Shown here: piece by piece, positions 1 to 64,000 of the stretch
Layout of the letters: each line of letters opens with the position of its first letter
How positions within the stretch are numbered: the first letter of the stretch is position 1
Notes under the pieces: generated by a model
Databases searched by the model: none
Told to the model about the DNA's origin: nothing
What the model saw: only the letters and a program-made list of their open reading frames with translations
From: a virus
Virus record (IMG/VR): IMGVR_UViG_3300034106_005441
Location: 1 to 64,000 of that record
Length of the DNA: 64,000 nt
Reading direction: 5' to 3' (one strand)
Program-made: the position numbers and the translations under genes

Positions 1-412
1 GAAACGTAATTTTATTGAACAAACTAGTCGCGCCAGCAAAACGGTCTGGAAGCGGAAAAGAAGAAAGTTGGCTAGTCGCGGCTGTGTCAAATTGCAAGTC
101 GGAATCAAATCTGTTTTTCTCGCGGTCAAACGACAGCGTATTTGTACGGGCTGTATTTAGCTCGCTGCGCCTAAGCACAACTGGGTGCAGCAATTCTTCG
201 TGAAACAGCGGTACGTCATATCGGCTGAGCGCGGCCACAGCCTCAAGTAAGTCTCTGTGGCTTTGCGCTACGGCGTGCGCAGTGGCGTCGACATGCGAGT
301 GAATTTGGTCGATACCTGTGTATGTGCGCGCCCAGAAACTTCCCAGCAAAGAGATTAAAACTTTGCTGCGGTCTAAATCTGACCCGGGATATGTGTACAG
401 GTTTTTCTTCAT
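1..412 (-). CDS. Partial unknown protein downstream of baseplate J (C-terminus beyond window)
   Basis: An open frame starts at ATG 412-410 and stays open for 137 codons to the window edge, so the C-terminus is missing. The product begins MKKNLYTYPGSDLDRSKV and is mixed polar and hydrophobic, with no motif I recognise. It starts 6 bases after the stop of the baseplate J gene, as expected for the next gene of the same operon. By position it is a baseplate or tail-fibre component, but that is inference from order only. Confidence 0.75.
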   Translation of the reverse strand, partial: MKKNLYTYPGSDLDRSKVLISLLGSFWARTYTGIDQIHSHVDATAHAVAQSHRDLLEAVAALSRYDVPLFHEELLHPVVLRRSELNTARTNTLSFDREKNRFDSDLQFDTAATSQLSSFPLPDRFAGATSLFNKITF

Positions 413-418
413 GGCGGC

Positions 419-2068
419 TTATACGGTAAAACCGGCCGCGCTGTAAGAAATAGACACGTTGTCGACGCCGACTAAAAAGACCGTGGTGCGGCCGGTCACC
501 AACCGAGTTGGGTCGTTGGGTATAGTCAGTAACGTTCCGTCGCGCAGATATGTGTATGCGCCGTCGGGCCGCCTGATTTTTCCAAACATGTCAATATGGC
601 CTATAGCTTGGCGCCCCGTTAAAAATTGGTGCGCGGCATTAGAAATTACGGATGAGTGCAACTGGCCCGCAAAGCCGACTTGACTTACCGCGTCTACGAC
701 GGCGTTTTTCATTTGCCGCAACACGCTGTCGGCAATCACCTCGTTGGTTTCAGTGCGCACGTTAAACGAGATGTTAGTAAAGCAGGGAATAGCTGCTTTT
801 ACTAGTATGTCCGCCGCTCTTGGCCTGTTGTCGCGTGAGGTCAGCGTGTCGTGTATGTCGCCGATTAATGGCAATCCTCGCGTTGTGACCGAATACATCG
901 CTTTACTTTGATTTATTGTTAAGCCAGAAGAAAGCGTGTCGTTATCTTCAAATCGGATAATCGCGGTTTGATAGCGACTGTATACTCCTTCGTGAATGTG
1001 GATTACGTCTGGCGCATATGAAATTTGCGATAAATCAACGCCGCGTAGGTCTTGTGTGACCGGATAGCCATTAGTCGTGCGATCTGTAATTTTTGCTACA
1101 CGCGCAATGTCGTAAAATCCGGCTGCGGCATTTCTGGGAATTGCGACTTGCCAGATGGTGCCGCGCTCGCCGATGCCGACATATGTAGCTTCCAGCACAT
1201 GATCGACTTCTTGCGCGTAAGCGGCTGTTTGCAAATAAATATCTACTTTCCCGCCGCCTGACACTGGAAAAAGACTATGCTGATCTCTTTGCTGTTCGAC
1301 ATCACCGCAGCCCAAAACCGAGCAGTGCAGCAAATTTTTAAACGCCGGATAATTGCGAATAAACGCCTCGTAGCTTTTGCGACCACCAATTGTTTTAGCA
1401 GCTAAACCCAAATTTAGTTCTTTTATGTATTCTTCGTTTGTGGGCGGATCTGCGCCGTTCACAAAATCGCTCGTAGCAAAAACGCCGCCGACATTTCCCG
1501 GTATAGCTGTAGCTAAGAGCGCGGTTCCACGCTTTATGTTCGCGTTTCTTCCGGGTGTGGTCGACACAAACGGAACGGAAGCGGTATACGTGCCGTCGCC
1601 GACCGGTATCATGACGCGCTCGGTATCTCGTGTCGTCACGCTGTCGGGCGGCAAAATTGTAAATGTGGCTGCCGGCCGAAACTCTATGTCGTTTGCAACA
1701 TAAGAGAGATCGTCTGGAATTTCTGTTGTCACTGGCAGCAAAAAAATAAACGACGCAGCGCCTGTGGCTGGCGTGCCGGCTTTTCGGGTCAGGTTAAAAT
1801 TAGACAGCACCTGCTCGACAAGCGCGTCTTCAGCTAGTGCCGGGTTTTGTGTGATTTTCAGCAAGCTGTTGCTTTGCATCACACGATCAATATTTTCTTT
1901 TACCGCCGCGTTTAAAACGGCGTTAAAATACAGCACAAGATCGTGAAACACACCGCGAGTAAGCTCAACTTCCGGATGGCGCTCTTGCATCAACTGCGTA
2001 AGCGTAGCCGTCATGGCGGCTACCCGTGCTGGTGGAAGCTCTCGTAGCGTAGATATTTGTAATGGCAT
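419..2068 (-). CDS. Baseplate J-like (gp6-type wedge) protein
   Basis: A 549-residue protein with the layout of phage baseplate J proteins. The N-terminus is helical (TLTQLMQERHPEVELTRG), a long beta-rich middle carries segments such as VSTTPGRNANI and PPTNEEYIKELNLG, and an assembly-type C-terminus follows. In this family the protein builds the wedge ring that joins the tube/hub to the fibres and triggers sheath contraction. It starts 1 base after the stop of the gp25-like wedge gene, the usual neighbour order in myoviruses. The assignment rests on family resemblance and neighbours. Confidence 0.8.
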   Translation of the reverse strand: MPLQISTLRELPPARVAAMTATLTQLMQERHPEVELTRGVFHDLVLYFNAVLNAAVKENIDRVMQSNSLLKITQNPALAEDALVEQVLSNFNLTRKAGTPATGAASFIFLLPVTTEIPDDLSYVANDIEFRPAATFTILPPDSVTTRDTERVMIPVGDGTYTASVPFVSTTPGRNANIKRGTALLATAIPGNVGGVFATSDFVNGADPPTNEEYIKELNLGLAAKTIGGRKSYEAFIRNYPAFKNLLHCSVLGCGDVEQQRDQHSLFPVSGGGKVDIYLQTAAYAQEVDHVLEATYVGIGERGTIWQVAIPRNAAAGFYDIARVAKITDRTTNGYPVTQDLRGVDLSQISYAPDVIHIHEGVYSRYQTAIIRFEDNDTLSSGLTINQSKAMYSVTTRGLPLIGDIHDTLTSRDNRPRAADILVKAAIPCFTNISFNVRTETNEVIADSVLRQMKNAVVDAVSQVGFAGQLHSSVISNAAHQFLTGRQAIGHIDMFGKIRRPDGAYTYLRDGTLLTIPNDPTRLVTGRTTVFLVGVDNVSISYSAAGFTV

Positions 2069-2069
2069 G

Positions 2070-2591
2070 TCATTCTCGCGGAACTATTTCAATCGGCAGG
2101 ATAAGCTCTCTGACGTCACCAGCCTGACTTGTAATTTTAACACCTAGGCTGAGAAAAGACGCGGTAGTCCCGCTAGCCTGCGACACGTCAAATCCAGGCA
2201 AAATTGCGACATTTAATAGCTCCGCGTCTCTAAATTTTTCGTCTGCTGGCATGTCGTTATTTTCCTCGGCGCGTAAATTGCGCCGTACCTGCATGTTTGC
2301 CGCAGAAAATTGCGCGCGTACGTTAATTGGCACGCGAAATTGCCCCGTGCGGGCGGCGCGCATAAAATTTGTGCCGCGGCCGGGCAGGCCCGGCATCGAG
2401 CCTCTTTCTGTCAAAAACTCCAGCAACCAACGCTGTGACAATTTTTGTATGCCAGTTGTAATCGCGCCAGATGTTTTTTTGTTAAACAGTTCTAACCCTA
2501 GTTTTTTGTCCCTACGGCCAACTAAAGGCGCGGTTGTATTTTGTAGCGCCAAATAGTCGTATTTTCTGTTTACGTAGTCGCTAAGCGCCAT
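2070..2591 (-). CDS. gp25-like baseplate wedge protein
   Basis: 173 residues. The segment around residues 50-75 (QRWLLEFLTERGSMPGLPGR then GTNF) resembles the gp25/W core, where short beta strands are followed by a Gly-Pro rich turn; the C-terminus is beta-rich and ends LPIEIVPRE. In contractile tails gp25 ties the wedge to the first sheath ring. It lies directly upstream of baseplate J, the typical pair. No lysozyme active-site pattern is visible, as is usual for this misnamed family. Confidence is moderate because the family diverges strongly. Confidence 0.6.
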   Translation of the reverse strand: MALSDYVNRKYDYLALQNTTAPLVGRRDKKLGLELFNKKTSGAITTGIQKLSQRWLLEFLTERGSMPGLPGRGTNFMRAARTGQFRVPINVRAQFSAANMQVRRNLRAEENNDMPADEKFRDAELLNVAILPGFDVSQASGTTASFLSLGVKITSQAGDVRELILPIEIVPRE

Positions 2592-2595
2592 CTTA

Positions 2596-3066
2596 TTAGT
2601 CCTCGCTGATCTTGGCGCCGAAGTCTATGGCCGCCTGGACGCCGTCTTTTAAAAACGAGAATATGCTTTTGTCTTGTTGGCCGTGCCCGTCTAACCTTCC
2701 ATGCGCGTGGGCAGCGCACCGAATAAAACTTGCGTGGCGTGTTCTAAACGCGCGCTCCTCGACGGCCATAAAGTCGATTTGCCATTTTGTCGCCATTGCG
2801 TCACCAAACGTACCGGCCTCATCGCCGTACTTGCCGACGATTTTCTCTGAGTAAGTTTGATTTAAATCATTTCTATCCCATGTCGGGTTGTCGATAGACG
2901 GCACATCTAATATGTCTGTGACTTTTTCTGGTGTGTGCCATTTCCGGTATTTGGTGTGGTTGCGAAAATGTTCGGAAAAATCTTTCGCGCGCTTCTCCAA
3001 GTCTTTAATGCGATCTTCAAACTTAGGATCGACTTTGGCTTTTGCGCCGCTGGTTGGATGTCCCAT
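2596..3066 (-). CDS. Unknown protein between sigma factor and wedge gene
   Basis: 156 residues, charged, soluble, with no recognised domain. The N-terminus is Lys-rich and probably helical (KFEDRIKDLEKRAKDF, residues 15-30), and the middle has several Trp (WHTPEKV, PTWDRNDL, KWQIDF). It lies 8 bases downstream of the sigma-like gene and 4 bases upstream of the gp25-like gene, so it is co-transcribed with baseplate genes. It could be a small baseplate component or assembly factor. Confidence 0.7.
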   Translation of the reverse strand: MGHPTSGAKAKVDPKFEDRIKDLEKRAKDFSEHFRNHTKYRKWHTPEKVTDILDVPSIDNPTWDRNDLNQTYSEKIVGKYGDEAGTFGDAMATKWQIDFMAVEERAFRTRHASFIRCAAHAHGRLDGHGQQDKSIFSFLKDGVQAAIDFGAKISED

Positions 3067-3074
3067 TTTGCACC

Positions 3075-3884
3075 TTAAAAGTTGTGTTTGTATCTGGCGT
3101 CGATCATTGTTTGAATTTTAGCCGCACGTTGACTCACCGCACCCGGAGTAATATTGAGCCTGCGTGCTATGTCTTGTGTAGACGCTTTACGGCGACCATT
3201 TCTCCCTAGCGTCATGTCCATAATCAGTCTATCTGTTGGCGACAAGTCGCCGTATACAAATTCCATCCACGCGTCGGTGTGTTTTGTGTAGTTCGGGAGT
3301 GTGCTGCCGATGTCTGTGTTTGCGGCGTCGTCACTACCCGCAGATTGCAGCGCTGTCATACCCTCAGCTACAGGTTGATTAAAGCCGCGTATTTTTTTTA
3401 TCCGGCGTGTAGACAGCCCGATAGCGTCAGCAATTTCATCGTCTGTGGGGTCGCGGCTCAGTGCGTCCCGAAGCTCATTCTCCGCCGCCGACAGTCTTTG
3501 AAAGTCTAGCCCCACCTGCTCTGGTAGCGAGATAATGTTTTGTTCTTTAGCGGACAGCCGACGTAAACTCTGCAACTGCGAAAGTAAATGTGTTTTTACG
3601 TTTCCTCTATTCGGGTCGTATGTCTGTAGCGCTTTCAGCGCCATAAGGCGCGCTTTGTTTTTAATGGTCGGGCTGGCGTTGGAGCCGGCGTAGCTATTTA
3701 CAGCTGTGTCTACGATTGGCTGAATAGCGCCAATCAGTTTTGTGTTGAGTTCTGGTGTTTTTTGTTTTTGCCACTGCGGGTACAGCGTGTCAAAATCCGG
3801 CGACGCGCCGTACGTCGTCTGGCCAGAAAAAGGTGGTTGCACGTCGCCGAGTATGGATGGCATTCCGTTTTTAGCTGCGCACAT
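3075..3884 (-). CDS. Sigma-70 family RNA polymerase sigma factor
   Basis: 269 residues. Residues 55-120 resemble a reduced region 2, with RLMALKALQTYDPNRGN matching the family pattern of helix then TYDP-r-G. Residues 130-170 (LRDALSRDPTDDEIADAIGL then RIKKI) are a region-3 helix-turn-helix. Residues 210-265 (DLSPTDRLIMDM, TQDIARRLNITPGAVSQR) are region 4, which in this family contacts the -35 element and the beta flap. The N-terminus is short and region 1.1 is absent. ATG 3884 is preceded by AGGTGA. It lies inside the baseplate operon, far from the polymerase genes at 39-46 kb. I infer that it directs late transcription, by the phage polymerase or the host core. Confidence 0.85.
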   Translation of the reverse strand: MCAAKNGMPSILGDVQPPFSGQTTYGASPDFDTLYPQWQKQKTPELNTKLIGAIQPIVDTAVNSYAGSNASPTIKNKARLMALKALQTYDPNRGNVKTHLLSQLQSLRRLSAKEQNIISLPEQVGLDFQRLSAAENELRDALSRDPTDDEIADAIGLSTRRIKKIRGFNQPVAEGMTALQSAGSDDAANTDIGSTLPNYTKHTDAWMEFVYGDLSPTDRLIMDMTLGRNGRRKASTQDIARRLNITPGAVSQRAAKIQTMIDARYKHNF

Positions 3885-3919
3885 ATGTCACCTATACTTG
3901 TCCGGCAAAATTACCGGGA

Positions 3920-5788
3920 TCAATTGGCGTCGCCGCCTACTTTAACTGCCAGCGGCCCGCCCGGCCACGGAGAGCCGGGCGGCTCATCCTTGTATATCGG
4001 CGCTACTGTCCCTACGTAATGTTTTTTACTAGTAGTGTTTTTGATATCGTTTTCTTTTTCAGTTCGTACGTGACTTAGCGCGAACGACGTACCAGCTGTA
4101 TGCTGCTCTGCGTTAATTACAAATGAAACCTGCACTACAGCGCCGTACATAGGCGTATTAGACTTGCCGATCTCATTTATCGGAGGTTTAACTTTAACGA
4201 TGCTGCCGGGAGCAATGTCAAAGCGCAGCTTACCCGAAAGCTCTCCATACCGCTGCCCAAGAATAGCAGACTTGTACCAGTGACAGGCAAAACGGTCATA
4301 AATGTTTAAGTTCTCGCCGTCGACGGAGTCTTTAGAGTCGTCCTTGTATACCTTCTCCACTTCTTGATGCGACATCTTTGCTTCTGGATTTGTTTTGTTA
4401 CCTTTTTGCGGACGGGCGGTGCTTCGGCCGGGCGTATACATGAGGTTATCGCGCGTGTAGCCTTGCGTGTAGACCGGATTTGCTAGCCACGCTGGCGGGT
4501 CGCGCACAAGTATGTTACCCCAGTGATCGTCAAACGCATTTTTGCTTACCGGGTATTGGCCGGCGGGCTTGCAGTAGCTTATTACAGGTATCGGAGAGCC
4601 GCCCATGGTCGCTCCCGCCGAGTCAGCTTGGGGCGCCCAATAAATAACAATAGAACTCATCATGTTGGCAAAATTTGCATTGAAATTAGCGTAGTTGTAT
4701 TCTTCTCCGGTAATTTCAACATGATGCTTGTTCAAGCCGGGGAAAAACGGAATAGCCTGCGCGAACTCGACGCTCGGAGAAATGGCAAACAAAAAAGATG
4801 GCGCGAGATCGCCGATTAGCTTGCTCCAAATTGTGTTGTAACCCATGCCGTCAAGAATCATTCGGCACAGGCCCTCGTGCGCCGAAAGACTTAAAAACAC
4901 AAATGGGTCGCCGCCGTCAAATCCTTTTAAATTTAGCGGTAACTTGGCTTTGTACTCTTCCGGTGCTTTACCCGGAATACGATCTAACGCCGCGGCTGCT
5001 GCGGAGTTGTTATCGGAGGGTACACCCAGCGGCTCTGCTTTTTGACCGTCTTTGCTGGGACCCGGTTCTTTGTTGTTGTTGGCGTTGTTTCTGCATTGCA
5101 AACGTGGGTGGTTCATCTTTGTGATGCCAAGAAAAATTTGCTTGATTACCTTTTCCCACAAATCTTTTTGCATGTTTGCCTGCGTCACAATCGACCCGCC
5201 GCCGCCGCCAGATTCCGGGCGTTTATAGTCGATCATCGGCACAGCACGCGCACCAGTGCCGTTACGCTTACCGGCGCCTGAACCGCTACCGCCAACAAGG
5301 TCTGCGATTACAATAGACGAGGCAACTTGCGCAAGATCGTGTGGAACGTTCTGGGACCAATCGCCGTTGAGCATGGAGGAGCAGTTTAAATCGTCGAGCC
5401 AATGCACTAAATGAATTGTGTACGTGCAGTTGTTGTGCGCGCGTTGATAACCTATTCCGGCGTAGTAGCCGTCGAAAACTATGTAGCGGCCGTCTTCCAT
5501 GCCGTTAATAATCGGCTTTTCTGTTCGTCCGCTTGTGGATTTAATTGTGAGAAAAACGGTACAGCGGTCGCGCGGTTCTAACTTTTCTGTGGCGTCGTGG
5601 ATCGTAGCCTTCTCCGACGTGCGCACTTCTAAACCTGTAGCCACGTCGAGCGTGCAGGTGGGTATGGCGTTCAAAGCAAACGTAGCTGACATAGCCACGA
5701 TGTCTTTAAACTCTGTTTCGCCGCCTTTGCGATGCTTAAAAACTGCGGTTAACTCAAACTCTGTACGGATATATGGTTCGTTAGCCAT
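3920..5788 (-). CDS. Baseplate hub protein (gp27/gpD-like)
   Basis: 622 residues. The first 150 are beta-rich and follow the hub pattern, in which a domain measuring its own coordinate frame (RYIVFDGYYAGIGYQRAHNN) is followed by TIHLVHWLDDLNCSS. This is typical of tail hub/late-control D proteins that sit under the tube and hold the spike. A Gly/Ser-rich linker is present near residues 165-200 and the C-terminal part is again beta-rich. It overlaps the upstream gene by 8 bases. Neighbours are the tape measure and spike genes on one side and wedge genes on the other. The alternative is another large baseplate protein. Confidence 0.6.
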   Translation of the reverse strand: MANEPYIRTEFELTAVFKHRKGGETEFKDIVAMSATFALNAIPTCTLDVATGLEVRTSEKATIHDATEKLEPRDRCTVFLTIKSTSGRTEKPIINGMEDGRYIVFDGYYAGIGYQRAHNNCTYTIHLVHWLDDLNCSSMLNGDWSQNVPHDLAQVASSIVIADLVGGSGSGAGKRNGTGARAVPMIDYKRPESGGGGGSIVTQANMQKDLWEKVIKQIFLGITKMNHPRLQCRNNANNNKEPGPSKDGQKAEPLGVPSDNNSAAAAALDRIPGKAPEEYKAKLPLNLKGFDGGDPFVFLSLSAHEGLCRMILDGMGYNTIWSKLIGDLAPSFLFAISPSVEFAQAIPFFPGLNKHHVEITGEEYNYANFNANFANMMSSIVIYWAPQADSAGATMGGSPIPVISYCKPAGQYPVSKNAFDDHWGNILVRDPPAWLANPVYTQGYTRDNLMYTPGRSTARPQKGNKTNPEAKMSHQEVEKVYKDDSKDSVDGENLNIYDRFACHWYKSAILGQRYGELSGKLRFDIAPGSIVKVKPPINEIGKSNTPMYGAVVQVSFVINAEQHTAGTSFALSHVRTEKENDIKNTTSKKHYVGTVAPIYKDEPPGSPWPGGPLAVKVGGDAN

Positions 5789-6719
5789 TTTGTCCTCGCA
5801 GTTCTTCGGTGCGGTAGATCAGTGCTAACACCATACCCGACAGTTTGTACGCCGGCAACGGGTGATCAAACCACAGATTCTTAAACGTGCGATACGGCTC
5901 GGCTTCTTCCACGCCGAAAATATCTAAATACACAGGTTCGCCTAGCAACTCTATAGCCGGCAAAACAGTCGTTATTGCCGGCGATGGGTTTACTTTTGTT
6001 TCTATTAACCATTGTGCGTCTAAGCCGTTAAGCGGTGCGATAAGCGACTGCGACGTGTCCGATAAAAACTGTTGCGCGTCGGGGTCATATGATTCGACAA
6101 CTATAAGCCCGTCTAATTCTGTCAGCAGTGAGTCGTATTTGCTGTCATGCGCTAACGGGTTTAAACGCAGATTGAGTTTTGTGTCAGGCAACGTGATAAC
6201 TGGCGGTGCGCTCAAATTTGATACGGCTACTGTAAATCTAGAATCTCGTTTACCCTGATATCGCACGTCTATTTCGAGTCGCGTCACGTTGTCTTCGGTG
6301 ATCCGGCGAAGCCCGACAGTGTAAAAGTTAAAGGACTTGCCGATTGCGGTCAGCGCCTGTAAGTCTCCAGCAACGTTCAGTCGCTGCGGTCGGCCGTAGG
6401 TTTGTGTAATTAAAACTCGTTTACCGGCTGGCTCAAAATATGGTTTGCCGGTACGGGGCCAGTAAGTCACGCGCGGGTCCAGTCGGTAGACGTATTCTGA
6501 TAGTTCTGTGGCGTGTATGTACGCCAGCAATTCGTTGACCCGAAAGTTTAAAAAATAGTTGTCGGGGCTCGCTCCGAAAAGCAATTGACGCAACGTATAC
6601 AACGCGTTTGTTAGCTGCGCTGGTCGGAATTCGGGGGGTACGTACTCGTAACCGTAGTCGCTGTAGTGCATGCGACTTCTGGGTACGTTTAACAGCAGTG
6701 TTCTAGCGTGATTGATCAT
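5781..6719 (-). CDS. Unknown baseplate/tail-tip protein
   Basis: 312 residues with no recognised domain. The N-terminus is Tyr-rich (MHYSDYGYEYVPPEFRPAQL), the middle is beta-rich, and the segment KRVLITQTYGRPQRLNVAGD looks structural. It overlaps its upstream neighbour by 4 bases (ATGA) and its downstream neighbour by 8, so the three genes 7204-3920 are translationally coupled. Placement between tape measure and hub suggests a hub-associated or wedge component; this is inference from order. Confidence 0.65.
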   Translation of the reverse strand: MINHARTLLLNVPRSRMHYSDYGYEYVPPEFRPAQLTNALYTLRQLLFGASPDNYFLNFRVNELLAYIHATELSEYVYRLDPRVTYWPRTGKPYFEPAGKRVLITQTYGRPQRLNVAGDLQALTAIGKSFNFYTVGLRRITEDNVTRLEIDVRYQGKRDSRFTVAVSNLSAPPVITLPDTKLNLRLNPLAHDSKYDSLLTELDGLIVVESYDPDAQQFLSDTSQSLIAPLNGLDAQWLIETKVNPSPAITTVLPAIELLGEPVYLDIFGVEEAEPYRTFKNLWFDHPLPAYKLSGMVLALIYRTEELRGQNG

Positions 6720-7204
6720 TCGCCTTCCTTTTTAGGAAGTATTTCCATGCGCAGCGTCCAGTAACCAACGGGACCGGTGTCGCTTTGGTTTAAGTCTATT
6801 TTTACGCCAGTTAAAAATCCGTGTAACTCTACTGGCGCGCCGTCCGGCGGGGCGAGGACGACATCTAACGACTCTCCGCCTTTAGCCGCTGTTTTGTTGC
6901 TATTGTAGTAGTCGTAAATCTTGAAAATTTTTGCGCCCTCTTTGGCGCCGGGGCATGTTTTAAGAAAACCTACGCCGTTAATTGTTAACAATCCAACTCG
7001 GTCGCCGAAAGCGTAAAAATACACAAAATCATTTACAGTATGCAAAAACTGATAATTCCCTGACAACTCCATGCTTACGCCGGTAACTACATACTCAGTT
7101 GAAAAATACTTGCCGTTAATTGTCACCATGAGAAAGTCGCTTGGCGTACAATCTTTTCGCGACACTTCTACCGCACCGGTACACGGCGTAAAAACCATCG
7201 GCAT
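6716..7204 (-). CDS. Unknown small tail-tip protein after tape measure
   Basis: 162 residues, predicted beta-rich throughout (VVTGVSMELSGNYQFLHTVN, VELHGFLTGVKIDL, YWTLRMEILPKK). The repeated GxLTGV/MEL strands resemble LysM-less tail-tip proteins such as those that connect tube to hub, but I cannot name a family. It starts 8 bases after the tape-measure stop and couples to the next gene through an ATGA overlap. Confidence 0.65.
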   Translation of the reverse strand: MPMVFTPCTGAVEVSRKDCTPSDFLMVTINGKYFSTEYVVTGVSMELSGNYQFLHTVNDFVYFYAFGDRVGLLTINGVGFLKTCPGAKEGAKIFKIYDYYNSNKTAAKGGESLDVVLAPPDGAPVELHGFLTGVKIDLNQSDTGPVGYWTLRMEILPKKEGE

Positions 7205-7212
7205 AAGTCACC

Positions 7213-10200
7213 TCATGTCACTCGTTGACCGCTGGGCAGACCGCTGCGGCCCATGTGGCCGGTGCCAACGACAGGCACGCCACCGCCGGGAGTGGCCACA
7301 GCTTTTTGCGCTGTCGCGTCGAGAATGGCTTCGTGCAGCCCCTCCAACCGCAGAGATCCGTTAAGTGTAATAGACTTGTCGCTTTGATCACCTGCGGCTG
7401 ACGAACCAGAGTATGCGCCGCCGGCTTGATCCGGGCTCGCCATCGCGGGGTGAATGTTTGCCGAGCCGATGGCGCCGCCGCCGGCGTCCTGCTGCACATT
7501 CGATGTCTTAGCTTGTGGTAGCGTTGAACTCGCAGGCAATTCGGCCTCCACGTCGCGATCCACCAGACTCGCGACTAAACGATTTTCCGCCGCATTTTTG
7601 GACAGCGTACCCATTAAATCTTTTTGCATCGCTTGTCGCGCGCTAATAAGCCGACGATCTATGGGCGTTGATGCGGCTTTTTCCTTTGGCGAGGCGGCGG
7701 CAGCAACTGGTTTTTCTCCGGGTTCAAGTCCGGCTTTCTGCTGCAACGCGGCGTCGTTTTTCTGCGCGATCTTTTCGGCTTCTGTTTTATTTTCGCCTAC
7801 CGAGACTTCGCGCCACGCCGGGGTAACACCGCCCGACTTATATTCTTCGTAATACTTGTCTCCAATTTGGCCTACCCGCCCCGTGCGATTTTGCGCGTCA
7901 TCTTTTGCGCGATCCACAGTGTGCATCGCGTCGAAATATTCGCCGTCTGTTGGGCGGTCTATTTGCTTTCCTGCGCGGTCACGGAAAGGACCTGATATTG
8001 ACGCGTAGCTGCCGTCTTTTTGCGACACAGACTGTGTAAAGTCTCTGGGATCAATATCGTATTTCTGTTCGGGCGGTGTAGCTGCGGCGCCTTCGGCGCC
8101 GGTGGCGCTCTGCTGCAACGCGGCGTCGTTTCTGTCTGATACGGCTGTCTTGTCGTCTTCAATTGGGACGCCAGCCGATGCGGCTGCCGCGTCGGCGTTT
8201 TGTTGCTTTATTGTCTCTGCGGTCGCTGGGTCTTTGTCGGCCGTTTTTGTTTCCGGCAAAGGTTTGTCGGCCGTCCTGCCCGCAGTGCTCTCCGGGGATG
8301 CCGCAGCCGAAGAAGCGGCAGTTTTCTCTTTTTCCGCTACGGCGTCGCGTTGCTTGATAAGCTCTTCGCGGCGCGCTTTATCGGCGTCCGTGATCTTGTC
8401 GTACAACCAATGACCTTCTTTTTTATCAATAGCGGCAATTTCCGCGTCGATGGCGTCTTTTGTCGCCGGCATTGGCGACCCCGGCTTTTGTGGCGTCGCT
8501 GCTGCGGCTGCTTGGTCAGCGCCGCCGGCTTTCGCGCCGTTAATGTAGACGTTCTGTGCGCTAAGCTCGACTTTGTCGGCTTTTTGCGATATACCCTGCG
8601 CCGTCTTTTCGTCTGTCACCTTGTCTAATTGCTGCAGTTCGTCGGCGCGCTGTACAGCCGTCACCACCTCTGCCATTTGTTGTTCATTAGATTTTTTGTC
8701 GGCGTCTAGCAACTTGTCTTTTTCAAACTGCTCTTTAGTAATGCCGAGCCTATCTAAAATTGCTTGCGTCCCCTTTTCGCCGTCGGCCGACATAAGCTTA
8801 TTGAGGGTCTCAGTGTCTGCAGCTAGTTCGCCGGCTTTTCCGCCCAACCCCGCGAACAATCTGCCGACAGCTGACCTAGCATTTTTTTGCGCGTCCTCGT
8901 TATCGCCGTGGTATACCCCCCGCTGGACGGCTTCGATGTCTTCTTGTCGGCCGGCGTACGTCACACCGCGTTCGTCTTTGCCTTCGAGTGCGGTGCCGAT
9001 GGCACGCATGGCTCGACCTTTAAGCTCGTCGACAGTTAAATGTTCCTTACCGGTTTTTGCGTGTAATTGGTTCAAATAATCGGTGTCGGCGTCTTTGGCG
9101 AATTGTTCGTTTTCTTTGATTGCGGCACGACGTTCCTCAATCGAAATGTGCGCGCCGGGGTTGCCTGTTAACCGCGTGTACTCAGCCGCAACTTTTTCTT
9201 CAGTGTCCAGCGACGCTAATTTCTTGTCGCGATTAGCTTTTAGATCAGCTTCGCTGACGACCACCTCATCTTTGATGCCGCCAAGTTTTTTAAGCGCGTC
9301 TGTGTCGCCGTCTTTCGCCAGCTTGTCTATGTATTCGCCGGAGATCTGCACTTTATCTCGCATTGCTGACAATGTGTGCAGGCCTGCGCCCATTTCGCCG
9401 GCGTACTTTTGCAGCGTTTCTTGATCGCTGACAAACGGCGCCATTTCTTTCACGAAATTGCCCATGTCAAATTTTTCGCCGCGCTTGCCGATGTCCATAA
9501 AGTAATCGGACATCCGGCCCATTGGTGAAGACTCGCTGCCCAGCCCCACAAGTCGCTGGGTGGCCTTGGCGTGCGCGGCCTCCTGCGCCATCCCTCGCAT
9601 ACCCTTGACGTCGCCACCGAGGCCGTATCTTTGATACAGTTCTACAGTGTTTTGACCGTAGATGTGCTCCGACGCTTGACCAACATTACCTATAAGCTCG
9701 TCGAGCCTTGTGCGGTCAATGCCGCCCTTACCGTCGCCGAACATCTGCGTGACAACTTTTTGTGCCCTGTCTTTTGCCTGATCAGGCGTCATACCTTGCT
9801 GCTCAAAAGACGCGGCTATCTTGTCCGGCATGTGTTTCTCTAAAAACGATATTTGCTGGTCTATCTTCATGCCCGACGAATCGACCACCATCCCGGCTAA
9901 AGTATTGCTCAGTTCAATTTGGCGGGCGGCGGCGAGGCCGGAATCTCCGTCCCCGAGTTCTTCGCCAAGCGCCGTGTCGCTGAGCGCGTTTACGACCATG
10001 CCGCCAGTGCCCTGTTCTCCGAGGGCCTGTACGATTTCGTGTTTTTGTGTCATGTAGCCCGCACCCGCTACGCCAAATTCGTGCATTGTTCGCGGGTCGT
10101 AGACTGCGGAGAAGAACTGATTTGAGTTGCCGCCAGATTCCTGAATAATTGCTTGGGCGGCAGCAAATTTGCCGCGCCCGATTTGCTCAAATACATTGCG

Positions 10201-12102
10201 TTTAATTTTTCGGCCTGTTTTGTTGCCGAACTCATCTCGCTCGTCAGCTTCATACTCGCCGCCGGATGCTTTATCCGTGTAAGCGCTAACAGCCGCTTCA
10301 AGCTCTGTTCCCTTGTACTTTTTAGGGTCAGATTCGTAGATTCGTCGCATGGCCGCCATAGCTTTAGCGTTATCTGAGGCGTCGCCCTGCTGTAACAATG
10401 TAATAGAGTCGTTTTGAAACTGTTCTTTAGTCGCGCCGCCCGGGGCCACGTCGAACGCGCCGCGATTCATAGCTGTGCGCGTCATGCCCATAGACGTCGC
10501 TACGTTTTGCATAGTGATAGACGGCGCTACACCTAGTCGTTGCCCAAGCGCGCCAGCTTGCAAAGACATTGTCGCTAATTGATTCATGCCGACGCCGGTT
10601 TCGCGGGCCAAGCTTTGCATCTGTCGAAGCGTTGTTGACATCTGCGCTGGATTTATAGAGCCCATCGCGCCTTGACTTAGCTGGTCAAGCACGGCGAGCA
10701 GTGACGGCATTGGCGCGTTCGGGTTGCCGTTGTCGCCGAAGATGTCGCGTACGGCGGCTACTGAATCTGCGTACTCTTTTAATCGAGACGATGTACGGCT
10801 GGCGTCAACGTTGCCAGAAAGCGCGGAGCCACCGGTCATCTGCAGAATTTTTTCAGCCGACTTCGACGTATCGCCACTTGCAGCGGCATCGGCTGCTTTT
10901 TTGGTGTCTCGAATCTGATCCCGCAGGCCGCCCGAGACGTCAGTTAAGTTTTTGATTTCAGTTTGCTGCTCTGTAGACGTCATATCCGAGAATCTTTTGC
11001 CGCCGGCGCCGACCTCGTTCTTTTCAGAAAGCTGCCGACGGGCCATCGTCTCCGCTAGGCGGTCGAGCGTAGCGTCGTCCAGTTTGGTTTCAGCGATTGC
11101 GCCAACCTTGTCTTTGTCGCTCATACTGCCGATGGCTTGCGGAAGCGCGCCGCGCTGAAACAGCGTCTCCATAAGCTGCCCGGCTTGACCAGCTGTTAAG
11201 CCCCGCATCTCAGCGGTCGGTTGCTTAAACGCAGCAGTCTCCAGCTGTCCGACCGTAGCCTCGTTTGTGCCCAGCACGCGAGATTCTTTAATGGCGCGAT
11301 CGAATTTCGTCAACTCTCGGGCTTGCGTGTCTGTATCTGTGGCCGTGCCGCCTTGTACGTATTTTTTATAAAGCTGCTCAACTTTCGTGCCGCCCATATT
11401 CGTCAGACGACTTTGGACGTCAGCGTCATCTACTACTCGGCGGTCTTCCATGTTAGCGGCTTTTTGTAGGCGAACTTTAGCCGCGTCGCCCGCTACGCCG
11501 CCGGCTCGCGCAGTCTGGCCGAGCTTTTCAGTGTCGCCTTGCGGCTCATATAAATGCGAAAATACGCCCGTCGTCAGGTCTTCCAGTGATTCGGCGTTCA
11601 TGCGGTCTGCCCCGCCGGGGCCCTGCCGGAAGTACCCAATTCTGTTAACCGAGTTACCCAGACTTTGCACGTCGCCTCGGGAGCCGTGCAGCATCCTTTC
11701 GACGTTTTCTGGCCCCATAAACATGCCGGCGATCGTTTTAGTCATCGGGTTGTTTAAAACCTGAGCCATTTGAGAGGCTTGTTCGCGGTTCATGTCTGTC
11801 GGCGCGTTAGGAGTTAGGGCGCTGCGCATGCCCAAAAGCCGCGTAGCAACGTCGTCGTTCTGCGCGCCCGACGCAGCTAAATTAAAAGACGCCGTGCGGG
11901 TCTGATTCTGATAGTTCCGCATGGCGAACTGGTCCATGAGTGCCTGCCCCGGCATCATGTGGGGCATAAAGTTTCCGGGGCCGGCCATGGCGCCCATTAA
12001 CGGCCCACCGAACATGGTGATTAATTGGGACAATTCTGGGTTGTTATTAAACGCCATCTGTCCCGGCGAATACGGAGTGGGGTACAAAAACGGATCAGGC
12101 AT
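7213..12102 (-). CDS. Tail tape measure protein
   Basis: 1629 residues, the longest protein of the tail block. It is mostly Ala/Gln/Lys/Glu-rich helix with Gly/Met-rich N-terminal patches (PLMGAMAGPGNF) and a Pro/Ala/Thr-rich disordered segment around residues 1180-1380. Tape measure proteins fill the tube lumen, set tail length and take part in DNA ejection. At roughly 1.5 angstrom per helical residue the tail would be about 240 nm long (inference). The start overlaps the stop of the preceding chaperone gene by one base (TAATG), and hub genes follow, as in other tails. No peptidase or lysozyme motif was seen. Confidence 0.88.
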   Translation of the reverse strand: MPDPFLYPTPYSPGQMAFNNNPELSQLITMFGGPLMGAMAGPGNFMPHMMPGQALMDQFAMRNYQNQTRTASFNLAASGAQNDDVATRLLGMRSALTPNAPTDMNREQASQMAQVLNNPMTKTIAGMFMGPENVERMLHGSRGDVQSLGNSVNRIGYFRQGPGGADRMNAESLEDLTTGVFSHLYEPQGDTEKLGQTARAGGVAGDAAKVRLQKAANMEDRRVVDDADVQSRLTNMGGTKVEQLYKKYVQGGTATDTDTQARELTKFDRAIKESRVLGTNEATVGQLETAAFKQPTAEMRGLTAGQAGQLMETLFQRGALPQAIGSMSDKDKVGAIAETKLDDATLDRLAETMARRQLSEKNEVGAGGKRFSDMTSTEQQTEIKNLTDVSGGLRDQIRDTKKAADAAASGDTSKSAEKILQMTGGSALSGNVDASRTSSRLKEYADSVAAVRDIFGDNGNPNAPMPSLLAVLDQLSQGAMGSINPAQMSTTLRQMQSLARETGVGMNQLATMSLQAGALGQRLGVAPSITMQNVATSMGMTRTAMNRGAFDVAPGGATKEQFQNDSITLLQQGDASDNAKAMAAMRRIYESDPKKYKGTELEAAVSAYTDKASGGEYEADERDEFGNKTGRKIKRNVFEQIGRGKFAAAQAIIQESGGNSNQFFSAVYDPRTMHEFGVAGAGYMTQKHEIVQALGEQGTGGMVVNALSDTALGEELGDGDSGLAAARQIELSNTLAGMVVDSSGMKIDQQISFLEKHMPDKIAASFEQQGMTPDQAKDRAQKVVTQMFGDGKGGIDRTRLDELIGNVGQASEHIYGQNTVELYQRYGLGGDVKGMRGMAQEAAHAKATQRLVGLGSESSPMGRMSDYFMDIGKRGEKFDMGNFVKEMAPFVSDQETLQKYAGEMGAGLHTLSAMRDKVQISGEYIDKLAKDGDTDALKKLGGIKDEVVVSEADLKANRDKKLASLDTEEKVAAEYTRLTGNPGAHISIEERRAAIKENEQFAKDADTDYLNQLHAKTGKEHLTVDELKGRAMRAIGTALEGKDERGVTYAGRQEDIEAVQRGVYHGDNEDAQKNARSAVGRLFAGLGGKAGELAADTETLNKLMSADGEKGTQAILDRLGITKEQFEKDKLLDADKKSNEQQMAEVVTAVQRADELQQLDKVTDEKTAQGISQKADKVELSAQNVYINGAKAGGADQAAAAATPQKPGSPMPATKDAIDAEIAAIDKKEGHWLYDKITDADKARREELIKQRDAVAEKEKTAASSAAASPESTAGRTADKPLPETKTADKDPATAETIKQQNADAAAASAGVPIEDDKTAVSDRNDAALQQSATGAEGAAATPPEQKYDIDPRDFTQSVSQKDGSYASISGPFRDRAGKQIDRPTDGEYFDAMHTVDRAKDDAQNRTGRVGQIGDKYYEEYKSGGVTPAWREVSVGENKTEAEKIAQKNDAALQQKAGLEPGEKPVAAAASPKEKAASTPIDRRLISARQAMQKDLMGTLSKNAAENRLVASLVDRDVEAELPASSTLPQAKTSNVQQDAGGGAIGSANIHPAMASPDQAGGAYSGSSAAGDQSDKSITLNGSLRLEGLHEAILDATAQKAVATPGGGVPVVGTGHMGRSGLPSGQRVT

Positions 12103-12515
12103 TATTTTTCGTCCCCCTGCTTGTTGGCGCGCCAGACCTTGAACTTCTCAATCATCTTTCGACTTTCGTTGTCTATTTTACTATTTTCATCTTGTTTTTC
12201 GATTGCTTTGTCTTCTTCAGTCTTTTGGGGAACATTCCACGGGAAAATGAGTCCTTGCAGGTCTTTCAGAGTATCGCCGGCTTCTTTTTTAACCGTGACG
12301 AAGCTGTCCTCGGTCAGTCCTCCGTGCGCTAAATAAGCGCACCAGTGGCGATGCATATGCTCAAGCATATGCTGGTCTTCGCGGCGCTGTATTTCAATTA
12401 ACAGCAGCCGGTGCTTTATCCGCCACTTATTATCTGTGGGATCGGCTCGGGAGTAGTCAACCGCCCCCGATACTGCAGCCCGCACCATGTAGGCTGCTAT
12501 TCGATCCCGTTCCAA
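12102..12515 (-). CDS. Probable tail assembly chaperone, second part (frameshift or TTG start)
   Basis: 137 residues, strongly charged and helical, ending VWRANKQGDEK. There is no ATG at its 5' end: the first possible start is TTG at 12515, and the first ATG is at 12488. Neither has a Shine-Dalgarno-like sequence. The frame is -1 relative to the upstream gene, which it overlaps by 19 bases. The pair sits just before the tape measure, where many tailed phages make a chaperone and its frameshift-extended form (gpG/gpGT in lambda). I infer the same role. If frameshifting does not occur, it is a small separate gene. Confidence 0.65.
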   Translation of the reverse strand: MERDRIAAYMVRAAVSGAVDYSRADPTDNKWRIKHRLLLIEIQRREDQHMLEHMHRHWCAYLAHGGLTEDSFVTVKKEAGDTLKDLQGLIFPWNVPQKTEEDKAIEKQDENSKIDNESRKMIEKFKVWRANKQGDEK

Positions 12516-13501
12516 AAACTTGGGTCAAGCGCCATGGCTTCAAGAGCTTCGACCAAACGCTGAAATTGCCGGAGGTGCGTTCCGACAAGCCGGCGTGTAG
12601 CCTCTTGTGCCATGGTTTTATTGATCAAATCAAGCTGCTTAGGTAGCGGCGTCGACAGCGGTTCGTTTGAGTCCGGTGTAAAGGCGAGTTCTTCTAGCGT
12701 CGGCACTGTTGCTAGAACTTTACCGTTTTTATCGGTCACTGTTTCCAGCGAGCAGGCAAGGCGGTAGTCCATCATCTGAACAAACCATTCCGCCTCAGTG
12801 GCGACCCTGTTTTTTTGCTGGTCTAAAACAAGCTGCCGATAAACAAGTTTATTTTCTTCGGCTAGCAGGCTACGAAATGTGACTACAATTCTACCGCCAA
12901 ACAGTTCATACTTTTTCTTAAACCGAGTGCCACCAAGAAGCGTGGCTAAAAAGTCTTCTTTATCTTTGTCCGTCGGCGTAACTTCAAACTTTTGTCGCAT
13001 GTCCCAGCCACATCGCGGGCAGAAAACAACCAACTCGGGGTTGACTGTGTTTGCCGGCGCGTCTTTCTCGGCGACCTTTTCTTCTTTTTTTGCAGCCTCT
13101 TCTTCTTTTACCTCTGCCGGTTCTTGCTTTTCAGCTGCGGGTTCTGGCGTGGTTTCTCGGTCATCCACAATTGTTGGCGCGGCTTTTTCTAGACTCTTGT
13201 AGACTTCAGCCACATCCGGCGCCATGTTTTTTGTCTGCTCTTCTATTTCAGCTTCGCGCTTTTTCTTTTGACCGAGTTCTCGTGCGTCGCGCAGTAAGGT
13301 TTTGACCTGCTTCACCTGATCTTCAGTCATGACGTCCTTGTCGATCAACACCGTGTCTCGATTTGACGGTGGCAGCGTTTCTTTAATTCGGATCATCACT
13401 TGCCCAAGATCGGCGGGAATAGCGTCTCCTTCTTTCCAGCCAAATTGACCGAGAGTCGCTTTTGTAAACTCAGACACGTATACGTTTTCCACCAGTTCCA
13501 T
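12497..13501 (-). CDS. Probable tail assembly chaperone, first part
   Basis: 334 residues. The N-terminal half is acidic and Lys/Glu/Ala-rich, with a low-complexity linker near residues 110-150. The second half carries VFCPRCGWDMRQ near residue 160 and a conserved-looking segment with RFKKKYELFGGRIVVTFRSL. Similar proteins precede tape-measure genes in large myoviruses. The single CxxC could bind metal together with a later Cys. It ends in the overlap with the -1 frame gene, through which a longer product could be made. Confidence 0.65.
   Translation of the reverse strand: MELVENVYVSEFTKATLGQFGWKEGDAIPADLGQVMIRIKETLPPSNRDTVLIDKDVMTEDQVKQVKTLLRDARELGQKKKREAEIEEQTKNMAPDVAEVYKSLEKAAPTIVDDRETTPEPAAEKQEPAEVKEEEAAKKEEKVAEKDAPANTVNPELVVFCPRCGWDMRQKFEVTPTDKDKEDFLATLLGGTRFKKKYELFGGRIVVTFRSLLAEENKLVYRQLVLDQQKNRVATEAEWFVQMMDYRLACSLETVTDKNGKVLATVPTLEELAFTPDSNEPLSTPLPKQLDLINKTMAQEATRRLVGTHLRQFQRLVEALEAMALDPSFWNGIE
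12499..12527 (-). promoter_or_regulatory. Candidate -1 ribosomal frameshift site
   Basis: The -1 frame is closed by TGA at 12527-12525 and the zero frame ends with TAG at 12499-12497, leaving a 26-base window in which slippage would join the two genes. Inside it the zero-frame codons are AGT TTT TGG, so a P-site Phe tRNA can re-pair after slipping back one base, but the A-site codon would change from TGG to TTG. The heptamer is therefore not canonical. Position upstream of the tape measure is the main support. Confidence 0.4.
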
Positions 13502-13515
13502 TTTTAACCTCGTTA

Positions 13516-16404
13516 TTAATTCTTTCTCGGGGTAATGACGTAATTTCCGTTAATGACTTTTTCTTGCGGCATTTTGAATTCGGGGTTTTTATAGGGCCCC
13601 GCGAGAGCCGGCGCTTTTCCGCGCTCAAGGTCGATATATCCGCCTTTTTGAAACTGCACAATTTTGAAGTCTTGTTCTTTGTACGCCTTCTCATCTTGCA
13701 GCCATTGTTTACCGGGGAACGGATATGTTGGCAGCCCGCAGCCGGCTGCCATTACCGGTTTTTCAGTCCACTTATCTGGGATGTCGCCGCCGATGCGCGC
13801 CATCTGCTGCCAGCGGTCTTCGTACAACAAAAAGTCAGGAATCTTGTAGTCGTCGTCGGTACGGAACGAGAACTCCATAATCGTCATTACGCGTTTATTA
13901 CCTGCGCGTTTGTCGGCGTACCACTTGGACGTAAACTGCGCCGCGTGAATTCCGTCGCCGATATTCGGGATTGTGGCGTTAATAAGCTCTACAACTAAAT
14001 CAATCACTGCGTTTACTTGGCTTTGACAGTCGCCGTCGCACGGGGCGACGAATATAAATCCGCGCGCGGCCACTTCTGTAAAAATGTGGCCTTTTGTCAG
14101 TAAGCAACTGCCGCGCGCCAAAATGTTGCCGTCTATAATTACGCTATCGTCAGTGCCTACTGGGCCGCACAGCAGCGTAAAATTTCTAGTAAAAGCGTTA
14201 GCTTTATCGGTGTTCCAATTCTCGTCGCCGCCGCCAAAAAAATGAAAAGCCCCGGCGCGAATAAACTGATACAGACTTTTTGACTTAGTTAGTATGTCTT
14301 TACGGGATTGCGACGCGTCAATTGTGATGTCGCCGTCTTCAATTTTGCCGCCGCCTGTGCGCAAATAAATTTCTTTAGCCAGCGCTACAACATTTGATTT
14401 TGGGGCGCGGGCGACGACGCCGCCAAATTTAATTTTGTCGCCGCACTTTTCAAAATCGTACGTCGTCAACGAACTGCGGCTTTCTAACAGAATCCCGCCC
14501 TCTTTGCCGCCATTACCGGCGAGCACCAACACGTTCTTCTCAGCTTTGATGCGGACGTTTTTCTCTGTGGCGGAAATATCTACTGTCTTGTTAGCGCGCG
14601 CAATGAAGTCATTGCCGGCCCACGCTTGAACGTCGCGCCCGCCCTTGAGCCACACATCGCCCGGCGCAGAGATAAACACACAGCCGCCTGTCATTTTAAT
14701 TTCGCCGCCATACCCGTCACCAATGCAGATGCCGCCGTCTTCGAGTAACGAAATGTAACTCTCCGACTCGTAAAACTTCTGCGGTTTTTTATCGTAACGG
14801 TGATCAATTTTGAAAATTTTTGGCTCTTCTTCCTTTAAGTACATCTTGGAGGACATCAGCTGCGAAAACTTGGGGATCTTCTGATTGACGTCGGCGTATT
14901 TGAGTTCTTGCTGCTCCCACGTCTTGTAGTCTTTAGTGTGCCAGTAAAACGCATGCAAGCCGGAATAGTTGTATAAATAGCCGTGCATATCGAGAACGGC
15001 GGTGGCGCGCTGCAGGTTCGGATACTGCTCGTCAGTCGTGATAATTGTGCCGGTGATTTCGTGCTCATCGCCCTCGCCGTACTTGCTGGCGGCCTTGTAG
15101 TTCTTCTCGGCTTCGTCGCCGTTTTTCCAGTCTTCTGGCCGCTTTTCTCGCTGCGGAAAAGGAAGAAGAACGCGCTTGGCGATATGTATGCCTTTTGCGG
15201 ACGCCATGAAAATACGGCCGTCTAGCGCTTTGTTTACCTCGTTTAAACCAAAAACCGGTTCAGGCGTGTGGTCTGTATCTTTATCCGGGCCGCCCTCGCA
15301 GCCGTCTTTCGCGCCTTTAGACGACTCAATTTGCGAGTCGTACGGCGTTGACTTTCCGCCCGGCTCGCCTTTGTACGTCCAGCGCTCCTTGCCGGGCGGA
15401 GGTGCGTGCACAATAGACCGATGACCCTGCCCCAAGTAGCCTTGAAAAACCTGTGTGCGATGATAGGGCTGCGCAAATTCGTGCTTGTTTTCCCAGCGCG
15501 AGTAAAACGGCTTTTCCTTAAAGCAGTGATAACATCCCGGTTCGTATTCTTCGATAACGGGCGGGCCGGGAATAAGTACGCCCATTCCTTCCCACGGGTA
15601 CGGCGTGTAACCTTGCGAGTCGTTACACTCTGCCTGATCCATGTACGAGTCGCGTTCGCTGCCTGCAGTCCAAACTTGCATGTTGTAGCCAGCAATACGC
15701 AACATGTTGTCGTGATAAAAACCGGACACGCCGCAAAATTCATTAATGGCGGTCTGCATCATAAAATCATCAACAGTGATCCTAGCGCCGGTCGATGTAA
15801 TAGCGCCCCACTCACCCGCTAGCGTTGCGTCGAACGGCCGCCAATTGCTGTAGTCGGCCATGCCTGAGCTTTTTTCTTGCTTGATGTGTTTTTTGTGTGC
15901 GTCATCGACCCTGTTTCTAGACGCTTGCGATATGTAATCCTGCATGCCCCGCGCTCCGCACTCAATCGTGTGCGGAACGGAGCCGACGATAAAAGCTTTG
16001 TTATCTTTATCTTGCACCATCACAATTACACGCGTGCCGGGCACGTAAGTGTTAATTTCGGTGGCGCCGAATGCAGAAGAACTGCCGTGTGTAACAGCAG
16101 TTGCCAGAACAGGGTTGTGCCCGTGATCTGGGTGCACAATGTACATGTTGGCAATTGCGGTGCCGTCTTTTATGATGCCCGTGAGCATCCGCCCGGTGTC
16201 CATAAAACCGGTTTTAAACCCCACCTGATTACTGTAGGGGTCGGCCGCGGGGTGAAGATGCGCCCCGTAAGCGGCTGTTGAGCCGCGCCCAGCATACTGC
16301 GTGTAATTTTGCAGTCGGCGCGTAGCTAGAGTTGGGTCGTTGTAGTATTGATTCGATGTAGACGGATTTGTACTAACCGACCTACTCGGCTGCTTATCGC
16401 TCAT
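13516..16404 (-). CDS. Baseplate central spike, VgrG/gp5-like
   Basis: 962 residues from ATG 16404, which I prefer to the in-frame TTG four codons upstream because GGTGG lies 6 bases before it. Residues about 70-150 look like the gp5 OB-fold domain (GRMLTGIIKDGTAIANMYIV, GTRVIVMVQDKDNKAFIVGS). Residues about 540-700 are short repeated strands (GGEIKMTGGCVFISAPGDVW, GRDVQAWAGNDFIARANKTV) typical of the VgrG/gp5 triple-stranded beta-helix. In contractile tails this trimer tips the tube and pierces the envelope. Residues 150-540 are an unusually long Cys/Trp-rich insertion of unknown role. No lysozyme catalytic pattern was recognised. Confidence 0.78.
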   Translation of the reverse strand: MSDKQPSRSVSTNPSTSNQYYNDPTLATRRLQNYTQYAGRGSTAAYGAHLHPAADPYSNQVGFKTGFMDTGRMLTGIIKDGTAIANMYIVHPDHGHNPVLATAVTHGSSSAFGATEINTYVPGTRVIVMVQDKDNKAFIVGSVPHTIECGARGMQDYISQASRNRVDDAHKKHIKQEKSSGMADYSNWRPFDATLAGEWGAITSTGARITVDDFMMQTAINEFCGVSGFYHDNMLRIAGYNMQVWTAGSERDSYMDQAECNDSQGYTPYPWEGMGVLIPGPPVIEEYEPGCYHCFKEKPFYSRWENKHEFAQPYHRTQVFQGYLGQGHRSIVHAPPPGKERWTYKGEPGGKSTPYDSQIESSKGAKDGCEGGPDKDTDHTPEPVFGLNEVNKALDGRIFMASAKGIHIAKRVLLPFPQREKRPEDWKNGDEAEKNYKAASKYGEGDEHEITGTIITTDEQYPNLQRATAVLDMHGYLYNYSGLHAFYWHTKDYKTWEQQELKYADVNQKIPKFSQLMSSKMYLKEEEPKIFKIDHRYDKKPQKFYESESYISLLEDGGICIGDGYGGEIKMTGGCVFISAPGDVWLKGGRDVQAWAGNDFIARANKTVDISATEKNVRIKAEKNVLVLAGNGGKEGGILLESRSSLTTYDFEKCGDKIKFGGVVARAPKSNVVALAKEIYLRTGGGKIEDGDITIDASQSRKDILTKSKSLYQFIRAGAFHFFGGGDENWNTDKANAFTRNFTLLCGPVGTDDSVIIDGNILARGSCLLTKGHIFTEVAARGFIFVAPCDGDCQSQVNAVIDLVVELINATIPNIGDGIHAAQFTSKWYADKRAGNKRVMTIMEFSFRTDDDYKIPDFLLYEDRWQQMARIGGDIPDKWTEKPVMAAGCGLPTYPFPGKQWLQDEKAYKEQDFKIVQFQKGGYIDLERGKAPALAGPYKNPEFKMPQEKVINGNYVITPRKN

Positions 16405-16428
16405 GTTGTCCACCAAACGGTGTTGTTA

Positions 16429-16508
16429 CGGGCTAAAAGCCCCGAGCCCGAAGGCCCATATACCTTAAACGGCGGCTGCGGAAACCGCAACCGCCGTTTT
16501 TCGGTATA
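16429..16508 (-). terminator. Strong hairpin between tube and spike genes
   Basis: Arms 16467-16481 and 16485-16499 (AAACGGCGGCTGCGG and its complement, with one G.T pair) close a 3-base loop. An outer TATACC/GGTATA stem (16459-16464 with 16503-16508) extends it. A second small hairpin GGGCT-AAA-AGCCC lies at 16429-16441. On the minus strand no long U-run follows, so it may be a partial terminator, an attenuator or an mRNA stabiliser after the highly expressed tube gene. Confidence 0.55.
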
Positions 16509-16528
16509 GACAGTATTAAGTAACTAAC

Positions 16529-16990
16529 TCACTCGTATTCGAGGTCGACGAACATGAATCCCATGCTCTCCGTGACCACAATGTCCTGAGCCGTTACCGA
16601 TGCGCCGAGCGAGTTTAACGTCGCCGAAAGCATCTTGTAGTTCATTTCGCCCTTGGTTCCACCGCAAGACGACGCACCAACCTTCATATTGATGTCGTTT
16701 TGATCGGCTTTGCAAATGTCGCCAAACTGCTGAATCATGTTCTTGAACGTTGCAGAACCGCCCACGACGCGACTGAACTGCGCGGTCCCACGACGACGAT
16801 CGCCGACGTAGTAAACCTTCGGTGAACCGATCTCGTAGATCATGTTCACAGTTCGTTCGCACGTGAGTTGAGCCTGCTGAACCAACGCCCCATCCGCGCC
16901 GCCCGCGGCACCCGGAAATTCGAGTGTCACGTCTTCCGCGCGAATAACGCCGTTAAGTTTCTGGGACGTACCCTGAAAGACCGATGGCAT
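16529..16990 (-). CDS. Tail tube protein
   Basis: 153 residues, the usual size for a myovirus tube protein. It starts MPSVFQGTSQKLNGVIRAED and contains beta-rich stretches (RTVNMIYEIGSPKVYYVGDR) and a C-terminal IVVTESMGFMFVDLEYE, resembling gp19-like tube subunits. It lies immediately downstream of the sheath gene (30-base gap), the canonical order, and is followed by a strong hairpin. Codons favour C/G third positions, as in the sheath and capsid genes, which fits high expression. Confidence 0.85.
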   Translation of the reverse strand: MPSVFQGTSQKLNGVIRAEDVTLEFPGAAGGADGALVQQAQLTCERTVNMIYEIGSPKVYYVGDRRRGTAQFSRVVGGSATFKNMIQQFGDICKADQNDINMKVGASSCGGTKGEMNYKMLSATLNSLGASVTAQDIVVTESMGFMFVDLEYE

Positions 16991-17020
16991 AGTGTTAACT
17001 CCTTAGAATTCTAATGTCTG

Positions 17021-20000
17021 TCAAACGACCAAGTGCAGTTCGATGTTGTTGAGCGGCGCCGGAACAACAAGGTCGAGCACGATTTCAATACGATCCCGTA
17101 ACAGCGGGTGTACTTGAAGCTTACGAACCTCGCCCGAGATTAACTGCGAGCCGAGTTCTTCTGTGTAACCGTTGTTAGACAAGAACTTGATAATCGTCTC
17201 CACTTCGAACTTCAGGCGACGCAGCATACCCGGCTGAACGTTGGTGCGGCCGATGAACGGGCGCAGGCGTCGCAGGAACAGGTACGACATCGAGTCCACA
17301 TTGCGGCGGATCATCTCTTCCCGGCGGTTCAGGTCGAGGTTGTCCGTCGTCAGGGCGTGGCGGGTGTGCGGTGTGCCGTCGCGGTCTTCCGTGACGATCC
17401 ACACGCCGGCTTCTGCCATGCGGTTCAATTGCGTCTCATTGAAATACTTGTAGGACCGCGTGAAGTCGTCGAAACCGGCAACTTCAACGTTCGTCAGCGG
17501 CTGGTGAGGCACCACACCGGAGACAAGACCCGCAAGCGCAGACGCAAGATAGTAACCCGGCTGCGTGATGCCCGCTTCGCCGATCTGATCGGGCCACACC
17601 GCGCACACGCGACGGTTCGAAAGCGAACCGGCTTGCTGCGCGAGGTCTTCCGCGATCTCGTTACGGTTGCGGTTATGCCAGATTTCAAACCGTTGCGGAA
17701 CTGTCACGACCGCGTCGGCGCCCGTGTACAGAAGCAGCGAGTTCTCGGACAGCACCTGATCAACAACGTACTCCTCGTACTGCTCCTCGCCGAACTGATC
17801 GACGGAGAAGTTGTAACGAACGATATCGCCGGGGCGCACGTCGTTCGTGATGAAGTAACCACTGGCGAAGTTCGTACCAGTCGGCACCTGCAGCAGAGTG
17901 AACTGGCTGCCCGTGGCGTTAGGGTCGTCCTTCAACGTGGCCAGCATCTCGTCTTCCATGACGTTGCCAAGCACGCCGCCGATCAGGGCATTTTGACCGA
18001 CAACAAGCTGCTTCGGCTCGGCCTTGAGCGAGAAGAAACCTGCCTTCCAGTTGTTAGCGATCTCGTTCGACTCGCCGCCGATGTGCGCAGCCCAGAGGTT
18101 CTGCACAAGCCGGTCGTAAGTCAGCGGGATCAGGTTATACATGTCGTCGCGACCCTTGATACGCTCAAGGACCTGCACCCAGCTATCGAGGTCGGGGCCA
18201 GTGACGCGGTAGTTCTCCGGGTGATACTCAACCGGGTGAGCCACAGCGGTGTACTTCACGACCGTACCGTTGCTGTTCGAGAGGGCCTTGTAGACGCCCC
18301 ATTTCAGCGGGTTATCGGGGTGAAGCTGACCGGCGATATCGTCGAGGTCGGCCACGTCGCTGATCGAGTTAACCTCGTCAGCCAGTTCGGCCAAGAACTC
18401 GCGATACTCCGAGTAAACCTTGCCCTTCTCGATGGGCAGCGGCTGCTCAGCGCCGGCCGAAGTCCACTCGGGGTGGTAAGCCGTGATGCCCTCTTGGATG
18501 CAGACCTGCGTATCCTCGAACCAGAAGTTCGTAAGCTGGTTCGCTTCGGGCCTAACGCGCGAGATTTCAATGTTGTCTTTGATGAACAACTTGAGGTCGA
18601 GCGGAACGTAACGTTCCGTGTTGGCCGCATCGTCGCGCTGAAAATTAATCGGCGTAGTTCCGACGAGCACTGAGCCGGAGTTGGTCAGAACCCAACCCGA
18701 GGCTGCATATGTGTCACCAGCAGTTACGCCGTAGTAAATGTTTTTAACAAGCTCTTGCGTGGTGTCGGAGTCCGCGGCGCGAGTCCACGCACCCACAACA
18801 GCCGGTGTGCCGGCTGCAACGGGAACAACGTAAACACCGTTCTGTGTTTTATCAGTCTGATTGACACAGAGCACGCGGTTACCAGAGACAAGCGTCACGC
18901 CGTCGATGGTCTGAAGACCGGACAGTGTGGTTTGCTCGTCAGCAACAACGCGAACAGGCGTCTTCACCGTCGCAGCGCGGACGTAGGTGTCACGCATCTC
19001 AGACGGCAGGTCATCACGGAGGATGAGCTTACGGACCGGACCAGCCTTGCTGGACACCACCGCCACGTAGAACTTATCGCCCTTACGGAGCTTGGCGTCG
19101 ATGAACGCCTGCGCCGCCGCGCCGGTGCCGCCACCGCCAGTGAACGTCACGGACGGCGGATTGAAGTAACCGCTACCAGCGTTCGTGACGGTGATGCTGT
19201 TTACCGAGCTACCGCTGAGCGTGCAGGTCGCCGTAGCTTGAACGCCGGTCGGATCGTCGGGAGCACTGAGCACGACAGTCGGGGGAGCCGAGTAAGTACT
19301 GCCGCCGTTGTCGAGGTCGATCGACTCGACCTTGCCCGGAGCCTTGATAACAACCTTCACGCCGTTCGTGCCGATACCGACCTCACCGCCGTTCTCGACC
19401 ACTTCAGTCGGACCGGAGAAGTCGAGGCCCTTCACCGTGCGGACAGTGATCTCGGGGAAGCCGACGAGGTCGCCGTCCTCCACCCCATCAAACGTACCGC
19501 CCTTGGTGACTTCGACGATGTAAACGTCGTTCTTGGCGCCGTTGTAAGCACCGGCAATGTCGCCGTCGGGCTGAACTTCAAACAGGCCGTCAGCGGCCGA
19601 GTCGACTTCCGTGGCGTTGAACTCTTGACGAACGTTGACAACCCACTTCTGGCCGGTCACAAAGTTGTCATAAACAACCTCGTTGGCGGCAGCAGACTCA
19701 AGGCAGCCTTCAACGTCGGTGATGTTAAATTTTACTTTCAGGCCACGCGTGCCGATGTTCGTCCACTCGTTGAAATCAGCCGGTTGAACTTCTTCGACAT
19801 TGTCGCGGCTCGACGCCGAGCGAACACGCAGACGAGCCGCGTTGCAGCCCGAAATCGTGCTCTTGATGACTTGGATCGTGTACTCTTCTTCAATGTCGCC
19901 GCTTTGGATGCCGCTGTAGTCGGAACCGTCTACTTCGATCATTTTGACGCAGTTAACCTTACCGGCAACCTGCAAGTAGTTATTTTCATCATCCGGCTCA

Positions 20001-20578
20001 TCGACGAAGTAAGTCGTGTTGGGCGCGTTGTCGTCGTCAGCCTCAGCCGGCTTGATCAGCGACGGCACGAGGTCCGATGCGAAACCAACTACTTCCGTCC
20101 ACAGTTCGACTTCGAGGCAATCACCTTCTTGGTCGACAACGGTGCGCAGGTAAACTACGTCGCCGGCTTTTACGTCGCGGTCGAGGAAGTCGCTGCTGCG
20201 GGGATAAGCAGATGTGTTGGACTTGAAGGAAAGGTCGTCCGACTGAATCCAGTTAAATTTGCCCTCCACCGTAGTGATGCGGGTGTAAGTGCTCTGGAGG
20301 TCGTGCTCAAAATACTTGAGCAGCGCGTCGTCCATGTAAACCTTCGCGTAGGCGAGGTCGACGATCGAGCCCGGCTTCCGCTGCGGCCAGCCGTAGCACA
20401 CGTCGTTAAGACGGTCATACTGACCGAGAAGAATCGTCTTCTTCTCGTCGCGGTCGCTATAGCGGTGAAGAATGGCGTGCGGGCCGGCGATGTGGGCGCG
20501 AAGCGGTTCCGTGATCTCCGTGGGAACGATACGGAACTCTTGGAAGACTAAGACTTGTGGTTTTACGTAACTAGACAT
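17021..20578 (-). CDS. Contractile tail sheath protein with inserted domains
   Basis: 1185 residues, much longer than typical sheath proteins (about 400-700). The C-terminal 400 residues carry the sheath core (MIRRNVDSMSYLFLRRLRPF, RRLKFEVETIIKFLSNNGY, and the last strand NNIELHLVV). The N-terminus begins MSSYVKPQVLVFQEFRIVP, also sheath-like. Residues about 415-495 hold two GSGYxxPPxV-type repeats, and about 540-655 a module (IDGVTLVSGNRVLCVNQTDK, NGVYVV, WTRAADSD) seen in phage tail fibres. These are probably surface-displayed insertions. A TATACT box and strong ribosome site precede the gene. Confidence 0.9.
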   Translation of the reverse strand: MSSYVKPQVLVFQEFRIVPTEITEPLRAHIAGPHAILHRYSDRDEKKTILLGQYDRLNDVCYGWPQRKPGSIVDLAYAKVYMDDALLKYFEHDLQSTYTRITTVEGKFNWIQSDDLSFKSNTSAYPRSSDFLDRDVKAGDVVYLRTVVDQEGDCLEVELWTEVVGFASDLVPSLIKPAEADDDNAPNTTYFVDEPDDENNYLQVAGKVNCVKMIEVDGSDYSGIQSGDIEEEYTIQVIKSTISGCNAARLRVRSASSRDNVEEVQPADFNEWTNIGTRGLKVKFNITDVEGCLESAAANEVVYDNFVTGQKWVVNVRQEFNATEVDSAADGLFEVQPDGDIAGAYNGAKNDVYIVEVTKGGTFDGVEDGDLVGFPEITVRTVKGLDFSGPTEVVENGGEVGIGTNGVKVVIKAPGKVESIDLDNGGSTYSAPPTVVLSAPDDPTGVQATATCTLSGSSVNSITVTNAGSGYFNPPSVTFTGGGGTGAAAQAFIDAKLRKGDKFYVAVVSSKAGPVRKLILRDDLPSEMRDTYVRAATVKTPVRVVADEQTTLSGLQTIDGVTLVSGNRVLCVNQTDKTQNGVYVVPVAAGTPAVVGAWTRAADSDTTQELVKNIYYGVTAGDTYAASGWVLTNSGSVLVGTTPINFQRDDAANTERYVPLDLKLFIKDNIEISRVRPEANQLTNFWFEDTQVCIQEGITAYHPEWTSAGAEQPLPIEKGKVYSEYREFLAELADEVNSISDVADLDDIAGQLHPDNPLKWGVYKALSNSNGTVVKYTAVAHPVEYHPENYRVTGPDLDSWVQVLERIKGRDDMYNLIPLTYDRLVQNLWAAHIGGESNEIANNWKAGFFSLKAEPKQLVVGQNALIGGVLGNVMEDEMLATLKDDPNATGSQFTLLQVPTGTNFASGYFITNDVRPGDIVRYNFSVDQFGEEQYEEYVVDQVLSENSLLLYTGADAVVTVPQRFEIWHNRNRNEIAEDLAQQAGSLSNRRVCAVWPDQIGEAGITQPGYYLASALAGLVSGVVPHQPLTNVEVAGFDDFTRSYKYFNETQLNRMAEAGVWIVTEDRDGTPHTRHALTTDNLDLNRREEMIRRNVDSMSYLFLRRLRPFIGRTNVQPGMLRRLKFEVETIIKFLSNNGYTEELGSQLISGEVRKLQVHPLLRDRIEIVLDLVVPAPLNNIELHLVV

Positions 20579-20630
20579 ACGAAGGCCTCCGTGCCTCAGT
20601 TATTTGTGTGCGTGTCCGTGCATAGCGAGT

Positions 20631-20661
20631 AGTATACACAACAACTCGTGCAACAAAAAAA
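20631..20661 (-). promoter_or_regulatory. Candidate promoter of sheath/tube operon
   Basis: On the minus strand a T7 run (20661-20655), an 18-base spacer and TATACT (20636-20631) precede the sheath start by about 50 bases. The -10 box is 5/6 to the sigma-70 consensus. The T-run takes the -35 position but is not TTGACA. The same run-spacer-box geometry occurs at 22885-22855. Confidence 0.45.
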
Positions 20662-20673
20662 CACCTTGTTAAA

Positions 20674-21396
20674 TTAACCGGACAACAAATCTGATGCCTT
20701 GAAGACAATCCGCTTGAGGCGCGGCGCGAGGGGCTGAAGCGACCAAGCTTCTTCGGCCACATACGCTACAGTGACTGGGACGGCATAGCCCTGAGTCACT
20801 TCTTGCACTTCTCCAACACCGCCGACCTCTGAGACGTAGAACTTAAAAAAGTTCATCTGCTCTCGAATCAGCGGCGAGAAAAGTATTAAAAACTTAACAA
20901 CCTCCGTTGCTAAAAATTCGGTTTCGGCGCCGTTTTGGGACAGACAAAATAAAGTGTGGCTGCCGTCCCAAAACCCCGAGTAACTTACCTCACCAGTATA
21001 GTAGTTTGTTTCAGCCCTGTCACCAACTACTTTAGAATTCCACTTCCAACCATTTCTTTTAATTAGAACGGCCGGTCGTTTGTCGGCTGTGTTGGGCGCC
21101 CATCTAGTAATACTTTCTATCAAAATGCCGCCCGGATTCAAACCACTATCCGGTTCTTTCCAACCGCCAATTTCTTTAATGTGTCGGCGGACTTTGGGGT
21201 CTTCGATGTTTTGTGGGTCGGAGAAATGGCCGATGAGTAATTGGCGCAAGAAACCGGTCATTACATGCGGCCGCATGCCATAAGAGCAAAGAGCGCTTAC
21301 CTTTTCGACGCGGTTCTCTGCCGCCGTGCCGGCAGGAAATTCGCCCTCTAGGTGATCGTCTTGGCTTTCATTGTTAGTTTGCGGGCAGTCAGCCAT
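20674..21396 (-). CDS. Probable tail terminator / neck protein
   Basis: 240 residues. The middle segment IESITRWAPNTADKRPAVLI then KRNGW, and VVKFLILFSPLIREQMNFFK, resemble tail-completion/terminator proteins that cap the tail before joining the neck. Position directly before the sheath gene supports this. ATG 21396 lies inside the end of a 50-codon upstream gene (8-base overlap), implying coupled translation. The family call is by resemblance and order only. Confidence 0.55.
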   Translation of the reverse strand: MADCPQTNNESQDDHLEGEFPAGTAAENRVEKVSALCSYGMRPHVMTGFLRQLLIGHFSDPQNIEDPKVRRHIKEIGGWKEPDSGLNPGGILIESITRWAPNTADKRPAVLIKRNGWKWNSKVVGDRAETNYYTGEVSYSGFWDGSHTLFCLSQNGAETEFLATEVVKFLILFSPLIREQMNFFKFYVSEVGGVGEVQEVTQGYAVPVTVAYVAEEAWSLQPLAPRLKRIVFKASDLLSG

Positions 21397-21541
21397 TGGT
21401 GTCGTCCTTTGTTTCAGGCCAGAATTTTAACTTTTCTGTTGTCTTTTGCTCGGCTTTGTTGCGCAGAGTGACTGTTGGCCGCATTTTAATTTTTTGCCCG
21501 TACAGTGATATCTTTTTACCCAACATAGCTTGTCGTTTCAT
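21389..21541 (-). CDS. Small basic neck-region protein, 50 residues
   Basis: A short gene: MKRQAMLGKKISLYGQKIKM to a C-terminus FWPETKDDTNG, very basic in its first 40 residues. The start overlaps the upstream stop as ATGA (21541-21538), and the stop overlaps the downstream start by 8 bases. This double coupling makes a real gene likely despite the length. No function is recognised. A nucleic-acid or capsid-contacting neck peptide is possible from its charge. Confidence 0.65.
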   Translation of the reverse strand: MKRQAMLGKKISLYGQKIKMRPTVTLRNKAEQKTTEKLKFWPETKDDTNG

Positions 21542-22848
21542 ATTTTCCAGAAATCCTCGTCGGGGTCGATTTGCGGCTGTACCGTATACACCACACCGCT
21601 TTCTGGCGTAGACACAAAATTGTCATCCTCTGTTTTAAGGAACGATGGATCGCCGTCTTCGTTGGTCTCACCGAGCGGGAACTGCGGCACATAGGTCGGA
21701 ACCAGTAACTCCGGCGGAATGGTGACAGTGACGTTTTTTGTGTCGGGACCGTATTCTCCTGGCTTTTCGAATAAAACAACGTAGTCTCCGGCGTCTAATC
21801 GGACAGACCGAGTCCAACGACCGTTGACGCGTGTCGTCGTTTTCGCGAGCGCCAGCGTTCTGTTTACATTTAACCCTCCGGCGTCAAAAACGACTTTTCT
21901 AAATACGTATACGTCTGCCCCGACGACACCGCACCCGCCGGCTAAAGTGTAAGCCAGTTCATCTTGGCCGCCGTAATCGTGATCTACGGGAATTGCGCCG
22001 CACCCCAGCATTGGAAGAGCGGGTCCCGTTCGGGTCGACGGCTCTCCGCCAATTTCAACAGCATAGATGGTGTTACTAAATGGAATTAATCCCATGCGCA
22101 CTTGATAGACAATCGGCACGCCGCGTAAAGCCGCCGCTACTTGAATGGTTTCGACTACCCAGCGTTCGTCTGAGGAACCGTTAACCCAGATGTCGTCTTT
22201 ATTGAGCCCGGGAAAACCGATTACGCGCGCGTCTACATACGGGTTCTCGCGCGTGGTGCCCTTCGGCTCGCCGACGTCGCTCTGCTCGTTCTGCGGCGAC
22301 AAGTCCCAGCACTGCATCGCCTGCGCGGGGTGGTAGCCGACTTCAAAGCCGGTGCCATTGCAGACCGGGCAATTGGCGTCTGTTACTTCGCTCGACAACT
22401 CATCTCGGCACCTCGGGCACGGCACCCCATAACGCATTGGTTTAATAAGGTAGCCGGGAATAGACACCAGTTTATGGCGCAGTTCTTCTTTCCGGATAAT
22501 CTCGCGCGCTAACGTCCAATCTCGCGTTGTTAACTCGCCGAAGACGTTGGCGGCCTGAGATACGTATACATTTTGCGGAGTTGTTAATTTGACGCGATAA
22601 TGCGTCATTAACGTATAGCCCGCTTCGCGCCACGCCGAGTCGTAAGCGAAATAACCGTTTGTAACTGGCGCGCCTACGTCTACCCAGTCAGTAGCGTCGC
22701 GCAGCCCGGTCCGGCCGAACTGTAGTTGAAATACGTACGGTCCCGGTTCTTTAAACAGTTTCTCTAACTGCCACCAGACGCGGGAAACGCCGCGTACCAT
22801 GTGGTCTACAGATACACGGCGAAACGGGAAAATGCGTGCTTGGCTCAT
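21538..22848 (-). CDS. Neck / head-tail joining protein with zinc motif
   Basis: 436 residues. Cys144, Cys147, Cys160 and Cys163 (VPCPRCRDEL, then NCPVCNGTGF) form a rubredoxin/DnaJ-like zinc knuckle. The N-terminus (RRVSVDHMVRGVSRVWWQLE) and the following beta-rich region (YVFQLQFGRTGLRDATDWVD) recall proteins that join head and tail in large myoviruses. The second half is predicted beta sandwich, possibly surface exposed. It is the first gene after a strong terminator and a TATAAT box, so it probably heads the neck-tail operon. Confidence 0.6.
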   Translation of the reverse strand: MSQARIFPFRRVSVDHMVRGVSRVWWQLEKLFKEPGPYVFQLQFGRTGLRDATDWVDVGAPVTNGYFAYDSAWREAGYTLMTHYRVKLTTPQNVYVSQAANVFGELTTRDWTLAREIIRKEELRHKLVSIPGYLIKPMRYGVPCPRCRDELSSEVTDANCPVCNGTGFEVGYHPAQAMQCWDLSPQNEQSDVGEPKGTTRENPYVDARVIGFPGLNKDDIWVNGSSDERWVVETIQVAAALRGVPIVYQVRMGLIPFSNTIYAVEIGGEPSTRTGPALPMLGCGAIPVDHDYGGQDELAYTLAGGCGVVGADVYVFRKVVFDAGGLNVNRTLALAKTTTRVNGRWTRSVRLDAGDYVVLFEKPGEYGPDTKNVTVTIPPELLVPTYVPQFPLGETNEDGDPSFLKTEDDNFVSTPESGVVYTVQPQIDPDEDFWKI

Positions 22849-22854
22849 AGGCTG

Positions 22855-22885
22855 ATTATACCTCGACCGCTGATAGCTAAAAAAA
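22855..22885 (-). promoter_or_regulatory. Candidate promoter of neck-tail operon
   Basis: A perfect TATAAT (22860-22855) lies just upstream of ATG 22848, preceded by an 18-base spacer and a T7 run (22885-22879) that is also the tail of the terminator above. A short transcript leader would result. The spacer begins AGCTATCAGCG, nearly identical to the sequence after the terminator at 25841 (AGCTATCGGCG). Confidence 0.5.
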
Positions 22886-22922
22886 GGGCCCGGGGGAGAG
22901 TCGCGATGCTCTCCCCCGGGCC
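22879..22922 (-). terminator. Intrinsic terminator before the neck operon
   Basis: Perfect 14-bp arms, 22887-22900 and 22909-22922 (GGCCCGGGGGAGAG), an 8-base loop, and on the minus strand C then seven T. It ends transcription coming from the VWA gene and the following untranslated stretch. Confidence 0.85.
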
Positions 22923-23328
22923 GTCCCCCAAAGTAACCCGTTCACACCGGGTTCACACTACTTCGGGCTCGTTGTTCACCGGCCATGACGGTAACACCAC
23001 TATATCAACCCAAGGGTTGAAAGGGGGTACAACGAGAAAACGTGTTCGCAAAAGGTTGGCTGTGCGAACGTGACGTATATTGAAGCGGCACCCAGATTTA
23101 CGGCCTGCGAACTCACCAACCGGAGTTTCGCCAACCTACGATCCGGGAAACACAGTGCATTACTAGTCGCCACCATATCGGCGTTTCGGTTGCCCGACGT
23201 CCCGACTCGGTACGACGTTCGTGCTAAGGGTGCTGTTACCAATCGCCCCGAAGTTGCCTACATCGACGAGATATAGACTTTTTGTCCACGGGCTTCACTT
23301 ACGAAAGCCTGTATTCCGTTCGGACCTT
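22923..23328 (-). other. Non-coding stretch rich in short hairpins
   Basis: About 400 bases with no convincing gene: possible frames on either strand lack ribosome sites and use rare starts. On the minus strand I see several perfect short hairpins, e.g. TTCGCA...TGCGAA around 23045-23068, TCAACCCTTGGGTTGA near 23005-23020, and AACCCG...CGGGTT near 22935-22953. It sits between a coupled 35-codon frame and an intrinsic terminator, so it is transcribed as the 3' tail of the VWA message or as a separate RNA. Confidence 0.45.
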
Positions 23329-23436
23329 TCAATTATTGCCCCCAAAAACGCCGACGGAACAAGCGACGTTTCTGGGAGCGTTATCGGCCAGTATTAAGGA
23401 AACGGCATCATTGCCTCCTTTCAGGCGCCACTTCAT
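23329..23436 (-). CDS. Small coupled frame after VWA gene, 35 residues
   Basis: MKWRLKGGNDAVSLILADNA followed by a 15-residue tail. ATG overlaps the VWA stop as ATGA (23436-23433). Length is short and no family is known. An internal AAAGGAGG followed by ATGATG could instead initiate a 5-codon leader. Real status is uncertain. Confidence 0.35.
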   Translation of the reverse strand: MKWRLKGGNDAVSLILADNAPRNVACSVGVFGGNN

Positions 23437-24854
23437 CGCATCTTCAAGGCCATGTCAAAGCCTGCGAGCATCCGCGGCTGGTCTACGCAACCAACCACCA
23501 TGCTCAACTTTTCGCGCGCTTCCGGCCGCCAATCCGGAAGCACACGCGCTGAAGCCGGCTCGGTCCACCCTCTTTTGCCGCCATTACTGGTAGCCAAGTT
23601 GTGTAGCCAAAGCACGCGGGTTACTGACTTCAGCATCGCGATCGACCCGTACTCGTCGACCGCATCGTGATCGCCCAGGAAGACAGCGACACGAACCCTG
23701 TAACTACTCTGTCCGCTACAAACCTCGCGAAACAGCCGTCTGGCGTCTTGCGGATTTGTCGCGGCCGGCTTCCCGTTAAACCACGGAATGTACTCCTCAG
23801 TGGAGTCCACGCCGCCGTTAAAGTGCGGGAGCACCAGCACGTCGGAGCCCGAAACTCCGGCGTAACCTGCCGCGTTGGCGAGGTCGCAAGCCACTTGGGC
23901 CTGCTCTGCGCAACTCGGCGAGATGTCGGGAAGAAACAAAACCACCGGGCGGCCGGCGACCGTATCTTCCTTGAGCGCGTTGGGCAGCGGACGGTGGACC
24001 ACCATACGCTTAACCAACTTCGTGGCACTCAAAACAGGAACAGGACCGAAGGTTTCACCCACGGTTCCGCCCTGCTCGACTAGCCGATTAATCAGTTCGG
24101 CCATCTGATTCCGCAGCTTTTGCGACACACGTTGCAGGCGACCTAAGCCGCGAGAAACTTGCTGTCGTGCGGAAAGAGACACACCCGACGCTTCGGCTTT
24201 CGCGTTAAACGAAACCTGTTTTCGGGCGCGTCTCACTTTACGCTGCGCTATCTGAACCGCCGCAGTTGACGACGGCTTCTTGCCGGCGCCGTCCGCAGCC
24301 TTTACAGCCTCGCGCAATTCCGCCTTTGCGGCGTTAAGCGCTTGCTGCTCTGGCGTCGGCTGCGGTTCCGCAACAGTGGCTTTTTGGGCCGGCTGCGTTT
24401 GACCAGAGCCAGCACCGGAACCAGAACCAGACGCAGGACCGGTCGTCTGCGTTTGGTCACCAGAATCCTGCTGCTGTCCCGGTTGCTGCTGCTGTTGACC
24501 CTGCTGCTGTTGACCCTGCTGCTGCGCATCATCGCCGTCAGCTTTCTGCCCAGCCGCCGACCCCTTTTCGGCGGCGAGGATGTCGCGCAGTTCGGCGTTC
24601 GGGCCGTACTGCCGAACCCACCTATCCACGCGCTGTCGAACATTGGAAACAGACTCGCCGGCTCGCCGACAATCGCGGCACTTGCACGAGTTTAACAGGC
24701 CTCCCGTGCCGGCGACCGAAGCCCGACGCCAGTTTGGGTTTCCCGACACATGCGCCGCCAGGTCGCCGAGAACTCCCAGATCACGACCGATATGTTCACT
24801 GCCGCGAGCGGCGGCACTGAACATCTTCTGCAGTTGCCGCAACGTCAACGGCAT
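23433..24854 (-). CDS. VWA-domain protein (CobT / MoxR-partner type)
   Basis: 473 residues from ATG 24854, chosen because AAGGAG lies 6 bases upstream. The longer frame to 24905 would start inside a terminator loop. Order: helical N-terminus with a small Cys cluster (CKCRDC), a Gln/Gly/Ser-rich linker (residues about 110-155), a basic helical region, then a C-terminal VWA domain. The MIDAS motif is D310-I-S312-P-S314 in VVLFLPDISPS, with a later GSDVLVLPHF strand. VWA proteins of this kind work with the adjacent MoxR/CobS AAA+ ATPases, as metal-chelatase subunits (CobT) or complex remodellers. Its target here is unknown. Confidence 0.8.
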   Translation of the reverse strand: MPLTLRQLQKMFSAAARGSEHIGRDLGVLGDLAAHVSGNPNWRRASVAGTGGLLNSCKCRDCRRAGESVSNVRQRVDRWVRQYGPNAELRDILAAEKGSAAGQKADGDDAQQQGQQQQGQQQQQPGQQQDSGDQTQTTGPASGSGSGAGSGQTQPAQKATVAEPQPTPEQQALNAAKAELREAVKAADGAGKKPSSTAAVQIAQRKVRRARKQVSFNAKAEASGVSLSARQQVSRGLGRLQRVSQKLRNQMAELINRLVEQGGTVGETFGPVPVLSATKLVKRMVVHRPLPNALKEDTVAGRPVVLFLPDISPSCAEQAQVACDLANAAGYAGVSGSDVLVLPHFNGGVDSTEEYIPWFNGKPAATNPQDARRLFREVCSGQSSYRVRVAVFLGDHDAVDEYGSIAMLKSVTRVLWLHNLATSNGGKRGWTEPASARVLPDWRPEAREKLSMVVGCVDQPRMLAGFDMALKMR

Positions 24855-24881
24855 TGCCAACTCCTTTCTTGTGGCGTTAAT

Positions 24882-24919
24882 GAAAGGGGGCCCGACTCTC
24901 GCCACAGAGTCGGGCCCCC
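24882..24919 (-). terminator. Hairpin between AAA+ and VWA genes
   Basis: Perfect 14-bp arms 24886-24899 and 24906-24919 (GGGGGCCCGACTCT), 6-base loop, followed on the minus strand by TTTCATT. The short U-tract suggests partial termination or an RNA processing site that would lower VWA relative to ATPase expression. Confidence 0.65.
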
Positions 24920-24925
24920 GTTAAC

Positions 24926-25750
24926 TCAACGGCGTTTGAACTCGCCGAAGAGGACAGAGCCGGGGCCACGGACCTCGCGGTCGATGGCCTGCCGGTCCTT
25001 CGCGGCCTTCACAAGGAAGGCGTCGATCAGTGCGTCGGTGTCCTCCGCCGACGCAACCAAGTCTCGCGCTTTCAGGAGTTCACGCAACTCCTGCAAGCTC
25101 GGCTTGGACTCGCCCTTGGCGCGAATGGCGTTGGCCATGCGCACCACCAACCGACATGCCGGCGCCGAGGCGCCAGTGTTCTTACGGAGCACGTCGCACT
25201 CGACGTTCTCCGGCAAGAACTCCATCGTGACACGGAAGCAGCGGCGCTTCACGGCTTCCGGAATATCACCCTCTTCGTTCGCCGTGAGGACGACGAACAT
25301 CCGCTTGAGGTCGGCCTGATGCATGTGATGGCGCGCATCAGGAACCCGGCCGTTCTGGAGAAAGTCCAGAATGAGCGGATAGAATCGACTGCCTGCCTTC
25401 TCCACCTCGTCGATTGTTACAACGACGTCGTGGTGCTTCGTGGCCTTTACAGCCCGAAGAAGCTGGCCGTCCATGTAAGCCTCGTCGGCGTGGCTGACGC
25501 CAACGGCGACCTTGCCGACGTCGACGCCCTGATTGACCTCCTCATTGGTCAACCACGGGTGGCAGGGGATGAAATAATGCATCGCCTCCCTGCCGCGGGC
25601 GAAGCAATCGGCGAAGAACGTCTTGCCGGTGCCGGGAGAACCGACCAGCAAGACCGCCCGCATCGTCGTCGTGATTGACGCCAGCCACTTCGCGGCCAAC
25701 GTTTCGCCGCGGCGGGCATGGTAACCGGGGAGCAGCGTTTCAACAGACAT
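24926..25750 (-). CDS. MoxR/CobS-like AAA+ ATPase
   Basis: 274 residues from ATG 25750 (AGGAG 7 bases upstream), preferred to an in-frame GTG at 25786. Walker A is GSPGTGKT (residues 37-44), Walker B VVVTIDE (to D114-E115), sensor 1 around N158 (FVVLTANEEGD), and arginines R169/R170 are in the finger position (AVKRRC). This is the MoxR/CobS branch of AAA+ proteins, which act as hexamers with VWA partners, and one is encoded next. CobS-like ATPases occur in many myoviruses with unclear roles. The gene is flanked by hairpins on both sides. Confidence 0.85.
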   Translation of the reverse strand: MSVETLLPGYHARRGETLAAKWLASITTTMRAVLLVGSPGTGKTFFADCFARGREAMHYFIPCHPWLTNEEVNQGVDVGKVAVGVSHADEAYMDGQLLRAVKATKHHDVVVTIDEVEKAGSRFYPLILDFLQNGRVPDARHHMHQADLKRMFVVLTANEEGDIPEAVKRRCFRVTMEFLPENVECDVLRKNTGASAPACRLVVRMANAIRAKGESKPSLQELRELLKARDLVASAEDTDALIDAFLVKAAKDRQAIDREVRGPGSVLFGEFKRR

Positions 25751-25835
25751 GCCAGACTCCTGTGCAGGAATAGAAAAACCGGACACAGTAAATATGCCGC
25801 GATTTGGCTATTTATTTAGCCGAACGCCGATAGCT

Positions 25836-25871
25836 AAAAAAACGTCATCCAGCCGAAGCTGGAGTGACGTT
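25836..25871 (-). terminator. Intrinsic terminator after the 176-residue gene
   Basis: Arms 25841-25853 and 25858-25871 (AACGTCATCCAGC, one bulged base) around a CGAA/TTCG tetraloop, then seven T on the minus strand. The bases after the T-run, AGCTATCGGCG, repeat the sequence after the terminator at 22879. A small hairpin GGCTA-AATAAA-TAGCC and an AT-rich stretch follow before the AAA+ gene. Confidence 0.85.
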
Positions 25872-25902
25872 TCCAAAACGATTAAACGTTTTGCGGCAGG
25901 GC

Positions 25903-26433
25903 TTAGTTCACGCTGGGCTGCCACTTGTGCAGCTTGCCAGTGGTCGGCTGAGTCTCGGGGGCCTGCTTCTTCTGCGCAGCGAAGGCTTTCACCTTTGCCT
26001 TGGCGGCCTCAGCAGCGGCCTCCTCCTCGGCGCGCTCCTTCTCGATCTTCAACCCCTCCTCGAACATCTGCTCGGCGATGTAGTCGAAGTCGATGGAGTG
26101 CATGAACCCCTTGGCCATGCTCTCGACGAAGTTCATCGAGGTGGACATTTCCACGGCCGCCTTCTTCTGCTCCTCGTCGCCCTCGTTGGCGATCTGCATG
26201 AGGGCGACAATCTCGTTGAGCACGGTCGCGATGGAGTTGCCGACGACGCTCACGACCCAGATGGTCAGTGCCTTGCAGGCGGCCGCCCTGTGCTCGTCGT
26301 CCCACTCCGAAAGCCCCAGCTGCTTGAGCGCTTTCCTGTTCGCCGAGTAGGGGTGGGCGTCGAACGGTAGCTCCGAGGCTTTGCGCCGGAAGTTCTCCAG
26401 TACGTTCTGAGTCGCTTCGTTAACTTCCTTCAT
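25903..26433 (-). CDS. Unknown helical acidic protein upstream of AAA+ gene
   Basis: 176 residues from ATG 26433 (AGGAG 8 bases upstream); a longer frame to 26508 has no ribosome site. The product is helical with a central hydrophobic stretch (ALTIWVVSVVGNSIATVLNE), a Glu/Ala-rich coiled-coil-like segment near residues 130-150 and a polar C-terminus. It lies upstream of the AAA+/VWA pair but is separated by an intrinsic terminator. It may be a substrate or adaptor of that module; this is inference from position and similar GC-rich codon use. Confidence 0.7.
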   Translation of the reverse strand: MKEVNEATQNVLENFRRKASELPFDAHPYSANRKALKQLGLSEWDDEHRAAACKALTIWVVSVVGNSIATVLNEIVALMQIANEGDEEQKKAAVEMSTSMNFVESMAKGFMHSIDFDYIAEQMFEEGLKIEKERAEEEAAAEAAKAKVKAFAAQKKQAPETQPTTGKLHKWQPSVN

Positions 26434-26514
26434 GACTGCTGCTCCTAGCCACAAAACGGCCGCCACGAACAAACGAGTCGTGGGGCAGCGCCGATAAGTA
26501 AACGGCACTACCTA

Positions 26515-26724
26515 ATATGCCCGTTTTTGCCGCTAGATTTAGGGTGCGACAAAACCTAGGTCGAAAAAATTAAGTACCTAGGTTTTGTCGCACCGTCGCA
26601 ATTCGCGAATTGCGAAAGTGCCTGCCAGTAAAGGACTTACGACAAAAAAGATATTCCATTTGCCGTAAGTTCTGTGTTCTCAGGCACTTACGTCAAATTT
26701 TCCATTTTCCAGAACGAGACGCTA
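26515..26724. repeat. Palindrome-dense intergenic region
   Basis: Three inverted repeats in 150 bases. (1) Arms 26543-26561 and 26576-26594 match perfectly over 19 bp (GGTGCGACAAAACCTAGGT) around a 14-base AT-rich loop. (2) 26597-26614 is a perfect 18-base palindrome (CGCAATTCGCGAATTGCG). (3) Arms 26616-26624 and 26681-26689 (AAGTGCCTG) enclose ACTTACG (26635-26641) with its complement (26664-26670), and ACTTACG recurs at 26686-26692. No long U-run follows on the minus strand. It could be a bidirectional terminator, a protein-binding cluster, a replication or packaging site, or a structured RNA. Confidence 0.85.
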
Positions 26725-27714
26725 TCAGTACCGCAGCCGAATGGCGTCGGTGTAGGCACTGTACTTGTAGTTAGACGTAACCTCGCCGTAGCAGCTTTCG
26801 AGGTTTATGCTGGCCTTAGTAGCGCGCACCCACTCTCGATAAGCTTGCCACCGCGCTTGGCCGGCCCGCTCGTAGCTGCCTTCTTTGTTCTGGTCGTCTA
26901 CGGCAATTCCCCCTGCTTGATATGAAAGCTGATTGCGGCGGAACTGCTCAGCTACCATGAGAAACAGATTGGCGCAGATACCTTCCAGCCAATGATATCT
27001 AAACGGGAAGTTCTGGGTGTTGTAATTGCGGCCCAGTGGCGGCGGCACTTCATTCCAGTACATAACAGGGCGCGCGATGGCTAAGGCAATCTCCGCGTCG
27101 TCGAACATCAAGTTTTCAAGCAAATAGCTTTCGCCCGGTGCGGAATCACGGAGATGGAGCCGGATTTCAGCGATACTGGGCGGGCCACCGTTTCGGCCGT
27201 CGTTGCCCAGCGTGCCGCGATTAATGATCAGGTAGAACGTGTTCGAAAAAATGATGCACGGTTGCTCGGCTTCTTCGGCCGGCACGTTGATCAGGGCCAT
27301 CTCAGCGTAATATATGCCGGGGATACCCACCATCTGTTTTGTCAGCGCGACATGTACGCGACCTTCTGTGGGGCCTGTGACCGTCGCATTGACCTGCTGG
27401 ACGGGTTTGGCGTTCCCCAGCGATATCTGCTCTTTGATACGCAGAACGACTTTATAGGGCAACTCATCGCACGCAGACATGTTTACAGGCACGCCGTCAC
27501 GGTCGACCATTTGCCAGTCAATCGTCGCGCACTGACCCTGCCCGATCGAGATGGCCTTCATCCGGCCCAGCAGGGGCTGACCGTTCTGCTCTGAAATAGG
27601 GGCTGTAATAACGTTCTGGCCAGCGCACGCTACCGGGGTCAGAACCTGCGCTGTGTTACGGTTATCGCAGCAGGGGACGAGTGGATGAGACGTCGGGGTC
27701 GCAATGACAGCCAT
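26725..27714 (-). CDS. Probable virion protein of the head/neck block
   Basis: 329 residues. The N-terminal 170 are beta-rich (TIDWQMVDRDGVPVNMSACD, EGRVHVALTKQMVGIPGIYY), a pattern seen in phage structural proteins whose strands form a sandwich. The C-terminal 150 are helical (FDDAEIALAIARPVMYWNEV, FLMVAEQFRRNQLSYQAGG), resembling head-completion-type helices. It is the last gene of the head block, after a terminator and before the palindromic spacer. Role is inferred from context. Confidence 0.6.
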   Translation of the reverse strand: MAVIATPTSHPLVPCCDNRNTAQVLTPVACAGQNVITAPISEQNGQPLLGRMKAISIGQGQCATIDWQMVDRDGVPVNMSACDELPYKVVLRIKEQISLGNAKPVQQVNATVTGPTEGRVHVALTKQMVGIPGIYYAEMALINVPAEEAEQPCIIFSNTFYLIINRGTLGNDGRNGGPPSIAEIRLHLRDSAPGESYLLENLMFDDAEIALAIARPVMYWNEVPPPLGRNYNTQNFPFRYHWLEGICANLFLMVAEQFRRNQLSYQAGGIAVDDQNKEGSYERAGQARWQAYREWVRATKASINLESCYGEVTSNYKYSAYTDAIRLRY

Positions 27715-27734
27715 GTGTATGCTCCGTTTTCATC

Positions 27735-27776
27735 AGTATACAAACAAAAAGGGCTGACCGATAAACGGCCAGCCCT
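27735..27776 (-). terminator. Intrinsic terminator with overlapping TATACT box
   Basis: Arms GGGCTGACCG (27751-27760) and CGGCCAGCCC (27766ff, one G.T pair) with a short loop, followed on the minus strand by TTTTTGTTTG and then TATACT (27740-27735). It ends the capsid-region transcript. The TATACT box about 20 bases before ATG 27714 may restart transcription for the next gene. Confidence 0.75.
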
Positions 27777-27804
27777 TTTCGCATTTCAGAAAATCAAAGT
27801 TGGA

Positions 27805-28230
27805 TCACGTGGGGCCAGTAGCACCCGTGGCACCAGCAGGACCTGTTGCACCGCCGGGGCCCGTGGCGCCCGTAGCGCCGGCACTGACGGCAAAACCGCC
27901 ACCGCCCGCACCCTGCCACGACGGATTCGACGTGCCGACTTGGCTCGACGAATTCATCGCCAGTTCCTTGGTGACGTTGCCAGTCTCACTGAGCAGGTAC
28001 ACCGAAGGCGACTTCACGATGTCGAGGAGGTTGTTGGTCAGGGCGCGCTCAAGCGCCTTGAACTTACGCTGGCTGCGTTGAGCGCCCAGCTTGGTCACAA
28101 GGTCGCCGGGAACGGTGTACGTGGCGTTGTTAGCCAGCGTCTTACCGTGGTCCCCGAGAAACCCAAACGCCATGGTTTTACCCGAGACGTTTTTTACAGT
28201 TGTATAAAGGTCAGAAGAAGTTGTGGGCAT
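27805..28230 (-). CDS. Small virion protein with collagen-like tail
   Basis: 141 residues. Residues 1-100 form a compact domain (KNVSGKTMAFGFLGDHGKTL, TYTVPGDLVTKLG). A Gly-rich hinge follows, and the last 24 residues are eight perfect Gly-X-Y triplets of the type GAT/GPG/GPA. Collagen-like repeats trimerise fibres in phages, so this may be a head or neck fibre or decoration protein. It follows the capsid gene by two positions and precedes a terminator. Confidence 0.7.
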   Translation of the reverse strand: MPTTSSDLYTTVKNVSGKTMAFGFLGDHGKTLANNATYTVPGDLVTKLGAQRSQRKFKALERALTNNLLDIVKSPSVYLLSETGNVTKELAMNSSSQVGTSNPSWQGAGGGGFAVSAGATGATGPGGATGPAGATGATGPT

Positions 28231-28241
28231 TGTTCACTCCA

Positions 28242-28631
28242 TTACTCTGCGGATTGCATGGCCGCAGATGCAGCGGCTTGCAGTGTCAGTACAGCATTCG
28301 CAATTTCAGGTTGGTCGGCGGCGAGAGCAGCGACCTCGCGAAAGGTCGCCTGCTTCTCGGCCTGCCCGCCCATGCCCGACGCAGCCAGCACCGCATCAAG
28401 CTGCTGATTTACAGCAGCCAGACCATTGTGCCGCGCCGCAGCGGTTTTTTCCTGCTCGGCCGTATAGAGCACATGGAGCTTTTGAGCAGCGGCCCACATT
28501 TCTGCGGCTTCGCCCTCGGTCGCAGGCGCAATGCCAGCGGACGCGAGCTTTTCGAAGAAATAGGGGGCAGCCAGTTGCGCCACAACCGTGGCGTAAGCTT
28601 GCTCTGCCGCTTCCTTGATAGTATCAGCCAT
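28242..28631 (-). CDS. Unknown Ala-rich helical protein after capsid gene
   Basis: 129 residues, Ala/Glu-rich and nearly all predicted helix (AEQAYATVVAQLAAPYFFEK, ADQPEIANAVLTLQAAASAA). No domain recognised. It lies between the major capsid gene and the collagen-tailed gene; a minor head component or assembly factor is plausible. Confidence 0.65.
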   Translation of the reverse strand: MADTIKEAAEQAYATVVAQLAAPYFFEKLASAGIAPATEGEAAEMWAAAQKLHVLYTAEQEKTAAARHNGLAAVNQQLDAVLAASGMGGQAEKQATFREVAALAADQPEIANAVLTLQAAASAAMQSAE

Positions 28632-28659
28632 TTTTAGTGCTCCTTGTTATTTATACGGC

Positions 28660-29586
28660 TCAGACAAACGTTACCTTGGCCAGACCGTTCGTGTGACCGA
28701 ACGAGCCGCCCTGCGTGTTGTACGCAAAGTACTCAAGCATGTAAGCTTCACGACGGATATACATCGTGGTGGGCTCAAGCTCGTAGTTCTTGCCGATAAA
28801 CTTCGGCGAGGCGAACATGTACATCACATCGTTCGGGACGAGATTGCGCTTGATCGATACGATCCAGCGGCAGTTGAGGAAGTTGGTCTCCGCCCAACCG
28901 TTCTTGATGATGTCCTGCGAGAAGTCACCACCCATCTCGTCGCGGCCAAACTTGAGGAGCTCCTTAATCGTGATGTTATTCACGAGGCAGGTCTCCACTT
29001 CGAAGTGGCTCGGAGTCGAGGGCATAACCTTCAGGGCGTCAACAATCGTCTCGCGGGTGATACCGCCCGAGATCGTGACGTTCTGAGGAACGCCCGAGAG
29101 CGGGTTGTTAGTATCGACCGTGCCGACGGCGGCGTCCATCGCGGTGATGAACTTGGAGTCTTCCTCAGCCAGCATGTCCTTGATCATGTTGTCGGACAGA
29201 ACCTGACGGATGTCGATGACATACGTGCGCAGTTCGTCGACGTCCTTCACAGCGCGGGGCGACACGATCCGGTCAAACATGACGCGGTAGCGCGGGCCAC
29301 GGATGTAGAAGTTGATCGGGAGCGTCGCAAACGGGAGCGACACAGCTGCCGGGGAATCCGGCTCCTTGTCGACCACCTTCACCGGCTTGTCCGTGTCAAC
29401 CTGACGATCAAGTTCGTCGTTGGTGATGGTCAGCGGCGGGATGATACGACGGTAGAAGCCGTCTTCACGCATCTTGGTGCGCGTGAAGTCGTTAACCGCA
29501 TCAATGGCCTGCTTCTGCATGCCGGGTGTATCAAGCTGCTCAAACAGCGTTTCGTTGAGCAGTTGGATTTCTTGCTGAGTGGGCAT
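28660..29586 (-). CDS. Major capsid protein (HK97-fold type)
   Basis: 308 residues from ATG 29586, preceded by GGAGGT with a 7-base spacer; an upstream in-frame ATG overlaps that ribosome site. The sequence shows the mixture expected of an HK97-type subunit: helical N-terminal arm (QLLNETLFEQLDTPGMQKQA), E-loop/P-domain region (IRGPRYRVMFDRIVSPRAVK, long spine helix DIRQVLSDNMIKDMLAEEDS) and A-domain strands toward the C-terminus (YMFASPKFIGKNYELEPTTM). Strong C/G third-position bias and a strong ribosome site fit an abundant product. Neighbours are a decoration-type gene and a scaffold-like gene. Confidence 0.75.
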   Translation of the reverse strand: MPTQQEIQLLNETLFEQLDTPGMQKQAIDAVNDFTRTKMREDGFYRRIIPPLTITNDELDRQVDTDKPVKVVDKEPDSPAAVSLPFATLPINFYIRGPRYRVMFDRIVSPRAVKDVDELRTYVIDIRQVLSDNMIKDMLAEEDSKFITAMDAAVGTVDTNNPLSGVPQNVTISGGITRETIVDALKVMPSTPSHFEVETCLVNNITIKELLKFGRDEMGGDFSQDIIKNGWAETNFLNCRWIVSIKRNLVPNDVMYMFASPKFIGKNYELEPTTMYIRREAYMLEYFAYNTQGGSFGHTNGLAKVTFV

Positions 29587-29621
29587 TTTAAAGACCTCCA
29601 TGTCTTTTGTTAGGGATTAGT

Positions 29622-30179
29622 TCACGGTGTCCAGTTGGTCGCGCCCGGAAGCCAGACGCACCAGAACGAAAGGGCTTGAATACCATTGTGGTTCGTTGTG
29701 GCACCACTGGAAACCACGCCCACAACCGGGTCTACGTACTGCACGACGCCGTCGTTGGTCAGCAAGCCGTCACCGACAGCCGGAGTGGCCGTACGTGTGG
29801 CGGTGAGCAGATCGCCCGGCTCGTAGTCTTCACCGTCGTCGAACTCCGTGGTGGAGATTTCGTAGCCGCCGGTCGCTACAAGGCCGGACAACTTGCCAGT
29901 CGGGGCGACGGCGAGGTGCATAAACTTTCCGCCGGCAGTCGTGCCGGGGTTAGCGACGTCAGCGTCGGTGCTGCCGTTAAGCAGGAAGATCGCCACGTTC
30001 GTCTTGTGGACGCCCGGAACGAAATCACCGCTGGCGTCCACGTGAACTACGCGACCGCGCTTCACGTCAAAGGTAATGCTGGGCGACAGCTTGGCGCTGT
30101 AGTCGAGCGACGCCATATCGAACCAGCCCTTTTTGACGTCAAGGCCGTGTTCAAACATCAGATCAGGAGCGTTAGCCAT
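29622..30179 (-). CDS. Probable capsid decoration / head protein
   Basis: 185 residues, beta-rich with many Gly/Asp/Thr (SITFDVKRGRVVHVDASGDF, PTGKLSGLVATGGYEISTTE). The pattern and position immediately upstream of the capsid gene, with a C/G-ending codon preference like the capsid gene, suggest a head decoration or second coat protein. It ends FWCVWLPGATNWTP. Family not named with certainty. Confidence 0.6.
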   Translation of the reverse strand: MANAPDLMFEHGLDVKKGWFDMASLDYSAKLSPSITFDVKRGRVVHVDASGDFVPGVHKTNVAIFLLNGSTDADVANPGTTAGGKFMHLAVAPTGKLSGLVATGGYEISTTEFDDGEDYEPGDLLTATRTATPAVGDGLLTNDGVVQYVDPVVGVVSSGATTNHNGIQALSFWCVWLPGATNWTP

Positions 30180-30217
30180 TTTTAGACCTCCGTGTCTAAG
30201 AGAATTATGTTTTTAAA

Positions 30218-30649
30218 TCAGGCAGTGGGCGGATTGAGACCAAGGCCGGTGAACAACTTCACGTCGGAAGCCTTGAGGCGACCATCGCGGGCACCCACAT
30301 ACCCGCTCGTCAAACTTGTCGAAGGATCGTAACCAGCGGTCTTTTGCTGACCCACCGGCGTACCAAGGCGCGCCATTTCAGCGGCGTTCTTGTGCGACGC
30401 CAACTTGACCACCAGTTCCATTGTGCGAACCGGGTCGTGCAGTGCCGCCTCAAGCGCTTCCTTCTGATGCGATTCAACACGCTCGTGTTCAACGCAAGCC
30501 TTAACGGCAGCGGGAATGAGCGCGGCAAGCTTTTCAGCCTGCGCTTCTTGCGTCTTCATCACGGCTGCAGCCTTAGTCAGCGCAGCATCGGAAAAACCGA
30601 TGTAGTCGATGACTTTCTGCACAAGCGTGTTTGTCTTATTCGCGGGCAT
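30218..30649 (-). CDS. Unknown helical head-block protein
   Basis: 143 residues, helical N-terminal two thirds (SDAALTKAAAVMKTQEAQAE, HQKEALEAALHDPVRTMELV), Gly/Ser-rich C-terminus ending LGLNPPTA. It lies between the acidic scaffold-like gene and the decoration-type gene. No domain recognised. Confidence 0.65.
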   Translation of the reverse strand: MPANKTNTLVQKVIDYIGFSDAALTKAAAVMKTQEAQAEKLAALIPAAVKACVEHERVESHQKEALEAALHDPVRTMELVVKLASHKNAAEMARLGTPVGQQKTAGYDPSTSLTSGYVGARDGRLKASDVKLFTGLGLNPPTA

Positions 30650-30666
30650 TATTAAACCTCCGTAGT

Positions 30667-32061
<1,395 letters not shown>

Positions 32062-32108
32062 GTTTATCTCCTTGTAGGCCTAATCGTTATTAGCGACTAG
32101 CGTCTTTT

Positions 32109-33566
32109 TCACGTGACATAATTTTGCAGTACACACTGGTTGGCTGTCAACAAGTTATTCCGGTATTTTTCGCTCGCGGCGGCGAAGGCAGCAATCTTAT
32201 ACAAAGCGTAATGCTTGGCAAGAGCCGTTTCAGCAGTACCGCAAGCTCGTTTCTCTTGTTGAATATTTGCCGGTTTGAGGTTTCGGATCGCCGCGAGGTA
32301 CGCCCGCTTTTCAACTTGCGGCGCCAACACGCTGTGTGTCGTGGCTGCTTTTTCAGCCCACAACAGCACAGCCGGCGAGGCATTATCAGCGGGATAAAAC
32401 TTGTTGTTTTCTAGCGACGAAACGATGTCTTCTTCAGCAGCCAGTTTGGAAAAAATGTTTGGTAAAGCGTGCGTTACCGCGCTGACAAGATCAACATTAG
32501 CAGATTTGACTGTTAACGCCAAAAAGTCGCGTACCGGAAGAATTACTCCGGCGTCGGCTAAGCCTCTTAAAACCTCAGCCATTTTAGCAAACGGACACGA
32601 ATTTACATCAAGAGTTGGTTGTACGCCGGGGTGACTAGCTAACGCTGTTTGAGTCCAACCGGCGTTTTTGTTAACAAGTTCTTGCTCGGCGGCGGCCAGT
32701 TGTTGCAGGGCACGCAACTGCTGGGCAGCGCGTTTGGAGGCAAACGTGGCGTCTAAGCCAAACGGCATGGTTACGCCCATCTGCTCGGCAAGCTCGGCGC
32801 CGGAGATAACAGCATTACTAGCTGCTTTTTCCAGCCGGCCAGATACGTAGGCAATACGATCGGCCGGGCGGAATACGTGGGAGATATCAAAAAACGAGGG
32901 GTTCGGGTTGTCGGCGTGCAGAATATGCCCGTCTGCCATCACCCGGCCAATATTGTGCTTTAAACCGCCCGCCTTGCAGTGTCCGCCGTTCTCTGCTGAG
33001 TCGCAATATTCGGCGCGCGTCCGGGCTGTGTTGCCGCAGGCAGAGCACTTATCGAACGGAATCTTGCAGGCCATGGAAACTGGGATGTCCTGCTCGTTTG
33101 ACAGCTTCTCCATCTCCTTGTCGGCGAGCAGGCCGCCGTTTCGCTCGGCAGCTTCTTTGCTGCCGTTTAAGGCGCAAATCAGTTCAATGCGCTTCATCGG
33201 CTCGTTGTAGTAGGACGCCTTCACCAGCCCGAAGCTTTTAGCTGGGTTCTTGTTGGCGTGGTCTCTATAAAACCGCGCGAACTTCTCGAACGTCGGGTGG
33301 TACTGGCGGCAGCAGTCACGTGTAAAGCCGTCGCCGTTGCGGTTCGGGCCGTAGTCTTCCGTGGCGCCAATCGCAATGAGGTGGACGGGGATTTCGTCTT
33401 TGGCGAACTTGATCGTCGAAACTTTTTCAACGAATTCGGCTCCTGCGCGCTTTACGAACGCCTGCTTGTCGTGGCCAATGATGCCGCGGCTAGAGACTTT
33501 AATCAGCGCGGCTACCGGCTCGCTAAAATCTTGTGCGTGCGGCTGAATTACTTTGATCATGCTCAT
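32109..33566 (-). CDS. Candidate prohead protease / head maturation protein
   Basis: 485 residues from ATG 33566 (AAGGA upstream; the frame opens with TTG at 33572). Residues 65-190 carry DYGPNRNGDGFT, TFEKFARFYRDHANKNPAKS and IPVSMACKIPFDKCSACGN, a layout I associate with head maturation proteases of large phages in which a conserved His and Ser lie in such segments. A Cys/His-rich patch (CSACGN, then EYCDSAENGGHCKAGGLKH) probably binds zinc. The second half is helical. It lies upstream of scaffold- and capsid-type genes, the usual place. No experimentally known catalytic triad can be assigned from sequence alone. Confidence 0.5.
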   Translation of the reverse strand: MSMIKVIQPHAQDFSEPVAALIKVSSRGIIGHDKQAFVKRAGAEFVEKVSTIKFAKDEIPVHLIAIGATEDYGPNRNGDGFTRDCCRQYHPTFEKFARFYRDHANKNPAKSFGLVKASYYNEPMKRIELICALNGSKEAAERNGGLLADKEMEKLSNEQDIPVSMACKIPFDKCSACGNTARTRAEYCDSAENGGHCKAGGLKHNIGRVMADGHILHADNPNPSFFDISHVFRPADRIAYVSGRLEKAASNAVISGAELAEQMGVTMPFGLDATFASKRAAQQLRALQQLAAAEQELVNKNAGWTQTALASHPGVQPTLDVNSCPFAKMAEVLRGLADAGVILPVRDFLALTVKSANVDLVSAVTHALPNIFSKLAAEEDIVSSLENNKFYPADNASPAVLLWAEKAATTHSVLAPQVEKRAYLAAIRNLKPANIQQEKRACGTAETALAKHYALYKIAAFAAASEKYRNNLLTANQCVLQNYVT

Positions 33567-33577
33567 GGGCAATGTCC

Positions 33578-35107
33578 TTACAGCAGGTCAGCGCCAAGGC
33601 GCCTAGTTTCGTTGTACAGTTTATCTCGCTCGGCGCGGACCTTTTCCATATCCAACAGTTGCTTTACGTCAAAGTCGGCGAGACTGCCCGCCTCAAGACG
33701 TTTCCTCAAAACAGAGCGCAACATGCCGGGAGCCTCGATAAGCGTCGGCGATAATTCGGCTACGTCGTTAAAGGCCATGGCCACGTCCTGCGGATCGTAA
33801 CCAGAAATTACCGGATCGTTTAAAATCAAGTCGTGCAGCACGCCCTTTGCGCGAATACTCTTTAGCGCCGATTCATGTTCCGGATCGTATAGTTTGTCGT
33901 ATTGTTTTTTAAGTTCTTTTTTAGAGTCGACTGGTCCCATGCCGGCCATTTCTGCGGCATTGCTGGCGCCCATAGCTTGCCCGACAGCCTTTACGGGCGA
34001 CGTCAGCATGCCAAAATCAGTTTTAAACTCTAGCGGCTTTGGACTATCTGTCTTTTTATCAACAGGTTTTTTGTCGGGCGCGTCGAACGGATCGCCGAAC
34101 GGCGTCAAAGCTGCCGGAAGCCGCGTGGCGATATTGGTGGCCTGCGGCGCACGATTGTTATAAATCGCCTGCTGCATTTGGCCTGTCGGCAGCCGAATGC
34201 TTACAACGTTCGCTTCTTTAAGCTCCAGCGGCTCCTCGGCGGGATTGTGCAAGATAGAACCGGTAATAAACTCTGGTACTTCTTTCTTACAAAATCCCGC
34301 GTCAGCTTTTTTTGTGGCTACCCGACTCTGTGCCTCGTTGTAATGCTCTACCGCGCCAATTACCTCTTCTACGATCTTGTACAGCGGGTCATGGCCGTAG
34401 TGGTTCTTGCCGGTGTCCGCCTGTTTTGTAAAGTGCGGATACACGGCCGCGATCTTCTGCAGAACGCTCACGCCGCTGGGGCCAAGCCGCAAGCCGACCT
34501 CACGCAAAGCGTCTCCAAACGGCATATTGCCGGGCGTACGAAAATAAGTATTTAATTCGTCGAGGCTGCTGGCCGCTTTCTGATAAGCCGCGGCGGCTTG
34601 CCGCCGCGTTTCTTCTGCCGCACGCAGTGCGGCATTTTTTTCGCTGTGCGCCCGCATGACAGCCGCGTGCTCGTCGCGCGGTGGCGGGGTCCATGTCTTC
34701 TCCGGAAGCGCTACAGCGGCGCTCGCGGCCTTCTGCATCACCTCGCGGCGCCTGTTCAGGAAGCCGGACGGCGGCACGGCATATTCAGTGGAGACAACTT
34801 CAGATCGCTTCAACTCAGCCGAAGTCTTTACTTGTTCTGGGTACAGCGCGTTTAAAACTACTGTCGCGTCGGCCAACTTGAAGTCAGCAGCCTTTTCCAG
34901 CGTGTTGTCGCCGGACTCTCGCTGTTTAGTGGTGCGGCCGGTGTTGTAGGCGTGCACCATAAGATTAATGTGGCCGGCTGGGATATTCGCGTCACCAGCG
35001 CTCTTAATAATCGCGTCATTGGGCTCGGCGCCCTCGTTCACGAGCGACGCGGCTCGCTCAATAGCCGAGATTAACTTGCGCTCGGCTTCCTTGGTGAGTG
35101 TACGCAT
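33578..35107 (-). CDS. Unknown helical head-block protein, 509 residues
   Basis: Helical and charged throughout (EAERKLISAIERAASLVNEG, AAYQKAASSLDELNTYFR). There is a Pro/Lys-rich linker around residues 345-365. A glycine stretch (TSPVKAVGQAMGASNAAEMA) sits in the C-terminal third. No catalytic motif seen. Adjacent to the protease candidate; inner-head, scaffold or portal-associated role is possible. Confidence 0.6.
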   Translation of the reverse strand: MRTLTKEAERKLISAIERAASLVNEGAEPNDAIIKSAGDANIPAGHINLMVHAYNTGRTTKQRESGDNTLEKAADFKLADATVVLNALYPEQVKTSAELKRSEVVSTEYAVPPSGFLNRRREVMQKAASAAVALPEKTWTPPPRDEHAAVMRAHSEKNAALRAAEETRRQAAAAYQKAASSLDELNTYFRTPGNMPFGDALREVGLRLGPSGVSVLQKIAAVYPHFTKQADTGKNHYGHDPLYKIVEEVIGAVEHYNEAQSRVATKKADAGFCKKEVPEFITGSILHNPAEEPLELKEANVVSIRLPTGQMQQAIYNNRAPQATNIATRLPAALTPFGDPFDAPDKKPVDKKTDSPKPLEFKTDFGMLTSPVKAVGQAMGASNAAEMAGMGPVDSKKELKKQYDKLYDPEHESALKSIRAKGVLHDLILNDPVISGYDPQDVAMAFNDVAELSPTLIEAPGMLRSVLRKRLEAGSLADFDVKQLLDMEKVRAERDKLYNETRRLGADLL

Positions 35108-35108
35108 T

Positions 35109-36035
35109 TTATTCTCCCGGGAAATTCAAATCTTTAACTTCGGCGGCGTCGATGGTGCCGCCGACGGCAATAATCATCATTTCGTTACTGCGTAGTTCTG
35201 CTGCGCCGTTATCAAAGGGTAACATTTTTGCCCCTTCGGAATCCAGTTTAGTGCCAATTTTGAACGGCATGCTAGTCAACATTGTGCCGATATTGTCGAT
35301 AATGGACGTCTGCGCTTTCATAGCGTTATCCGTGGTCCGCTCAATTTCTACGTATTTCACAAACGCCTCGATAAGCGGCAATTGCGTGTGCGTATTGACC
35401 GGAATAGTTACGGCAGCCAGCGCGGCCTTATACTTCATTGTATTGACGGCAAAATCCTGTAAAAAGACACCCACCTCGTCCGCTGAGTTGGGTCGCGGTA
35501 CAGCCGGCCCGCGGTTAATGGTGGCGTCTAAAACATGCGGGCCGCCTTGTATGGCCATCATTTTCCAGAGCAGGTCGTAATGCCGCTCGTTCAGGCCGCG
35601 AGTCACCGCGTCGCCTAAAATGACGGTTTGGACGTAATCCATGTGGCGCATTTTGCTGCGCACATCAAAAAATACGTTTATGTACGCATTAATTACACCC
35701 GGATCAGCGCCAATCTTTTCGGCGATCTCCTCGTTTGACTCGCCTGCTAACACACGGGCTTCCAGCGCCCAGCGCGTCTGATTCTTGTCTTCCGCCCAGA
35801 TAGAGTGCGCCCAGAACATGTCTCGGTCGCGGAGCATGGCAGCGTACAGGGCTTCAGAACGCCCTGCCGCGCGCTCTACGTGGCGCTTGTTGCGCAGAGC
35901 CCGGCGAATCCAGATAAAGCCGTCCTGCCCGTCAATCTGTCGCGTCGCTTTTTGGCCGCCAGCGTCAATCTCGCACGCCCGCGCCCAGCGCCAGTGTGGA
36001 AATCGTTTGCTGTGGTCTTTACAAGACTTGAGCAT
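35109..36035 (-). CDS. HTH-containing protein of unknown role
   Basis: 308 residues. Residues about 90-122 (RWALEARVLAGESNEEIAEK then IGADPGVINAYINVFFDVR) read as a helix-turn-helix like those of LuxR/sigma region-4 proteins. The rest is helical, with PVNTHTQLPLIEAFVKYVEI and C-terminal hydrophobic strands. Because it lies in the block that also encodes RNA polymerase halves, it may be a transcription or packaging (small-terminase-like) DNA-binding protein. The call is structural only. Confidence 0.55.
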   Translation of the reverse strand: MLKSCKDHSKRFPHWRWARACEIDAGGQKATRQIDGQDGFIWIRRALRNKRHVERAAGRSEALYAAMLRDRDMFWAHSIWAEDKNQTRWALEARVLAGESNEEIAEKIGADPGVINAYINVFFDVRSKMRHMDYVQTVILGDAVTRGLNERHYDLLWKMMAIQGGPHVLDATINRGPAVPRPNSADEVGVFLQDFAVNTMKYKAALAAVTIPVNTHTQLPLIEAFVKYVEIERTTDNAMKAQTSIIDNIGTMLTSMPFKIGTKLDSEGAKMLPFDNGAAELRSNEMMIIAVGGTIDAAEVKDLNFPGE

Positions 36036-36038
36036 GCA

Positions 36039-36428
36039 TTATCGCAGCGTCGGGGTATCTACCGTGACAGAGAACACATAGTTCTTGTTGCCAGAACCGG
36101 CCGGCGTAATTTTAAGATACAAATAACGCACCGGCGTCGAAGGCTTGCCGTCGCGATTCAAATACGAAAGATTTAAGTCTTCGTCCGCCGGCGTCGATTG
36201 ATCGAACGACAGCAATTTGAACGACGCCTCGGGCAGCGTGTTGTTCGGCGCCTCGGCCCGCTTGCTAGTGTACAGTGTCGCCGTGAAATTACCGGCGCTG
36301 CCGACGTCCGCCGCAATAAGGCTGTAACCCTTCAAAATACCGCGGTGCGGCATCGGGATGTCGACAACCGTCGCCGTACCAGCCGGAACTGTGAAAGATT
36401 TACTGCCGGACCAAACTGTGCTGGGCAT
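36039..36428 (-). CDS. Small beta-rich virion protein
   Basis: 129 residues of alternating polar/hydrophobic strands (GSKSFTVPAGTATVVDIPMP, GSAGNFTATLYTSKRAEAP, YLYLKITPAGSGNKNYVFSV), the profile of small beta-sandwich decoration or fibre-base proteins. It is 10 bases downstream of the 907-residue gene. Function unknown. Confidence 0.65.
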   Translation of the reverse strand: MPSTVWSGSKSFTVPAGTATVVDIPMPHRGILKGYSLIAADVGSAGNFTATLYTSKRAEAPNNTLPEASFKLLSFDQSTPADEDLNLSYLNRDGKPSTPVRYLYLKITPAGSGNKNYVFSVTVDTPTLR

Positions 36429-36437
36429 AATTCACCT

Positions 36438-39161
36438 TTAAACGTTAGCGGAGGGTCCGAGATCGACGTCGCCCGACGACTCTTCCGGGTACGGCTCAAT
36501 AGTCTTTTGCTTCAGGAATAGAATCACGTCGCCAAGCATTTCAAACGCATTGCGCAGCGAGTCTTCCAATTCCGGCATGTCAGCTTTGCCGTAGCGGTCG
36601 GCGAACCGGTCGCCGTGCCAGTAGAACATAAACAAGATACGGCCCAGCTTGTCGAGGCCCTTGGTAAGCTCGCCCATGTAACGATCTACGAGGCCGTCGT
36701 CGCGCACGGCGCGCAACATGGTGCCGATCATGGCGGTATCAAACACTTCACGCTGGCCGCTTTGCGCCGCCTGCATGACCTGTTGTACGGCGCCCTGATC
36801 CAGTTCCGTGTTGGGGTTGTACACACTGCGATCTGTCTGGCTGGCTGACATGCCGGGCACCGGCACGCCGACATCAATGCCAAGCTGCGTCGGAACGCTC
36901 GTGCCCATGATGCTCTCGCCGCCCATTACCGGACCCGGATCGGCCGGGGCTGTGGGCGCGTTCTGAATCATCATCGGCGAGCCATACGGGTTCGCATACT
37001 TAACGTGGCAGGCGAATTTTCGCTTAGCCCGAGCCCGCGAAAGAATTTCGCGGGCATTTTTTTCGCGCAAGCCGTGCCGGGCTACCAGCGACACAAGGGC
37101 TTCCTTCTCAGAAAGTTCTTTCTCGATCGATTGCTTTTTGGGGCTGTGAATCTCGACCGCGGTGCCGTTGTGATACACAGTCAGGCTCGACAGTTTTTGC
37201 ATCATTACAAGCTGGGCGTCAGCAAGATTGCCCGGCATCAGCGGCGGGTTATCGCTCTCGCCGCAGCCGCAGGTGCTCTGCCCGTCAAGTTCGCCGTCAT
37301 CTTCACCGGGCGCGCACTTGAGCAGCTTGAAGCCTTCGGGAATAAAGATGTCGCCCATGCTGGAACGAATCGACCGGCCGCCCTTGGCGTTTAAATGAAC
37401 CCGCACGCCGTCACGGTACTTGTCGTAATTCAGCGGGTCGGTGTAGCAGCATGGCGAGATCGAACCCTTGGGCGGGAACTTAGAGTGGTCTTCCATGTGG
37501 ACTTCGTAGGCGTTACCGGCAAACTCCGTCTCGCCATATTCGCGGATCACACGAAACGGCACTGTCGAGTCGCCCGATTTGCTGATCGCCATGTAGCGCC
37601 CGCTCTTGGACACGCTGTTGGCGTCCGAAAGACCGTTAAACCACGAATCAAACTCGTCACCCTCGACGCGCGCAAAACAGAACACATGGTCGGCGCGGGT
37701 GTTAATCCACTCCGGCTTGCCTTCGGTGCGCACGACGGTCACGAAATCAGAACGCTTGGCCGGACCCTGCGGATACACGGCGATGTAGCACTTCTCGATC
37801 TCGCCCGGCTTGACCAGCACCATGTACAGGCCGCTCTGGGTCGGATTAAACAACTTCTGCTCGACCTGAATTTGATAGGGGACGGAAACATTGTCCCGGT
37901 CGCGCTTGTCGGTGATCAACACGCCGTCGCGCAGAAGCTTCTCTTGATCTTCTTCGGTATAGCCGGGCGGTAAAGCTGTTTGAACTGTGGCGTCGTAAGT
38001 CACAACCTTCAGCGTCGACTCGGCTTTCGGGGTTTCTGGTGCCTCTGACAAGACACTGGCGATTTTGACTTGATTCTGGCGCGCCGTGGCGGTGGCGATG
38101 GCTTCTTTAATGATGTCTAAGCCGTGAAACTCGTCGATAGCTTTGGCCATCTGCGGGGCGTATTGGCACGTCTGCACCAATTTAGCGATAGTCTGCAGCC
38201 CAGCTTGTTTAAGAAACTCGCGGAGGTTGAGCTTGTGACCGAGTTCTTCAAAAGCCAGCTTGGTGTTCATCGTGGCAGTTTTAGCCAATGCTGGCATCAC
38301 CGCTGTCATCATTTCTTTTAATGTCGGGTCAGCCGCCGCAATCTTTTTTTGCTGGGCCGCGTGAGCCGCGAGCATTTTTCGAGTTTGCTCTTGTTCTTTT
38401 CGTGCGCCGGCGATGTATTGCTGCAGAATTTTGTGTTTTTGAGCTTGAGAGAGCGGCACACGCAGATCAGCGGTGTAACCCTCGTTTTCATCACCAGCGT
38501 ATTGGATATTTTTCAGTAAATCTGGTTCTAGACCATGCGCAAACCACGGCAACGTTTTGGGGCCGTATTTGTACTTATTGCTGCCAGAATACAGTTCCAA
38601 ATTTTCACCAGAATGATCCAACGTTTGGCCGCCAACCTCATACGCGTTTTTCTCGTACATTGTCGGGCGCGCGGAACCGAACTTAGCCGGGCTGCGCGAA
38701 AGCTGTGTGAAGTCAGGCTGCCGCTGGCCGAACTGCGTGAGATTTTTATCAATACCGGCGCCAAGAATGCTGGGCTTGCGATTAATGAGGTAGTTGACCC
38801 AGTTCTCTTTGAGCGGGACGAACATATCCTGATTCTTGATATACAGGAGTTCGTGGCCCTTGAGGTCGCCGTTCAAGAAGAAAACCGGGGCATATAACCA
38901 CATGGAGCCGACTTTAAACGCAAAGACTCCAACAGCTTTGGTGTTCTCACGGTTACGGTCGAGAAGCTGGAAGCCAATCTCATGGTCCATCAGTTTCGGG
39001 GCAGAATCCCGAAGGTAGGCGTGGGCCAGATTAGAAAAAGCCTGTTCAAACGCCACGTCGTCACCGCGGCCACCAATCTCGGCGGTTTTAGTACGGTCAT
39101 GCGACCGGACGACGTTTAACCAGTGCTTCCACGAAGCTTCTTTGGACTTTTTATTAAACAC
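36438..39161 (-). CDS. Large conserved-looking virion-block protein, 907 residues
   Basis: GTG start at 39161 with GGAGGT 7 bases upstream. Residues 75-125 contain GVFAFKVGSMWLYAPVFFLN and ELLYIKNQDMFVPLKENWVN, a segment I believe recurs in large phages, without known role. A Cys pair/cluster (STCGCGESDNPP) lies near residue 625, and the C-terminal 150 residues are helical, Met/Gly/Pro-rich then ELEDSLRNAFEMLGDVILFL. It directly follows the beta' C-terminal gene. Candidates are a portal-type or internal head protein or an RNA polymerase partner; I cannot decide. Confidence 0.6.
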   Translation of the reverse strand: MFNKKSKEASWKHWLNVVRSHDRTKTAEIGGRGDDVAFEQAFSNLAHAYLRDSAPKLMDHEIGFQLLDRNRENTKAVGVFAFKVGSMWLYAPVFFLNGDLKGHELLYIKNQDMFVPLKENWVNYLINRKPSILGAGIDKNLTQFGQRQPDFTQLSRSPAKFGSARPTMYEKNAYEVGGQTLDHSGENLELYSGSNKYKYGPKTLPWFAHGLEPDLLKNIQYAGDENEGYTADLRVPLSQAQKHKILQQYIAGARKEQEQTRKMLAAHAAQQKKIAAADPTLKEMMTAVMPALAKTATMNTKLAFEELGHKLNLREFLKQAGLQTIAKLVQTCQYAPQMAKAIDEFHGLDIIKEAIATATARQNQVKIASVLSEAPETPKAESTLKVVTYDATVQTALPPGYTEEDQEKLLRDGVLITDKRDRDNVSVPYQIQVEQKLFNPTQSGLYMVLVKPGEIEKCYIAVYPQGPAKRSDFVTVVRTEGKPEWINTRADHVFCFARVEGDEFDSWFNGLSDANSVSKSGRYMAISKSGDSTVPFRVIREYGETEFAGNAYEVHMEDHSKFPPKGSISPCCYTDPLNYDKYRDGVRVHLNAKGGRSIRSSMGDIFIPEGFKLLKCAPGEDDGELDGQSTCGCGESDNPPLMPGNLADAQLVMMQKLSSLTVYHNGTAVEIHSPKKQSIEKELSEKEALVSLVARHGLREKNAREILSRARAKRKFACHVKYANPYGSPMMIQNAPTAPADPGPVMGGESIMGTSVPTQLGIDVGVPVPGMSASQTDRSVYNPNTELDQGAVQQVMQAAQSGQREVFDTAMIGTMLRAVRDDGLVDRYMGELTKGLDKLGRILFMFYWHGDRFADRYGKADMPELEDSLRNAFEMLGDVILFLKQKTIEPYPEESSGDVDLGPSANV

Positions 39162-39207
39162 AGAGCCACCTCCATGCGGCAGATATTAAACTCATACCCC
39201 TACCAAT

Positions 39208-41160
39208 TTACAGTGTTTTTGGCGGTGAGCCTAGTGGGACTTGCGGGGTACTTGCGGGGTACTTGGGGGGTACTTGGGGTGTCGGCTCTGGTTTCCAGCC
39301 GCTCGTCGCGCCCGAAAGACCGAACTGCTCGCCGCGCGCTAAAGCCGGCACGTAACTGCTGCCCGCCGCGTCACTGGCTCGCCCACGATGCACGCTATCT
39401 AAGAAACCGCGCTCCTGATACGAGCCCAACATGCGTGTCATCCAATCGGGGTCGTTAGAAATATTGGCCATGCCGCGCACCATCTCAGACTCAAACGGCG
39501 GCGGTTCTTTATGCGCTTGAATGTTGTTAATGCCATACTTCTTGAGGTTATCAGCGACGCTCTTGGTAATCTTGGTGCCAATCGAGTAGTGCAGTGCCGG
39601 TTCTTCCAGATAATGATTTGAGAGCGTGGCTGGATTACCCGCAATGGCGCCGTCTCTCGGCCGCCACGAGCGCTCTAGCATTGAATACGGCACCACGTCG
39701 TCTGGGGCGTAGTCGCCGTACTCGTCGTTCATGCGCACATGGTTAATAAGCCCGCGCGCGACCAGTTCAATGTTTCGACGATGCGAGGTGATGCCAGAGT
39801 TCTTCAAAACGTCGCGCATGGCGGAGACGAAATAGCGGCGTCCTTCGCCGACGCCTTTGTGTCGCACTATCTCGGCGGGATTAGGCATGCCGTCTGAGAG
39901 CACGTCGCCGGCCTCCAGCGGGTCGCCCTTTTTTACAGAGACTACTCGGTCGGCGGGGACGTAGTGCTCCTCGCCGTCCACGACGACGTACGAGCCGCCT
40001 TGGGCCGCTGGGCGGATTTCCTGCACGCGGCCTTCACGCTGGGCGTGCGTGGCGCCGTCAGGATATTTCTTTGGCACTTGCACCAGTGCGTTAATAGCCT
40101 TAAAGCCGCCGATAGACTTTGCACCGCCGACACCGCCGGAGTGCTTGGACGAAAGCTGAGACTGCGAGACTGGCTCGGACAACGCCTGCGCGGCTGCAAC
40201 GCCGACGTAATCACCCACCGGCGGCAAACGACCCTTTTCCCGATAGCCGACATCGCGGGCGTATACGCCGCCGTCTTCGGGGCCGCCGACAGTCGGGCTG
40301 CGCACTAAAATATCTTTAATCCCCATTTCTTTGAGGTCTTTAAGAATCTTGGGGGTGAGCAACGTGTTGCGCTTATACTGGCCAATCGGGCGGGCAAGAA
40401 ACGCGCCCTCGTTATCTGGGTCGTCGACGTCCGAAGGCATGCCGCGGTTATGGGCCGTAGCGATGCGCTCCTCGTCGTCATCGTCATCAGCGGTCACAAG
40501 CAGACGATGCGCCATCTGCGTCAACTGCTTGCCGTAAAAGCCCGCGTCGGCCGTGGCTGTCTTAACGTCAATCACACCCTTGCGCGTCCCGAAGCTGGCG
40601 GCGAAGTATTCCGCCGGCGTTAAACCGCGGCCGTACGAGCGCAACACCGGCAGCGGTATCGGCTCGTCTTTGTGGTCAACGTACTGCATGTCGGCGCCGA
40701 TAAGCGAGTTCAGCGTAAACTTGTTGCCACTACCGCCGCCTAACACCTGATGCACCAACGGGTTGTTATTTTCTAGCGCCTCGTTGTACACGTCTTCGAC
40801 GAGTTTTTTTTGCGTGTCAGCGGCGAGTTGCAGAATTTTTAACTGCCGCTCTTTTTCCGACGTGCCGGGCGTCGCCATGATGCCGCGCAGCTTTTTACGT
40901 ACTTCTAATTCCGCACGCCGACTGGCGAACGTCGGCTTGATGTCTTTTAGCCCCATCGACAGGCCGCCCGTCGAGTACGCCACGTCGCGAGAGACGTCAT
41001 GAATCTTCTTCATGACTTCGCGGTATTTATCGGGGTGGCGCTTTGCTAGATCAGTGGCCAGCGCGCCCATATTCTTCTTGTCGAGCACGCGGTCGTAGTT
41101 CCGCATGTCTTCCGGCAACGCTTCGTTGATGAGTAACTGGCCTAACGTTGTTTTTAACAC
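39208..41160 (-). CDS. RNA polymerase beta' subunit, C-terminal half (RpoC2-like)
   Basis: 650 residues, GTG start at 41160, 9 bases after the preceding stop. Residues 178-223 (GRGLTPAEYFAASFGTRKGV, ATADAGFYGKQLTQMAHRLL) align with the bridge-helix-adjacent and trigger-loop region of bacterial beta'. Residues 315-345 (DYVGVAAAQALSEPVSQSQL then SSKHSGG) align with the IGVIAAQSIGEPGTQLT region. The trigger loop folds over the incoming NTP at the catalytic centre. Large lineage insertions of bacterial beta' are absent. The end is Pro-rich and encoded by four 11-base tandem repeats. With the fused beta-beta'N protein it would complete the core. Confidence 0.9.
   Translation of the reverse strand: MLKTTLGQLLINEALPEDMRNYDRVLDKKNMGALATDLAKRHPDKYREVMKKIHDVSRDVAYSTGGLSMGLKDIKPTFASRRAELEVRKKLRGIMATPGTSEKERQLKILQLAADTQKKLVEDVYNEALENNNPLVHQVLGGGSGNKFTLNSLIGADMQYVDHKDEPIPLPVLRSYGRGLTPAEYFAASFGTRKGVIDVKTATADAGFYGKQLTQMAHRLLVTADDDDDEERIATAHNRGMPSDVDDPDNEGAFLARPIGQYKRNTLLTPKILKDLKEMGIKDILVRSPTVGGPEDGGVYARDVGYREKGRLPPVGDYVGVAAAQALSEPVSQSQLSSKHSGGVGGAKSIGGFKAINALVQVPKKYPDGATHAQREGRVQEIRPAAQGGSYVVVDGEEHYVPADRVVSVKKGDPLEAGDVLSDGMPNPAEIVRHKGVGEGRRYFVSAMRDVLKNSGITSHRRNIELVARGLINHVRMNDEYGDYAPDDVVPYSMLERSWRPRDGAIAGNPATLSNHYLEEPALHYSIGTKITKSVADNLKKYGINNIQAHKEPPPFESEMVRGMANISNDPDWMTRMLGSYQERGFLDSVHRGRASDAAGSSYVPALARGEQFGLSGATSGWKPEPTPQVPPKYPASTPQVPLGSPPKTL
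39236..39279 (-). repeat. 11-base tandem repeat in the 3' end of the beta' C-terminal gene
   Basis: Four consecutive 11-base units (minus strand CCCCAAGTACC, CCCCAAGTACC, CCGCAAGTACC, CCGCAAGTCCC). Because 11 is not a multiple of 3, each unit is read in a new frame, giving PQVPPKYPASTPQVP. Gain or loss of a unit would change the last dozen or so residues. Confidence 0.85.
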
Positions 41161-41169
41161 GGCACTTCA

Positions 41170-41394
41170 TCAGTTTTTAGGCGGTGGCGGCAGTTCGTGC
41201 ACTTTTGGCGCCGGAGTCTCTACCCCCGACATTTTCAGCACAGTCGCAAAATCTTCGTCGCCCACTGCAGAGTACATAATGCCCTCGGCAACGTGGGTGG
41301 CGACAAAAATAGGATTGTGCAGGTCGTCTTCGATAACGACGGTGTGCGCTTTCGCTTCCGCAGGAATTAAATTGTGCTGCGTCTTAACCAGCAT
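41170..41394 (-). CDS. Small protein between polymerase-region genes
   Basis: 74 residues (MLVKTQHNLIPAEAKAHTVV, ending Pro-rich HELPPPPKN). It overlaps the upstream Pro/Ala-rich gene by 11 bases and lies 9 bases before the beta' C-terminal gene. Compact enough for a small polymerase accessory subunit, but no similarity to omega or other known subunits is visible. Confidence 0.55.
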   Translation of the reverse strand: MLVKTQHNLIPAEAKAHTVVIEDDLHNPIFVATHVAEGIMYSAVGDEDFATVLKMSGVETPAPKVHELPPPPKN

Positions 41395-42100
41395 GATTCG
41401 TCAAACTCCGGCAAAGAGCAGCCACGGCGCTTGCTTTCGTTTGAAGGTCCACGTTATCTGGCGATGAGACCGTAGATGTCACGCTCTGATCTACCGGACG
41501 GCCGATCCGGGAGGCGTGCTGGTCGACAGCGTCCCACCAGTTCGCCATCTTGGGTGGGCCGCCGGCTTCCGGAGGCATGCCGCCTGCGGCGGCCGGGTCA
41601 CCACCCGCGCCCTGCTGCGGCGGCGGAGGCGCCATGGGGCCACCGGGAAGCGCAGTTTCAGCCGGCGGGGCGCCAGTTGTGCCGGGCGGAAGCACAAGCG
41701 ATTCCGGCGCAACTTGCACGCCCATGGCGTTCATAATCGCCGTAAGCTGCTGCTGCATGTTGTACAGCCGGTAATCAAGCATCTGCATCATTTGCTCGGG
41801 CTTTAGTTTTTGCCCACCGGCGGCGCCAGCCGCCGGAGGTGGCGCGGGTTGCGCCGGCGGCAATCCGCCCATCATCGACGGGTCTGTCATGCCCGGAGGA
41901 GCCGCGGGCGCCTGCTGTGCGGCCGGATCGCCGGCGGGGGGCGCAGCGCCTGCAGCGGCCTGCATCGGCGTAGCCGGCGGCATGACGCCCATATCATTCG
42001 GCATGGGGGCGGCGGCTGATGGCGGCACAACGGCCGACTTTTCCAGCAAAGACTGGCGGGCCAGCGACAAAAGTTCCGGATTCACAGTATAAGACATCAT
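41384..42100 (-). CDS. Pro/Ala/Gly/Met-rich disordered protein
   Basis: 238 residues with one helical core (LKPEQMMQMLDYRLYNMQQQ, residues about 103-130) flanked by long Pro/Ala/Gly tracts. Start is one of two adjacent ATGs (42100 or 42097) after GGAGG. It lies between the two polymerase genes. The pattern suits an inner-virion or linker protein; similar low-complexity tracts occur in the scaffold-like protein at 30667. Function unknown. Confidence 0.6.
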   Translation of the reverse strand: MMSYTVNPELLSLARQSLLEKSAVVPPSAAAPMPNDMGVMPPATPMQAAAGAAPPAGDPAAQQAPAAPPGMTDPSMMGGLPPAQPAPPPAAGAAGGQKLKPEQMMQMLDYRLYNMQQQLTAIMNAMGVQVAPESLVLPPGTTGAPPAETALPGGPMAPPPPQQGAGGDPAAAGGMPPEAGGPPKMANWWDAVDQHASRIGRPVDQSVTSTVSSPDNVDLQTKASAVAALCRSLTNHAG

Positions 42101-42120
42101 TACCTCCGTGTAATATCAAT

Positions 42121-45100
42121 TCAGGCTTTATCTTCTACGATGTGTACCGGCGTGTCCACGTCAATCTCGCCGCGCCGATATGCCGACAGAGCATCCTTCT
42201 TGCTGCGATAAACCCGCGGCTTCGACCGATTGTTCATTTTACTGGAAGCTAAGTATACACCAGTCTGATAATCCTTGTTCGGTACATAGTGCGCTTTAAA
42301 GTTCGCCGTGGCAAAAAGGTTTTTACTGGGGAGCATCTTTTCGACAGCTTCCTTGGCGGCGTCGTCGGTGCTCGGGACGTGATACTGCATGGCGTCCCCG
42401 TCAAAATCGGCCCCGAAGCCCTTTGTAATAACAGGATTTACTTCCATGACCTTGTTTTTGGTCAGGCGCGGATAAAACGCCATAACCCCGTACCTGTGCA
42501 AGACCGGCGCGCGGTTAATAACAATAGGCTTAGAATTCATTTGCTTGTCGAGTTCGTCAAAAGCTGCCTTGTTTTTGTCCTCTACAGCGCGCAAAGCTTC
42601 CATTCTGGGCAAACCCCGTCGCACGAGGCCACGCACGACAAACGGCTTATAAATCTCCCATGCTTTTTCTTCGGGGAGCGCGACTTCGTCCATGTCCAAG
42701 TCGGGATTCGGGGTAATCACAGCACGGCCCACAAGATCGACGGTGCTGGACAGCAGTTTGCGCTGCATGGTGCCGAACTTAGGGCTGTCCCCGAATATCT
42801 TGGACAGGAAGCCCCGGACATTGCGCTCGACGTTCTTGGGGTGCTGCGGGTCGCCAAGTCCGGTGACGGCTTTCATCGAGTCGTAAAGAGACAGGCGCTC
42901 GTTCCCGTAATCGGCAAATGCGCCAGACGCCTCTTTTAAGACGTTATTGGATTCAAGCAGTTCTTTGTAGAGATAATTGGCGTCATCTACGAGCGGAAGC
43001 TTTTTAGCCCCCATTGTCGAGACAGGCCGGAACGCAGGGGGCAACACGCCGACCTTGGTGAGCATCCAGCTTTCAGGATTTACACCAGTAGCTTCGGCGC
43101 CCTTTAAAAAGCCTAGACGGCGTACGGCGGCATCTCGAATAGTTTTGCGGCCTGATTTGATATCTTCCCGCGCTTGGTCAATAGCCTTCGGAACGTTAAT
43201 GCGCTTCAAAGCATCCTGAATGGCCGCAGGTCCCGTTGAGTCGCCCAGTTTGTCTTGGCCAGCGAGAATGCCACGGAATTGCTTTTCAGTAAGCCCAAGA
43301 ACGCGGCGAATGGGTTCTTCCATAATCGGGTTGGGCATTGGCTCGTGTAACGTGATCTTCGCCCAACGATTGCCGCCATGACCCCCCGTAAGCGTCTCAT
43401 CGAACAAGCCGCCTTTGATGGGCTTGAGATTGCCTTTCCAGTCGACGGTCTCGGCGCTGGTTAATTCACGGTCTCCAGCCAGTTCGTCGATGGACTTGTC
43501 GGTCAGGGCCATGATGTGCGTTTTAGTTCCCGTACGCACTGTATTCACGCCAGAAGCCCGCAGTTGATTTACAAACTTCTCGTAGACGTGCGGAACTTTG
43601 GGGAGCGGCGGGTCGTAGCCAGCCATGAATTGCGTCCAGTATTCAGGGTTGGCTTGGCCGCGTACCATTTTAGAATCGCGTACTACTTTGCCGGCGCCGT
43701 GGGAAAGCAGAGCGCCTAGTTCCAGCATCCCGACTCGCTTGGCGCCTTCAGAGCCACCTTTCGCGGGTGTGCCTTCGGCTGTGTATCCACCGGTAGAGCG
43801 GCCTTGACCTTTAGACTCGGCTGTGTGGTGGAGCTTCATAAAGAACCGATGGCCAGTTAAAATTCCCTTGATCTTCCGGCCAGATTCCGGGTCAGTCAGG
43901 TCTTCGGTATCAGACAGGCCGTTTTTGGCGAGTTCCTGCTGCGCGTACTCTATTAAGTCCCGCTGGTCGTCGAAGTCTTTAATTTTGAATGGCTGGCCGG
44001 TCTTGGCGGCGATTTTGCCCAGTGCCGCCTCAACGATCTGGGCGGGGTTTACACGGTTAATAAGTCCGAGGGGGCTGACAAGTATCTCCATCGGGTTTCC
44101 GTCCTTGTCGGCGGGCATCTGGCCGTCTGGGACGATTTCAGATACCACGCCCTTGTCGCCAAACCTCCCAGTGATCTTGTCGCCCACTTCCATCTGAGAC
44201 TGAGACTTTACAACAACCGAGACGCCCTTCTTGGTGTGCTCAACGTCCGTAACAATTCCGGGCGAATGATGGTCCCACGTAATAGTTTCGTTAGCAAAAG
44301 ACCCGCCACGACCTCGATGGACTTTGCCGTATACCTGATCGCGCTTTTTGGCGACGAGGACGAGCGGGTCACCAAAGTTCACAGTCATGCCCTTCTTGAT
44401 AGCGCCGTTGTCGTCAAAGTTATCTAACAGCTTTTTGTCGTACTCAGAAGGAAACAGCGACATGAAAGCTTTTTTGCCGACGTGAGTGTTATCGTCCCAT
44501 TCGGCTTCGTTCTGATACATGTGCTGGCTGGTGAGTCTTTTGGCGGCAGACTCGGAAATTACTACAGCGTCTTCGTAGTTTCTTCCTCGGAACGGCAGAT
44601 AGCCCACGCGGAGGTTTAATCCCAGCGCAGCAGAGCCGTTCTTGTCCGTAAAGTTCGACGTTGCGAGAAGCTGGCCGGGTTTGACTACGTCGCCGGGCTG
44701 CACCGTAGGCGTCTGCGTCCAAAACGTCTTCCGGTTGAACGGCATGTCGTTATACAAATCAATAACTTGCTTCTGGCCGTTTTGGTCGCGCAGAATAATT
44801 TCGTCAGGAGTAATAGACTCGATTTTGCCGCCGAATTGTGATTTGATGGCGCCCAATTTCTCGCCCATCTCGTCTTCATGCGAGGTGCCCGGCGTGTCCG
44901 CTTTTTCAGACTGCACAAATGGGGCTTCCGCGTTGGCGAGAGGTAGCGCCTGTGTAAACATTCGGCTACCCATGATGACGCGCTGGCCTTTTACCATAGA
45001 CTTCATCGGCACCATATTTGTGAGGGCCGAGAAAGTGCTGTCCATATTGGGAACAGTGTATTGCGCGTCTTTTTTGGGCACGTATTTAATCTTGCCGTTT

Positions 45101-46533
45101 ACTAAAGCCGCGACCATAGGCAGATCAGACTTTTCTTCGCCGGGAAACATCAGCGGCATGTCGGCGAGTTCTTGCGGAGTTTTATACTCAGTCTCGCCAG
45201 TCTGAGAGTTTTTTACGGGCACAACGAAAGTGTGTAAGTTCTGCGCGGATTTACGGGCGCCAGCAGCAAAACGCATATCGACACCCACTTTGCCGCTTTC
45301 AGGCGTGCGCAGATAGTCGATGAAGCCAAAATGACTCGGCTGCACGCTACGAGATTCGGCGGGGACTGCGTCGAGGGACCCAATACCGCCTTCGCCCAGT
45401 CGAGTTACGCGCGTTTGGTGGTCGAAGATTTCCGCAGGGTTGATTTCTTCGAGACTGGAGCCAAGGCCAGACCCGATGAGCGCTGCGGTAATCGACTTGT
45501 TAAACACGCCCGACGGAATGTGATCCAGAGACTTCTTGGCCGTGGCTTTCCAGAGCAATTGGCGCAAGGCTGTCTTGTCCTTGACGAAGCGCTCGGAAAT
45601 TAAATCTTCCGGGCCAAAGACTTGCTGATAAGTCATGCTATCGCGGTCGTCAGAGTCGGCCTCTTTGCGATTTACGGCAATCAGCTTCTTGGTAATATCC
45701 AGAATCGCGTCGGGAGTGAGGTTCTTGTAAGGCTTGCCGAGCGTGCGTTTGGTGACTTCTTCGTCCAACTCTGTCTTGTTAAACTCTGCCGCGATAGCCT
45801 TGATCTTAGCGATCTGGTCTGCGTTGGCGTCTGGTTTGAAAACGAGGCGTTGATAAAGTTTGTCGAGCGTGCCGGCGTCGCCCTTCTGCATGTTAACCGC
45901 AGTGATTTCGTTACCCCAAGTTTCGCGCATTTGCTTGTCAGTCACGCCGAGCGTCTTGAGCAGCGGCATGAGCGGAATCTTAGCCTGCCCGATCTGAATC
46001 TGGAACTCACCAGACTTGGGGTCCATGTAGTACCGGTGAGAGCGACCTTTACCGGGCAGCGTATTAACGTGCGACTCCAGTTCGCCGTTCTCCTTCTCGC
46101 GCGTGAAAACACCCGGGCGCAAACGGAGTTGATGCGCAAGCGTGTACTCAACGCCTTTGTTCACGAATGTGCCGGAGTCCGTAAGGTACGGCACATTGGC
46201 GATCGTGGCTTGACGCGACGCGACGGGCTGCTGCGTCTTGTTATCGATCAGCGTCCAAGTGCCAGTGAGCTTACGCGCCAAAGAGCCGCGCGTGAGCACA
46301 GCTTTCTTCTGGTCTTTGCGGCTGTAGCGGTCGGGGCCGGCGTATCCGACGTTCTGTAACTGCAGAGTGTACAGGTCGTTCTGGATCGGCTCAATGCTCG
46401 ACGCGCTGCGCAACGCTTCGTTAAAGATATTATCGCGCAGAGCGGGCACATCGCCGAATGCGCGAGTTTGCGGCTGCGAAATAGCCGGCGCAGTTAACGG
46501 CGGCAGTGGCGGCGGTGAAAACTGGTCAGGCAT
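42121..46533 (-). CDS. RNA polymerase beta subunit fused to N-terminal half of beta'
   Basis: 1470 residues from ATG 46533 (GAGGTG upstream; TGATG overlap with the preceding stop). Beta motifs: SHFGFIDYLRTPESGKVG (about 400-417, rifampicin-region match), RGRNYEDAVVISE (about 649-661), VGDKITGRFGDKGVVSEI (783-800), RSTGGYTAEGTPAKGG (912-927). After residue about 960 it continues as beta': PPAFRPVSTMG, LVGRAVITPNPDL, INRAPVLHRYGVMAFYP and the catalytic GADFDGDAMQYHVP, with Asp1376, Asp1378 and Asp1380 chelating magnesium. It stops about 90 residues later, where cyanobacterial RpoC1 also ends. No Cys occurs, so the beta' zinc ribbon is lost. Confidence 0.95.
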   Translation of the reverse strand: MPDQFSPPPLPPLTAPAISQPQTRAFGDVPALRDNIFNEALRSASSIEPIQNDLYTLQLQNVGYAGPDRYSRKDQKKAVLTRGSLARKLTGTWTLIDNKTQQPVASRQATIANVPYLTDSGTFVNKGVEYTLAHQLRLRPGVFTREKENGELESHVNTLPGKGRSHRYYMDPKSGEFQIQIGQAKIPLMPLLKTLGVTDKQMRETWGNEITAVNMQKGDAGTLDKLYQRLVFKPDANADQIAKIKAIAAEFNKTELDEEVTKRTLGKPYKNLTPDAILDITKKLIAVNRKEADSDDRDSMTYQQVFGPEDLISERFVKDKTALRQLLWKATAKKSLDHIPSGVFNKSITAALIGSGLGSSLEEINPAEIFDHQTRVTRLGEGGIGSLDAVPAESRSVQPSHFGFIDYLRTPESGKVGVDMRFAAGARKSAQNLHTFVVPVKNSQTGETEYKTPQELADMPLMFPGEEKSDLPMVAALVNGKIKYVPKKDAQYTVPNMDSTFSALTNMVPMKSMVKGQRVIMGSRMFTQALPLANAEAPFVQSEKADTPGTSHEDEMGEKLGAIKSQFGGKIESITPDEIILRDQNGQKQVIDLYNDMPFNRKTFWTQTPTVQPGDVVKPGQLLATSNFTDKNGSAALGLNLRVGYLPFRGRNYEDAVVISESAAKRLTSQHMYQNEAEWDDNTHVGKKAFMSLFPSEYDKKLLDNFDDNGAIKKGMTVNFGDPLVLVAKKRDQVYGKVHRGRGGSFANETITWDHHSPGIVTDVEHTKKGVSVVVKSQSQMEVGDKITGRFGDKGVVSEIVPDGQMPADKDGNPMEILVSPLGLINRVNPAQIVEAALGKIAAKTGQPFKIKDFDDQRDLIEYAQQELAKNGLSDTEDLTDPESGRKIKGILTGHRFFMKLHHTAESKGQGRSTGGYTAEGTPAKGGSEGAKRVGMLELGALLSHGAGKVVRDSKMVRGQANPEYWTQFMAGYDPPLPKVPHVYEKFVNQLRASGVNTVRTGTKTHIMALTDKSIDELAGDRELTSAETVDWKGNLKPIKGGLFDETLTGGHGGNRWAKITLHEPMPNPIMEEPIRRVLGLTEKQFRGILAGQDKLGDSTGPAAIQDALKRINVPKAIDQAREDIKSGRKTIRDAAVRRLGFLKGAEATGVNPESWMLTKVGVLPPAFRPVSTMGAKKLPLVDDANYLYKELLESNNVLKEASGAFADYGNERLSLYDSMKAVTGLGDPQHPKNVERNVRGFLSKIFGDSPKFGTMQRKLLSSTVDLVGRAVITPNPDLDMDEVALPEEKAWEIYKPFVVRGLVRRGLPRMEALRAVEDKNKAAFDELDKQMNSKPIVINRAPVLHRYGVMAFYPRLTKNKVMEVNPVITKGFGADFDGDAMQYHVPSTDDAAKEAVEKMLPSKNLFATANFKAHYVPNKDYQTGVYLASSKMNNRSKPRVYRSKKDALSAYRRGEIDVDTPVHIVEDKA

Positions 46534-47780
46534 CACACACCTCGTGCCGACGCCGGACCAGCCTCATTTGTTAAACGCTTTACTTCCGCCAACTCAGTCG
46601 GATCAATCCACGGCGTGTCCAGCCCCTGCATTCTGCGCCGCGCTTCGCGTGCCTTCTGGAGATTGCGCGCTTCAGACCTAGCCTTCGTCTGATCGTACAT
46701 GTACTTAGCGCCAATGGCCCCGGCGCCGAGTCCGCCAGTCAGCATTAAATTTGTAAACACACTGTTCGTGTCCTTGATGGCGCGGTCGGCGGGTTCGAAT
46801 AGCACGTCGTAGAAGTACTGCGGGACCGTGCGATCTTTCTGTGCAAATGGCGTGATATTTTTAAAGTAATTCTCCCACGTGCGCGCAACAAGGGCCTGTT
46901 TCTCGAACTTCTCTGGTGCGGCCTTATACGCGTCGTACAGCACGTCTAGCTGAGCATCCAACGCGGCCTTCTTTTCTGATTGGTCGTCTTGCTCTTCTTT
47001 TTTCTCTTCCGGCGGTTTGCGACCAGTCAGCGCCTCGAAGTAACTGCGGCGAGCGGCTTCGACCTTTTGCAAATTTTTCTCGTTTTCATTTTGTCGCGCG
47101 GCGGTATCGACAAGTGCCAGTCCGCCCGCAGCGCCAGCGGCGGGAAGAGTTGCGTTCAACACACTGCGCCAAGCGTCGTGACCCGACGATTCAGAATCGT
47201 AGTCGCTTCTACCGGGGCGAAACGGACCTGTAAGTGTGCGCGGCATATTTTCAGACACGTAGTGCCAAAGCGGCCGTGACGTAGCGGCGGCAGTGCCTAA
47301 ACCGCCAACACCGCCGAGCGTTGCTCCTAAAATCGCATTTTGTCGCCGACGGCCCTTCGGCGCTCGGGCGGCGCCGATAAGCGCGCCCGCGCCAGCACCC
47401 AAAGCTGGCGCCATTACAAACATCGGATCGAGTGCGGCGGCTTTGGCGTTGCCGGCCGTCAAGAAAGGCAACGACGGCATCTCAGGTAAAAGAGATTCCT
47501 CTTCGTCTTCCGCTGGCACAGTAACCTCAGAAATCGGCTCGTTCGCGACGGCGACAGGGTCGGGAATAGCTGTGGCTTGACGATACTTATCAGCCAAATA
47601 GCGCGATAGATAATATAAGCCGCCGACGCCAAGACCTGCCAGACCACTATACATAACGCCTTTACGAAATTCGTCGCCAATTCCGGCGTTGTTCTGTCTG
47701 TCATACGCCTCGCTGCGGCCGGGAGGCAATGGTCGCGACGCGCCCCATGTCGACTCAGCCGCTGTTTTATTGATGCTCAT
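46533..47780 (-). CDS. Glycine-zipper hydrophobic protein upstream of RNA polymerase
   Basis: 415 residues with several Gly/Ala-rich hydrophobic segments: VMYSGLAGLGVGGLYYLSRY (about 42-61), APALGAGAGALIGAARAPKG (about 122-141), LGATLGGVGGLGTAAATS (about 148-165) and NLMLTGGLGAGAIGAKYMYD (near 350), separated by charged linkers. This looks like membrane-inserting or pore-forming virion ejection proteins. Stop and start of the polymerase gene overlap (TGATG), so both are made together, which would suit co-packaging. This is inference. Confidence 0.6.
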   Translation of the reverse strand: MSINKTAAESTWGASRPLPPGRSEAYDRQNNAGIGDEFRKGVMYSGLAGLGVGGLYYLSRYLADKYRQATAIPDPVAVANEPISEVTVPAEDEEESLLPEMPSLPFLTAGNAKAAALDPMFVMAPALGAGAGALIGAARAPKGRRRQNAILGATLGGVGGLGTAAATSRPLWHYVSENMPRTLTGPFRPGRSDYDSESSGHDAWRSVLNATLPAAGAAGGLALVDTAARQNENEKNLQKVEAARRSYFEALTGRKPPEEKKEEQDDQSEKKAALDAQLDVLYDAYKAAPEKFEKQALVARTWENYFKNITPFAQKDRTVPQYFYDVLFEPADRAIKDTNSVFTNLMLTGGLGAGAIGAKYMYDQTKARSEARNLQKAREARRRMQGLDTPWIDPTELAEVKRLTNEAGPASARGV

Positions 47781-47793
47781 ACGCCCACCAATG

Positions 47794-48141
47794 CTATTTA
47801 GGCGGAATCATGCCGTAAACCTGACACCACTCCAACCACACTCTGTAATGTTTTTTTTCTTCGTCCCAGTGGTTTTCACGCCGCTGCATCATATACCAGC
47901 CGTTCACGATTTTATCATTTATGTCGTCAAATTCGATTTTTTGCTGTTCGTCCCACAACTCAAACATTTTTGATTTAAAGTCGAGCCGGAAATCGATGTT
48001 TTCGAGTTCGTCTTGCTTTAAATTTGGCGTCACGCCCGACGCGGCTAAAACGGGAAAGCCTTCCGGCGTGCCTGGCCAATGCAGACGCTGGCCGCCGTGC
48101 TGACTGCCTGAAATTTCGCCGAAGTACTTCCGTGTACTCAC
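47794..48141 (-). CDS. Unknown Trp-rich small protein
   Basis: 115 residues from GTG 48141 (GGAG 6 bases upstream). Motifs RLHWPGTPEGFPVLAASGV and the C-terminal ENHWDEEKKHYRVWLEWCQV are striking, with many Trp/Tyr, and look conserved-type. No family named. It belongs to a run of small genes with 1-12 base gaps leading into the polymerase operon. Confidence 0.65.
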   Translation of the reverse strand: MSTRKYFGEISGSQHGGQRLHWPGTPEGFPVLAASGVTPNLKQDELENIDFRLDFKSKMFELWDEQQKIEFDDINDKIVNGWYMMQRRENHWDEEKKHYRVWLEWCQVYGMIPPK

Positions 48142-48153
48142 AACATCTCCTCG

Positions 48154-48639
48154 TTAAGAATCCAAACCGCGCGACGAGCGGTATTTTTCATAATCCCGCC
48201 GCGCTTTCAACCGCTTAGCCTGAATACGATATGCCTGCTCTAATTCATCCGCCTTCAAATCGTCGTCGGTAATTTTGGGGTCGGTCAGCTTGGCTGCGCC
48301 CCAACCCAAACCACCACCGAGGGCTAAACCGCCCGCAATCGGCGCGCCGAGAAATAACAGGCCGGCGTTCGGTACGTTTTCGCCGACTGTGCGGGCGGCA
48401 CCGTATGCTCCAGCGGCGCCAGCCCCTAATGCGCCAGCGCCCAAAAGAGAGCCGCCGGATCGCACGGCCTGACCGGCACGCGCGGCCCACGGGGCTAGCC
48501 GCGCGGCAAGCGGCGCTAACCAGCCCCACGCTGTTTTGACGCGATATTCAATCTGATCGTCATTCCAACCGGCTTCTTTGCAGTACGCCATAAAGCCGGC
48601 TTTAAACGCCGCTTTTTCTGTTACGCTATCAAAATCCAT
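48154..48639 (-). CDS. Gly/Ala-rich hydrophobic protein
   Basis: 161 residues. An Ala/Arg/Trp-rich segment (WGWLAPLAARLAPWAARAGQ) is followed by GGSLLGAGALGAGAAGAYGA and LLFLGAPIAGGLALGGGLGW, glycine-zipper type hydrophobic stretches, then a charged helical tail. Similar design to the genes at 46533 and 53017, so probably part of a set of membrane-active virion proteins. Confidence 0.6.
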   Translation of the reverse strand: MDFDSVTEKAAFKAGFMAYCKEAGWNDDQIEYRVKTAWGWLAPLAARLAPWAARAGQAVRSGGSLLGAGALGAGAAGAYGAARTVGENVPNAGLLFLGAPIAGGLALGGGLGWGAAKLTDPKITDDDLKADELEQAYRIQAKRLKARRDYEKYRSSRGLDS

Positions 48640-48640
48640 G

Positions 48641-49132
48641 TCACTCTCCCGGCAGAATTAACTTTTTTGGGGCGCTTTGGCCAGCCCCCATTGTAAAATC
48701 TGGGGCGACATGTTTTCCAGTGTCTCTTCCCAGCGGCAGCGAGCCGGGAAGCGCCGTCGAGAAATTCGCCGCGGAGGCCAACGAAATCCGGCTTTTACGG
48801 TTTGGACGATGTTTAATAAACCACGCATCAACCTTGGGGTCGCTGCGGTCGCCCTGCTCTTTGGCCTCGTACGTACAAGCGATCATCTCCTCAACCGCCT
48901 TAATAAGCTCATTGCGGTCGGCCGATAGCCACGACGCCTTGGTCGGATTCTCGGCGGCAATAGTGCGCAGCCGGCGTGCCTCGTCAGAAAGTGCCTGCGC
49001 CCGCTGTAAAAACTCGCGGCGCGTCAGGACGAAAAATTCACCGGTGTCTTCGTCGTGCAGACAAATGAAACCGTTCTCGGCGTAAAACTTCAGTCCTCGA
49101 AACGTATAACACTTGCCGGTAACTTTATGCAT
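48641..49132 (-). CDS. Unknown soluble protein, 163 residues
   Basis: Beta-rich N-terminus (GKCYTFRGLKFYAENGFICL, HDEDTGEFFVLTRREFL), a helical middle and a Gly/Pro-rich end (APDFTMGAGQSAPKKLILPG). It abuts the next gene (1-base gap). No domain recognised. Confidence 0.65.
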   Translation of the reverse strand: MHKVTGKCYTFRGLKFYAENGFICLHDEDTGEFFVLTRREFLQRAQALSDEARRLRTIAAENPTKASWLSADRNELIKAVEEMIACTYEAKEQGDRSDPKVDAWFIKHRPNRKSRISLASAANFSTALPGSLPLGRDTGKHVAPDFTMGAGQSAPKKLILPGE

Positions 49133-49225
49133 CCTTGCACCTTCCGTAGCGTATAGCGAGCGTCAGCCTCCGTAATGCACTGTATATCGGACATTACGTA
49201 TTTCGGCAACGGCATTCTATTTCCG

Positions 49226-49250
49226 GATAATTGCGCCGCAGCCAATTATC
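49226..49250. repeat. Inverted repeat upstream of 163-residue gene
   Basis: Perfect 8-bp arms GATAATTG (49226-49233) and CAATTATC (49243-49250) around a GC-rich loop, in a 113-base gap. It may end the transcript from the 86-residue gene or bind a regulator. The rest of the gap holds only a weak 41-codon frame overlapping the next start. Confidence 0.5.
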
Positions 49251-49506
49251 GCGAAATAGTGTCCCCGCGCGGTGGACCCTCGCAGTCGGGGCATTTCGTC
49301 CATTCATGGTTGTCGCCGGAGCGCACACGACCGGTGCCATTGCACGTGGTGCAATCTTTTGTCGGCACTTTTGGCTTCACTACTTTTGGTGTCGGCAGCA
49401 GCGACGCATAAGCGGCATCGGCGGCGATCAAACCCACATAGTCGGGCTGCGTGGGCTGCGGCACAGGAAAAAGAAACGCCAATAAGGCCAGTAACCACTT
49501 GAACAT
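49246..49506 (-). CDS. Small secreted/anchored zinc-knuckle protein (DnaJ-type motif)
   Basis: 86 residues. The N-terminus MFKWLLALLAFLFPVPQP is a signal peptide or membrane anchor. Two CxxC pairs (CTTCNGTGRV and KCPDCEG) form a DnaJ-like zinc finger near residues 53-76. GAGG precedes ATG 49506. An exported zinc mini-protein beside peptidase genes may be part of the lysis or envelope module; the mechanism is unknown. Confidence 0.65.
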   Translation of the reverse strand: MFKWLLALLAFLFPVPQPTQPDYVGLIAADAAYASLLPTPKVVKPKVPTKDCTTCNGTGRVRSGDNHEWTKCPDCEGPPRGDTISR

Positions 49507-49540
49507 ATGTGCCTCTTGGATGTTTGGCGCAGAATAGCCT

Positions 49541-49586
49541 AAAAAAGTTATGTCGTTCCGCGCGACAGATCAATTTGACGTGTCGC
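49541..49586 (-). terminator. Possible terminator after the papain-like gene
   Basis: Arms GCGACA (49562-49567) and TGTCGC (49581-49586) form a 6-bp stem. A T6 run follows on the minus strand about 15 bases later (49546-49541). The spacing between stem and T-run is long, so this is weak. Confidence 0.3.
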
Positions 49587-50611
49587 TAAATGTTGCCTTT
49601 TGCGCCATATGACTTCAACTTTTTGGGCGGCCAGCCGTTAACGCCAGAGAACGCGATCATGCCACGATTCTTCATATCCGACCACTTCGACCAGAACGAG
49701 CCGACAGGAATGTCGTACTTGGTGCCGTAAATACGCGTGCCGCCTTCGTTCCACTCACCCCATGAATTTTGAATTAACACCAGCGGCTCGCCGTATAGTT
49801 TTTTAATCTCGTCGCGATCGTCCACGGCCAGATAGGCGAGGGCGTGCGCCCAACCCTTTGGCGTGCGCTTAGATACGCCGAACTCGTCGCGAACGTTAGA
49901 CCACGACTCGCTACCACAACTGGTTATACAGTACCCATTCGCCAACAAGTCGCGGAGTTGTTCGTAATCTTTAACGTCAGTAGCGGTGCGGATTAAATGG
50001 TTTTTGCCGATCCCCAGCCACGATTCGGGAGGCGTGCGGGAGCCATAGATGCCGGCGTTGCGCGCGCTGTATGTCGTCAGATCAACACCGATCTCGTCGT
50101 ACTTTTTACGCAGCCACAAGCCGCTTTCCTTGAGCGCCACCTGCGCGGCGGCGCCGCACGACCAACCGTCGCCGCCGTGCCGGCGCCAATTGTAAAACGC
50201 TTCGGTCGAAAGCACGCCAAACATGCGGGCGGCTTCGCTGACTTCCGGGGCGCCCTCTAACTTACCGGTTACTTCGTCTGGTTTGCCGCTGGTAATCTCG
50301 CAGCACATAGTGCCCAATCCGGCGTTTCGCGTCGACCAACTGACGCAGTCGCCGCGGCCCTGAGCGCCGCCGGGCAGCGAATCCGGATACAACTCCAGAA
50401 TCTCCAGCACCGGCAGACTTAACTTGCCTTTGCCGCTATCAGCAATGCCCTGCGATTGACACGCCATGGCGCCGTCGGGAATACCGCCGGCAGAACGCAC
50501 AAAATCCCACAGCGCCTCGTCGGCAGCCGGATCGGCGTAGGCTCCGATAAAGCCTTTTTCGTATGTCGAGACGATGTCGTCAAGATTTGTAAAAAACTGC
50601 TCGTCAGCCAT
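49586..50611 (-). CDS. Papain-like (C1) cysteine peptidase
   Basis: 341 residues. Catalytic Cys89 lies in GRGDCVSWS, His256 in GWAHALAYLAV and Asn282 in LIQNSWGEWNEGG, in correct order and spacing for C1A peptidases. The usual oxyanion Gln and CxWAFS are replaced (GAQGRGDCVSWS). No signal peptide or typical pro-inhibitor domain is seen, and the catalytic region starts near residue 75. It sits between small exported or membrane proteins, so envelope degradation at lysis or entry, or processing of virion proteins, are possible roles. Confidence 0.85.
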   Translation of the reverse strand: MADEQFFTNLDDIVSTYEKGFIGAYADPAADEALWDFVRSAGGIPDGAMACQSQGIADSGKGKLSLPVLEILELYPDSLPGGAQGRGDCVSWSTRNAGLGTMCCEITSGKPDEVTGKLEGAPEVSEAARMFGVLSTEAFYNWRRHGGDGWSCGAAAQVALKESGLWLRKKYDEIGVDLTTYSARNAGIYGSRTPPESWLGIGKNHLIRTATDVKDYEQLRDLLANGYCITSCGSESWSNVRDEFGVSKRTPKGWAHALAYLAVDDRDEIKKLYGEPLVLIQNSWGEWNEGGTRIYGTKYDIPVGSFWSKWSDMKNRGMIAFSGVNGWPPKKLKSYGAKGNI

Positions 50612-50624
50612 TTTAAACCCCTAC

Positions 50625-51086
50625 TTAGCGGGCCGACGCGATGATCACATCGCAGGCCTTGACGAGTTTGCTCTGCATCAGCAGCGTAACCGGGTTGACG
50701 ACGCTCGGGTCGGTATCAGCGTCCTTAACGGCCGCGGCGAACACAGCCTCAATCGCTGCGTCCAAGCCTTCATACTTACCCGGAGTCGCTATCGCCATCT
50801 GCAGCGTCCGGGCATGCAGTTCTTCAAACTTCTCTGTCGTATTGACGCGCGCGGCATTATCTCGGTTCAACACTTCTTTTAAACCAGTGTACACGCTGAC
50901 GACGCGCGCTTTGTCAGCCGCAGTTGCGCCGGTCAGCGCTTTGACAATCGCCGCGTCGGGTTCAGCCGACACGGCTACGTCGTCTACCGCCACCGGCTTC
51001 GAGAAATACTTCGAAACGTTAATCCCGTTGGGGAAAAACACTGCGAAACCCAGCAAAACGCCAGCGGCCAGCACAAGCTTTTTCAT
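50625..51086 (-). CDS. Exported or membrane-anchored small protein
   Basis: 153 residues. MKKLVLAAGVLLGFAVFFPN is a clear signal peptide or N-terminal anchor with positively charged start; the remainder is a helical Ala/Val/Asp-rich domain (DAAIVKALTGATAADKARVV, CDVIIASAR end). No lipobox is present. It lies in the peptidase cluster. Confidence 0.65.
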   Translation of the reverse strand: MKKLVLAAGVLLGFAVFFPNGINVSKYFSKPVAVDDVAVSAEPDAAIVKALTGATAADKARVVSVYTGLKEVLNRDNAARVNTTEKFEELHARTLQMAIATPGKYEGLDAAIEAVFAAAVKDADTDPSVVNPVTLLMQSKLVKACDVIIASAR

Positions 51087-51110
51087 AGCATACTCTCCAG
51101 CAAAAATACG

Positions 51111-51377
51111 TCAGGCAACAGGTTTCTTAGTGTGCTCGACAATCACGCGCAGCAAGTTCGTGCACGCCTCAACGCCCTCGGCGCAATTTTCGGCCGCCAG
51201 CTTGTCGCGCAGTTCGGTGACAGCAATTAAATCGTTCACAATTGTCAACGCAATTGACTGTTCGCTCGACGGTACGCGGTCAAGACGACTAGCTACTAAC
51301 GCCCACAGCTGCTTGCGATATGTAACCGCCGTCAGCGCCACAAAAACACCCAAACACACAGACTGAAAAGTTGTCAT
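51111..51377 (-). CDS. Small single-pass membrane protein
   Basis: 88 residues. The N-terminal segment TTFQSVCLGVFVALTAVTYR is a transmembrane helix, followed by an amphipathic soluble part. Adjacent to the matrixin and other membrane genes; spanin- or holin-like accessory is possible. Confidence 0.6.
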   Translation of the reverse strand: MTTFQSVCLGVFVALTAVTYRKQLWALVASRLDRVPSSEQSIALTIVNDLIAVTELRDKLAAENCAEGVEACTNLLRVIVEHTKKPVA

Positions 51378-51407
51378 TGCATATCTCCTTGGACTAGGCC
51401 AATTTTA

Positions 51408-52220
51408 TCAGGTTTGCGGCACAAGTACATACGGCCGGCCGTTAATCATAATCCGCCCACCAATTTTTAGGCCAGCGTCTTTTGTTAACGGATACTTGCT
51501 TTTGCGCTTGCCATACAATTTTACAATCTCTTCAATATCGCCTGCTCGGGGCGCTGTGCAGTTCGGATCGTAATAGGGTGCCATTAAGTTACCAGCGTTT
51601 AAATGCGCCAAACCCAACGCGTGACCAATCTCGTGGCACATGACCGCGACCGCCATGTTAAAAGACCAGTCTTCGGCTTCGTCAAACATTTGGTCGAGTT
51701 GCATATTCTCCGCTACGCCACACGGAAGCTCGCTCCACGCTAATGTGCCGCCGCGAGCGTCGAGATTGTTTCTCTTGCCGACACCCGAACGCGCGTAAAT
51801 GTTGGCGTGCTCCTGGCGCTCTACACGCGTGGGTTCCAGATTGCAGACCTCGGCCCACTGCGAAAACGCTACGTCATACGCTTCTTTAATTTGCTCGTCG
51901 CTGAGGTTAGGAAGTTTAATGTCGTGGTAATACGTGACTTTGCTCATAGGCCACTTGCATGGGTCGGCAGCTGAGGTCAGATTAAAGTCCGGCAAGCCGC
52001 AGCGTAATTTACGAATGCGGTGCGCGGTTTTTTCATTCACCTCGCCGTTCGCTTCTAAACCATTAAATTTTTGATAAGCGCGCACGGCTTTCTGCAATTC
52101 GGCGCCCTTGAGCTTCTTTACAGCGGCCCAAGTTTTATCGCCGAAGTAACCGTAGTTGTACAGAAACTTGAGCACGTCATCGACCGGCAACACGCTATTG
52201 AGTGTAGACTTCCGTGTCAT
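51408..52220 (-). CDS. Matrixin (MMP-like, M10) metalloprotease with cysteine-switch prodomain
   Basis: 270 residues. Residues about 12-70 form a peptidoglycan-binding-type helical domain (VLKFLYNYGYFGDKTWAAVK, AYQKFNGLEANGEVNEKTAH). Residues 72-79 LRCGLPDF match the cysteine switch of MMP zymogens, with Cys74 able to cap the zinc. The catalytic site is HEIGHALGLAH (His196, Glu197, His200, His206) followed by a Met-turn at Met213 (NLMAPYYDP). It should therefore be made latent and activated by prodomain removal. There is no signal peptide, so export would need a holin or another route. Likely acts on cell-envelope protein or peptide crosslinks (inference). Confidence 0.9.
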   Translation of the reverse strand: MTRKSTLNSVLPVDDVLKFLYNYGYFGDKTWAAVKKLKGAELQKAVRAYQKFNGLEANGEVNEKTAHRIRKLRCGLPDFNLTSAADPCKWPMSKVTYYHDIKLPNLSDEQIKEAYDVAFSQWAEVCNLEPTRVERQEHANIYARSGVGKRNNLDARGGTLAWSELPCGVAENMQLDQMFDEAEDWSFNMAVAVMCHEIGHALGLAHLNAGNLMAPYYDPNCTAPRAGDIEEIVKLYGKRKSKYPLTKDAGLKIGGRIMINGRPYVLVPQT

Positions 52221-52229
52221 ACTCGCACC

Positions 52230-52643
52230 TTATTTGTTGGACGCGCGAACAATGTCAATGATGTCGGCGCGATTGGAAGATTTAATTGCGTTAACAGCTG
52301 CGGTAAAAAACGGGTTGTGGCGCGCTTTTGTAACGCCGTTTTTTACGCAGTGCTGGGCCCACAACACGTTTAACCGGCGCTTGAGCCGCATTAACTTGCG
52401 CGGCGGCAACAAATGCACGTTGGCGATATCTAGCTCCACGTCGGCGATGGACCGACTCTGGGTGCACAGACCGATCACCTGCAGAATGACCGAAATAATG
52501 AACAGAATAGTGAACGGGTCGACTCCGTAACTATTCTGTTCTTCTTCCGCCAGCAATTCTGCCAACAACCGCTGCTCTAGGCTTTTAAGGCCGGTACAGC
52601 GATCAATTTTAGATTGCAGCGCGACCAGTTCTTCATGTGTCAC
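52230..52643 (-). CDS. Membrane protein with one or two TM segments
   Basis: 137 residues. GTG start, overlapping the upstream stop as GTGA. DPFTILFIISVILQVIGLCT (about residues 42-61) is a transmembrane helix; the C-terminal half is basic (LLPPRKLMRLKRRLNVLWAQ). It is followed by the matrixin gene. A lysis accessory role is inferred from company only. Confidence 0.6.
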   Translation of the reverse strand: MTHEELVALQSKIDRCTGLKSLEQRLLAELLAEEEQNSYGVDPFTILFIISVILQVIGLCTQSRSIADVELDIANVHLLPPRKLMRLKRRLNVLWAQHCVKNGVTKARHNPFFTAAVNAIKSSNRADIIDIVRASNK

Positions 52644-53005
52644 GAAGCGCGCATCCTTTCGATCGTTACCGACTCTACGTACTGGTACTTCATGCGCAGC
52701 ATTTGCGATTTAAGCTCCAGCCGACCGGAAATAAGCTTCCAGATTAACAAAGAGTTCACTACGATCACCTCGCTGGCGCCGATCAACGCCGCAACAGCTT
52801 TCGTCAGCGTCTCTACGTCCGAGCTATGCAGCCAGCCAACGAGCGCCAAAACCGCCAACAGGTTTGAAAGCGTCGTCACCGCAGTTGTCGCCAGTTCCGG
52901 CGTCAGCCACTTTGTGACAATAGCTTTTTCCTCGTCGCCAAAAAAATCTGTGAAAATGCGCAGGTCCTCAACAGGAGCAGAAACCGGTTTCTTAGCTGTA
53001 GACAT
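52640..53005 (-). CDS. Holin-like membrane protein
   Basis: 121 residues with two hydrophobic helices (VTTLSNLLAVLALVGWL and AVAALIGASEVIVVNSLLIW), a polar N-terminus and a charged C-terminus, typical holin proportions. It couples to the next membrane gene and lies upstream of two peptidase genes. Holins form the pores that start lysis. No family-specific motif is visible. Confidence 0.5.
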   Translation of the reverse strand: MSTAKKPVSAPVEDLRIFTDFFGDEEKAIVTKWLTPELATTAVTTLSNLLAVLALVGWLHSSDVETLTKAVAALIGASEVIVVNSLLIWKLISGRLELKSQMLRMKYQYVESVTIERMRAS

Positions 53006-53016
53006 AGTGCACCTTT

Positions 53017-53997
53017 TTACGCGCGGTTAAACATAGCGGGCACGATCGCGTGCATCATGCCGCCCCAGAGTCCCATATCTTGTAGTTTTTCCTGGCCCAA
53101 CGGCGTCAAGCCGGCCATAGCCGATAACGCCCGGCCGGCAATATTAGCTGTCGCCAACCCCACCCCGGCGGACGCAATCCCCCGAATAACATCGACGGGC
53201 CGAATAATCGGCGACCGTTGTGCCGTACTGATGCCCGACATTAAACCCGTTGTCGCGGCGGCGTAGGCCGGCGGTGTGAACTGACTACCACCATTATACA
53301 TTCCGCGCTGGACATCTTGCCATGCGGCCTGATTAAACTGCGGAACAGACACGGTCGGCGCAAACAAATGCTGATTGTTAAACCGATCAAAACCAACTTT
53401 TTCGCCGGGCGCGGTTATAGGTGTGTTGTTTGGCGTAATCCATGATTTCCAAAAACCGATGTCGGGTCGGGTGCGCGACACGCCATAAGCGTTATTAAGC
53501 CCAACTAAACCACCGCCAGCCAGCCCCAGCATGCCAAGATTACGCCGAAGTTTGCCGCGCTCTAAATACCGCTCTGGAAACAGGTTTTCTGCCAGCGCGC
53601 CAGCGCCGTACCCAGCGCCGCCCAGCATCAAGCCGGACACAATCGCGTTGGACAGCGGCGTCGGGCCGCCCAGCATTTTGTGGCCGAAATCAAACGCGTG
53701 ACTAATACCCGAAATAGCGGCTGCTTTGATTAAAATCTCGCGGTTCCAGTCAGGCGCTGTTTTGTGCGACCGTAAAATTACACAGCGGTTATTGTCGACA
53801 GCTAATTTTGACAGCCGCTTCGGATTTGGGCGATAGAGCACCAGCACGTTATCCGCTGTGTCCCATGTCGCCAGCGAACCGGCCAAATCGCCCGTCTGCG
53901 CCGCAATTTTTTCGTACGCTACTCGCAGACGGGTGGCCTGCGGCAGCATTTCCGCCACGACATCGGGTACAGTTTTCCATTCCTGCAGCGTGCTCAT
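53017..53997 (-). CDS. Gly-rich hydrophobic protein, 326 residues
   Basis: Soluble N-terminus (EWKTVPDVVAEMLPQATRLR), then several Gly/Ala hydrophobic segments: ALSNAIVSGLMLGGAGYGAG, LRRNLGMLGLAGGGLVGL, and RGIASAGVGLATANIAGR. ATGA overlap with the 2H/Nudix gene upstream. Resembles the glycine-zipper proteins at 46533 and 48154; possible ejection or membrane-remodelling protein. Confidence 0.6.
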   Translation of the reverse strand: MSTLQEWKTVPDVVAEMLPQATRLRVAYEKIAAQTGDLAGSLATWDTADNVLVLYRPNPKRLSKLAVDNNRCVILRSHKTAPDWNREILIKAAAISGISHAFDFGHKMLGGPTPLSNAIVSGLMLGGAGYGAGALAENLFPERYLERGKLRRNLGMLGLAGGGLVGLNNAYGVSRTRPDIGFWKSWITPNNTPITAPGEKVGFDRFNNQHLFAPTVSVPQFNQAAWQDVQRGMYNGGSQFTPPAYAAATTGLMSGISTAQRSPIIRPVDVIRGIASAGVGLATANIAGRALSAMAGLTPLGQEKLQDMGLWGGMMHAIVPAMFNRA

Positions 53998-56054
53998 TGC
54001 GGCCGTCCAAATGCAGCGTTTAACAAATGATCGCCGTTGTTGTAAATAACCTGCTCGGCAAGGTTGGGTTCTTCCATTTCACCGCGCATGGCTTTCATGG
54101 CCAATTCGTATCGGTACTGCGGGCTTAACGTCGCCATGTACTGCTGGTGATTCCGGCGCGAGTTAATCATAAAGTCGCCTCGGCGTTTGACGTCCATTAA
54201 CTGACTGCGCACATTTTCAAACACTGGCTTGTTGTAGTCGTAAACAATCGGACGGCGCAGACTGTACATATTGCGCAACTGATTCATGTACACGTTTTCG
54301 GCTGCTTTTACGGTCGGCGGGATGATAGCTGGATCGGTATGCAGCCTAAATTTCGTGGGCTTGTGCGTGACGCCTTTGTGGTAGGGTTTCGGGTCGTCTA
54401 CTATCCAGTCCTGTGGAGCTTTGGCCATAAGCCGCCGTAAGATGTCCGTCTTTTCAGCGTACCGTTTGTTGTCGGAGTGTTCTTTAGCCAAGAGCAGCTG
54501 CGCTAATACGTCTTTGTGCGCGGCAATACTGCGCTTCTCTATTTCTTTGATTTTTTCGTAGTAGCTCTTGTCTTCGGACAGGTGATCCTTGGCAATTTCT
54601 TTGGCGGCTTGATCATTATTTGTGTGTTCGTACTCATGTTTGGCTCCTTCGGCTAACGCGGCTGGGGAAAATTCCCGATCGGGTAAATTGTCGGCTACAC
54701 CACCATGTAAAACGTCTTTTTGTCCCGAGCGGGAAAGTTCGGAAGATTGTTTATTTACAGCGTTGTCTATGATGTGTTGAATGGCTGCCATTCGTCCGTG
54801 TGCAACTGGCGGCAACATGAATTGTTTGTCTTGCATCAACGCGAGTGCTTTTTCCGGGTTGTAAAACCTGCGGTTGGTTGCACTCCAAAAATCAAGATTT
54901 TTGTTTCTCTGTTTGTTAACAAAATCAGCTACGACAAAATGCGTGCGTGAGCCCGCAAAGTTTCTGCCCGTGCGGGCTCTGTAATCATCACTCCACGGAT
55001 TATCGACTGGCGGTATTGGCAACAAAACCGGATTGGCGGCCTGAATGCCTGTTTCTTCAGCCAGTTCCCGTACGGCTGCCTGCTCGGGAGTTTCGCCGGG
55101 GTCAAGACCGCCGCCCGGAGCCGCAAAAGATTTATCTTCAGCCCACTGGCCGCCATAAATTTTGCCGGTTCTTGGGTGTCGAGTTAATATCTCAACGCGT
55201 TCCCGCCACGGAAGTTCGGAAGCCACTTTCGGTACGGCGAGCGACGGATACCCGGCTGTCTCCTGAAACTTCTTGAGCCGGGCGGCGAGCAGTTCTTTCT
55301 GCTGCTGGCTTCTCAGCCACGCATTGGCTATTAAAGCCAGATCAGTCATTTCTTTGTCGACATTACCGCCGGTGTTAATCGCAGCCTGCGTGTCTGTCAG
55401 ATGTTTCGGCAAAGCGGCAAGAATGTGCTCACGCTCGCCCCACTTGGGGGCCAACTTTGTTAAATCTGCCGCAGCGGCCTTACGTACTTCGTTGTCCTGC
55501 AGCACTTTCTTGCGCCGTACAGCGACGGTTATGTGAAACGCGTGGTCGCCATTCATGCGCGGCGACAGGCCATAGCTTTTGCGAAGCGTGGCGAGTTCCG
55601 GGCTCGATATCTCAATCACCCAGACCTTGCTCACGCCATCGACATTGCGGACGTCGATCTCTTTCATACCGCCGAGCTTGTACGAGAACATGTGCCCGCG
55701 CTCGTTAATATTGTCGACGCCGATTTTATTGACTTCGTCGGCGTTCATCACAGAGATATGCGCGTTTAGGACATCGGCGTCCACGTTTGGCGCATTCATC
55801 ACGCCGGCAAGTGGAAGCTCAGTGCCGGTTACAGAAAGCGCGTCAAAAACACCGCGCACAAGAGCGTTGGGCACAGAAAGCAGCAGCCAGCCGGATTTAG
55901 CCAGATAGAGCCGGCCAGTGAGCGGGTAATTCGTCGCGGCCTGCTTGTTGCCGCGGTACAGCCAGCCAAAAGCGTTGCCGGCTTTGTATTCAGGCGTCTC
56001 GGCATAAAGCTCGGGCCGCCATGTGCGCTGATCTAGAACTGAGAAGCCATCCAT
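53994..56054 (-). CDS. 2H phosphoesterase-Nudix hydrolase fusion protein
   Basis: 686 residues. The N-terminal 180 have two His-x-Ser/Thr motifs, AHISVM (His99, Ser101) and FHITVA (His174, Thr176), 75 residues apart, the signature of 2H phosphoesterases (LigT, cyclic phosphodiesterase, and T4-type anti-CBASS Acb1). Residues 314-336 are a full Nudix box G-x5-E-x7-R-E-L-x-E-E-x-G-I, preceded by GQWAEDKSFAAPGGGLD. The C-terminal 250 residues are helical and charged. Nudix enzymes cleave NDP-X such as ADP-ribose. The combination points to nucleotide signals, ADP-ribose or RNA-end chemistry. Substrate is not deducible here. Confidence 0.85.
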   Translation of the reverse strand: MDGFSVLDQRTWRPELYAETPEYKAGNAFGWLYRGNKQAATNYPLTGRLYLAKSGWLLLSVPNALVRGVFDALSVTGTELPLAGVMNAPNVDADVLNAHISVMNADEVNKIGVDNINERGHMFSYKLGGMKEIDVRNVDGVSKVWVIEISSPELATLRKSYGLSPRMNGDHAFHITVAVRRKKVLQDNEVRKAAAADLTKLAPKWGEREHILAALPKHLTDTQAAINTGGNVDKEMTDLALIANAWLRSQQQKELLAARLKKFQETAGYPSLAVPKVASELPWRERVEILTRHPRTGKIYGGQWAEDKSFAAPGGGLDPGETPEQAAVRELAEETGIQAANPVLLPIPPVDNPWSDDYRARTGRNFAGSRTHFVVADFVNKQRNKNLDFWSATNRRFYNPEKALALMQDKQFMLPPVAHGRMAAIQHIIDNAVNKQSSELSRSGQKDVLHGGVADNLPDREFSPAALAEGAKHEYEHTNNDQAAKEIAKDHLSEDKSYYEKIKEIEKRSIAAHKDVLAQLLLAKEHSDNKRYAEKTDILRRLMAKAPQDWIVDDPKPYHKGVTHKPTKFRLHTDPAIIPPTVKAAENVYMNQLRNMYSLRRPIVYDYNKPVFENVRSQLMDVKRRGDFMINSRRNHQQYMATLSPQYRYELAMKAMRGEMEEPNLAEQVIYNNGDHLLNAAFGRPQ

Positions 56055-56069
56055 GGCAGCCCCGTGTAT

Positions 56070-56234
56070 TTATTTTTGGGCCGCCGTCGCTGTCGTGGAG
56101 TAATTTTCTGGGTTGGCGGCGGAAACAGTACTGCACACCGAAATTGCGTGCGCCGATAAAAACATGGCCCAGCCGCAAAGCGCAGCCATTACCCACGCCA
56201 TCAAGCTCAGTTGGTTACGGGTGTGTTGGTCCAT
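56070..56234 (-). CDS. Small membrane protein overlapping holin-like gene
   Basis: 54 residues from ATG 56234; ATG 56240 is also possible. One transmembrane or signal segment (LSLMAWVMAALCGWAMFLSA) is followed by HAISVCSTVSAA and a short polar tail. It overlaps the 3' end of the holin-like gene in another frame, as lysis accessory genes often do. No clear ribosome site, so coupling is assumed. Confidence 0.4.
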   Translation of the reverse strand: MDQHTRNQLSLMAWVMAALCGWAMFLSAHAISVCSTVSAANPENYSTTATAAQK

Positions 56235-56589
56235 GGTCATCGCTACTAGGGTGGCGGTGTGTCTCATCGCGGTCCCTCTCATGATTAATAATGATTTTAA
56301 TGCCGGCGCCTGACAAGAGAGAAATAAGCACGTCCGTTAACGTCGAGCCGCCCATGCCAGCCAACACACAAACGCCGATCAGGCCGTGGATATTTGCGGC
56401 TTTTTGATAGTTTTCGTACCAAATCAGGGAAATAGCTAAACCCAGAAATCCGGCGTTCAGCATCGAGCTTACCACCGCTAGTTTAGAAAGTTTCTTGCTG
56501 AAACGCAAAAGCGTAGCCAGCCCAGCAAAAGCTGAGACGCCGAAGGCCGCTGCAAATACGGATAAAGACACTATAACGTCATCAAACAT
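56215..56589 (-). CDS. Holin-family-like membrane protein
   Basis: 124 residues with three hydrophobic helices: VSLSVFAAAFGVSAFAGLAT, VVSSMLNAGFLGLAISLIWY and LIGVCVLAGMGGSTLTDVLI, then a charged His/Asp-rich tail (ERDRDETHRHPSSDDHGPTH). The pattern fits three-TM phage holins. A lysis role is inferred. It follows the candidate structured RNA and precedes the 2H/Nudix gene. Confidence 0.6.
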   Translation of the reverse strand: MFDDVIVSLSVFAAAFGVSAFAGLATLLRFSKKLSKLAVVSSMLNAGFLGLAISLIWYENYQKAANIHGLIGVCVLAGMGGSTLTDVLISLLSGAGIKIIINHERDRDETHRHPSSDDHGPTHP

Positions 56590-56839
56590 AAGCGTTTACG
56601 CAAAAATAAGGTGTGTACCGCAAGCCCCCGCGATCCCCTACCCGCGGGTCCGACCCTGACCGAAATCAGAGCTTCACGACGACTTTCGAGGGCAAGAAAT
56701 TCGCCCCGTGTGGTATTCGCCGCACCCCCAATCGTGTTCACGACTAAACCTGACCACGAAACCGTGTCGCCGTATTTACATCCCTGTAGCAACGGCAACC
56801 CTAACCGGCCGACCACCACGGCCAACTTACGGTACACAC
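56590..56839 (-). ncRNA. Candidate structured non-coding RNA
   Basis: A 314-base gap (56590-56903) without a credible gene. A TATAAT box at 56847-56842 points at a transcript whose first bases, GTGTGTACCGTAAG (56839-56826), pair with CTTGCGGTACACAC (56624-56611) near its end, closing a 14-bp stem with one G.U pair. The stem is followed by TTATTTTT (terminator-like). Inside are further hairpins, e.g. GGCCG...CGGCC, GCCGT...ACGGC, CGTGAACACG, CTGATTTCGGTCAG. This end-pairing and GC-rich interior are typical of stable RNAs such as 6S, tmRNA or RNase P RNA, but none of their signature motifs were found. It could alternatively be a leader of the holin-like gene. Confidence 0.5.
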
Positions 56840-56841
56840 TA

Positions 56842-56873
56842 ATTATACAAACTACCGAGTATTGATCGGTAGT
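56842..56873 (-). promoter_or_regulatory. TATAAT promoter box with adjacent operator-like palindrome
   Basis: TATAAT (56847-56842) is preceded by TTTG and by an inverted repeat ACTACCGA...TCGGTAGT (arms 56851-56858 and 56866-56873). The repeat occupies the place of the spacer and -35 region, where a repressor or activator could sit. No TTGACA lies at the right distance. Confidence 0.5.
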
Positions 56874-56894
56874 TCGGCGCCGCAAATTGTCAAA

Positions 56895-56924
56895 GAGCCG
56901 CTACTAGATATAGCTTAGCGGCTC
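56895..56924 (-). terminator. Hairpin at the end of the phosphodiesterase-like gene
   Basis: Arms GAGCCGCTA (56895-56903) and TAGCGGCTC (56916-56924), 12-base loop containing the stop codon. On the minus strand it continues CTTTGACAATTTG, with only a short T-run. Possible weak terminator separating the gene from the RNA promoter below. Confidence 0.5.
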
Positions 56925-57359
56925 GTTGCTGCATAGGCCAGCTGGTTCGGCGTTTTCTAGCCAAGCGCGCTCGTATGTTTCTGGCAGCATAGCGATCGAG
57001 CGCGAAACCAGCGTGTGGGGCGGCAGCGTCCAGATAAACTGCGCGCTTGTTAACGACATAAAATTGTCGCTGTATAAAAAACAGTGTGCGTTTACATTGC
57101 ACAGCGCGTCGACAGTTTCGGCGTTGTAAGCGCGGCTCCACACTCGCTGCTTTGCCAGTATTGCCGGAGAGATAGTGTGGCAGCCATTCGCGTGCGGCAA
57201 TAAAAACTGTCCATGTTTAAATACGACATCGACGCAAACGTGCCAGCCGTCTTTTAAAGCTTTTTGAATATACGGTAGTGTGTTTTCAAGTTCTGGCTGC
57301 GGGCCGTCGGTGTTTCCGAGGTGCGAAATAATAATGCCGCTAAAAGCCTGCCTGCCCAT
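56904..57359 (-). CDS. Glycerophosphodiester-phosphodiesterase-like (PLC-type barrel) protein
   Basis: 151 residues from ATG 57359; the longer frame to 57491 runs through a terminator and is rejected. The motifs ISHLGNTDGPQPELENTLPY, WHVCVDVVFKHGQFLLPHAN and a C-terminal FIWTLPPH follow the GDPD pattern HRG-ENT-ExDv-H, though the first His is followed by LG instead of RG, and the catalytic Glu of ExD is Cys-Val-Asp. It is shorter than normal GDPD (about 240), so it may be a minimal or inactive relative. Possible target: phospholipid or polysaccharide phosphodiesters. Confidence 0.5.
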   Translation of the reverse strand: MGRQAFSGIIISHLGNTDGPQPELENTLPYIQKALKDGWHVCVDVVFKHGQFLLPHANGCHTISPAILAKQRVWSRAYNAETVDALCNVNAHCFLYSDNFMSLTSAQFIWTLPPHTLVSRSIAMLPETYERAWLENAEPAGLCSNEPLSYI

Positions 57360-57394
57360 GAAGACATCCCTGTCGTTATTAACACGCTGCCGGC

Positions 57395-57435
57395 CAAAAA
57401 CAGAAGCGCCCATCGTACCAACTGACGATGGGCGC
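57395..57435 (-). terminator. Intrinsic terminator after the actin-like gene
   Basis: Perfect 10-bp arms GCGCCCATCG (57406-57415) and CGATGGGCGC (57426-57435), then on the minus strand TTCTGTTTTTGG. Confidence 0.8.
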
Positions 57436-57463
57436 GTCCACGATGCGACAGAAAAAAAAATAG

Positions 57464-58498
57464 TCAGAGCACTTTGGCTGCGATCAGACAACCGCGCGCC
57501 ACAGCGTGCAGCGGATCGTTGGCATGCCGTACGGCTTTGACCGGCAGCGGGAACTCATTCTCTTCGAGCTTCTTGGCGAACAGATCGACGAAGCCCTTGG
57601 CCTGACTCGTGCCGCCCGCGATCACGACCGGCAGCGGATTCTTGAACTTGGGTAGCAGCTTGTGCCCCTTCATCGCGGCGGCCAGATTCTTTGTGGTGTA
57701 GTCGATGAGCCGCTCGTAATAGGAACTCACGGCGGCTAAAACAACATTATCGTTCGGTTGGCCGATGGTGAACTCGCCGTTCTCTTTCTCGGCTTGGACG
57801 ACGCTATCGGGCTCGCCGGTTGCAATCGCCGACATTCGATCAATCCAATCGCCGGACTTCGTCGTCGAGAACATGACGGTTGGTTCGCCGTTGAGCATGA
57901 CGCAGCAGTTCACCATGCCCGCACCGCACGACAGCGCTACGCCGGTATATTCGTCATTCTCTAGTTCCGAGTAGCACAGCGCCTCGGCTTCGTTGATGGC
58001 GCGCGCGTTATAGCCGCACGACGCCAAAACTGTCTTTACCACGTCTTCATGGTAGCCGACGTCGAACTCATCGTCTTCTTGATCCACGGGCTGCGCCGGC
58101 ACGCAGAACACCAGCTTCTCGTCCTGCTCGGCTGCTTTGCCGCAGACCTGCTTAAGAATGTAAGCCAGCACCCGCTTGGCTTCTTTTTCTTTGGAACTCA
58201 CGACGCCGCGGTACATCGGGCGCTTGGCTGACTCGTTGCGCTCAATAGCCTTCTCGATGGCGTCTTGGCCTAAAATAATAAAAGTGCCGTCGTTATCTTT
58301 GACGAACACTTTGCCCTGCAGCCCTTTCTCGATCATCTTAGTCGCCACAGGGGTAGTGGGCTTGATGCAATAGAAGGCGTCGCGAAACTCTTTGTAGGTG
58401 GTGTATTCCGCCTTGTCGTCGCTCGTGAAGCTGACGGCTCCCTCGGTGTCACTGGCCAGCACGATGTACGAGGTGCCGACGTCGAGTCCTTTTGCCAT
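57464..58498 (-). CDS. Actin/Hsp70-fold ATPase (ParM/MreB-like)
   Basis: 344 residues. Phosphate-1 loop GLDVGTSYIVL (4-14), connect-1 INEAEALCYSEL (168-179), phosphate-2 GVALSCGAGMVNCCVM (186-201) and adenosine motif VVIAGGTSQAKGF (291-303) are all present in order, so the nucleotide pocket is complete. Length matches bacterial actins and is too short for DnaK. Phage actin-like proteins organise DNA or replication sites (AlpC type). Upstream is a gene for a short membrane-anchored protein. Filament formation is inferred. Confidence 0.82.
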   Translation of the reverse strand: MAKGLDVGTSYIVLASDTEGAVSFTSDDKAEYTTYKEFRDAFYCIKPTTPVATKMIEKGLQGKVFVKDNDGTFIILGQDAIEKAIERNESAKRPMYRGVVSSKEKEAKRVLAYILKQVCGKAAEQDEKLVFCVPAQPVDQEDDEFDVGYHEDVVKTVLASCGYNARAINEAEALCYSELENDEYTGVALSCGAGMVNCCVMLNGEPTVMFSTTKSGDWIDRMSAIATGEPDSVVQAEKENGEFTIGQPNDNVVLAAVSSYYERLIDYTTKNLAAAMKGHKLLPKFKNPLPVVIAGGTSQAKGFVDLFAKKLEENEFPLPVKAVRHANDPLHAVARGCLIAAKVL

Positions 58499-58500
58499 GA

Positions 58501-58863
58501 TTACTTCCCTTTCAATTGCGCTAGTTTGTTGACCGACAAGTTAATTGTATCTGCTTGCGCCGTCGTTCTGCCTAGCTCTACGTCAGAACCGGGCTGGATG
58601 GTGTCCGTGTCGATTTTAGTGACAACCGTACGAGTATCAATATCAATCTTGCCGAGTTTTTCTTTAACAACTGCGGCTTTTTCGGCTTTCTTTTCTTTCT
58701 CGAAGAAACTGGTGGGCTGTTGAATGCGGCTTTCCAGCGTGATTGCCCGGCTGCTGTCTAACCCATAAAACGTGCGCAGAGCGGCGTAAATAAAATCAAG
58801 ACGCGCAAAAAAATAGCCCGCCACAAAACCGCCCAGTATGCCGCTCAGTATTTCTATGGTCAT
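58501..58863 (-). CDS. Membrane-anchored protein coupled to actin-like gene
   Basis: 120 residues. [20 protein letters not shown] is an N-terminal transmembrane segment. A Lys/Glu-rich coiled-coil-like region ([20 protein letters not shown]) and Asp/Thr-rich tail follow. It ends 2 bases before the actin-like start, and its own start overlaps the HAD gene stop (ATGA). It may anchor or regulate the filament, by gene adjacency only. Confidence 0.6.
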
Positions 58864-59273
58864 GGCGTCCAGACCTTGTGTGGGTCAACGGCGCCCTTAC
58901 CGAAGACAGGAAGAGTTTCGCAGACCGGGAACATATCTTCAAGCTTTTTAAACACGCTACTATCCGTGGCGCCAACACCTTCAGGCATGTCGTCGATCCA
59001 GATATCAATCGTATATCCCATTGCCAGCGTGCGGTCGCGCTTGGGCGAATGATTACAGAATATCAAGTCCGTGAGCAGCTTGAACGTGGCTTCGCCGAAC
59101 ACCGTCGCCAGTTCTAGCCGGCTGTGCGGGGTTTCCGTGCGCCCGGTGACGCAAATAACCTTGTGACCGCGCTTAACCGCGTGCTGCACCATAAACCGCC
59201 AGAATTCGACGTCGCTGGTAAACGTGCGGTCGAAATCGAGGGCAATAGTTGTCTGGCGAAACGGCGTCGTCAT
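58860..59273 (-). CDS. HAD-superfamily phosphatase
   Basis: 137 residues. Motif I is LDFDRT (Asp13-x-Asp15-x-Thr17), motif II VTGRTE near residue 45, and the acidic motif WIDDMPEG near residue 95. Compact HAD proteins of this size lack a large cap and act on small phosphorylated metabolites, nucleotides or nucleic-acid ends. The basic residue expected between is probably the Lys of SPKRDRT. Substrate unknown. Confidence 0.75.
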
Positions 59274-59283
59274 GACGACAAAA

Positions 59284-59733
59284 CTACGCTTTCAGTATGT
59301 GCCAAGCGTCGCGCCACACGCTGTCTGGTAGAAAAGAAATTTTGTGACGACAGTATAAAATTTCAGCACCGGGCACGATAAAAAATTGCCGCAATTCTGT
59401 GTGCACAAAGATAAAAACGTCAATCTCGTTTTCCGAGTACTGACTTGTTTTGCCGGGTTTTTGACGCCGGAATCGGCAGCTTTTGTGCCGGCGGACTGAA
59501 AAACTACACAACCCGTTTGTCGTTTCAGTTTTTACCGCCGTAGATTTTACTTGCACTCGGTTCAATACGTTATTGTGCGCCGCAATTAAATCGTAACCGA
59601 TATCGAGCAGCGGCACACACGGGACAATTTGATGCTCGTACATTTCGGCAATGACTAGCGAAACGCCACGCGCGCCAATTGCCAAGGACCGCGACCACCT
59701 ATTCGCCGCCGCGGCTTCTTTTAATGCCGGCAT
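59284..59733 (-). CDS. PD-(D/E)XK-like nuclease
   Basis: 149 residues from ATG 59733 (AAGGA 7 bases upstream). [20 protein letters not shown] fits the core D...(I/V)QVK of PD-(D/E)XK nucleases related to resolvases and intron-type endonucleases, with Asp about 48 and the Q-x-K pair near 61-63. Downstream, [20 protein letters not shown] gives the next core strand. An acidic residue in an early helix completes such sites (AEMYEH). Role may be recombination, repair or host DNA cleavage. Confidence 0.6.
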
Positions 59734-59768
59734 TGTGTCATCCTTAACACGGCGCCGCAGCTGCAAAA

Positions 59769-59984
59769 TTATTTGATATCGCCAGCTTCGATCATAGCCT
59801 CAAAAATATCAAAGGCTTTTTTAGCCCGCATCATGTGCAACTGCTGCAAGCCCAGCAGCACATTAGAAAGCTCGTCGACGTCCACGGTGTCTTCAATAAC
59901 CGCGTCGGCCAGCAGGCCAATGTCATCTGCCGTGTGCCACGCGTTCATGATCGCCTGCTCTAACTCGAATCTGTCATTAGCCAT
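59769..59984 (-). CDS. Small acidic helical protein
   Basis: 71 residues (MANDRFELEQAIMNAWHTAD, then hydrophobic helix LGLQQLHMMRAKKAFDIFEA). AGGAGA precedes the ATG. No family recognised; it lies 15 bases downstream of the tRNA gene. Confidence 0.6.
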   Translation of the reverse strand: MANDRFELEQAIMNAWHTADDIGLLADAVIEDTVDVDELSNVLLGLQQLHMMRAKKAFDIFEAMIEAGDIK

Positions 59985-59999
59985 TTTTTCTCTCCTTAA

Positions 60000-60071
60000 C
60001 TGCCTGAGTAGGACTCGAACCTACAACCTCAGCATTAACAGTGCCGCGCACTACCATTGTGCTATCAGGCA
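60000..60071 (-). tRNA. tRNA-Asn (GTT)
   Basis: Read on the minus strand: acceptor TGCCTGA/TCAGGCA (7 bp), D arm GCAC-AATGGTA-GTGC, anticodon stem CGGCA/TGCTG (one G.T pair) with loop CTGTTAA and anticodon GTT, 5-base variable loop, T arm GTAGG-TTCGAGT-CCTAC. The discriminator is G and CCA is not encoded. All canonical features are present, so it should be functional. It is the only tRNA seen in the window. Confidence 0.95.
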
Positions 60072-60145
60072 TTACTGTCGTCGCCGATGATCCAATGCAA
60101 CAACAAAAGACCCACGATGACGGTTACCGCGTCATTCCACGTCAT
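60065..60145 (-). CDS. Possible 26-residue membrane peptide
   Basis: MTWNDAVTVIVGLLLLHWII then a 6-residue acidic tail. The start is 1 base after the ferritin-like stop, and the stop lies within the first seven bases of the tRNA gene. One transmembrane helix fills the whole peptide. No strong ribosome site; translation would depend on coupling. Confidence 0.35.
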   Translation of the reverse strand: MTWNDAVTVIVGLLLLHWIIGDDSNA

Positions 60146-60146
60146 G

Positions 60147-60638
60147 TCACACCAGCCGCGACTCAGCCGCGCGATACTGGTGCTTGAGCGTGTCGGCGAG
60201 AATGCGCCGCAGCTTTTCACAGTCCTCGTAGCTGTCCTGCAACTGGTCTTCGTAAAAGATTTTGAGGTACGCGGACTCGACCGGCCACGTGCCAGCCAAC
60301 GCATCCAACTGTGCAATGCGCTTAGCGTAGTTGTTCACGACTTCTTCTTCCAGCTGCACCGAATGCCCCAGCGCGTCTTCCACCTTCGTAAACGACGGGA
60401 AATTCTTGCCGCTGGAATTAGGCAGCGCAAAATGCAGGCCGAGCAGGCGGTCCAAAAACGCCTGCACGTGCTCCAACTCGCCCTTGGCCGCGTTCGTGAA
60501 GAACTCTTTATATTCTTCTGCGTGCAAACCAGTGATATAGCTGGCGTGATACAAGTAGAACTGCAGGTGCGTCCACTCATTATGCAAATCTTCGTTCATC
60601 AACTGCAGAAACTGCGGTAGCGTCAATTGCGACATCAT
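60147..60638 (-). CDS. Ferritin-like four-helix protein
   Basis: 163 residues. Helix A has NEDLHNEWTHLQFYLYHASY with Glu21; helix B has GELEHVQAF, an E-x-x-H metal motif (Glu54, His57); helix C has QLEEEVVNNYAKRIAQ; helix D has FYEDQLQDSYEDCEKLRRIL with Glu130 but without the usual following His. The layout is that of bacterioferritin/Dps-like diiron carboxylate proteins. The iron site may be incomplete. Possible roles: iron storage, DNA protection or virion metal content. A ribosome site GGAGG precedes the ATG pair. Confidence 0.7.
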   Translation of the reverse strand: MMSQLTLPQFLQLMNEDLHNEWTHLQFYLYHASYITGLHAEEYKEFFTNAAKGELEHVQAFLDRLLGLHFALPNSSGKNFPSFTKVEDALGHSVQLEEEVVNNYAKRIAQLDALAGTWPVESAYLKIFYEDQLQDSYEDCEKLRRILADTLKHQYRAAESRLV

Positions 60639-60659
60639 TCTTCCTCCGTGAAAGTGGCT

Positions 60660-61655
60660 TCAATCTGCGGCGCTGTAAGTTGCAACATAATTAGTTTGAC
60701 AGAGATCGACTTTTTTTGTCGGAAAGACATGCGAATCCTTTTGCTTAAAGCCATCCGTGCACGCACTCTTAAATTCGTCCATCCAAAGTTTTCGAATTTG
60801 AGACCAATTAAACGCAGCAACATTACGTTGCGCCGCGTGTGACATGTACAAATACGTATCGTGATCGTGCTGCAGTTCTTCGATCCGCCGCACAGCCTCC
60901 TCGACCAAAGCAGCGGGATCTAGCGGCAGCAGAATGCCCGCGCCGTTAGTAGCCAGCGCCGGAAAAATACCAACCGGAGTACCCAATGTAGGTACGCCAG
61001 CGGCCGCTGCTTCGAGCGCCACGTAAGGATTGCCCTCGGTTGTCGAGCAAAACATGACAAGATCAACGCTCTGATACAGTTGATCAGCCGCCAGAAAATG
61101 CAGATTCTCGCGCTGATAAAACTCCAGTCCGGTTCGCGCGGCTACTTCTTGCGCTAGATAGCCACGTTTGAGGTCTAAACCGCCGTGATCGCTGCGACTC
61201 ATGCGCCCAAAATAGCCCAACCGACGAATGCTAGTGCTGGGTTCACGCCGGTAGTTCGCCGTCGTGAGGCCGACAGGCAAAATCACCGGCGTCCGGCTTT
61301 TTGTGCACGCCACTGACTCGCGCCAAATGGGCGCTGAGACAGCGGCGTAACCGGCTAACCGCGTAAAATATTCTTCTGGGAATCTCTGCAGCGCGTCTTT
61401 GATGTCAAATTCGCTGTGTACTTGCGCATAGCACTTCTCCAGCGGCCAGCCATAAGTCGTATGCAGGAAGAAACAGCCGACCGGCGTCGAGAAATACAAG
61501 TCGTATTTATCCCGCAACAACGCGGACTCAAGTGCTTCCAATTTCTTGGTCCAGCACCAGATGTCGCCGTCGATGTCGGGATGCAAGAACTTGATCAGTT
61601 CGTTGAATATCTTCCCGAACACCCAGTTGTTTTCGATGAAATATAGTACGCGCAT
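60660..61655 (-). CDS. GT4-family glycosyltransferase
   Basis: 331 residues. The C-terminal half is GT-B type: FCSTTEGNPYVALEAAAAGV holds the Glu207-x7-Glu215 motif that binds the nucleotide sugar, followed by PTLGTPVGIFPAL and GAGILLPLDPAALVEEAVRR. The middle VILPVGLTTANY is the domain linker. The N-terminal half is variable, as usual for acceptor sites. Phage glycosyltransferases modify DNA, virion proteins or host surface glycans; the target is not evident. Preceded by a sigma-70-like promoter. Confidence 0.85.
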   Translation of the reverse strand: MRVLYFIENNWVFGKIFNELIKFLHPDIDGDIWCWTKKLEALESALLRDKYDLYFSTPVGCFFLHTTYGWPLEKCYAQVHSEFDIKDALQRFPEEYFTRLAGYAAVSAPIWRESVACTKSRTPVILPVGLTTANYRREPSTSIRRLGYFGRMSRSDHGGLDLKRGYLAQEVAARTGLEFYQRENLHFLAADQLYQSVDLVMFCSTTEGNPYVALEAAAAGVPTLGTPVGIFPALATNGAGILLPLDPAALVEEAVRRIEELQHDHDTYLYMSHAAQRNVAAFNWSQIRKLWMDEFKSACTDGFKQKDSHVFPTKKVDLCQTNYVATYSAAD

Positions 61656-61662
61656 ACGACGG

Positions 61663-61691
61663 GTTATACCCGCGTCGGCAAAAGCTGTAAA
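61663..61691 (-). promoter_or_regulatory. Sigma-70-like promoter of the glycosyltransferase gene
   Basis: TTTACA (61691-61686), 17-base spacer and TATAAC (61668-61663) on the minus strand; one mismatch in each box to consensus. The -10 box lies in the palindrome GGGTATAACCC and is 7 bases before the ATG, so the message would be nearly leaderless. Confidence 0.5.
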
Positions 61692-61715
61692 CCCAATTTC
61701 GGCGAAAAAGAGCCG

Positions 61716-62375
61716 TTAAATAGGGTAGGGGCCATAAGCGTTTGCTAGCATGCTAGCAGCAAACTCTTCGTACGTCGTGCCGGAGGGTAAAGCCGGCGAG
61801 CCGTCGGCCGCCACAGACAAAAACTTAGCGTACTCAGGGTACTGCCGAAACGCCGCCAACACAATTGCTTCGCGAGCCCGCCACCCGAGCGGCGGAGTCA
61901 TGTCGCGACGCAGTTCAAATATCTTTTGCAGCACACCTTTTGTAAACATGCTACCTGCGGTATCAATCCGCGCTAACTGCCGCGACACCTCCGCGACCAC
62001 TTGTTTAAACAAGTATTTCGGGTCTGCTAGCTGGGCATGCTGGGCGCGCAACGTCTGCAATTGCTGCCGCGCGCTACTGGAAGTCTTCGGCGTCAGGCTA
62101 CCGGGCAGGCTCATAAATATAGCAATGACCAGCCACTCAGGCAGTAGAAACAAGAGCGCCGCTTGTTTCCGTAACTTGTCCAGCACAGCCAAGCCGCCAG
62201 CCCATCCCGCGCGACGGCCGTCGGGCCCTTTAGCGTCCATTGCAGCTTGAATCTGCAGCCCGATCTCGACAACGTTGTTACCGAACAGATAATCCGACGA
62301 TGGAAGCTTGACGCCGACTAGCTTCAAAAGCCAGCCTATTACCCGCCCTGTGAGTGCGAGTGTTGCGTCTGACAT
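61716..62375 (-). CDS. Unknown protein with hydrophobic helices
   Basis: 219 residues. MSDATLALTGRVIGWLLKLV and ALLFLLPEWLVIAIFMSLPG are hydrophobic, possibly membrane-embedded; the C-terminal half is helical and soluble (MLANAYGPYPI end). It follows the edge gene by 3 bases. Perhaps a virion or membrane protein. Confidence 0.6.
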   Translation of the reverse strand: MSDATLALTGRVIGWLLKLVGVKLPSSDYLFGNNVVEIGLQIQAAMDAKGPDGRRAGWAGGLAVLDKLRKQAALLFLLPEWLVIAIFMSLPGSLTPKTSSSARQQLQTLRAQHAQLADPKYLFKQVVAEVSRQLARIDTAGSMFTKGVLQKIFELRRDMTPPLGWRAREAIVLAAFRQYPEYAKFLSVAADGSPALPSGTTYEEFAASMLANAYGPYPI

Positions 62376-62378
62376 CTG

Positions 62379-64000
62379 TTACTTTTTGGCTTTCTTGTCT
62401 TTTTTCTTCTTGCTACCAACTGGGCGGCACGAGTCGTTGCTGTACGGCTTCTTGCCCGGCACTGGCTCATAGCCGGCCCAGCAGCGCGCGCTCTTCATGC
62501 ACATCACAATAATTTGTTTTTTAACAACTTTGGGTTGCGGTTTCGCATCCGCTTGATTGCGCAGCGTTAACTCATGCGCTCGCCGGGCGTTGTCCACGCG
62601 GTACGGCGCGCCCTTGGCTTGCTCAGTTTTCAGATCGCTGAGTTCCTTGGCGTCCATGTCGTTGAACGCCCACTTTTCAATAAACTTGTTGACGTTCATT
62701 GTTGACGCTTTCTTTGTTGCCCAACCGTGGATATACGGTTGCAAATAATCGCCCGAGTTAAGGCGCGCCGAGTTCATTACAACGCGCTGATTCGACGGGC
62801 CAAAAAAATTCCATTTGCTCGGCGACGTTAGTGTATTCCAGACATCCGACCCAGACGGCAAAGTCTTGCGAATCCCGGCAATCGCGTCCGTAGCGGCGCC
62901 GATATTACCATAGACAGACGTCAAACCGCCGCCGTCGGTGTACGCCTGCCCGTCTTGTATCTTCTTCGAGATGGCACTGTTCGGGTCATCGAACGCCGAC
63001 ACCACAGTACCGGCGCCCCGTAGCGCCCGCATAGCGTCCTCGGGAGTTTTGATGTTAACGGGGTCCATTTTCATAAGCCATTGGGCCTTGATGTTGTCCG
63101 GCAATGGCGCTTTGAGCAACGACTGCAATTGTTGTTTTTTCGCCATCGAATCTTGCACTTTGGCTTTCACATCTGCGGTTGAAGAACCCAGTCCAAGGTC
63201 GGATTGCGCCACCGCGGCCTGCACCGGATCGTCAGCCATCAGCGTTGACAAGTCCTGTTTGCCCTCGGGAATCATGCCCAGAAACGAACCGACGTTGTAA
63301 GTCAAGTCGCCGACGCCTTTCTGGGCTCCTTCGCCGAACATTCCCATGCCGGCCGCGCCCAGACCAAGAGCGCCGATACCCAATCCGCCCAAGAGCGACG
63401 TTAAACCGCCGCCACCCAGTAACCCAATAAGCGCCATGGGCACGCCGAACGTAAACGCCAGTTGCCCCATCGGGCCCATGCCCTGCCAAGCGTTCTGCGC
63501 CATGCTTTGAATTTCACCGAACATGCCCGGGTTCTGTGTCGCTTCAGGGCTGTTCGCGATTTCCTGCTGCACAAACTGTTTCATGTATTCGTCGCCGGCC
63601 GGGCCAAGGCGCTGGTCAATAAATGCTTTTGCCGCGGGAGTGTCCATGCGCCCAGCAACCACGTCATCGGCGCCGGCGCGGTCCGTGTCGCTAATCGAGC
63701 CTTTCATGCTCGTCGTTAAATCTTGCAACACTTTGTTTTTTGCTTCGGGCGTGCCGGCCGCTTGATAGTTTTTCATCGCGCCGTCGAAGTCTGGTTTTAC
63801 GGGCATACCCGCCGGTGTTTGTGACGACGAATTTGTTGCTGCTCCTGATTCTGTCGGCGTGCCTGCGGGTGTCATTGAAGGCGCTGCACCCCATGACTGC
63901 GGTGCCGCGCCGGAAGTCGTAGGCGTCGTAGGTGGTCCTTGTGGCGGCGCGGCGCCCCACGATTGCGGTGAAGTAGTTGGCGGAGTGGCCGGAGTTGTCC
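62379..64000 (-). CDS. Large Pro/Thr-rich protein with Gly-rich hydrophobic core, N-terminus beyond window
   Basis: The frame stays open past ATG 63875 to the window edge, so the start is not in the window. Upstream of that Met the sequence repeats PQSWGAAP twice in a Pro/Thr/Ala-rich linker, which shows that it is coding. Next come helical regions, a Gly-rich hydrophobic segment (ALIGLLGGGGLTSLLGGLGI) near codon 155 after that Met, and a Lys-rich C-terminus ending KKKKDKKAKK after a short Cys region (MCMKSARCW). Pattern resembles glycine-zipper virion or ejection proteins. Confidence 0.7.
   Translation of the reverse strand, partial: TTPATPPTTSPQSWGAAPPQGPPTTPTTSGAAPQSWGAAPSMTPAGTPTESGAATNSSSQTPAGMPVKPDFDGAMKNYQAAGTPEAKNKVLQDLTTSMKGSISDTDRAGADDVVAGRMDTPAAKAFIDQRLGPAGDEYMKQFVQQEIANSPEATQNPGMFGEIQSMAQNAWQGMGPMGQLAFTFGVPMALIGLLGGGGLTSLLGGLGIGALGLGAAGMGMFGEGAQKGVGDLTYNVGSFLGMIPEGKQDLSTLMADDPVQAAVAQSDLGLGSSTADVKAKVQDSMAKKQQLQSLLKAPLPDNIKAQWLMKMDPVNIKTPEDAMRALRGAGTVVSAFDDPNSAISKKIQDGQAYTDGGGLTSVYGNIGAATDAIAGIRKTLPSGSDVWNTLTSPSKWNFFGPSNQRVVMNSARLNSGDYLQPYIHGWATKKASTMNVNKFIEKWAFNDMDAKELSDLKTEQAKGAPYRVDNARRAHELTLRNQADAKPQPKVVKKQIIVMCMKSARCWAGYEPVPGKKPYSNDSCRPVGSKKKKDKKAKK

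Follow-up and report, generated by a model that had tools for sequence, protein, structure and literature searches.

Cellular RNA polymerases (RNAPs) in which beta is tethered to beta', as well as others in which beta' is split, are established as functional; the RpoBC proteins of Helicobacter and Wolbachia on the one hand, and the RpoC1-RpoC2 pair of cyanobacteria and plastids on the other, belong to cellular enzymes that possess alpha. Among phages, crAss-like viruses use their RNAP in the virion. The single-chain RNAPs of the crAss-like, YonO and P23-45 types carry both catalytic barrels in one chain, and that of P23-45 likewise serves in the virion (PMC10770324). In the jumbo phages phiKZ and AR9, each phage encodes two RNAPs, whose beta and beta' subunits are each split and mutually unjoined and which lack sigma, and one of the two versions is packaged in virions (PMC7598289, PMC7824862). 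In addition, multi-subunit-RNAP-encoding Caudovirales (mReC) have been delineated, for which inclusion requires, according to the accessible part of that report, the motif NADxDGD as well as matches to beta and to beta' that each span 800 aa or more (PMC7481178). Further marks of the mReC are a major capsid protein of family PF07068 and an RNAP clade set apart from cellular RNAPs.

Here, a further arrangement is characterized in the window, the stretch of 64,000 nucleotides that constitutes positions 1 to 64,000 of the IMG/VR record IMGVR_UViG_3300034106_005441. The elements of its RNAP, with the evidence for each, are the following.

42121..46536, minus strand: fused RNAP gene, beta plus beta' N-half (Pfam and PDB profile matches; same ORF in relatives)
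43537..46536, minus strand: beta part of the fused protein, approximately residues 1-1000 (alignment to bacterial beta)
44149..44184, minus strand: beta active-site motif GDKITGRFGDKG with two lysines (aligned with bacterial beta GDKMAGRHGNKG)
42124..43413, minus strand: beta' N-half, from GGLFDETLTGG (residue 1042) to residue 1471 (Pfam, PDB profile, alignment)
42394..42414, minus strand: beta' metal-binding motif GADFDGD (aligned to bacterial NADFDGD)
39208..41160, minus strand: separate beta' C-half, 650 aa, GTG start (Pfam Rpb1_5, PDB beta', AlphaFold model)
40576..40590, minus strand: bridge-helix motif GTRKG in the C-half (aligned to bacterial GARKG)
40132..40200, minus strand: trigger-loop stretch VAAAQALSEPVSQSQLSSKHSGG (conservation among relatives)

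Both of these minus-strand ORFs are open and intact. The fused protein comprises 1471 aa when counted from the mechanically assigned GTG at 46536 and 1470 aa from the ATG at 46533, and the latter is probably the true start because it overlaps the upstream stop codon as TGATG. In Pfam searches Rpb2_3, Rpb2_6 and Rpb1_2 match this ORF above their curated cut-offs and Rpb1_1 below its own. Profiles built from each protein together with its relatives were compared with solved structures in the PDB, whereby the fused protein retrieved bacterial beta (E 9e-119) and the beta' N-half (8e-72). In the alignment bacterial beta ends opposite residue 1005; the GDK..GDKG motif of beta occupies residues 785-796 and GADFDGD residues 1375-1381. 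The phage beta' N-half is devoid of the N-terminal zinc ribbon of bacterial beta', and the second set of beta' zinc cysteines is absent in the window's group but kept by Salmonella phage Arash and the single-chain relatives described below.

The second ORF matches Rpb1_5 at 3e-22, and its profile retrieves the bacterial beta' C-half at 6e-70. It is not extendable, since a stop lies two sense codons upstream of its GTG. Its AlphaFold model (pLDDT 82) matches Thermus thermophilus beta' along its length with TM 0.72-0.75. The motif VAAAQALSEP..KH spans residues 321-340, and the trigger-loop residues Q333 and H340 are invariant across 27 relatives. Hence, the preliminary description, which had read one protein as beta continuing into beta' through GADFDGD and a second as bearing the trigger-loop region and an IGVIAAQ-like motif, is borne out by Pfam, structure-derived profiles and motif positions alike, with beta, beta' N-half and beta' C-half all recovered. 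The core residues of the bacterial type are all present, namely the catalytic DFDGD, the two beta lysines, the bridge helix and the trigger-loop Gln/His, and by this measure of sequence the RNAP is predicted to be enzymatically active. The structure model of the fused protein, covering residues 272-1471 (1200 residues), is of moderate confidence (pLDDT 70, pTM 0.46); it resembles beta in local structure with a poor global superposition (TM 0.38), and it carries no weight for or against a joint active site beyond what the sequence provides.

Two intact ORFs of this kind might in principle stem from a single gene that an error in sequencing or assembly has interrupted, or be halves that are rejoined by way of an intron, a split intein or a frameshift, and insertions of intein-like and HNH type are indeed known within this RNAP family. 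The distribution of the layout nevertheless renders such an explanation extremely improbable. From a single IMG/VR scan the best 80 relatives were kept and 79 loci newly fetched; the fused gene occurs in the 79, broken by a frame change in one (L109), and the separate C-half is present in every fetched locus whose contig reaches far enough, usually at a distance of 0.9-6 kb. The same layout is found in the finished genomes of cultured phages, namely Salmonella phage Arash, where gp206 (1525 aa) and gp216 (606 aa) are separated by a gap of 4.7 kb that holds opposite-strand genes, and Vibrio phage D69. Vibrio phage D181 combines it with an HNH-like insertion in beta, and Vibrio phage D148, judged by the same hit pattern, is of the D181 type with respect to both layout and insertion. 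Moreover, the gap between the halves holds conserved genes, and no residues are left over where the halves meet, so that there is no room for the parts of a split intein. Since cultured phages and dozens of contigs share the layout, assembly error and rejoining by intron or intein are rejected, in agreement with the preliminary description.

Insertions in individual genes were recorded as well. A large one in L023 (2-5278) looks like an intein in beta, and insertions presumed to be inteins or extra domains extend the fused ORFs of L073, L079, L105, L108, L114 and L115 to 1803-1846 aa and the C-half ORFs of L051, L084, L092, L093, L112 and L113 to 1030-1313 aa. An HNH-type endonuclease gene splits the beta part in L030 (6443-7393) and L121 (11545-12475). 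The insertion site is identical in Vibrio phage D181 and a metagenomic relative, the gene of D69 being intact, and the HNH-type insertion is likely a mobile intron.

The RNAP genes sit among virion genes on the same record. Neighbouring and further genes are the following.

41384..42100, minus strand: Pro/Gly/Met-rich protein of 238 aa, encoded between the RNAP genes (91 fetched loci have homologues)
41170..41394, minus strand: 74-aa ORF between the RNAP genes (ORF listing)
36438..39161, minus strand: 907-aa protein directly downstream of the C-half gene (weak similarity to Arash gp218)
17021..20578, minus strand: virion protein resembling tail sheath or head decoration (PHROG matches)

The gene for the Pro/Gly/Met-rich protein directly follows the fused RNAP gene throughout the clade; its product is perhaps a virion linker or scaffold, and similar-looking proteins also occur in loci L147 and L111. 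The 907-aa protein shares 25% identity over 109 aa with gp218, which the accessible part of the Arash report gives as a virion protein. Elsewhere, the window encodes an actin-like protein (57464-58498; Pfam Volactin, E 3.5e-63) of a family first named in haloarchaea, a 686-aa protein with 2H phosphoesterase and NUDIX domains that also weakly resembles a family of portal proteins (53994-56054), and a ferritin-like protein adjoining a glycosyltransferase (60147-60638 and 60660-61655). The major capsid family of the mReC, PF07068, matched 0 of 16 relatives, but as no positive control matched it either, this is not counted as an absence.

Scans seeded with Arash and with longer relatives placed the two-part enzyme in a wider family, most of which consists of single-chain beta-beta' polymerases of about 2,050-2,200 aa that comprise beta, beta'N and beta'C. 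Among distinct sequences the first survey counted 82 single-chain forms, 72 forms split like that of the window and 3 three-part forms with complete coverage, alongside further three-part loci with partial coverage. The two proteins of the window occupy positions 24-1484 and 1485-2061 of the single-chain profile, tiling it without loss. Across the 75 distinct split forms, of which 72 are two-part and 3 three-part, the end of the fused ORF always falls at profile position 1479-1485. Trees rooted on bacterial RpoB+RpoC were computed with FastTree (125 rows) and with IQ-TREE under LG+C20 (48 rows), and in both all split forms constitute one clade with a support of 100, and a single change accounts for the beta' split. 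The three-part forms fall within the Arash branch of this clade, and the single-chain row L153 is the clade's sister with a support of 96 in IQ-TREE. The arrangement is better explained otherwise than as a one-off combination: a single-chain enzyme underwent one split within beta', and a sub-branch another at the beta/beta' border. In the three-part layout, seen in L122-L132 and L136, beta (~1130 aa), beta'N (~385 aa) and beta'C are all separate, and in some of these loci virion-like or other unrelated genes lie between beta and beta'N. A peculiarity of another kind concerns in-frame TGA codons in otherwise intact single-chain genes, 11 in L396 (3956-10027), 4 in L430 (3923-9901) and single ones in L426 (at 6185) and L238 (at 6071), a pattern in the reading frames which suggests that these phages decode TGA as an amino acid.

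Since beta is separate and beta' unsplit in the bacterial outgroup, the cheapest history is a fusion first, then one cut inside beta' and later a cut at the beta/beta'N border. Branches near the bacterial root are long, and a long branch separates the phage clade from the outgroup of 3 bacterial sequences. The reverse order, with an ancestral split enzyme whose beta'C later became attached to beta-beta'N to give the single chains, gains some room from the rooting: the outgroup attaches to the long branch L188, so that the exact position of the root is uncertain. Yet with an outgroup beta' that is unsplit, fusion followed by splitting takes fewer steps under any rooting of the phage tree, and the position of single-chain L153 next to the split clade points the same way, which makes an ancestral split quite improbable. 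Starting from L188, the deepest single chain, a scan brought up no intermediates in which beta and beta' are separate. Four distant loci with the order beta'-then-beta, obtained with the beta' of Va2, RHph and Carin-5, were considered and rejected as intermediates.

With respect to the partners of the enzyme, no alpha match (RNA_pol_L) passed the cut-off in either of two sets of 13 and 8 records, hence in 0 of 21 long relatives, and the same search was positive in 13 of 14 cellular genomes that served as control. One sub-cut-off alpha-like match with internal stops, in the single-chain L408 record, is read as chance. A phage alpha may be too divergent for Pfam, or host alpha may be used; we infer alpha-free assembly of the phage RNAP. 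The search with PF00940 lacked a positive control and is not counted as an absence. GTDB scans returned nothing or cellular RNAPs only, and hence gave no hint of the host. A candidate specificity factor is encoded in the window as follows.

3075..3884, minus strand: sigma-factor-like protein, 269 aa (PHROG sigma, 2.4e-9)

Matches to it occur in 13 of 13 and 8 of 8 records (21 of 21 long relatives) at 25-70% identity, the weaker of which could in part reflect general sigma homology, and its Arash counterpart is gp10. This protein is likely the promoter-specificity partner of the RNAP and would thereby govern promoter choice. Rpb2_6 gave exactly one match per record in the 13 long relatives; hence, no virion enzyme separate from this RNAP was seen.

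Where the enzyme acts is suggested by Arash. In the accessible part of the mass-spectrometric analysis of its virion, Gp206, with 3516 spectra, exceeds all other proteins; 1210 spectra belong to Gp216 and 467 to the sigma Gp10, and the main text as available makes no mention of the second Arash sigma, gp196 (PMC10585845). The 'coverage' column of that data set, which reads 100% even for two-peptide proteins, was set aside (PMC10585845). The Arash authors also allow for carry-over of the proteins from infected cells (PMC10585845), in which case the same enzyme would be made during infection for middle and late genes. Such a reading draws on that remark and on the fact that virion data come from Arash alone, at 32% identity, the window's phage and its close relatives being known from their genes. 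It is at odds, however, with the presence in gradient-purified Arash particles of more Gp206 spectra than of the major capsid protein, together with the sigma-like protein, with the single RNAP in each of the 13 records, and with the location of the RNAP genes among virion genes. Carry-over is therefore considered rather unlikely, and packaging and injection of the RNAP for early transcription is preferred by analogy with Arash.

Taken together, the locus probably encodes a fused-then-split RNAP, multisubunit in type, of a large tailed phage (contigs of relatives measure about 160-225 kb), alpha-free, sigma-guided and packaged in the virion. As to how it came about, we lean, with more reserve, towards a scheme in which, in a widespread lineage of tailed phages, fusion replaced alpha-dependent assembly and one branch was subsequently re-partitioned from one to two to three chains with its one active site retained, giving an alpha-free virion holoenzyme with co-packaged sigma. 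On the main reading, beta and beta' were fused in an ancestor into one chain of about 2,050 residues, and the fusion could have taken over the role of the alpha dimer in uniting them. One lineage then acquired a single cut within beta', behind the catalytic barrel and ahead of the TT-x-G-R element. Beta-beta'N carries the catalytic aspartates and lysines and beta'C the jaw as well as the bridge helix and the trigger loop, and docking of the latter on the former would yield one ordinary active site of the bacterial type. The phage's own sigma-like protein would pick promoters, and enzyme and sigma, by analogy with Arash packaged in the virion and injected, would transcribe early genes. The family can be aligned to bacterial RNAP by ordinary profiles and yet has no detectable alpha, and its one-, two- and three-chain forms have an inferable order, which makes the replacement of alpha by fusion testable, as well as the tolerance of the core to cuts and the packaging and injection of a sigma-guided RNAP. 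Since Arash is cultured and purifiable, such tests need no metagenomic reconstruction.

Matches labelled 'Staphylococcus/Enterococcus phage ... Kay', Bacteriophage sp. MT836236 and Acinetobacter 'phage' MD-2021a were rejected as two-subunit phage relatives, being cellular rpoB/rpoC with the zinc ribbon and rplA-rplJ-rplL neighbours, and were reserved for outgroup use, if used at all. The phage-labelled records holding such genes are OR844998.1, OR846602.1, MT836236.1 and CAKLQH020000005.1; cellular contamination of this kind can mislead searches for phage RNAPs.

Alignment with Prochlorococcus RpoC1/RpoC2 and Acinetobacter beta' places the phage cut before the strand TT-x-G-R, at about residue 553-570 of beta'. 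TT-x-G-R opens the phage C-half, whereas it closes cyanobacterial RpoC1, whose end lies about 20 phage residues after the phage cut. Hence, the equation of the two cut sites made in the preliminary description holds for the linker, which is nearly the same in cyanobacteria and plastids, but not for the position, which is on the other side of TT-x-G-R. The junction of beta with beta'N follows the same order as in Helicobacter and Wolbachia, as had been stated. Given that the cut differs in position and that all these counterparts are cellular enzymes with alpha, both likenesses are taken as convergent.

With phiKZ and AR9, whose enzymes are alpha-less, the window shares a phage-encoded and probably alpha-free RNAP of the cellular type (PMC7598289, PMC7824862). 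The partition differs, as anticipated, in that beta is joined to beta'N, in contrast to the unjoined split subunits of those phages, and there is one RNAP (one Rpb2_6 match in each of the 13 long relatives) with a sigma-like protein. The mReC, in the part of their description at hand, resemble the window as tailed phages whose RNAP aligns readily with the beta and beta' subunits of bacteria (PMC7481178); the window has GADFDGD instead of NADxDGD and a beta'C of 650 aa, and so falls outside them. The crAss-like, YonO and P23-45 enzymes are very divergent from cellular RNAP (PMC10770324), whereas the window's family matches ordinary bacterial Pfam profiles.

The closest counterparts are Arash and the Vibrio phages D69, D181 and D148, which have the fusion and cut site of the window and a sigma-like protein. 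The suggestion that the combination was undescribed holds for the openly accessible literature, subscription journals and preprints being outside this scope, but the sequences themselves are public (Arash gp206/gp216, D69, IMG/VR relatives); thus the layout was already deposited, and its anatomy and history appear undescribed. In the accessible sections of the Arash report the genes are annotated simply as beta and beta', with mention of neither fusion nor split (PMC10585845). Arash and the window differ in sequence, with about 32% identity for the fused protein and 26% for the C-half, and Arash has the 4.7 kb gap, but in Arash-type phages and the window alike the RNAP gene comes shortly after the portal gene, and by its cut at profile position ~1484 and its membership of the same clade at a support of 100, the RNAP of the window is of the Arash type.

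Follow-up and report, generated by a model that had tools for sequence, protein, structure and literature searches.

A pro-matrixin with a probable cysteine switch encoded by a lineage of large phages

The protease gene and its surroundings

The window analysed here, a 64,000-nucleotide stretch of viral DNA, carries at 51408-52220 a gene of 270 codons that is read from the minus strand. Its ATG lies at 52220 and its stop codon at 51408-51410, AAGG stands shortly upstream of the ATG, and the forward-strand reading of the same interval is riddled with stops; the coordinates given for this open reading frame in the original prediction were borne out. The product is a matrixin (Pfam Peptidase_M10, MEROPS M10). 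Peptidase_M10 (PF00413) scores 72.9 bits against a cut-off of 24 (E=3.6e-20) over the complete profile, and PG_binding_1 scores 35.6 bits against a cut-off of 23 at residues 18-66; besides these two families Pfam gave only weak, sub-threshold metzincin matches, and thus no known peptidoglycan-hydrolase catalytic domain. The zinc motif and Met-turn on which the gene was originally singled out are both present, and a chance motif is ruled out by alignment, conservation and structure. As judged from hydropathy, the protein lacks the hydrophobic N-terminus of a signal peptide. The features of the locus are as follows.

51408-52220, minus strand: whole gene of the 270-residue pro-matrixin (open reading frame preceded by a ribosome-binding site; M10 and PG_binding_1 both above their Pfam cut-offs)
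52005-52193, minus strand: prodomain, residues 10-72, helical PGBD/MMP-prodomain fold (PG_binding_1 at 18-66; PDB matches of residues 1-85)
51984-52004, minus strand: residues 73-79, RCGLPDF, a putative cysteine switch that aligns with the PRCGVPD of proMMPs; Cys74 codon at 51999-52001
51960-51983, minus strand: variable linker, residues 80-87, a candidate activation site (low conservation, low pLDDT)
51957-51959, minus strand: Cys88, probable disulfide partner of Cys167 (51720-51722), from joint presence and absence
51510-51956, minus strand: matrixin catalytic domain, residues 89-237 (PF00413, 159/159 positions; superposition on MMP catalytic domains at a target TM of about 0.8)
51603-51635, minus strand: zinc motif HEIGHALGLAH, residues 196-206 (all 54 family members compared share H196, E197, H200 and H206)
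51576-51587, minus strand: Met-turn LMAP, residues 212-215 (M213 invariant among clade sequences and almost invariant family-wide)
51411-51458, minus strand: C-terminal tail, residues 255-270, strand pair and INGRPYVLVP (N260, G261, P263, Y264, L266 and P268 invariant in 26 relatives)
52230-53005, minus strand: upstream neighbours, a 137-aa protein with one predicted membrane segment and a 121-aa protein with two (hydropathy)
50625-51377, minus strand: downstream neighbours, two proteins of 88 and 153 aa that both have a hydrophobic segment at the N-terminus (hydropathy)
49586-50611, minus strand: 341-aa protein with a papain-like QGRGDCVSW...WAHA...QNSWG pattern (read from the sequence)

A short C-terminal tail occurs in most family members, in many of them after a proline-rich linker; its sequence in most clade members is ING(R/K/Q)PY.L(V/I)P, and in the window protein strands are predicted at 256-259 and 262-265 with low confidence (pLDDT 55).

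The nearest small genes on both sides of the protease carry predicted membrane segments (hydropathy). On the same strand as the protease, the 137-aa neighbour is present at 56 and the 121-aa neighbour at all 68 of the 68 loci described below, and these two proteins are holin-like only in size and hydropathy-predicted topology; the 88-aa and 153-aa neighbours are found at 66/68 loci each. None of the small neighbours has a Pfam match. A further gene, with three predicted membrane segments (hydropathy), lies at 56215-56589. The 341-aa protein, a possible second protease from its papain-like pattern, is strongly conserved beside the matrixin, with Q84, C89 and H256 invariant in 18 relatives, and has no Pfam or PDB profile match.

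Several other minus-strand genes of the window could be described. An 86-aa protein (49246-49506; 60/68 loci) has a hydrophobic N-terminus and a zinc-ribbon-like CxxCxG...CxxC motif, and a 686-aa protein (53994-56054) has 2H phosphoesterase and NUDIX domains and weakly matches a phage portal profile (phrog_15528). An actin-like protein (57464-58498) matches Pfam Volactin at 3.5e-63 and has homologues in two uncultured huge phages. A multi-subunit RNA polymerase is encoded at 42121-46536 and 39208-41160: its 1471-aa part is a fusion of beta with N-terminal beta-prime and bears a NADFDGD-type catalytic loop (GADFDGDAM), and the second gene supplies a separate 650-aa C-terminal beta-prime part.

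Prodomain, switch and predicted structure

The best solved relatives of the protease (phmmer, PDB) are human proMMP-1 (4e-18) and proMMP-3 (6e-18), and the proMMP alignments extend from residues 13-16 to 237-241, that is, from the prodomain through the end of the catalytic domain. RCGLPDF, with the cysteine at residue 74 as first proposed, aligns with the MMP switch PRCGVPD; relative to the consensus PRCGxPD, the R, C, G, P and D are present and invariant, and the first proline is leucine in the window protein. When residues 1-85 were searched alone, the PDB matches were proMMP prodomains only, and the PG_binding_1 domain is therefore the MMP prodomain. The domain had been described from the outset as peptidoglycan-binding in type, which holds for its fold (PG_binding_1); it does not hold for a separate module, and an independent peptidoglycan-binding or cell-wall anchor was rejected on the same PDB result.

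RCGLPDF is invariant among 51 distinct clade sequences with pairwise identity down to 55%, and its codons vary freely across them (four codons for Pro, four for Gly, five for Leu and both for Cys). Mean agreement with the majority residue is 0.68 over the rest of the prodomain in the same 51 sequences, and in linker 80-87 it falls to 0.58, the lowest among the segments compared. Cys74 precedes the zinc motif by 122 residues in the window protein, and all five family members retrieved by the zinc-motif pattern with no condition on cysteine (L158, L176, L179, L183 and L184) have a cysteine 117-127 residues before the motif, in differing surroundings (CGIS, CMTP, CGRP, CGHP and CAYP); the other members were retrieved by patterns requiring Cys-Gly-x-Pro-Asp and are uninformative on how frequent the switch is. 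A 54-row alignment, in which such pattern-selected members are included, is invariant at C74, W90, H196, E197, G199, H200 and H206 and nowhere else.

Folding with AlphaFold from 26 close relatives gave a poor model (pLDDT 68; switch block 43). With the alignment enlarged to 54 rows by the addition of divergent members, mean pLDDT rose to 88.4 and pTM was 0.85, the block containing the switch reached 88, and the block at 81-90 (75) was the lowest within the two folded domains. The modelled prodomain has helices at 13-22, 39-52 and 63-69. The best PDB matches of the model are zymogens, with both domains aligned in each case: human proMMP-3 (1slm; target TM 0.82, 3.3 A, 239 columns) and human proMMP-9 (8k5w_B; target TM 0.84, 3.0 A, 237 columns). 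Because the two domains superpose together on these zymogens, prodomain and catalytic domain are predicted to adopt the inhibited arrangement. We infer from the superposition on 1slm and 8k5w_B that Cys74 is placed at the active site; a predicted position far from it, which would have spoken against the switch, was not what the model gave.

The view that there is no switch, in which the N-terminal domain serves to bind peptidoglycan, Cys74 has a structural role or is a relic, and the protease is synthesised in active form, draws on the PG_binding_1 match and on relatives in Planctomycetota in which the switch block is degenerate (CGVADH, CGVVER), though the cysteine stays. We consider it improbable, given the exclusive match of the isolated prodomain to proMMPs, the invariance of RCGLPDF, the predicted docked zymogen pose, and two members, L115 and L158, which lack the helical prodomain and yet keep the cysteine near the N-terminus. 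As a structural statement, the cysteine switch is highly likely, and the protease very probably uses it. The zymogen control that had been proposed for this gene is well supported, by a switch block held invariant under purifying selection and by a whole protein predicted in the docked pro-MMP pose.

A second pair of cysteines, Cys88 and Cys167, is invariant in the clade. In 15 of 16 divergent members both are present or both absent (Fisher p=0.025, uncorrected for shared ancestry), and in members with WPxxC the loop cysteine shifts together with its partner. A Cys88-Cys167 disulfide is probable from this pattern, and the simplest reading of the covariation, a disulfide and hence a location outside the cytosol, is what the pair suggests.

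Distribution, relatives and origin

Two scans of viral contigs placed the protease gene at 68 loci, and across these the 19 genes compared lie on one strand throughout, in nearly constant order; nine records of 194-205 kb contain one copy each. The two scans had selected on the protease itself, and a second survey was anchored on the neighbouring RNA polymerase gene. It yielded 31 loci, and the protease is present in 28 of the 28 long enough to show its position, the contig stopping before that position in the other three. The gene, for which absence or degeneration in relatives would have been damaging to the original prediction, is thus a fixed, core gene of this large-phage lineage. Among 50,697 annotated phage records, no isolated phage has a relative of the protease at E<=0.01. 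Equating the clade with a published lineage, the aquatic 'moraphage' jumbo phages, was considered and rejected, since the authors of that name report no RNA polymerase homologues.

A wider phage/prophage family, partly in Planctomycetota, retains the cysteine, also in members that have lost the remainder of the prodomain. A scan of 84,980 bacterial and archaeal species returned three genomes with relatives, all of them Planctomycetota (37-42% identity), and a matrixin of this type is rare in a sample of 392 Planctomycetota genomes. The Planctomycetota relatives may be prophages, because L038 has a phage-type ABC-GNAT gene nearby (phrog_11143, 2e-98). L126 and L179 carry terminase or portal and capsid genes and are phage contigs; in L126 a weak, sub-threshold match to a Planctomycete cytochrome adjoins the protease. 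Homologues of the window's actin-like gene, mostly of 35-42% identity, occur in 52 of 149 genomes of Planctomycetota, the only phylum compared. DNA matches of the phage to the 392 Planctomycetota genomes are mostly short, at about 70% identity, with many in the actin-like gene, and the same genomes gave no clear spacer evidence for a host. A Planctomycetota host is a lead for the wider family and a weak one for this phage.

Four further observations concern the relatives. A cassette consisting of the matrixin, then a secreted protein of about 430 aa and CxxCH cytochrome-like proteins recurs in Planctomycetota contigs and one phage contig, at the following positions.

L038, 4911-10305: cassette
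L039, 4917-9531: cassette
L126, 7493-10415: cassette
L184, 5686-8799: cassette

In L158 (4293-5342, minus strand) the matrixin is fused to a C-terminal helical domain. By eye, this domain resembles the small open reading frame that directly precedes the matrixin gene in L038 and L039, a hint that domain and protease work together. In L164, L170 and L178, matrixin-like zinc motifs lie within very long phage open reading frames (1041-1710 aa) that possibly encode tape-measure proteins. Finally, L163, L171, L174, L181, L191 and L194 encode a different metzincin, in which a cysteine (NICQQS) precedes HExxH by 120 residues and the CGxPD motif is absent; this cysteine may be a coincidence or another latency device.

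At about 30% identity, and with the full-length architecture in common with human proMMPs, the gene could be suspected to be a recent capture from an animal or a eukaryotic contamination. We regard this as extremely unlikely: the gene is uninterrupted and syntenic in 68 phage contigs, the ligands of the structural zinc are absent in the phage/prophage family, and a small tree separates that family (81/98) from the human MMPs, which group with secreted bacterial matrixins.

Function and comparison with known systems

The best reading of the locus, held at slightly under an even chance, is a late role in lysis or at the envelope, exerted by a pro-matrixin that the switch keeps latent. The gene yields a leaderless pro-matrixin whose MMP-type helical prodomain is predicted to pack on the catalytic domain, and RCGLPDF would enter the cleft, where Cys74 can be the fourth zinc ligand and the enzyme would be latent; these two steps are supported, and we infer those that follow. 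Inactive zymogen would build up in the reducing cytosol late in infection and leave it through membrane lesions made by the small membrane proteins encoded around it. Activation would come from oxidation of the thiol or from a cut in linker 80-87, made autocatalytically, by a protease of the host or by the papain-like neighbour. A Cys88-Cys167 disulfide would stabilise the enzyme outside, where it would cut envelope or cell-wall proteins and so aid lysis and release.

The genomic context leans toward this role, and the covarying cysteine pair, the membrane-protein neighbours of a leaderless enzyme and the Listeria precedent described below speak for it as well. In seven relatives of 198-205 kb, a search limited to six common lysis-enzyme families (Amidase_2, SLT, Phage_lysozyme, M23, Hydrolase_2 and M15_4) found no match over cut-off. 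Peptidase_M23 matches in the relatives were below cut-off, in large open reading frames corresponding to the RNA polymerase genes, and were dismissed. A bolder extension, which we hold to be rather unlikely, is that these and the related Planctomycetota phages and prophages rely mainly on a proteolytic zymogen, and not on a peptidoglycan hydrolase, to lyse hosts with a protein-rich envelope; the cysteine switch would keep the MMP-type proenzyme stored in the cytosol, and exit from the cell would turn it on.

Against the lysis reading stands the company of the protease in its conserved block. The polymerase is distantly related, at about 32% identity, to proteins of two kinds of isolated phage, Salmonella phage Arash and some Vibrio phages. 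In Arash, the homologues of the polymerase genes at the block end rank with the most abundant proteins of the virion (PMC10585845); this would fit packaging and makes packaging for entry the main rival. The zymogen would then travel in the particle, be activated on cell contact and open a protein layer of the envelope for DNA delivery, and the lack of a signal peptide by hydropathy agrees with this. The flanking genes, however, encode small membrane proteins and not recognised tail proteins, and elsewhere family members adjoin secreted or membrane proteins; we judge entry possible but unlikely. An intracellular protease, latent until assembly, that matures the head or virion or cuts a host regulator is less probable again, and very doubtful: zymogen control suits maturation and the protein is leaderless, but the covarying cysteine pair and the membrane-protein neighbours point outside the cytosol, and phage maturation proteases are normally of other folds.

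Cysteine-switch MMP zymogens are textbook enzymes of animals and plants, and phage matrixins are already known as sequences from BFVD entries; in the open-access literature we found no description of a matrixin with complete prodomain and RCGxPD in tailed phages. That a large-phage lineage has the full proMMP architecture among its core genes, with a wider family besides, suggests a new way of timing proteolysis in lysis or entry, and the phage protein offers a compact, leaderless pro-matrixin for study. The phage/prophage relatives also bear on the origin of the proMMP design; a 2025 survey in which MMPs are argued to have arisen in bacteria mentions neither phages nor the switch in its text (PMC12587646).

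With the animal proMMPs (MEROPS M10A; 1slm, 1su3, 8k5w) the phage protein shares the prodomain fold, the RCGxPD switch, a matrixin domain with HExxHxxGxxH and Met-turn, and the predicted domain arrangement. It differs from them in having no signal peptide, no hemopexin domain and no structural-zinc ligands (of the His, Asp, His, His site, LAHAF is replaced by LAWSE and DAHFD by DQMFD, and the first His-x-Asp is missing), and in its extra conserved cysteines and short C-terminal tail. The viral matrixins in BFVD include A0A6J5RTD2 of an uncultured Caudovirales phage, a Zn-protease of Lactobacillus phage 3-521, and iridovirus and baculovirus MMPs. A0A6J5RTD2, listed as uncharacterized, has the matrixin fold and aligns over the whole length (TM 0.70/0.64) at 18% identity. 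The insect-virus MMPs work in animal hosts.

Among bacterial systems, Listeria Mtz/Tim, a secreted metzincin with a TIMP-like lipoprotein, is alike in that a metzincin of phage origin is tied to cell-wall weakening and phage lysis, and it raises sensitivity to phage lysins (PMC8235301); it differs in being secreted and paired with the lipoprotein, and the text of that report mentions no cysteine switch or prodomain. Karilysin of Tannerella forsythia and mirolysin are bacterial metzincin zymogens whose pro-segment likewise blocks the catalytic zinc (PMC6949598). Karilysin, the bacterial MMP with studied latency, uses an aspartate switch on a pro-segment of 14 residues; in mirolysin, a pappalysin, the zinc is blocked by a cysteine on a short pro-segment, and cysteine switches are known in bacterial metzincins of such other families (PMC6949598).
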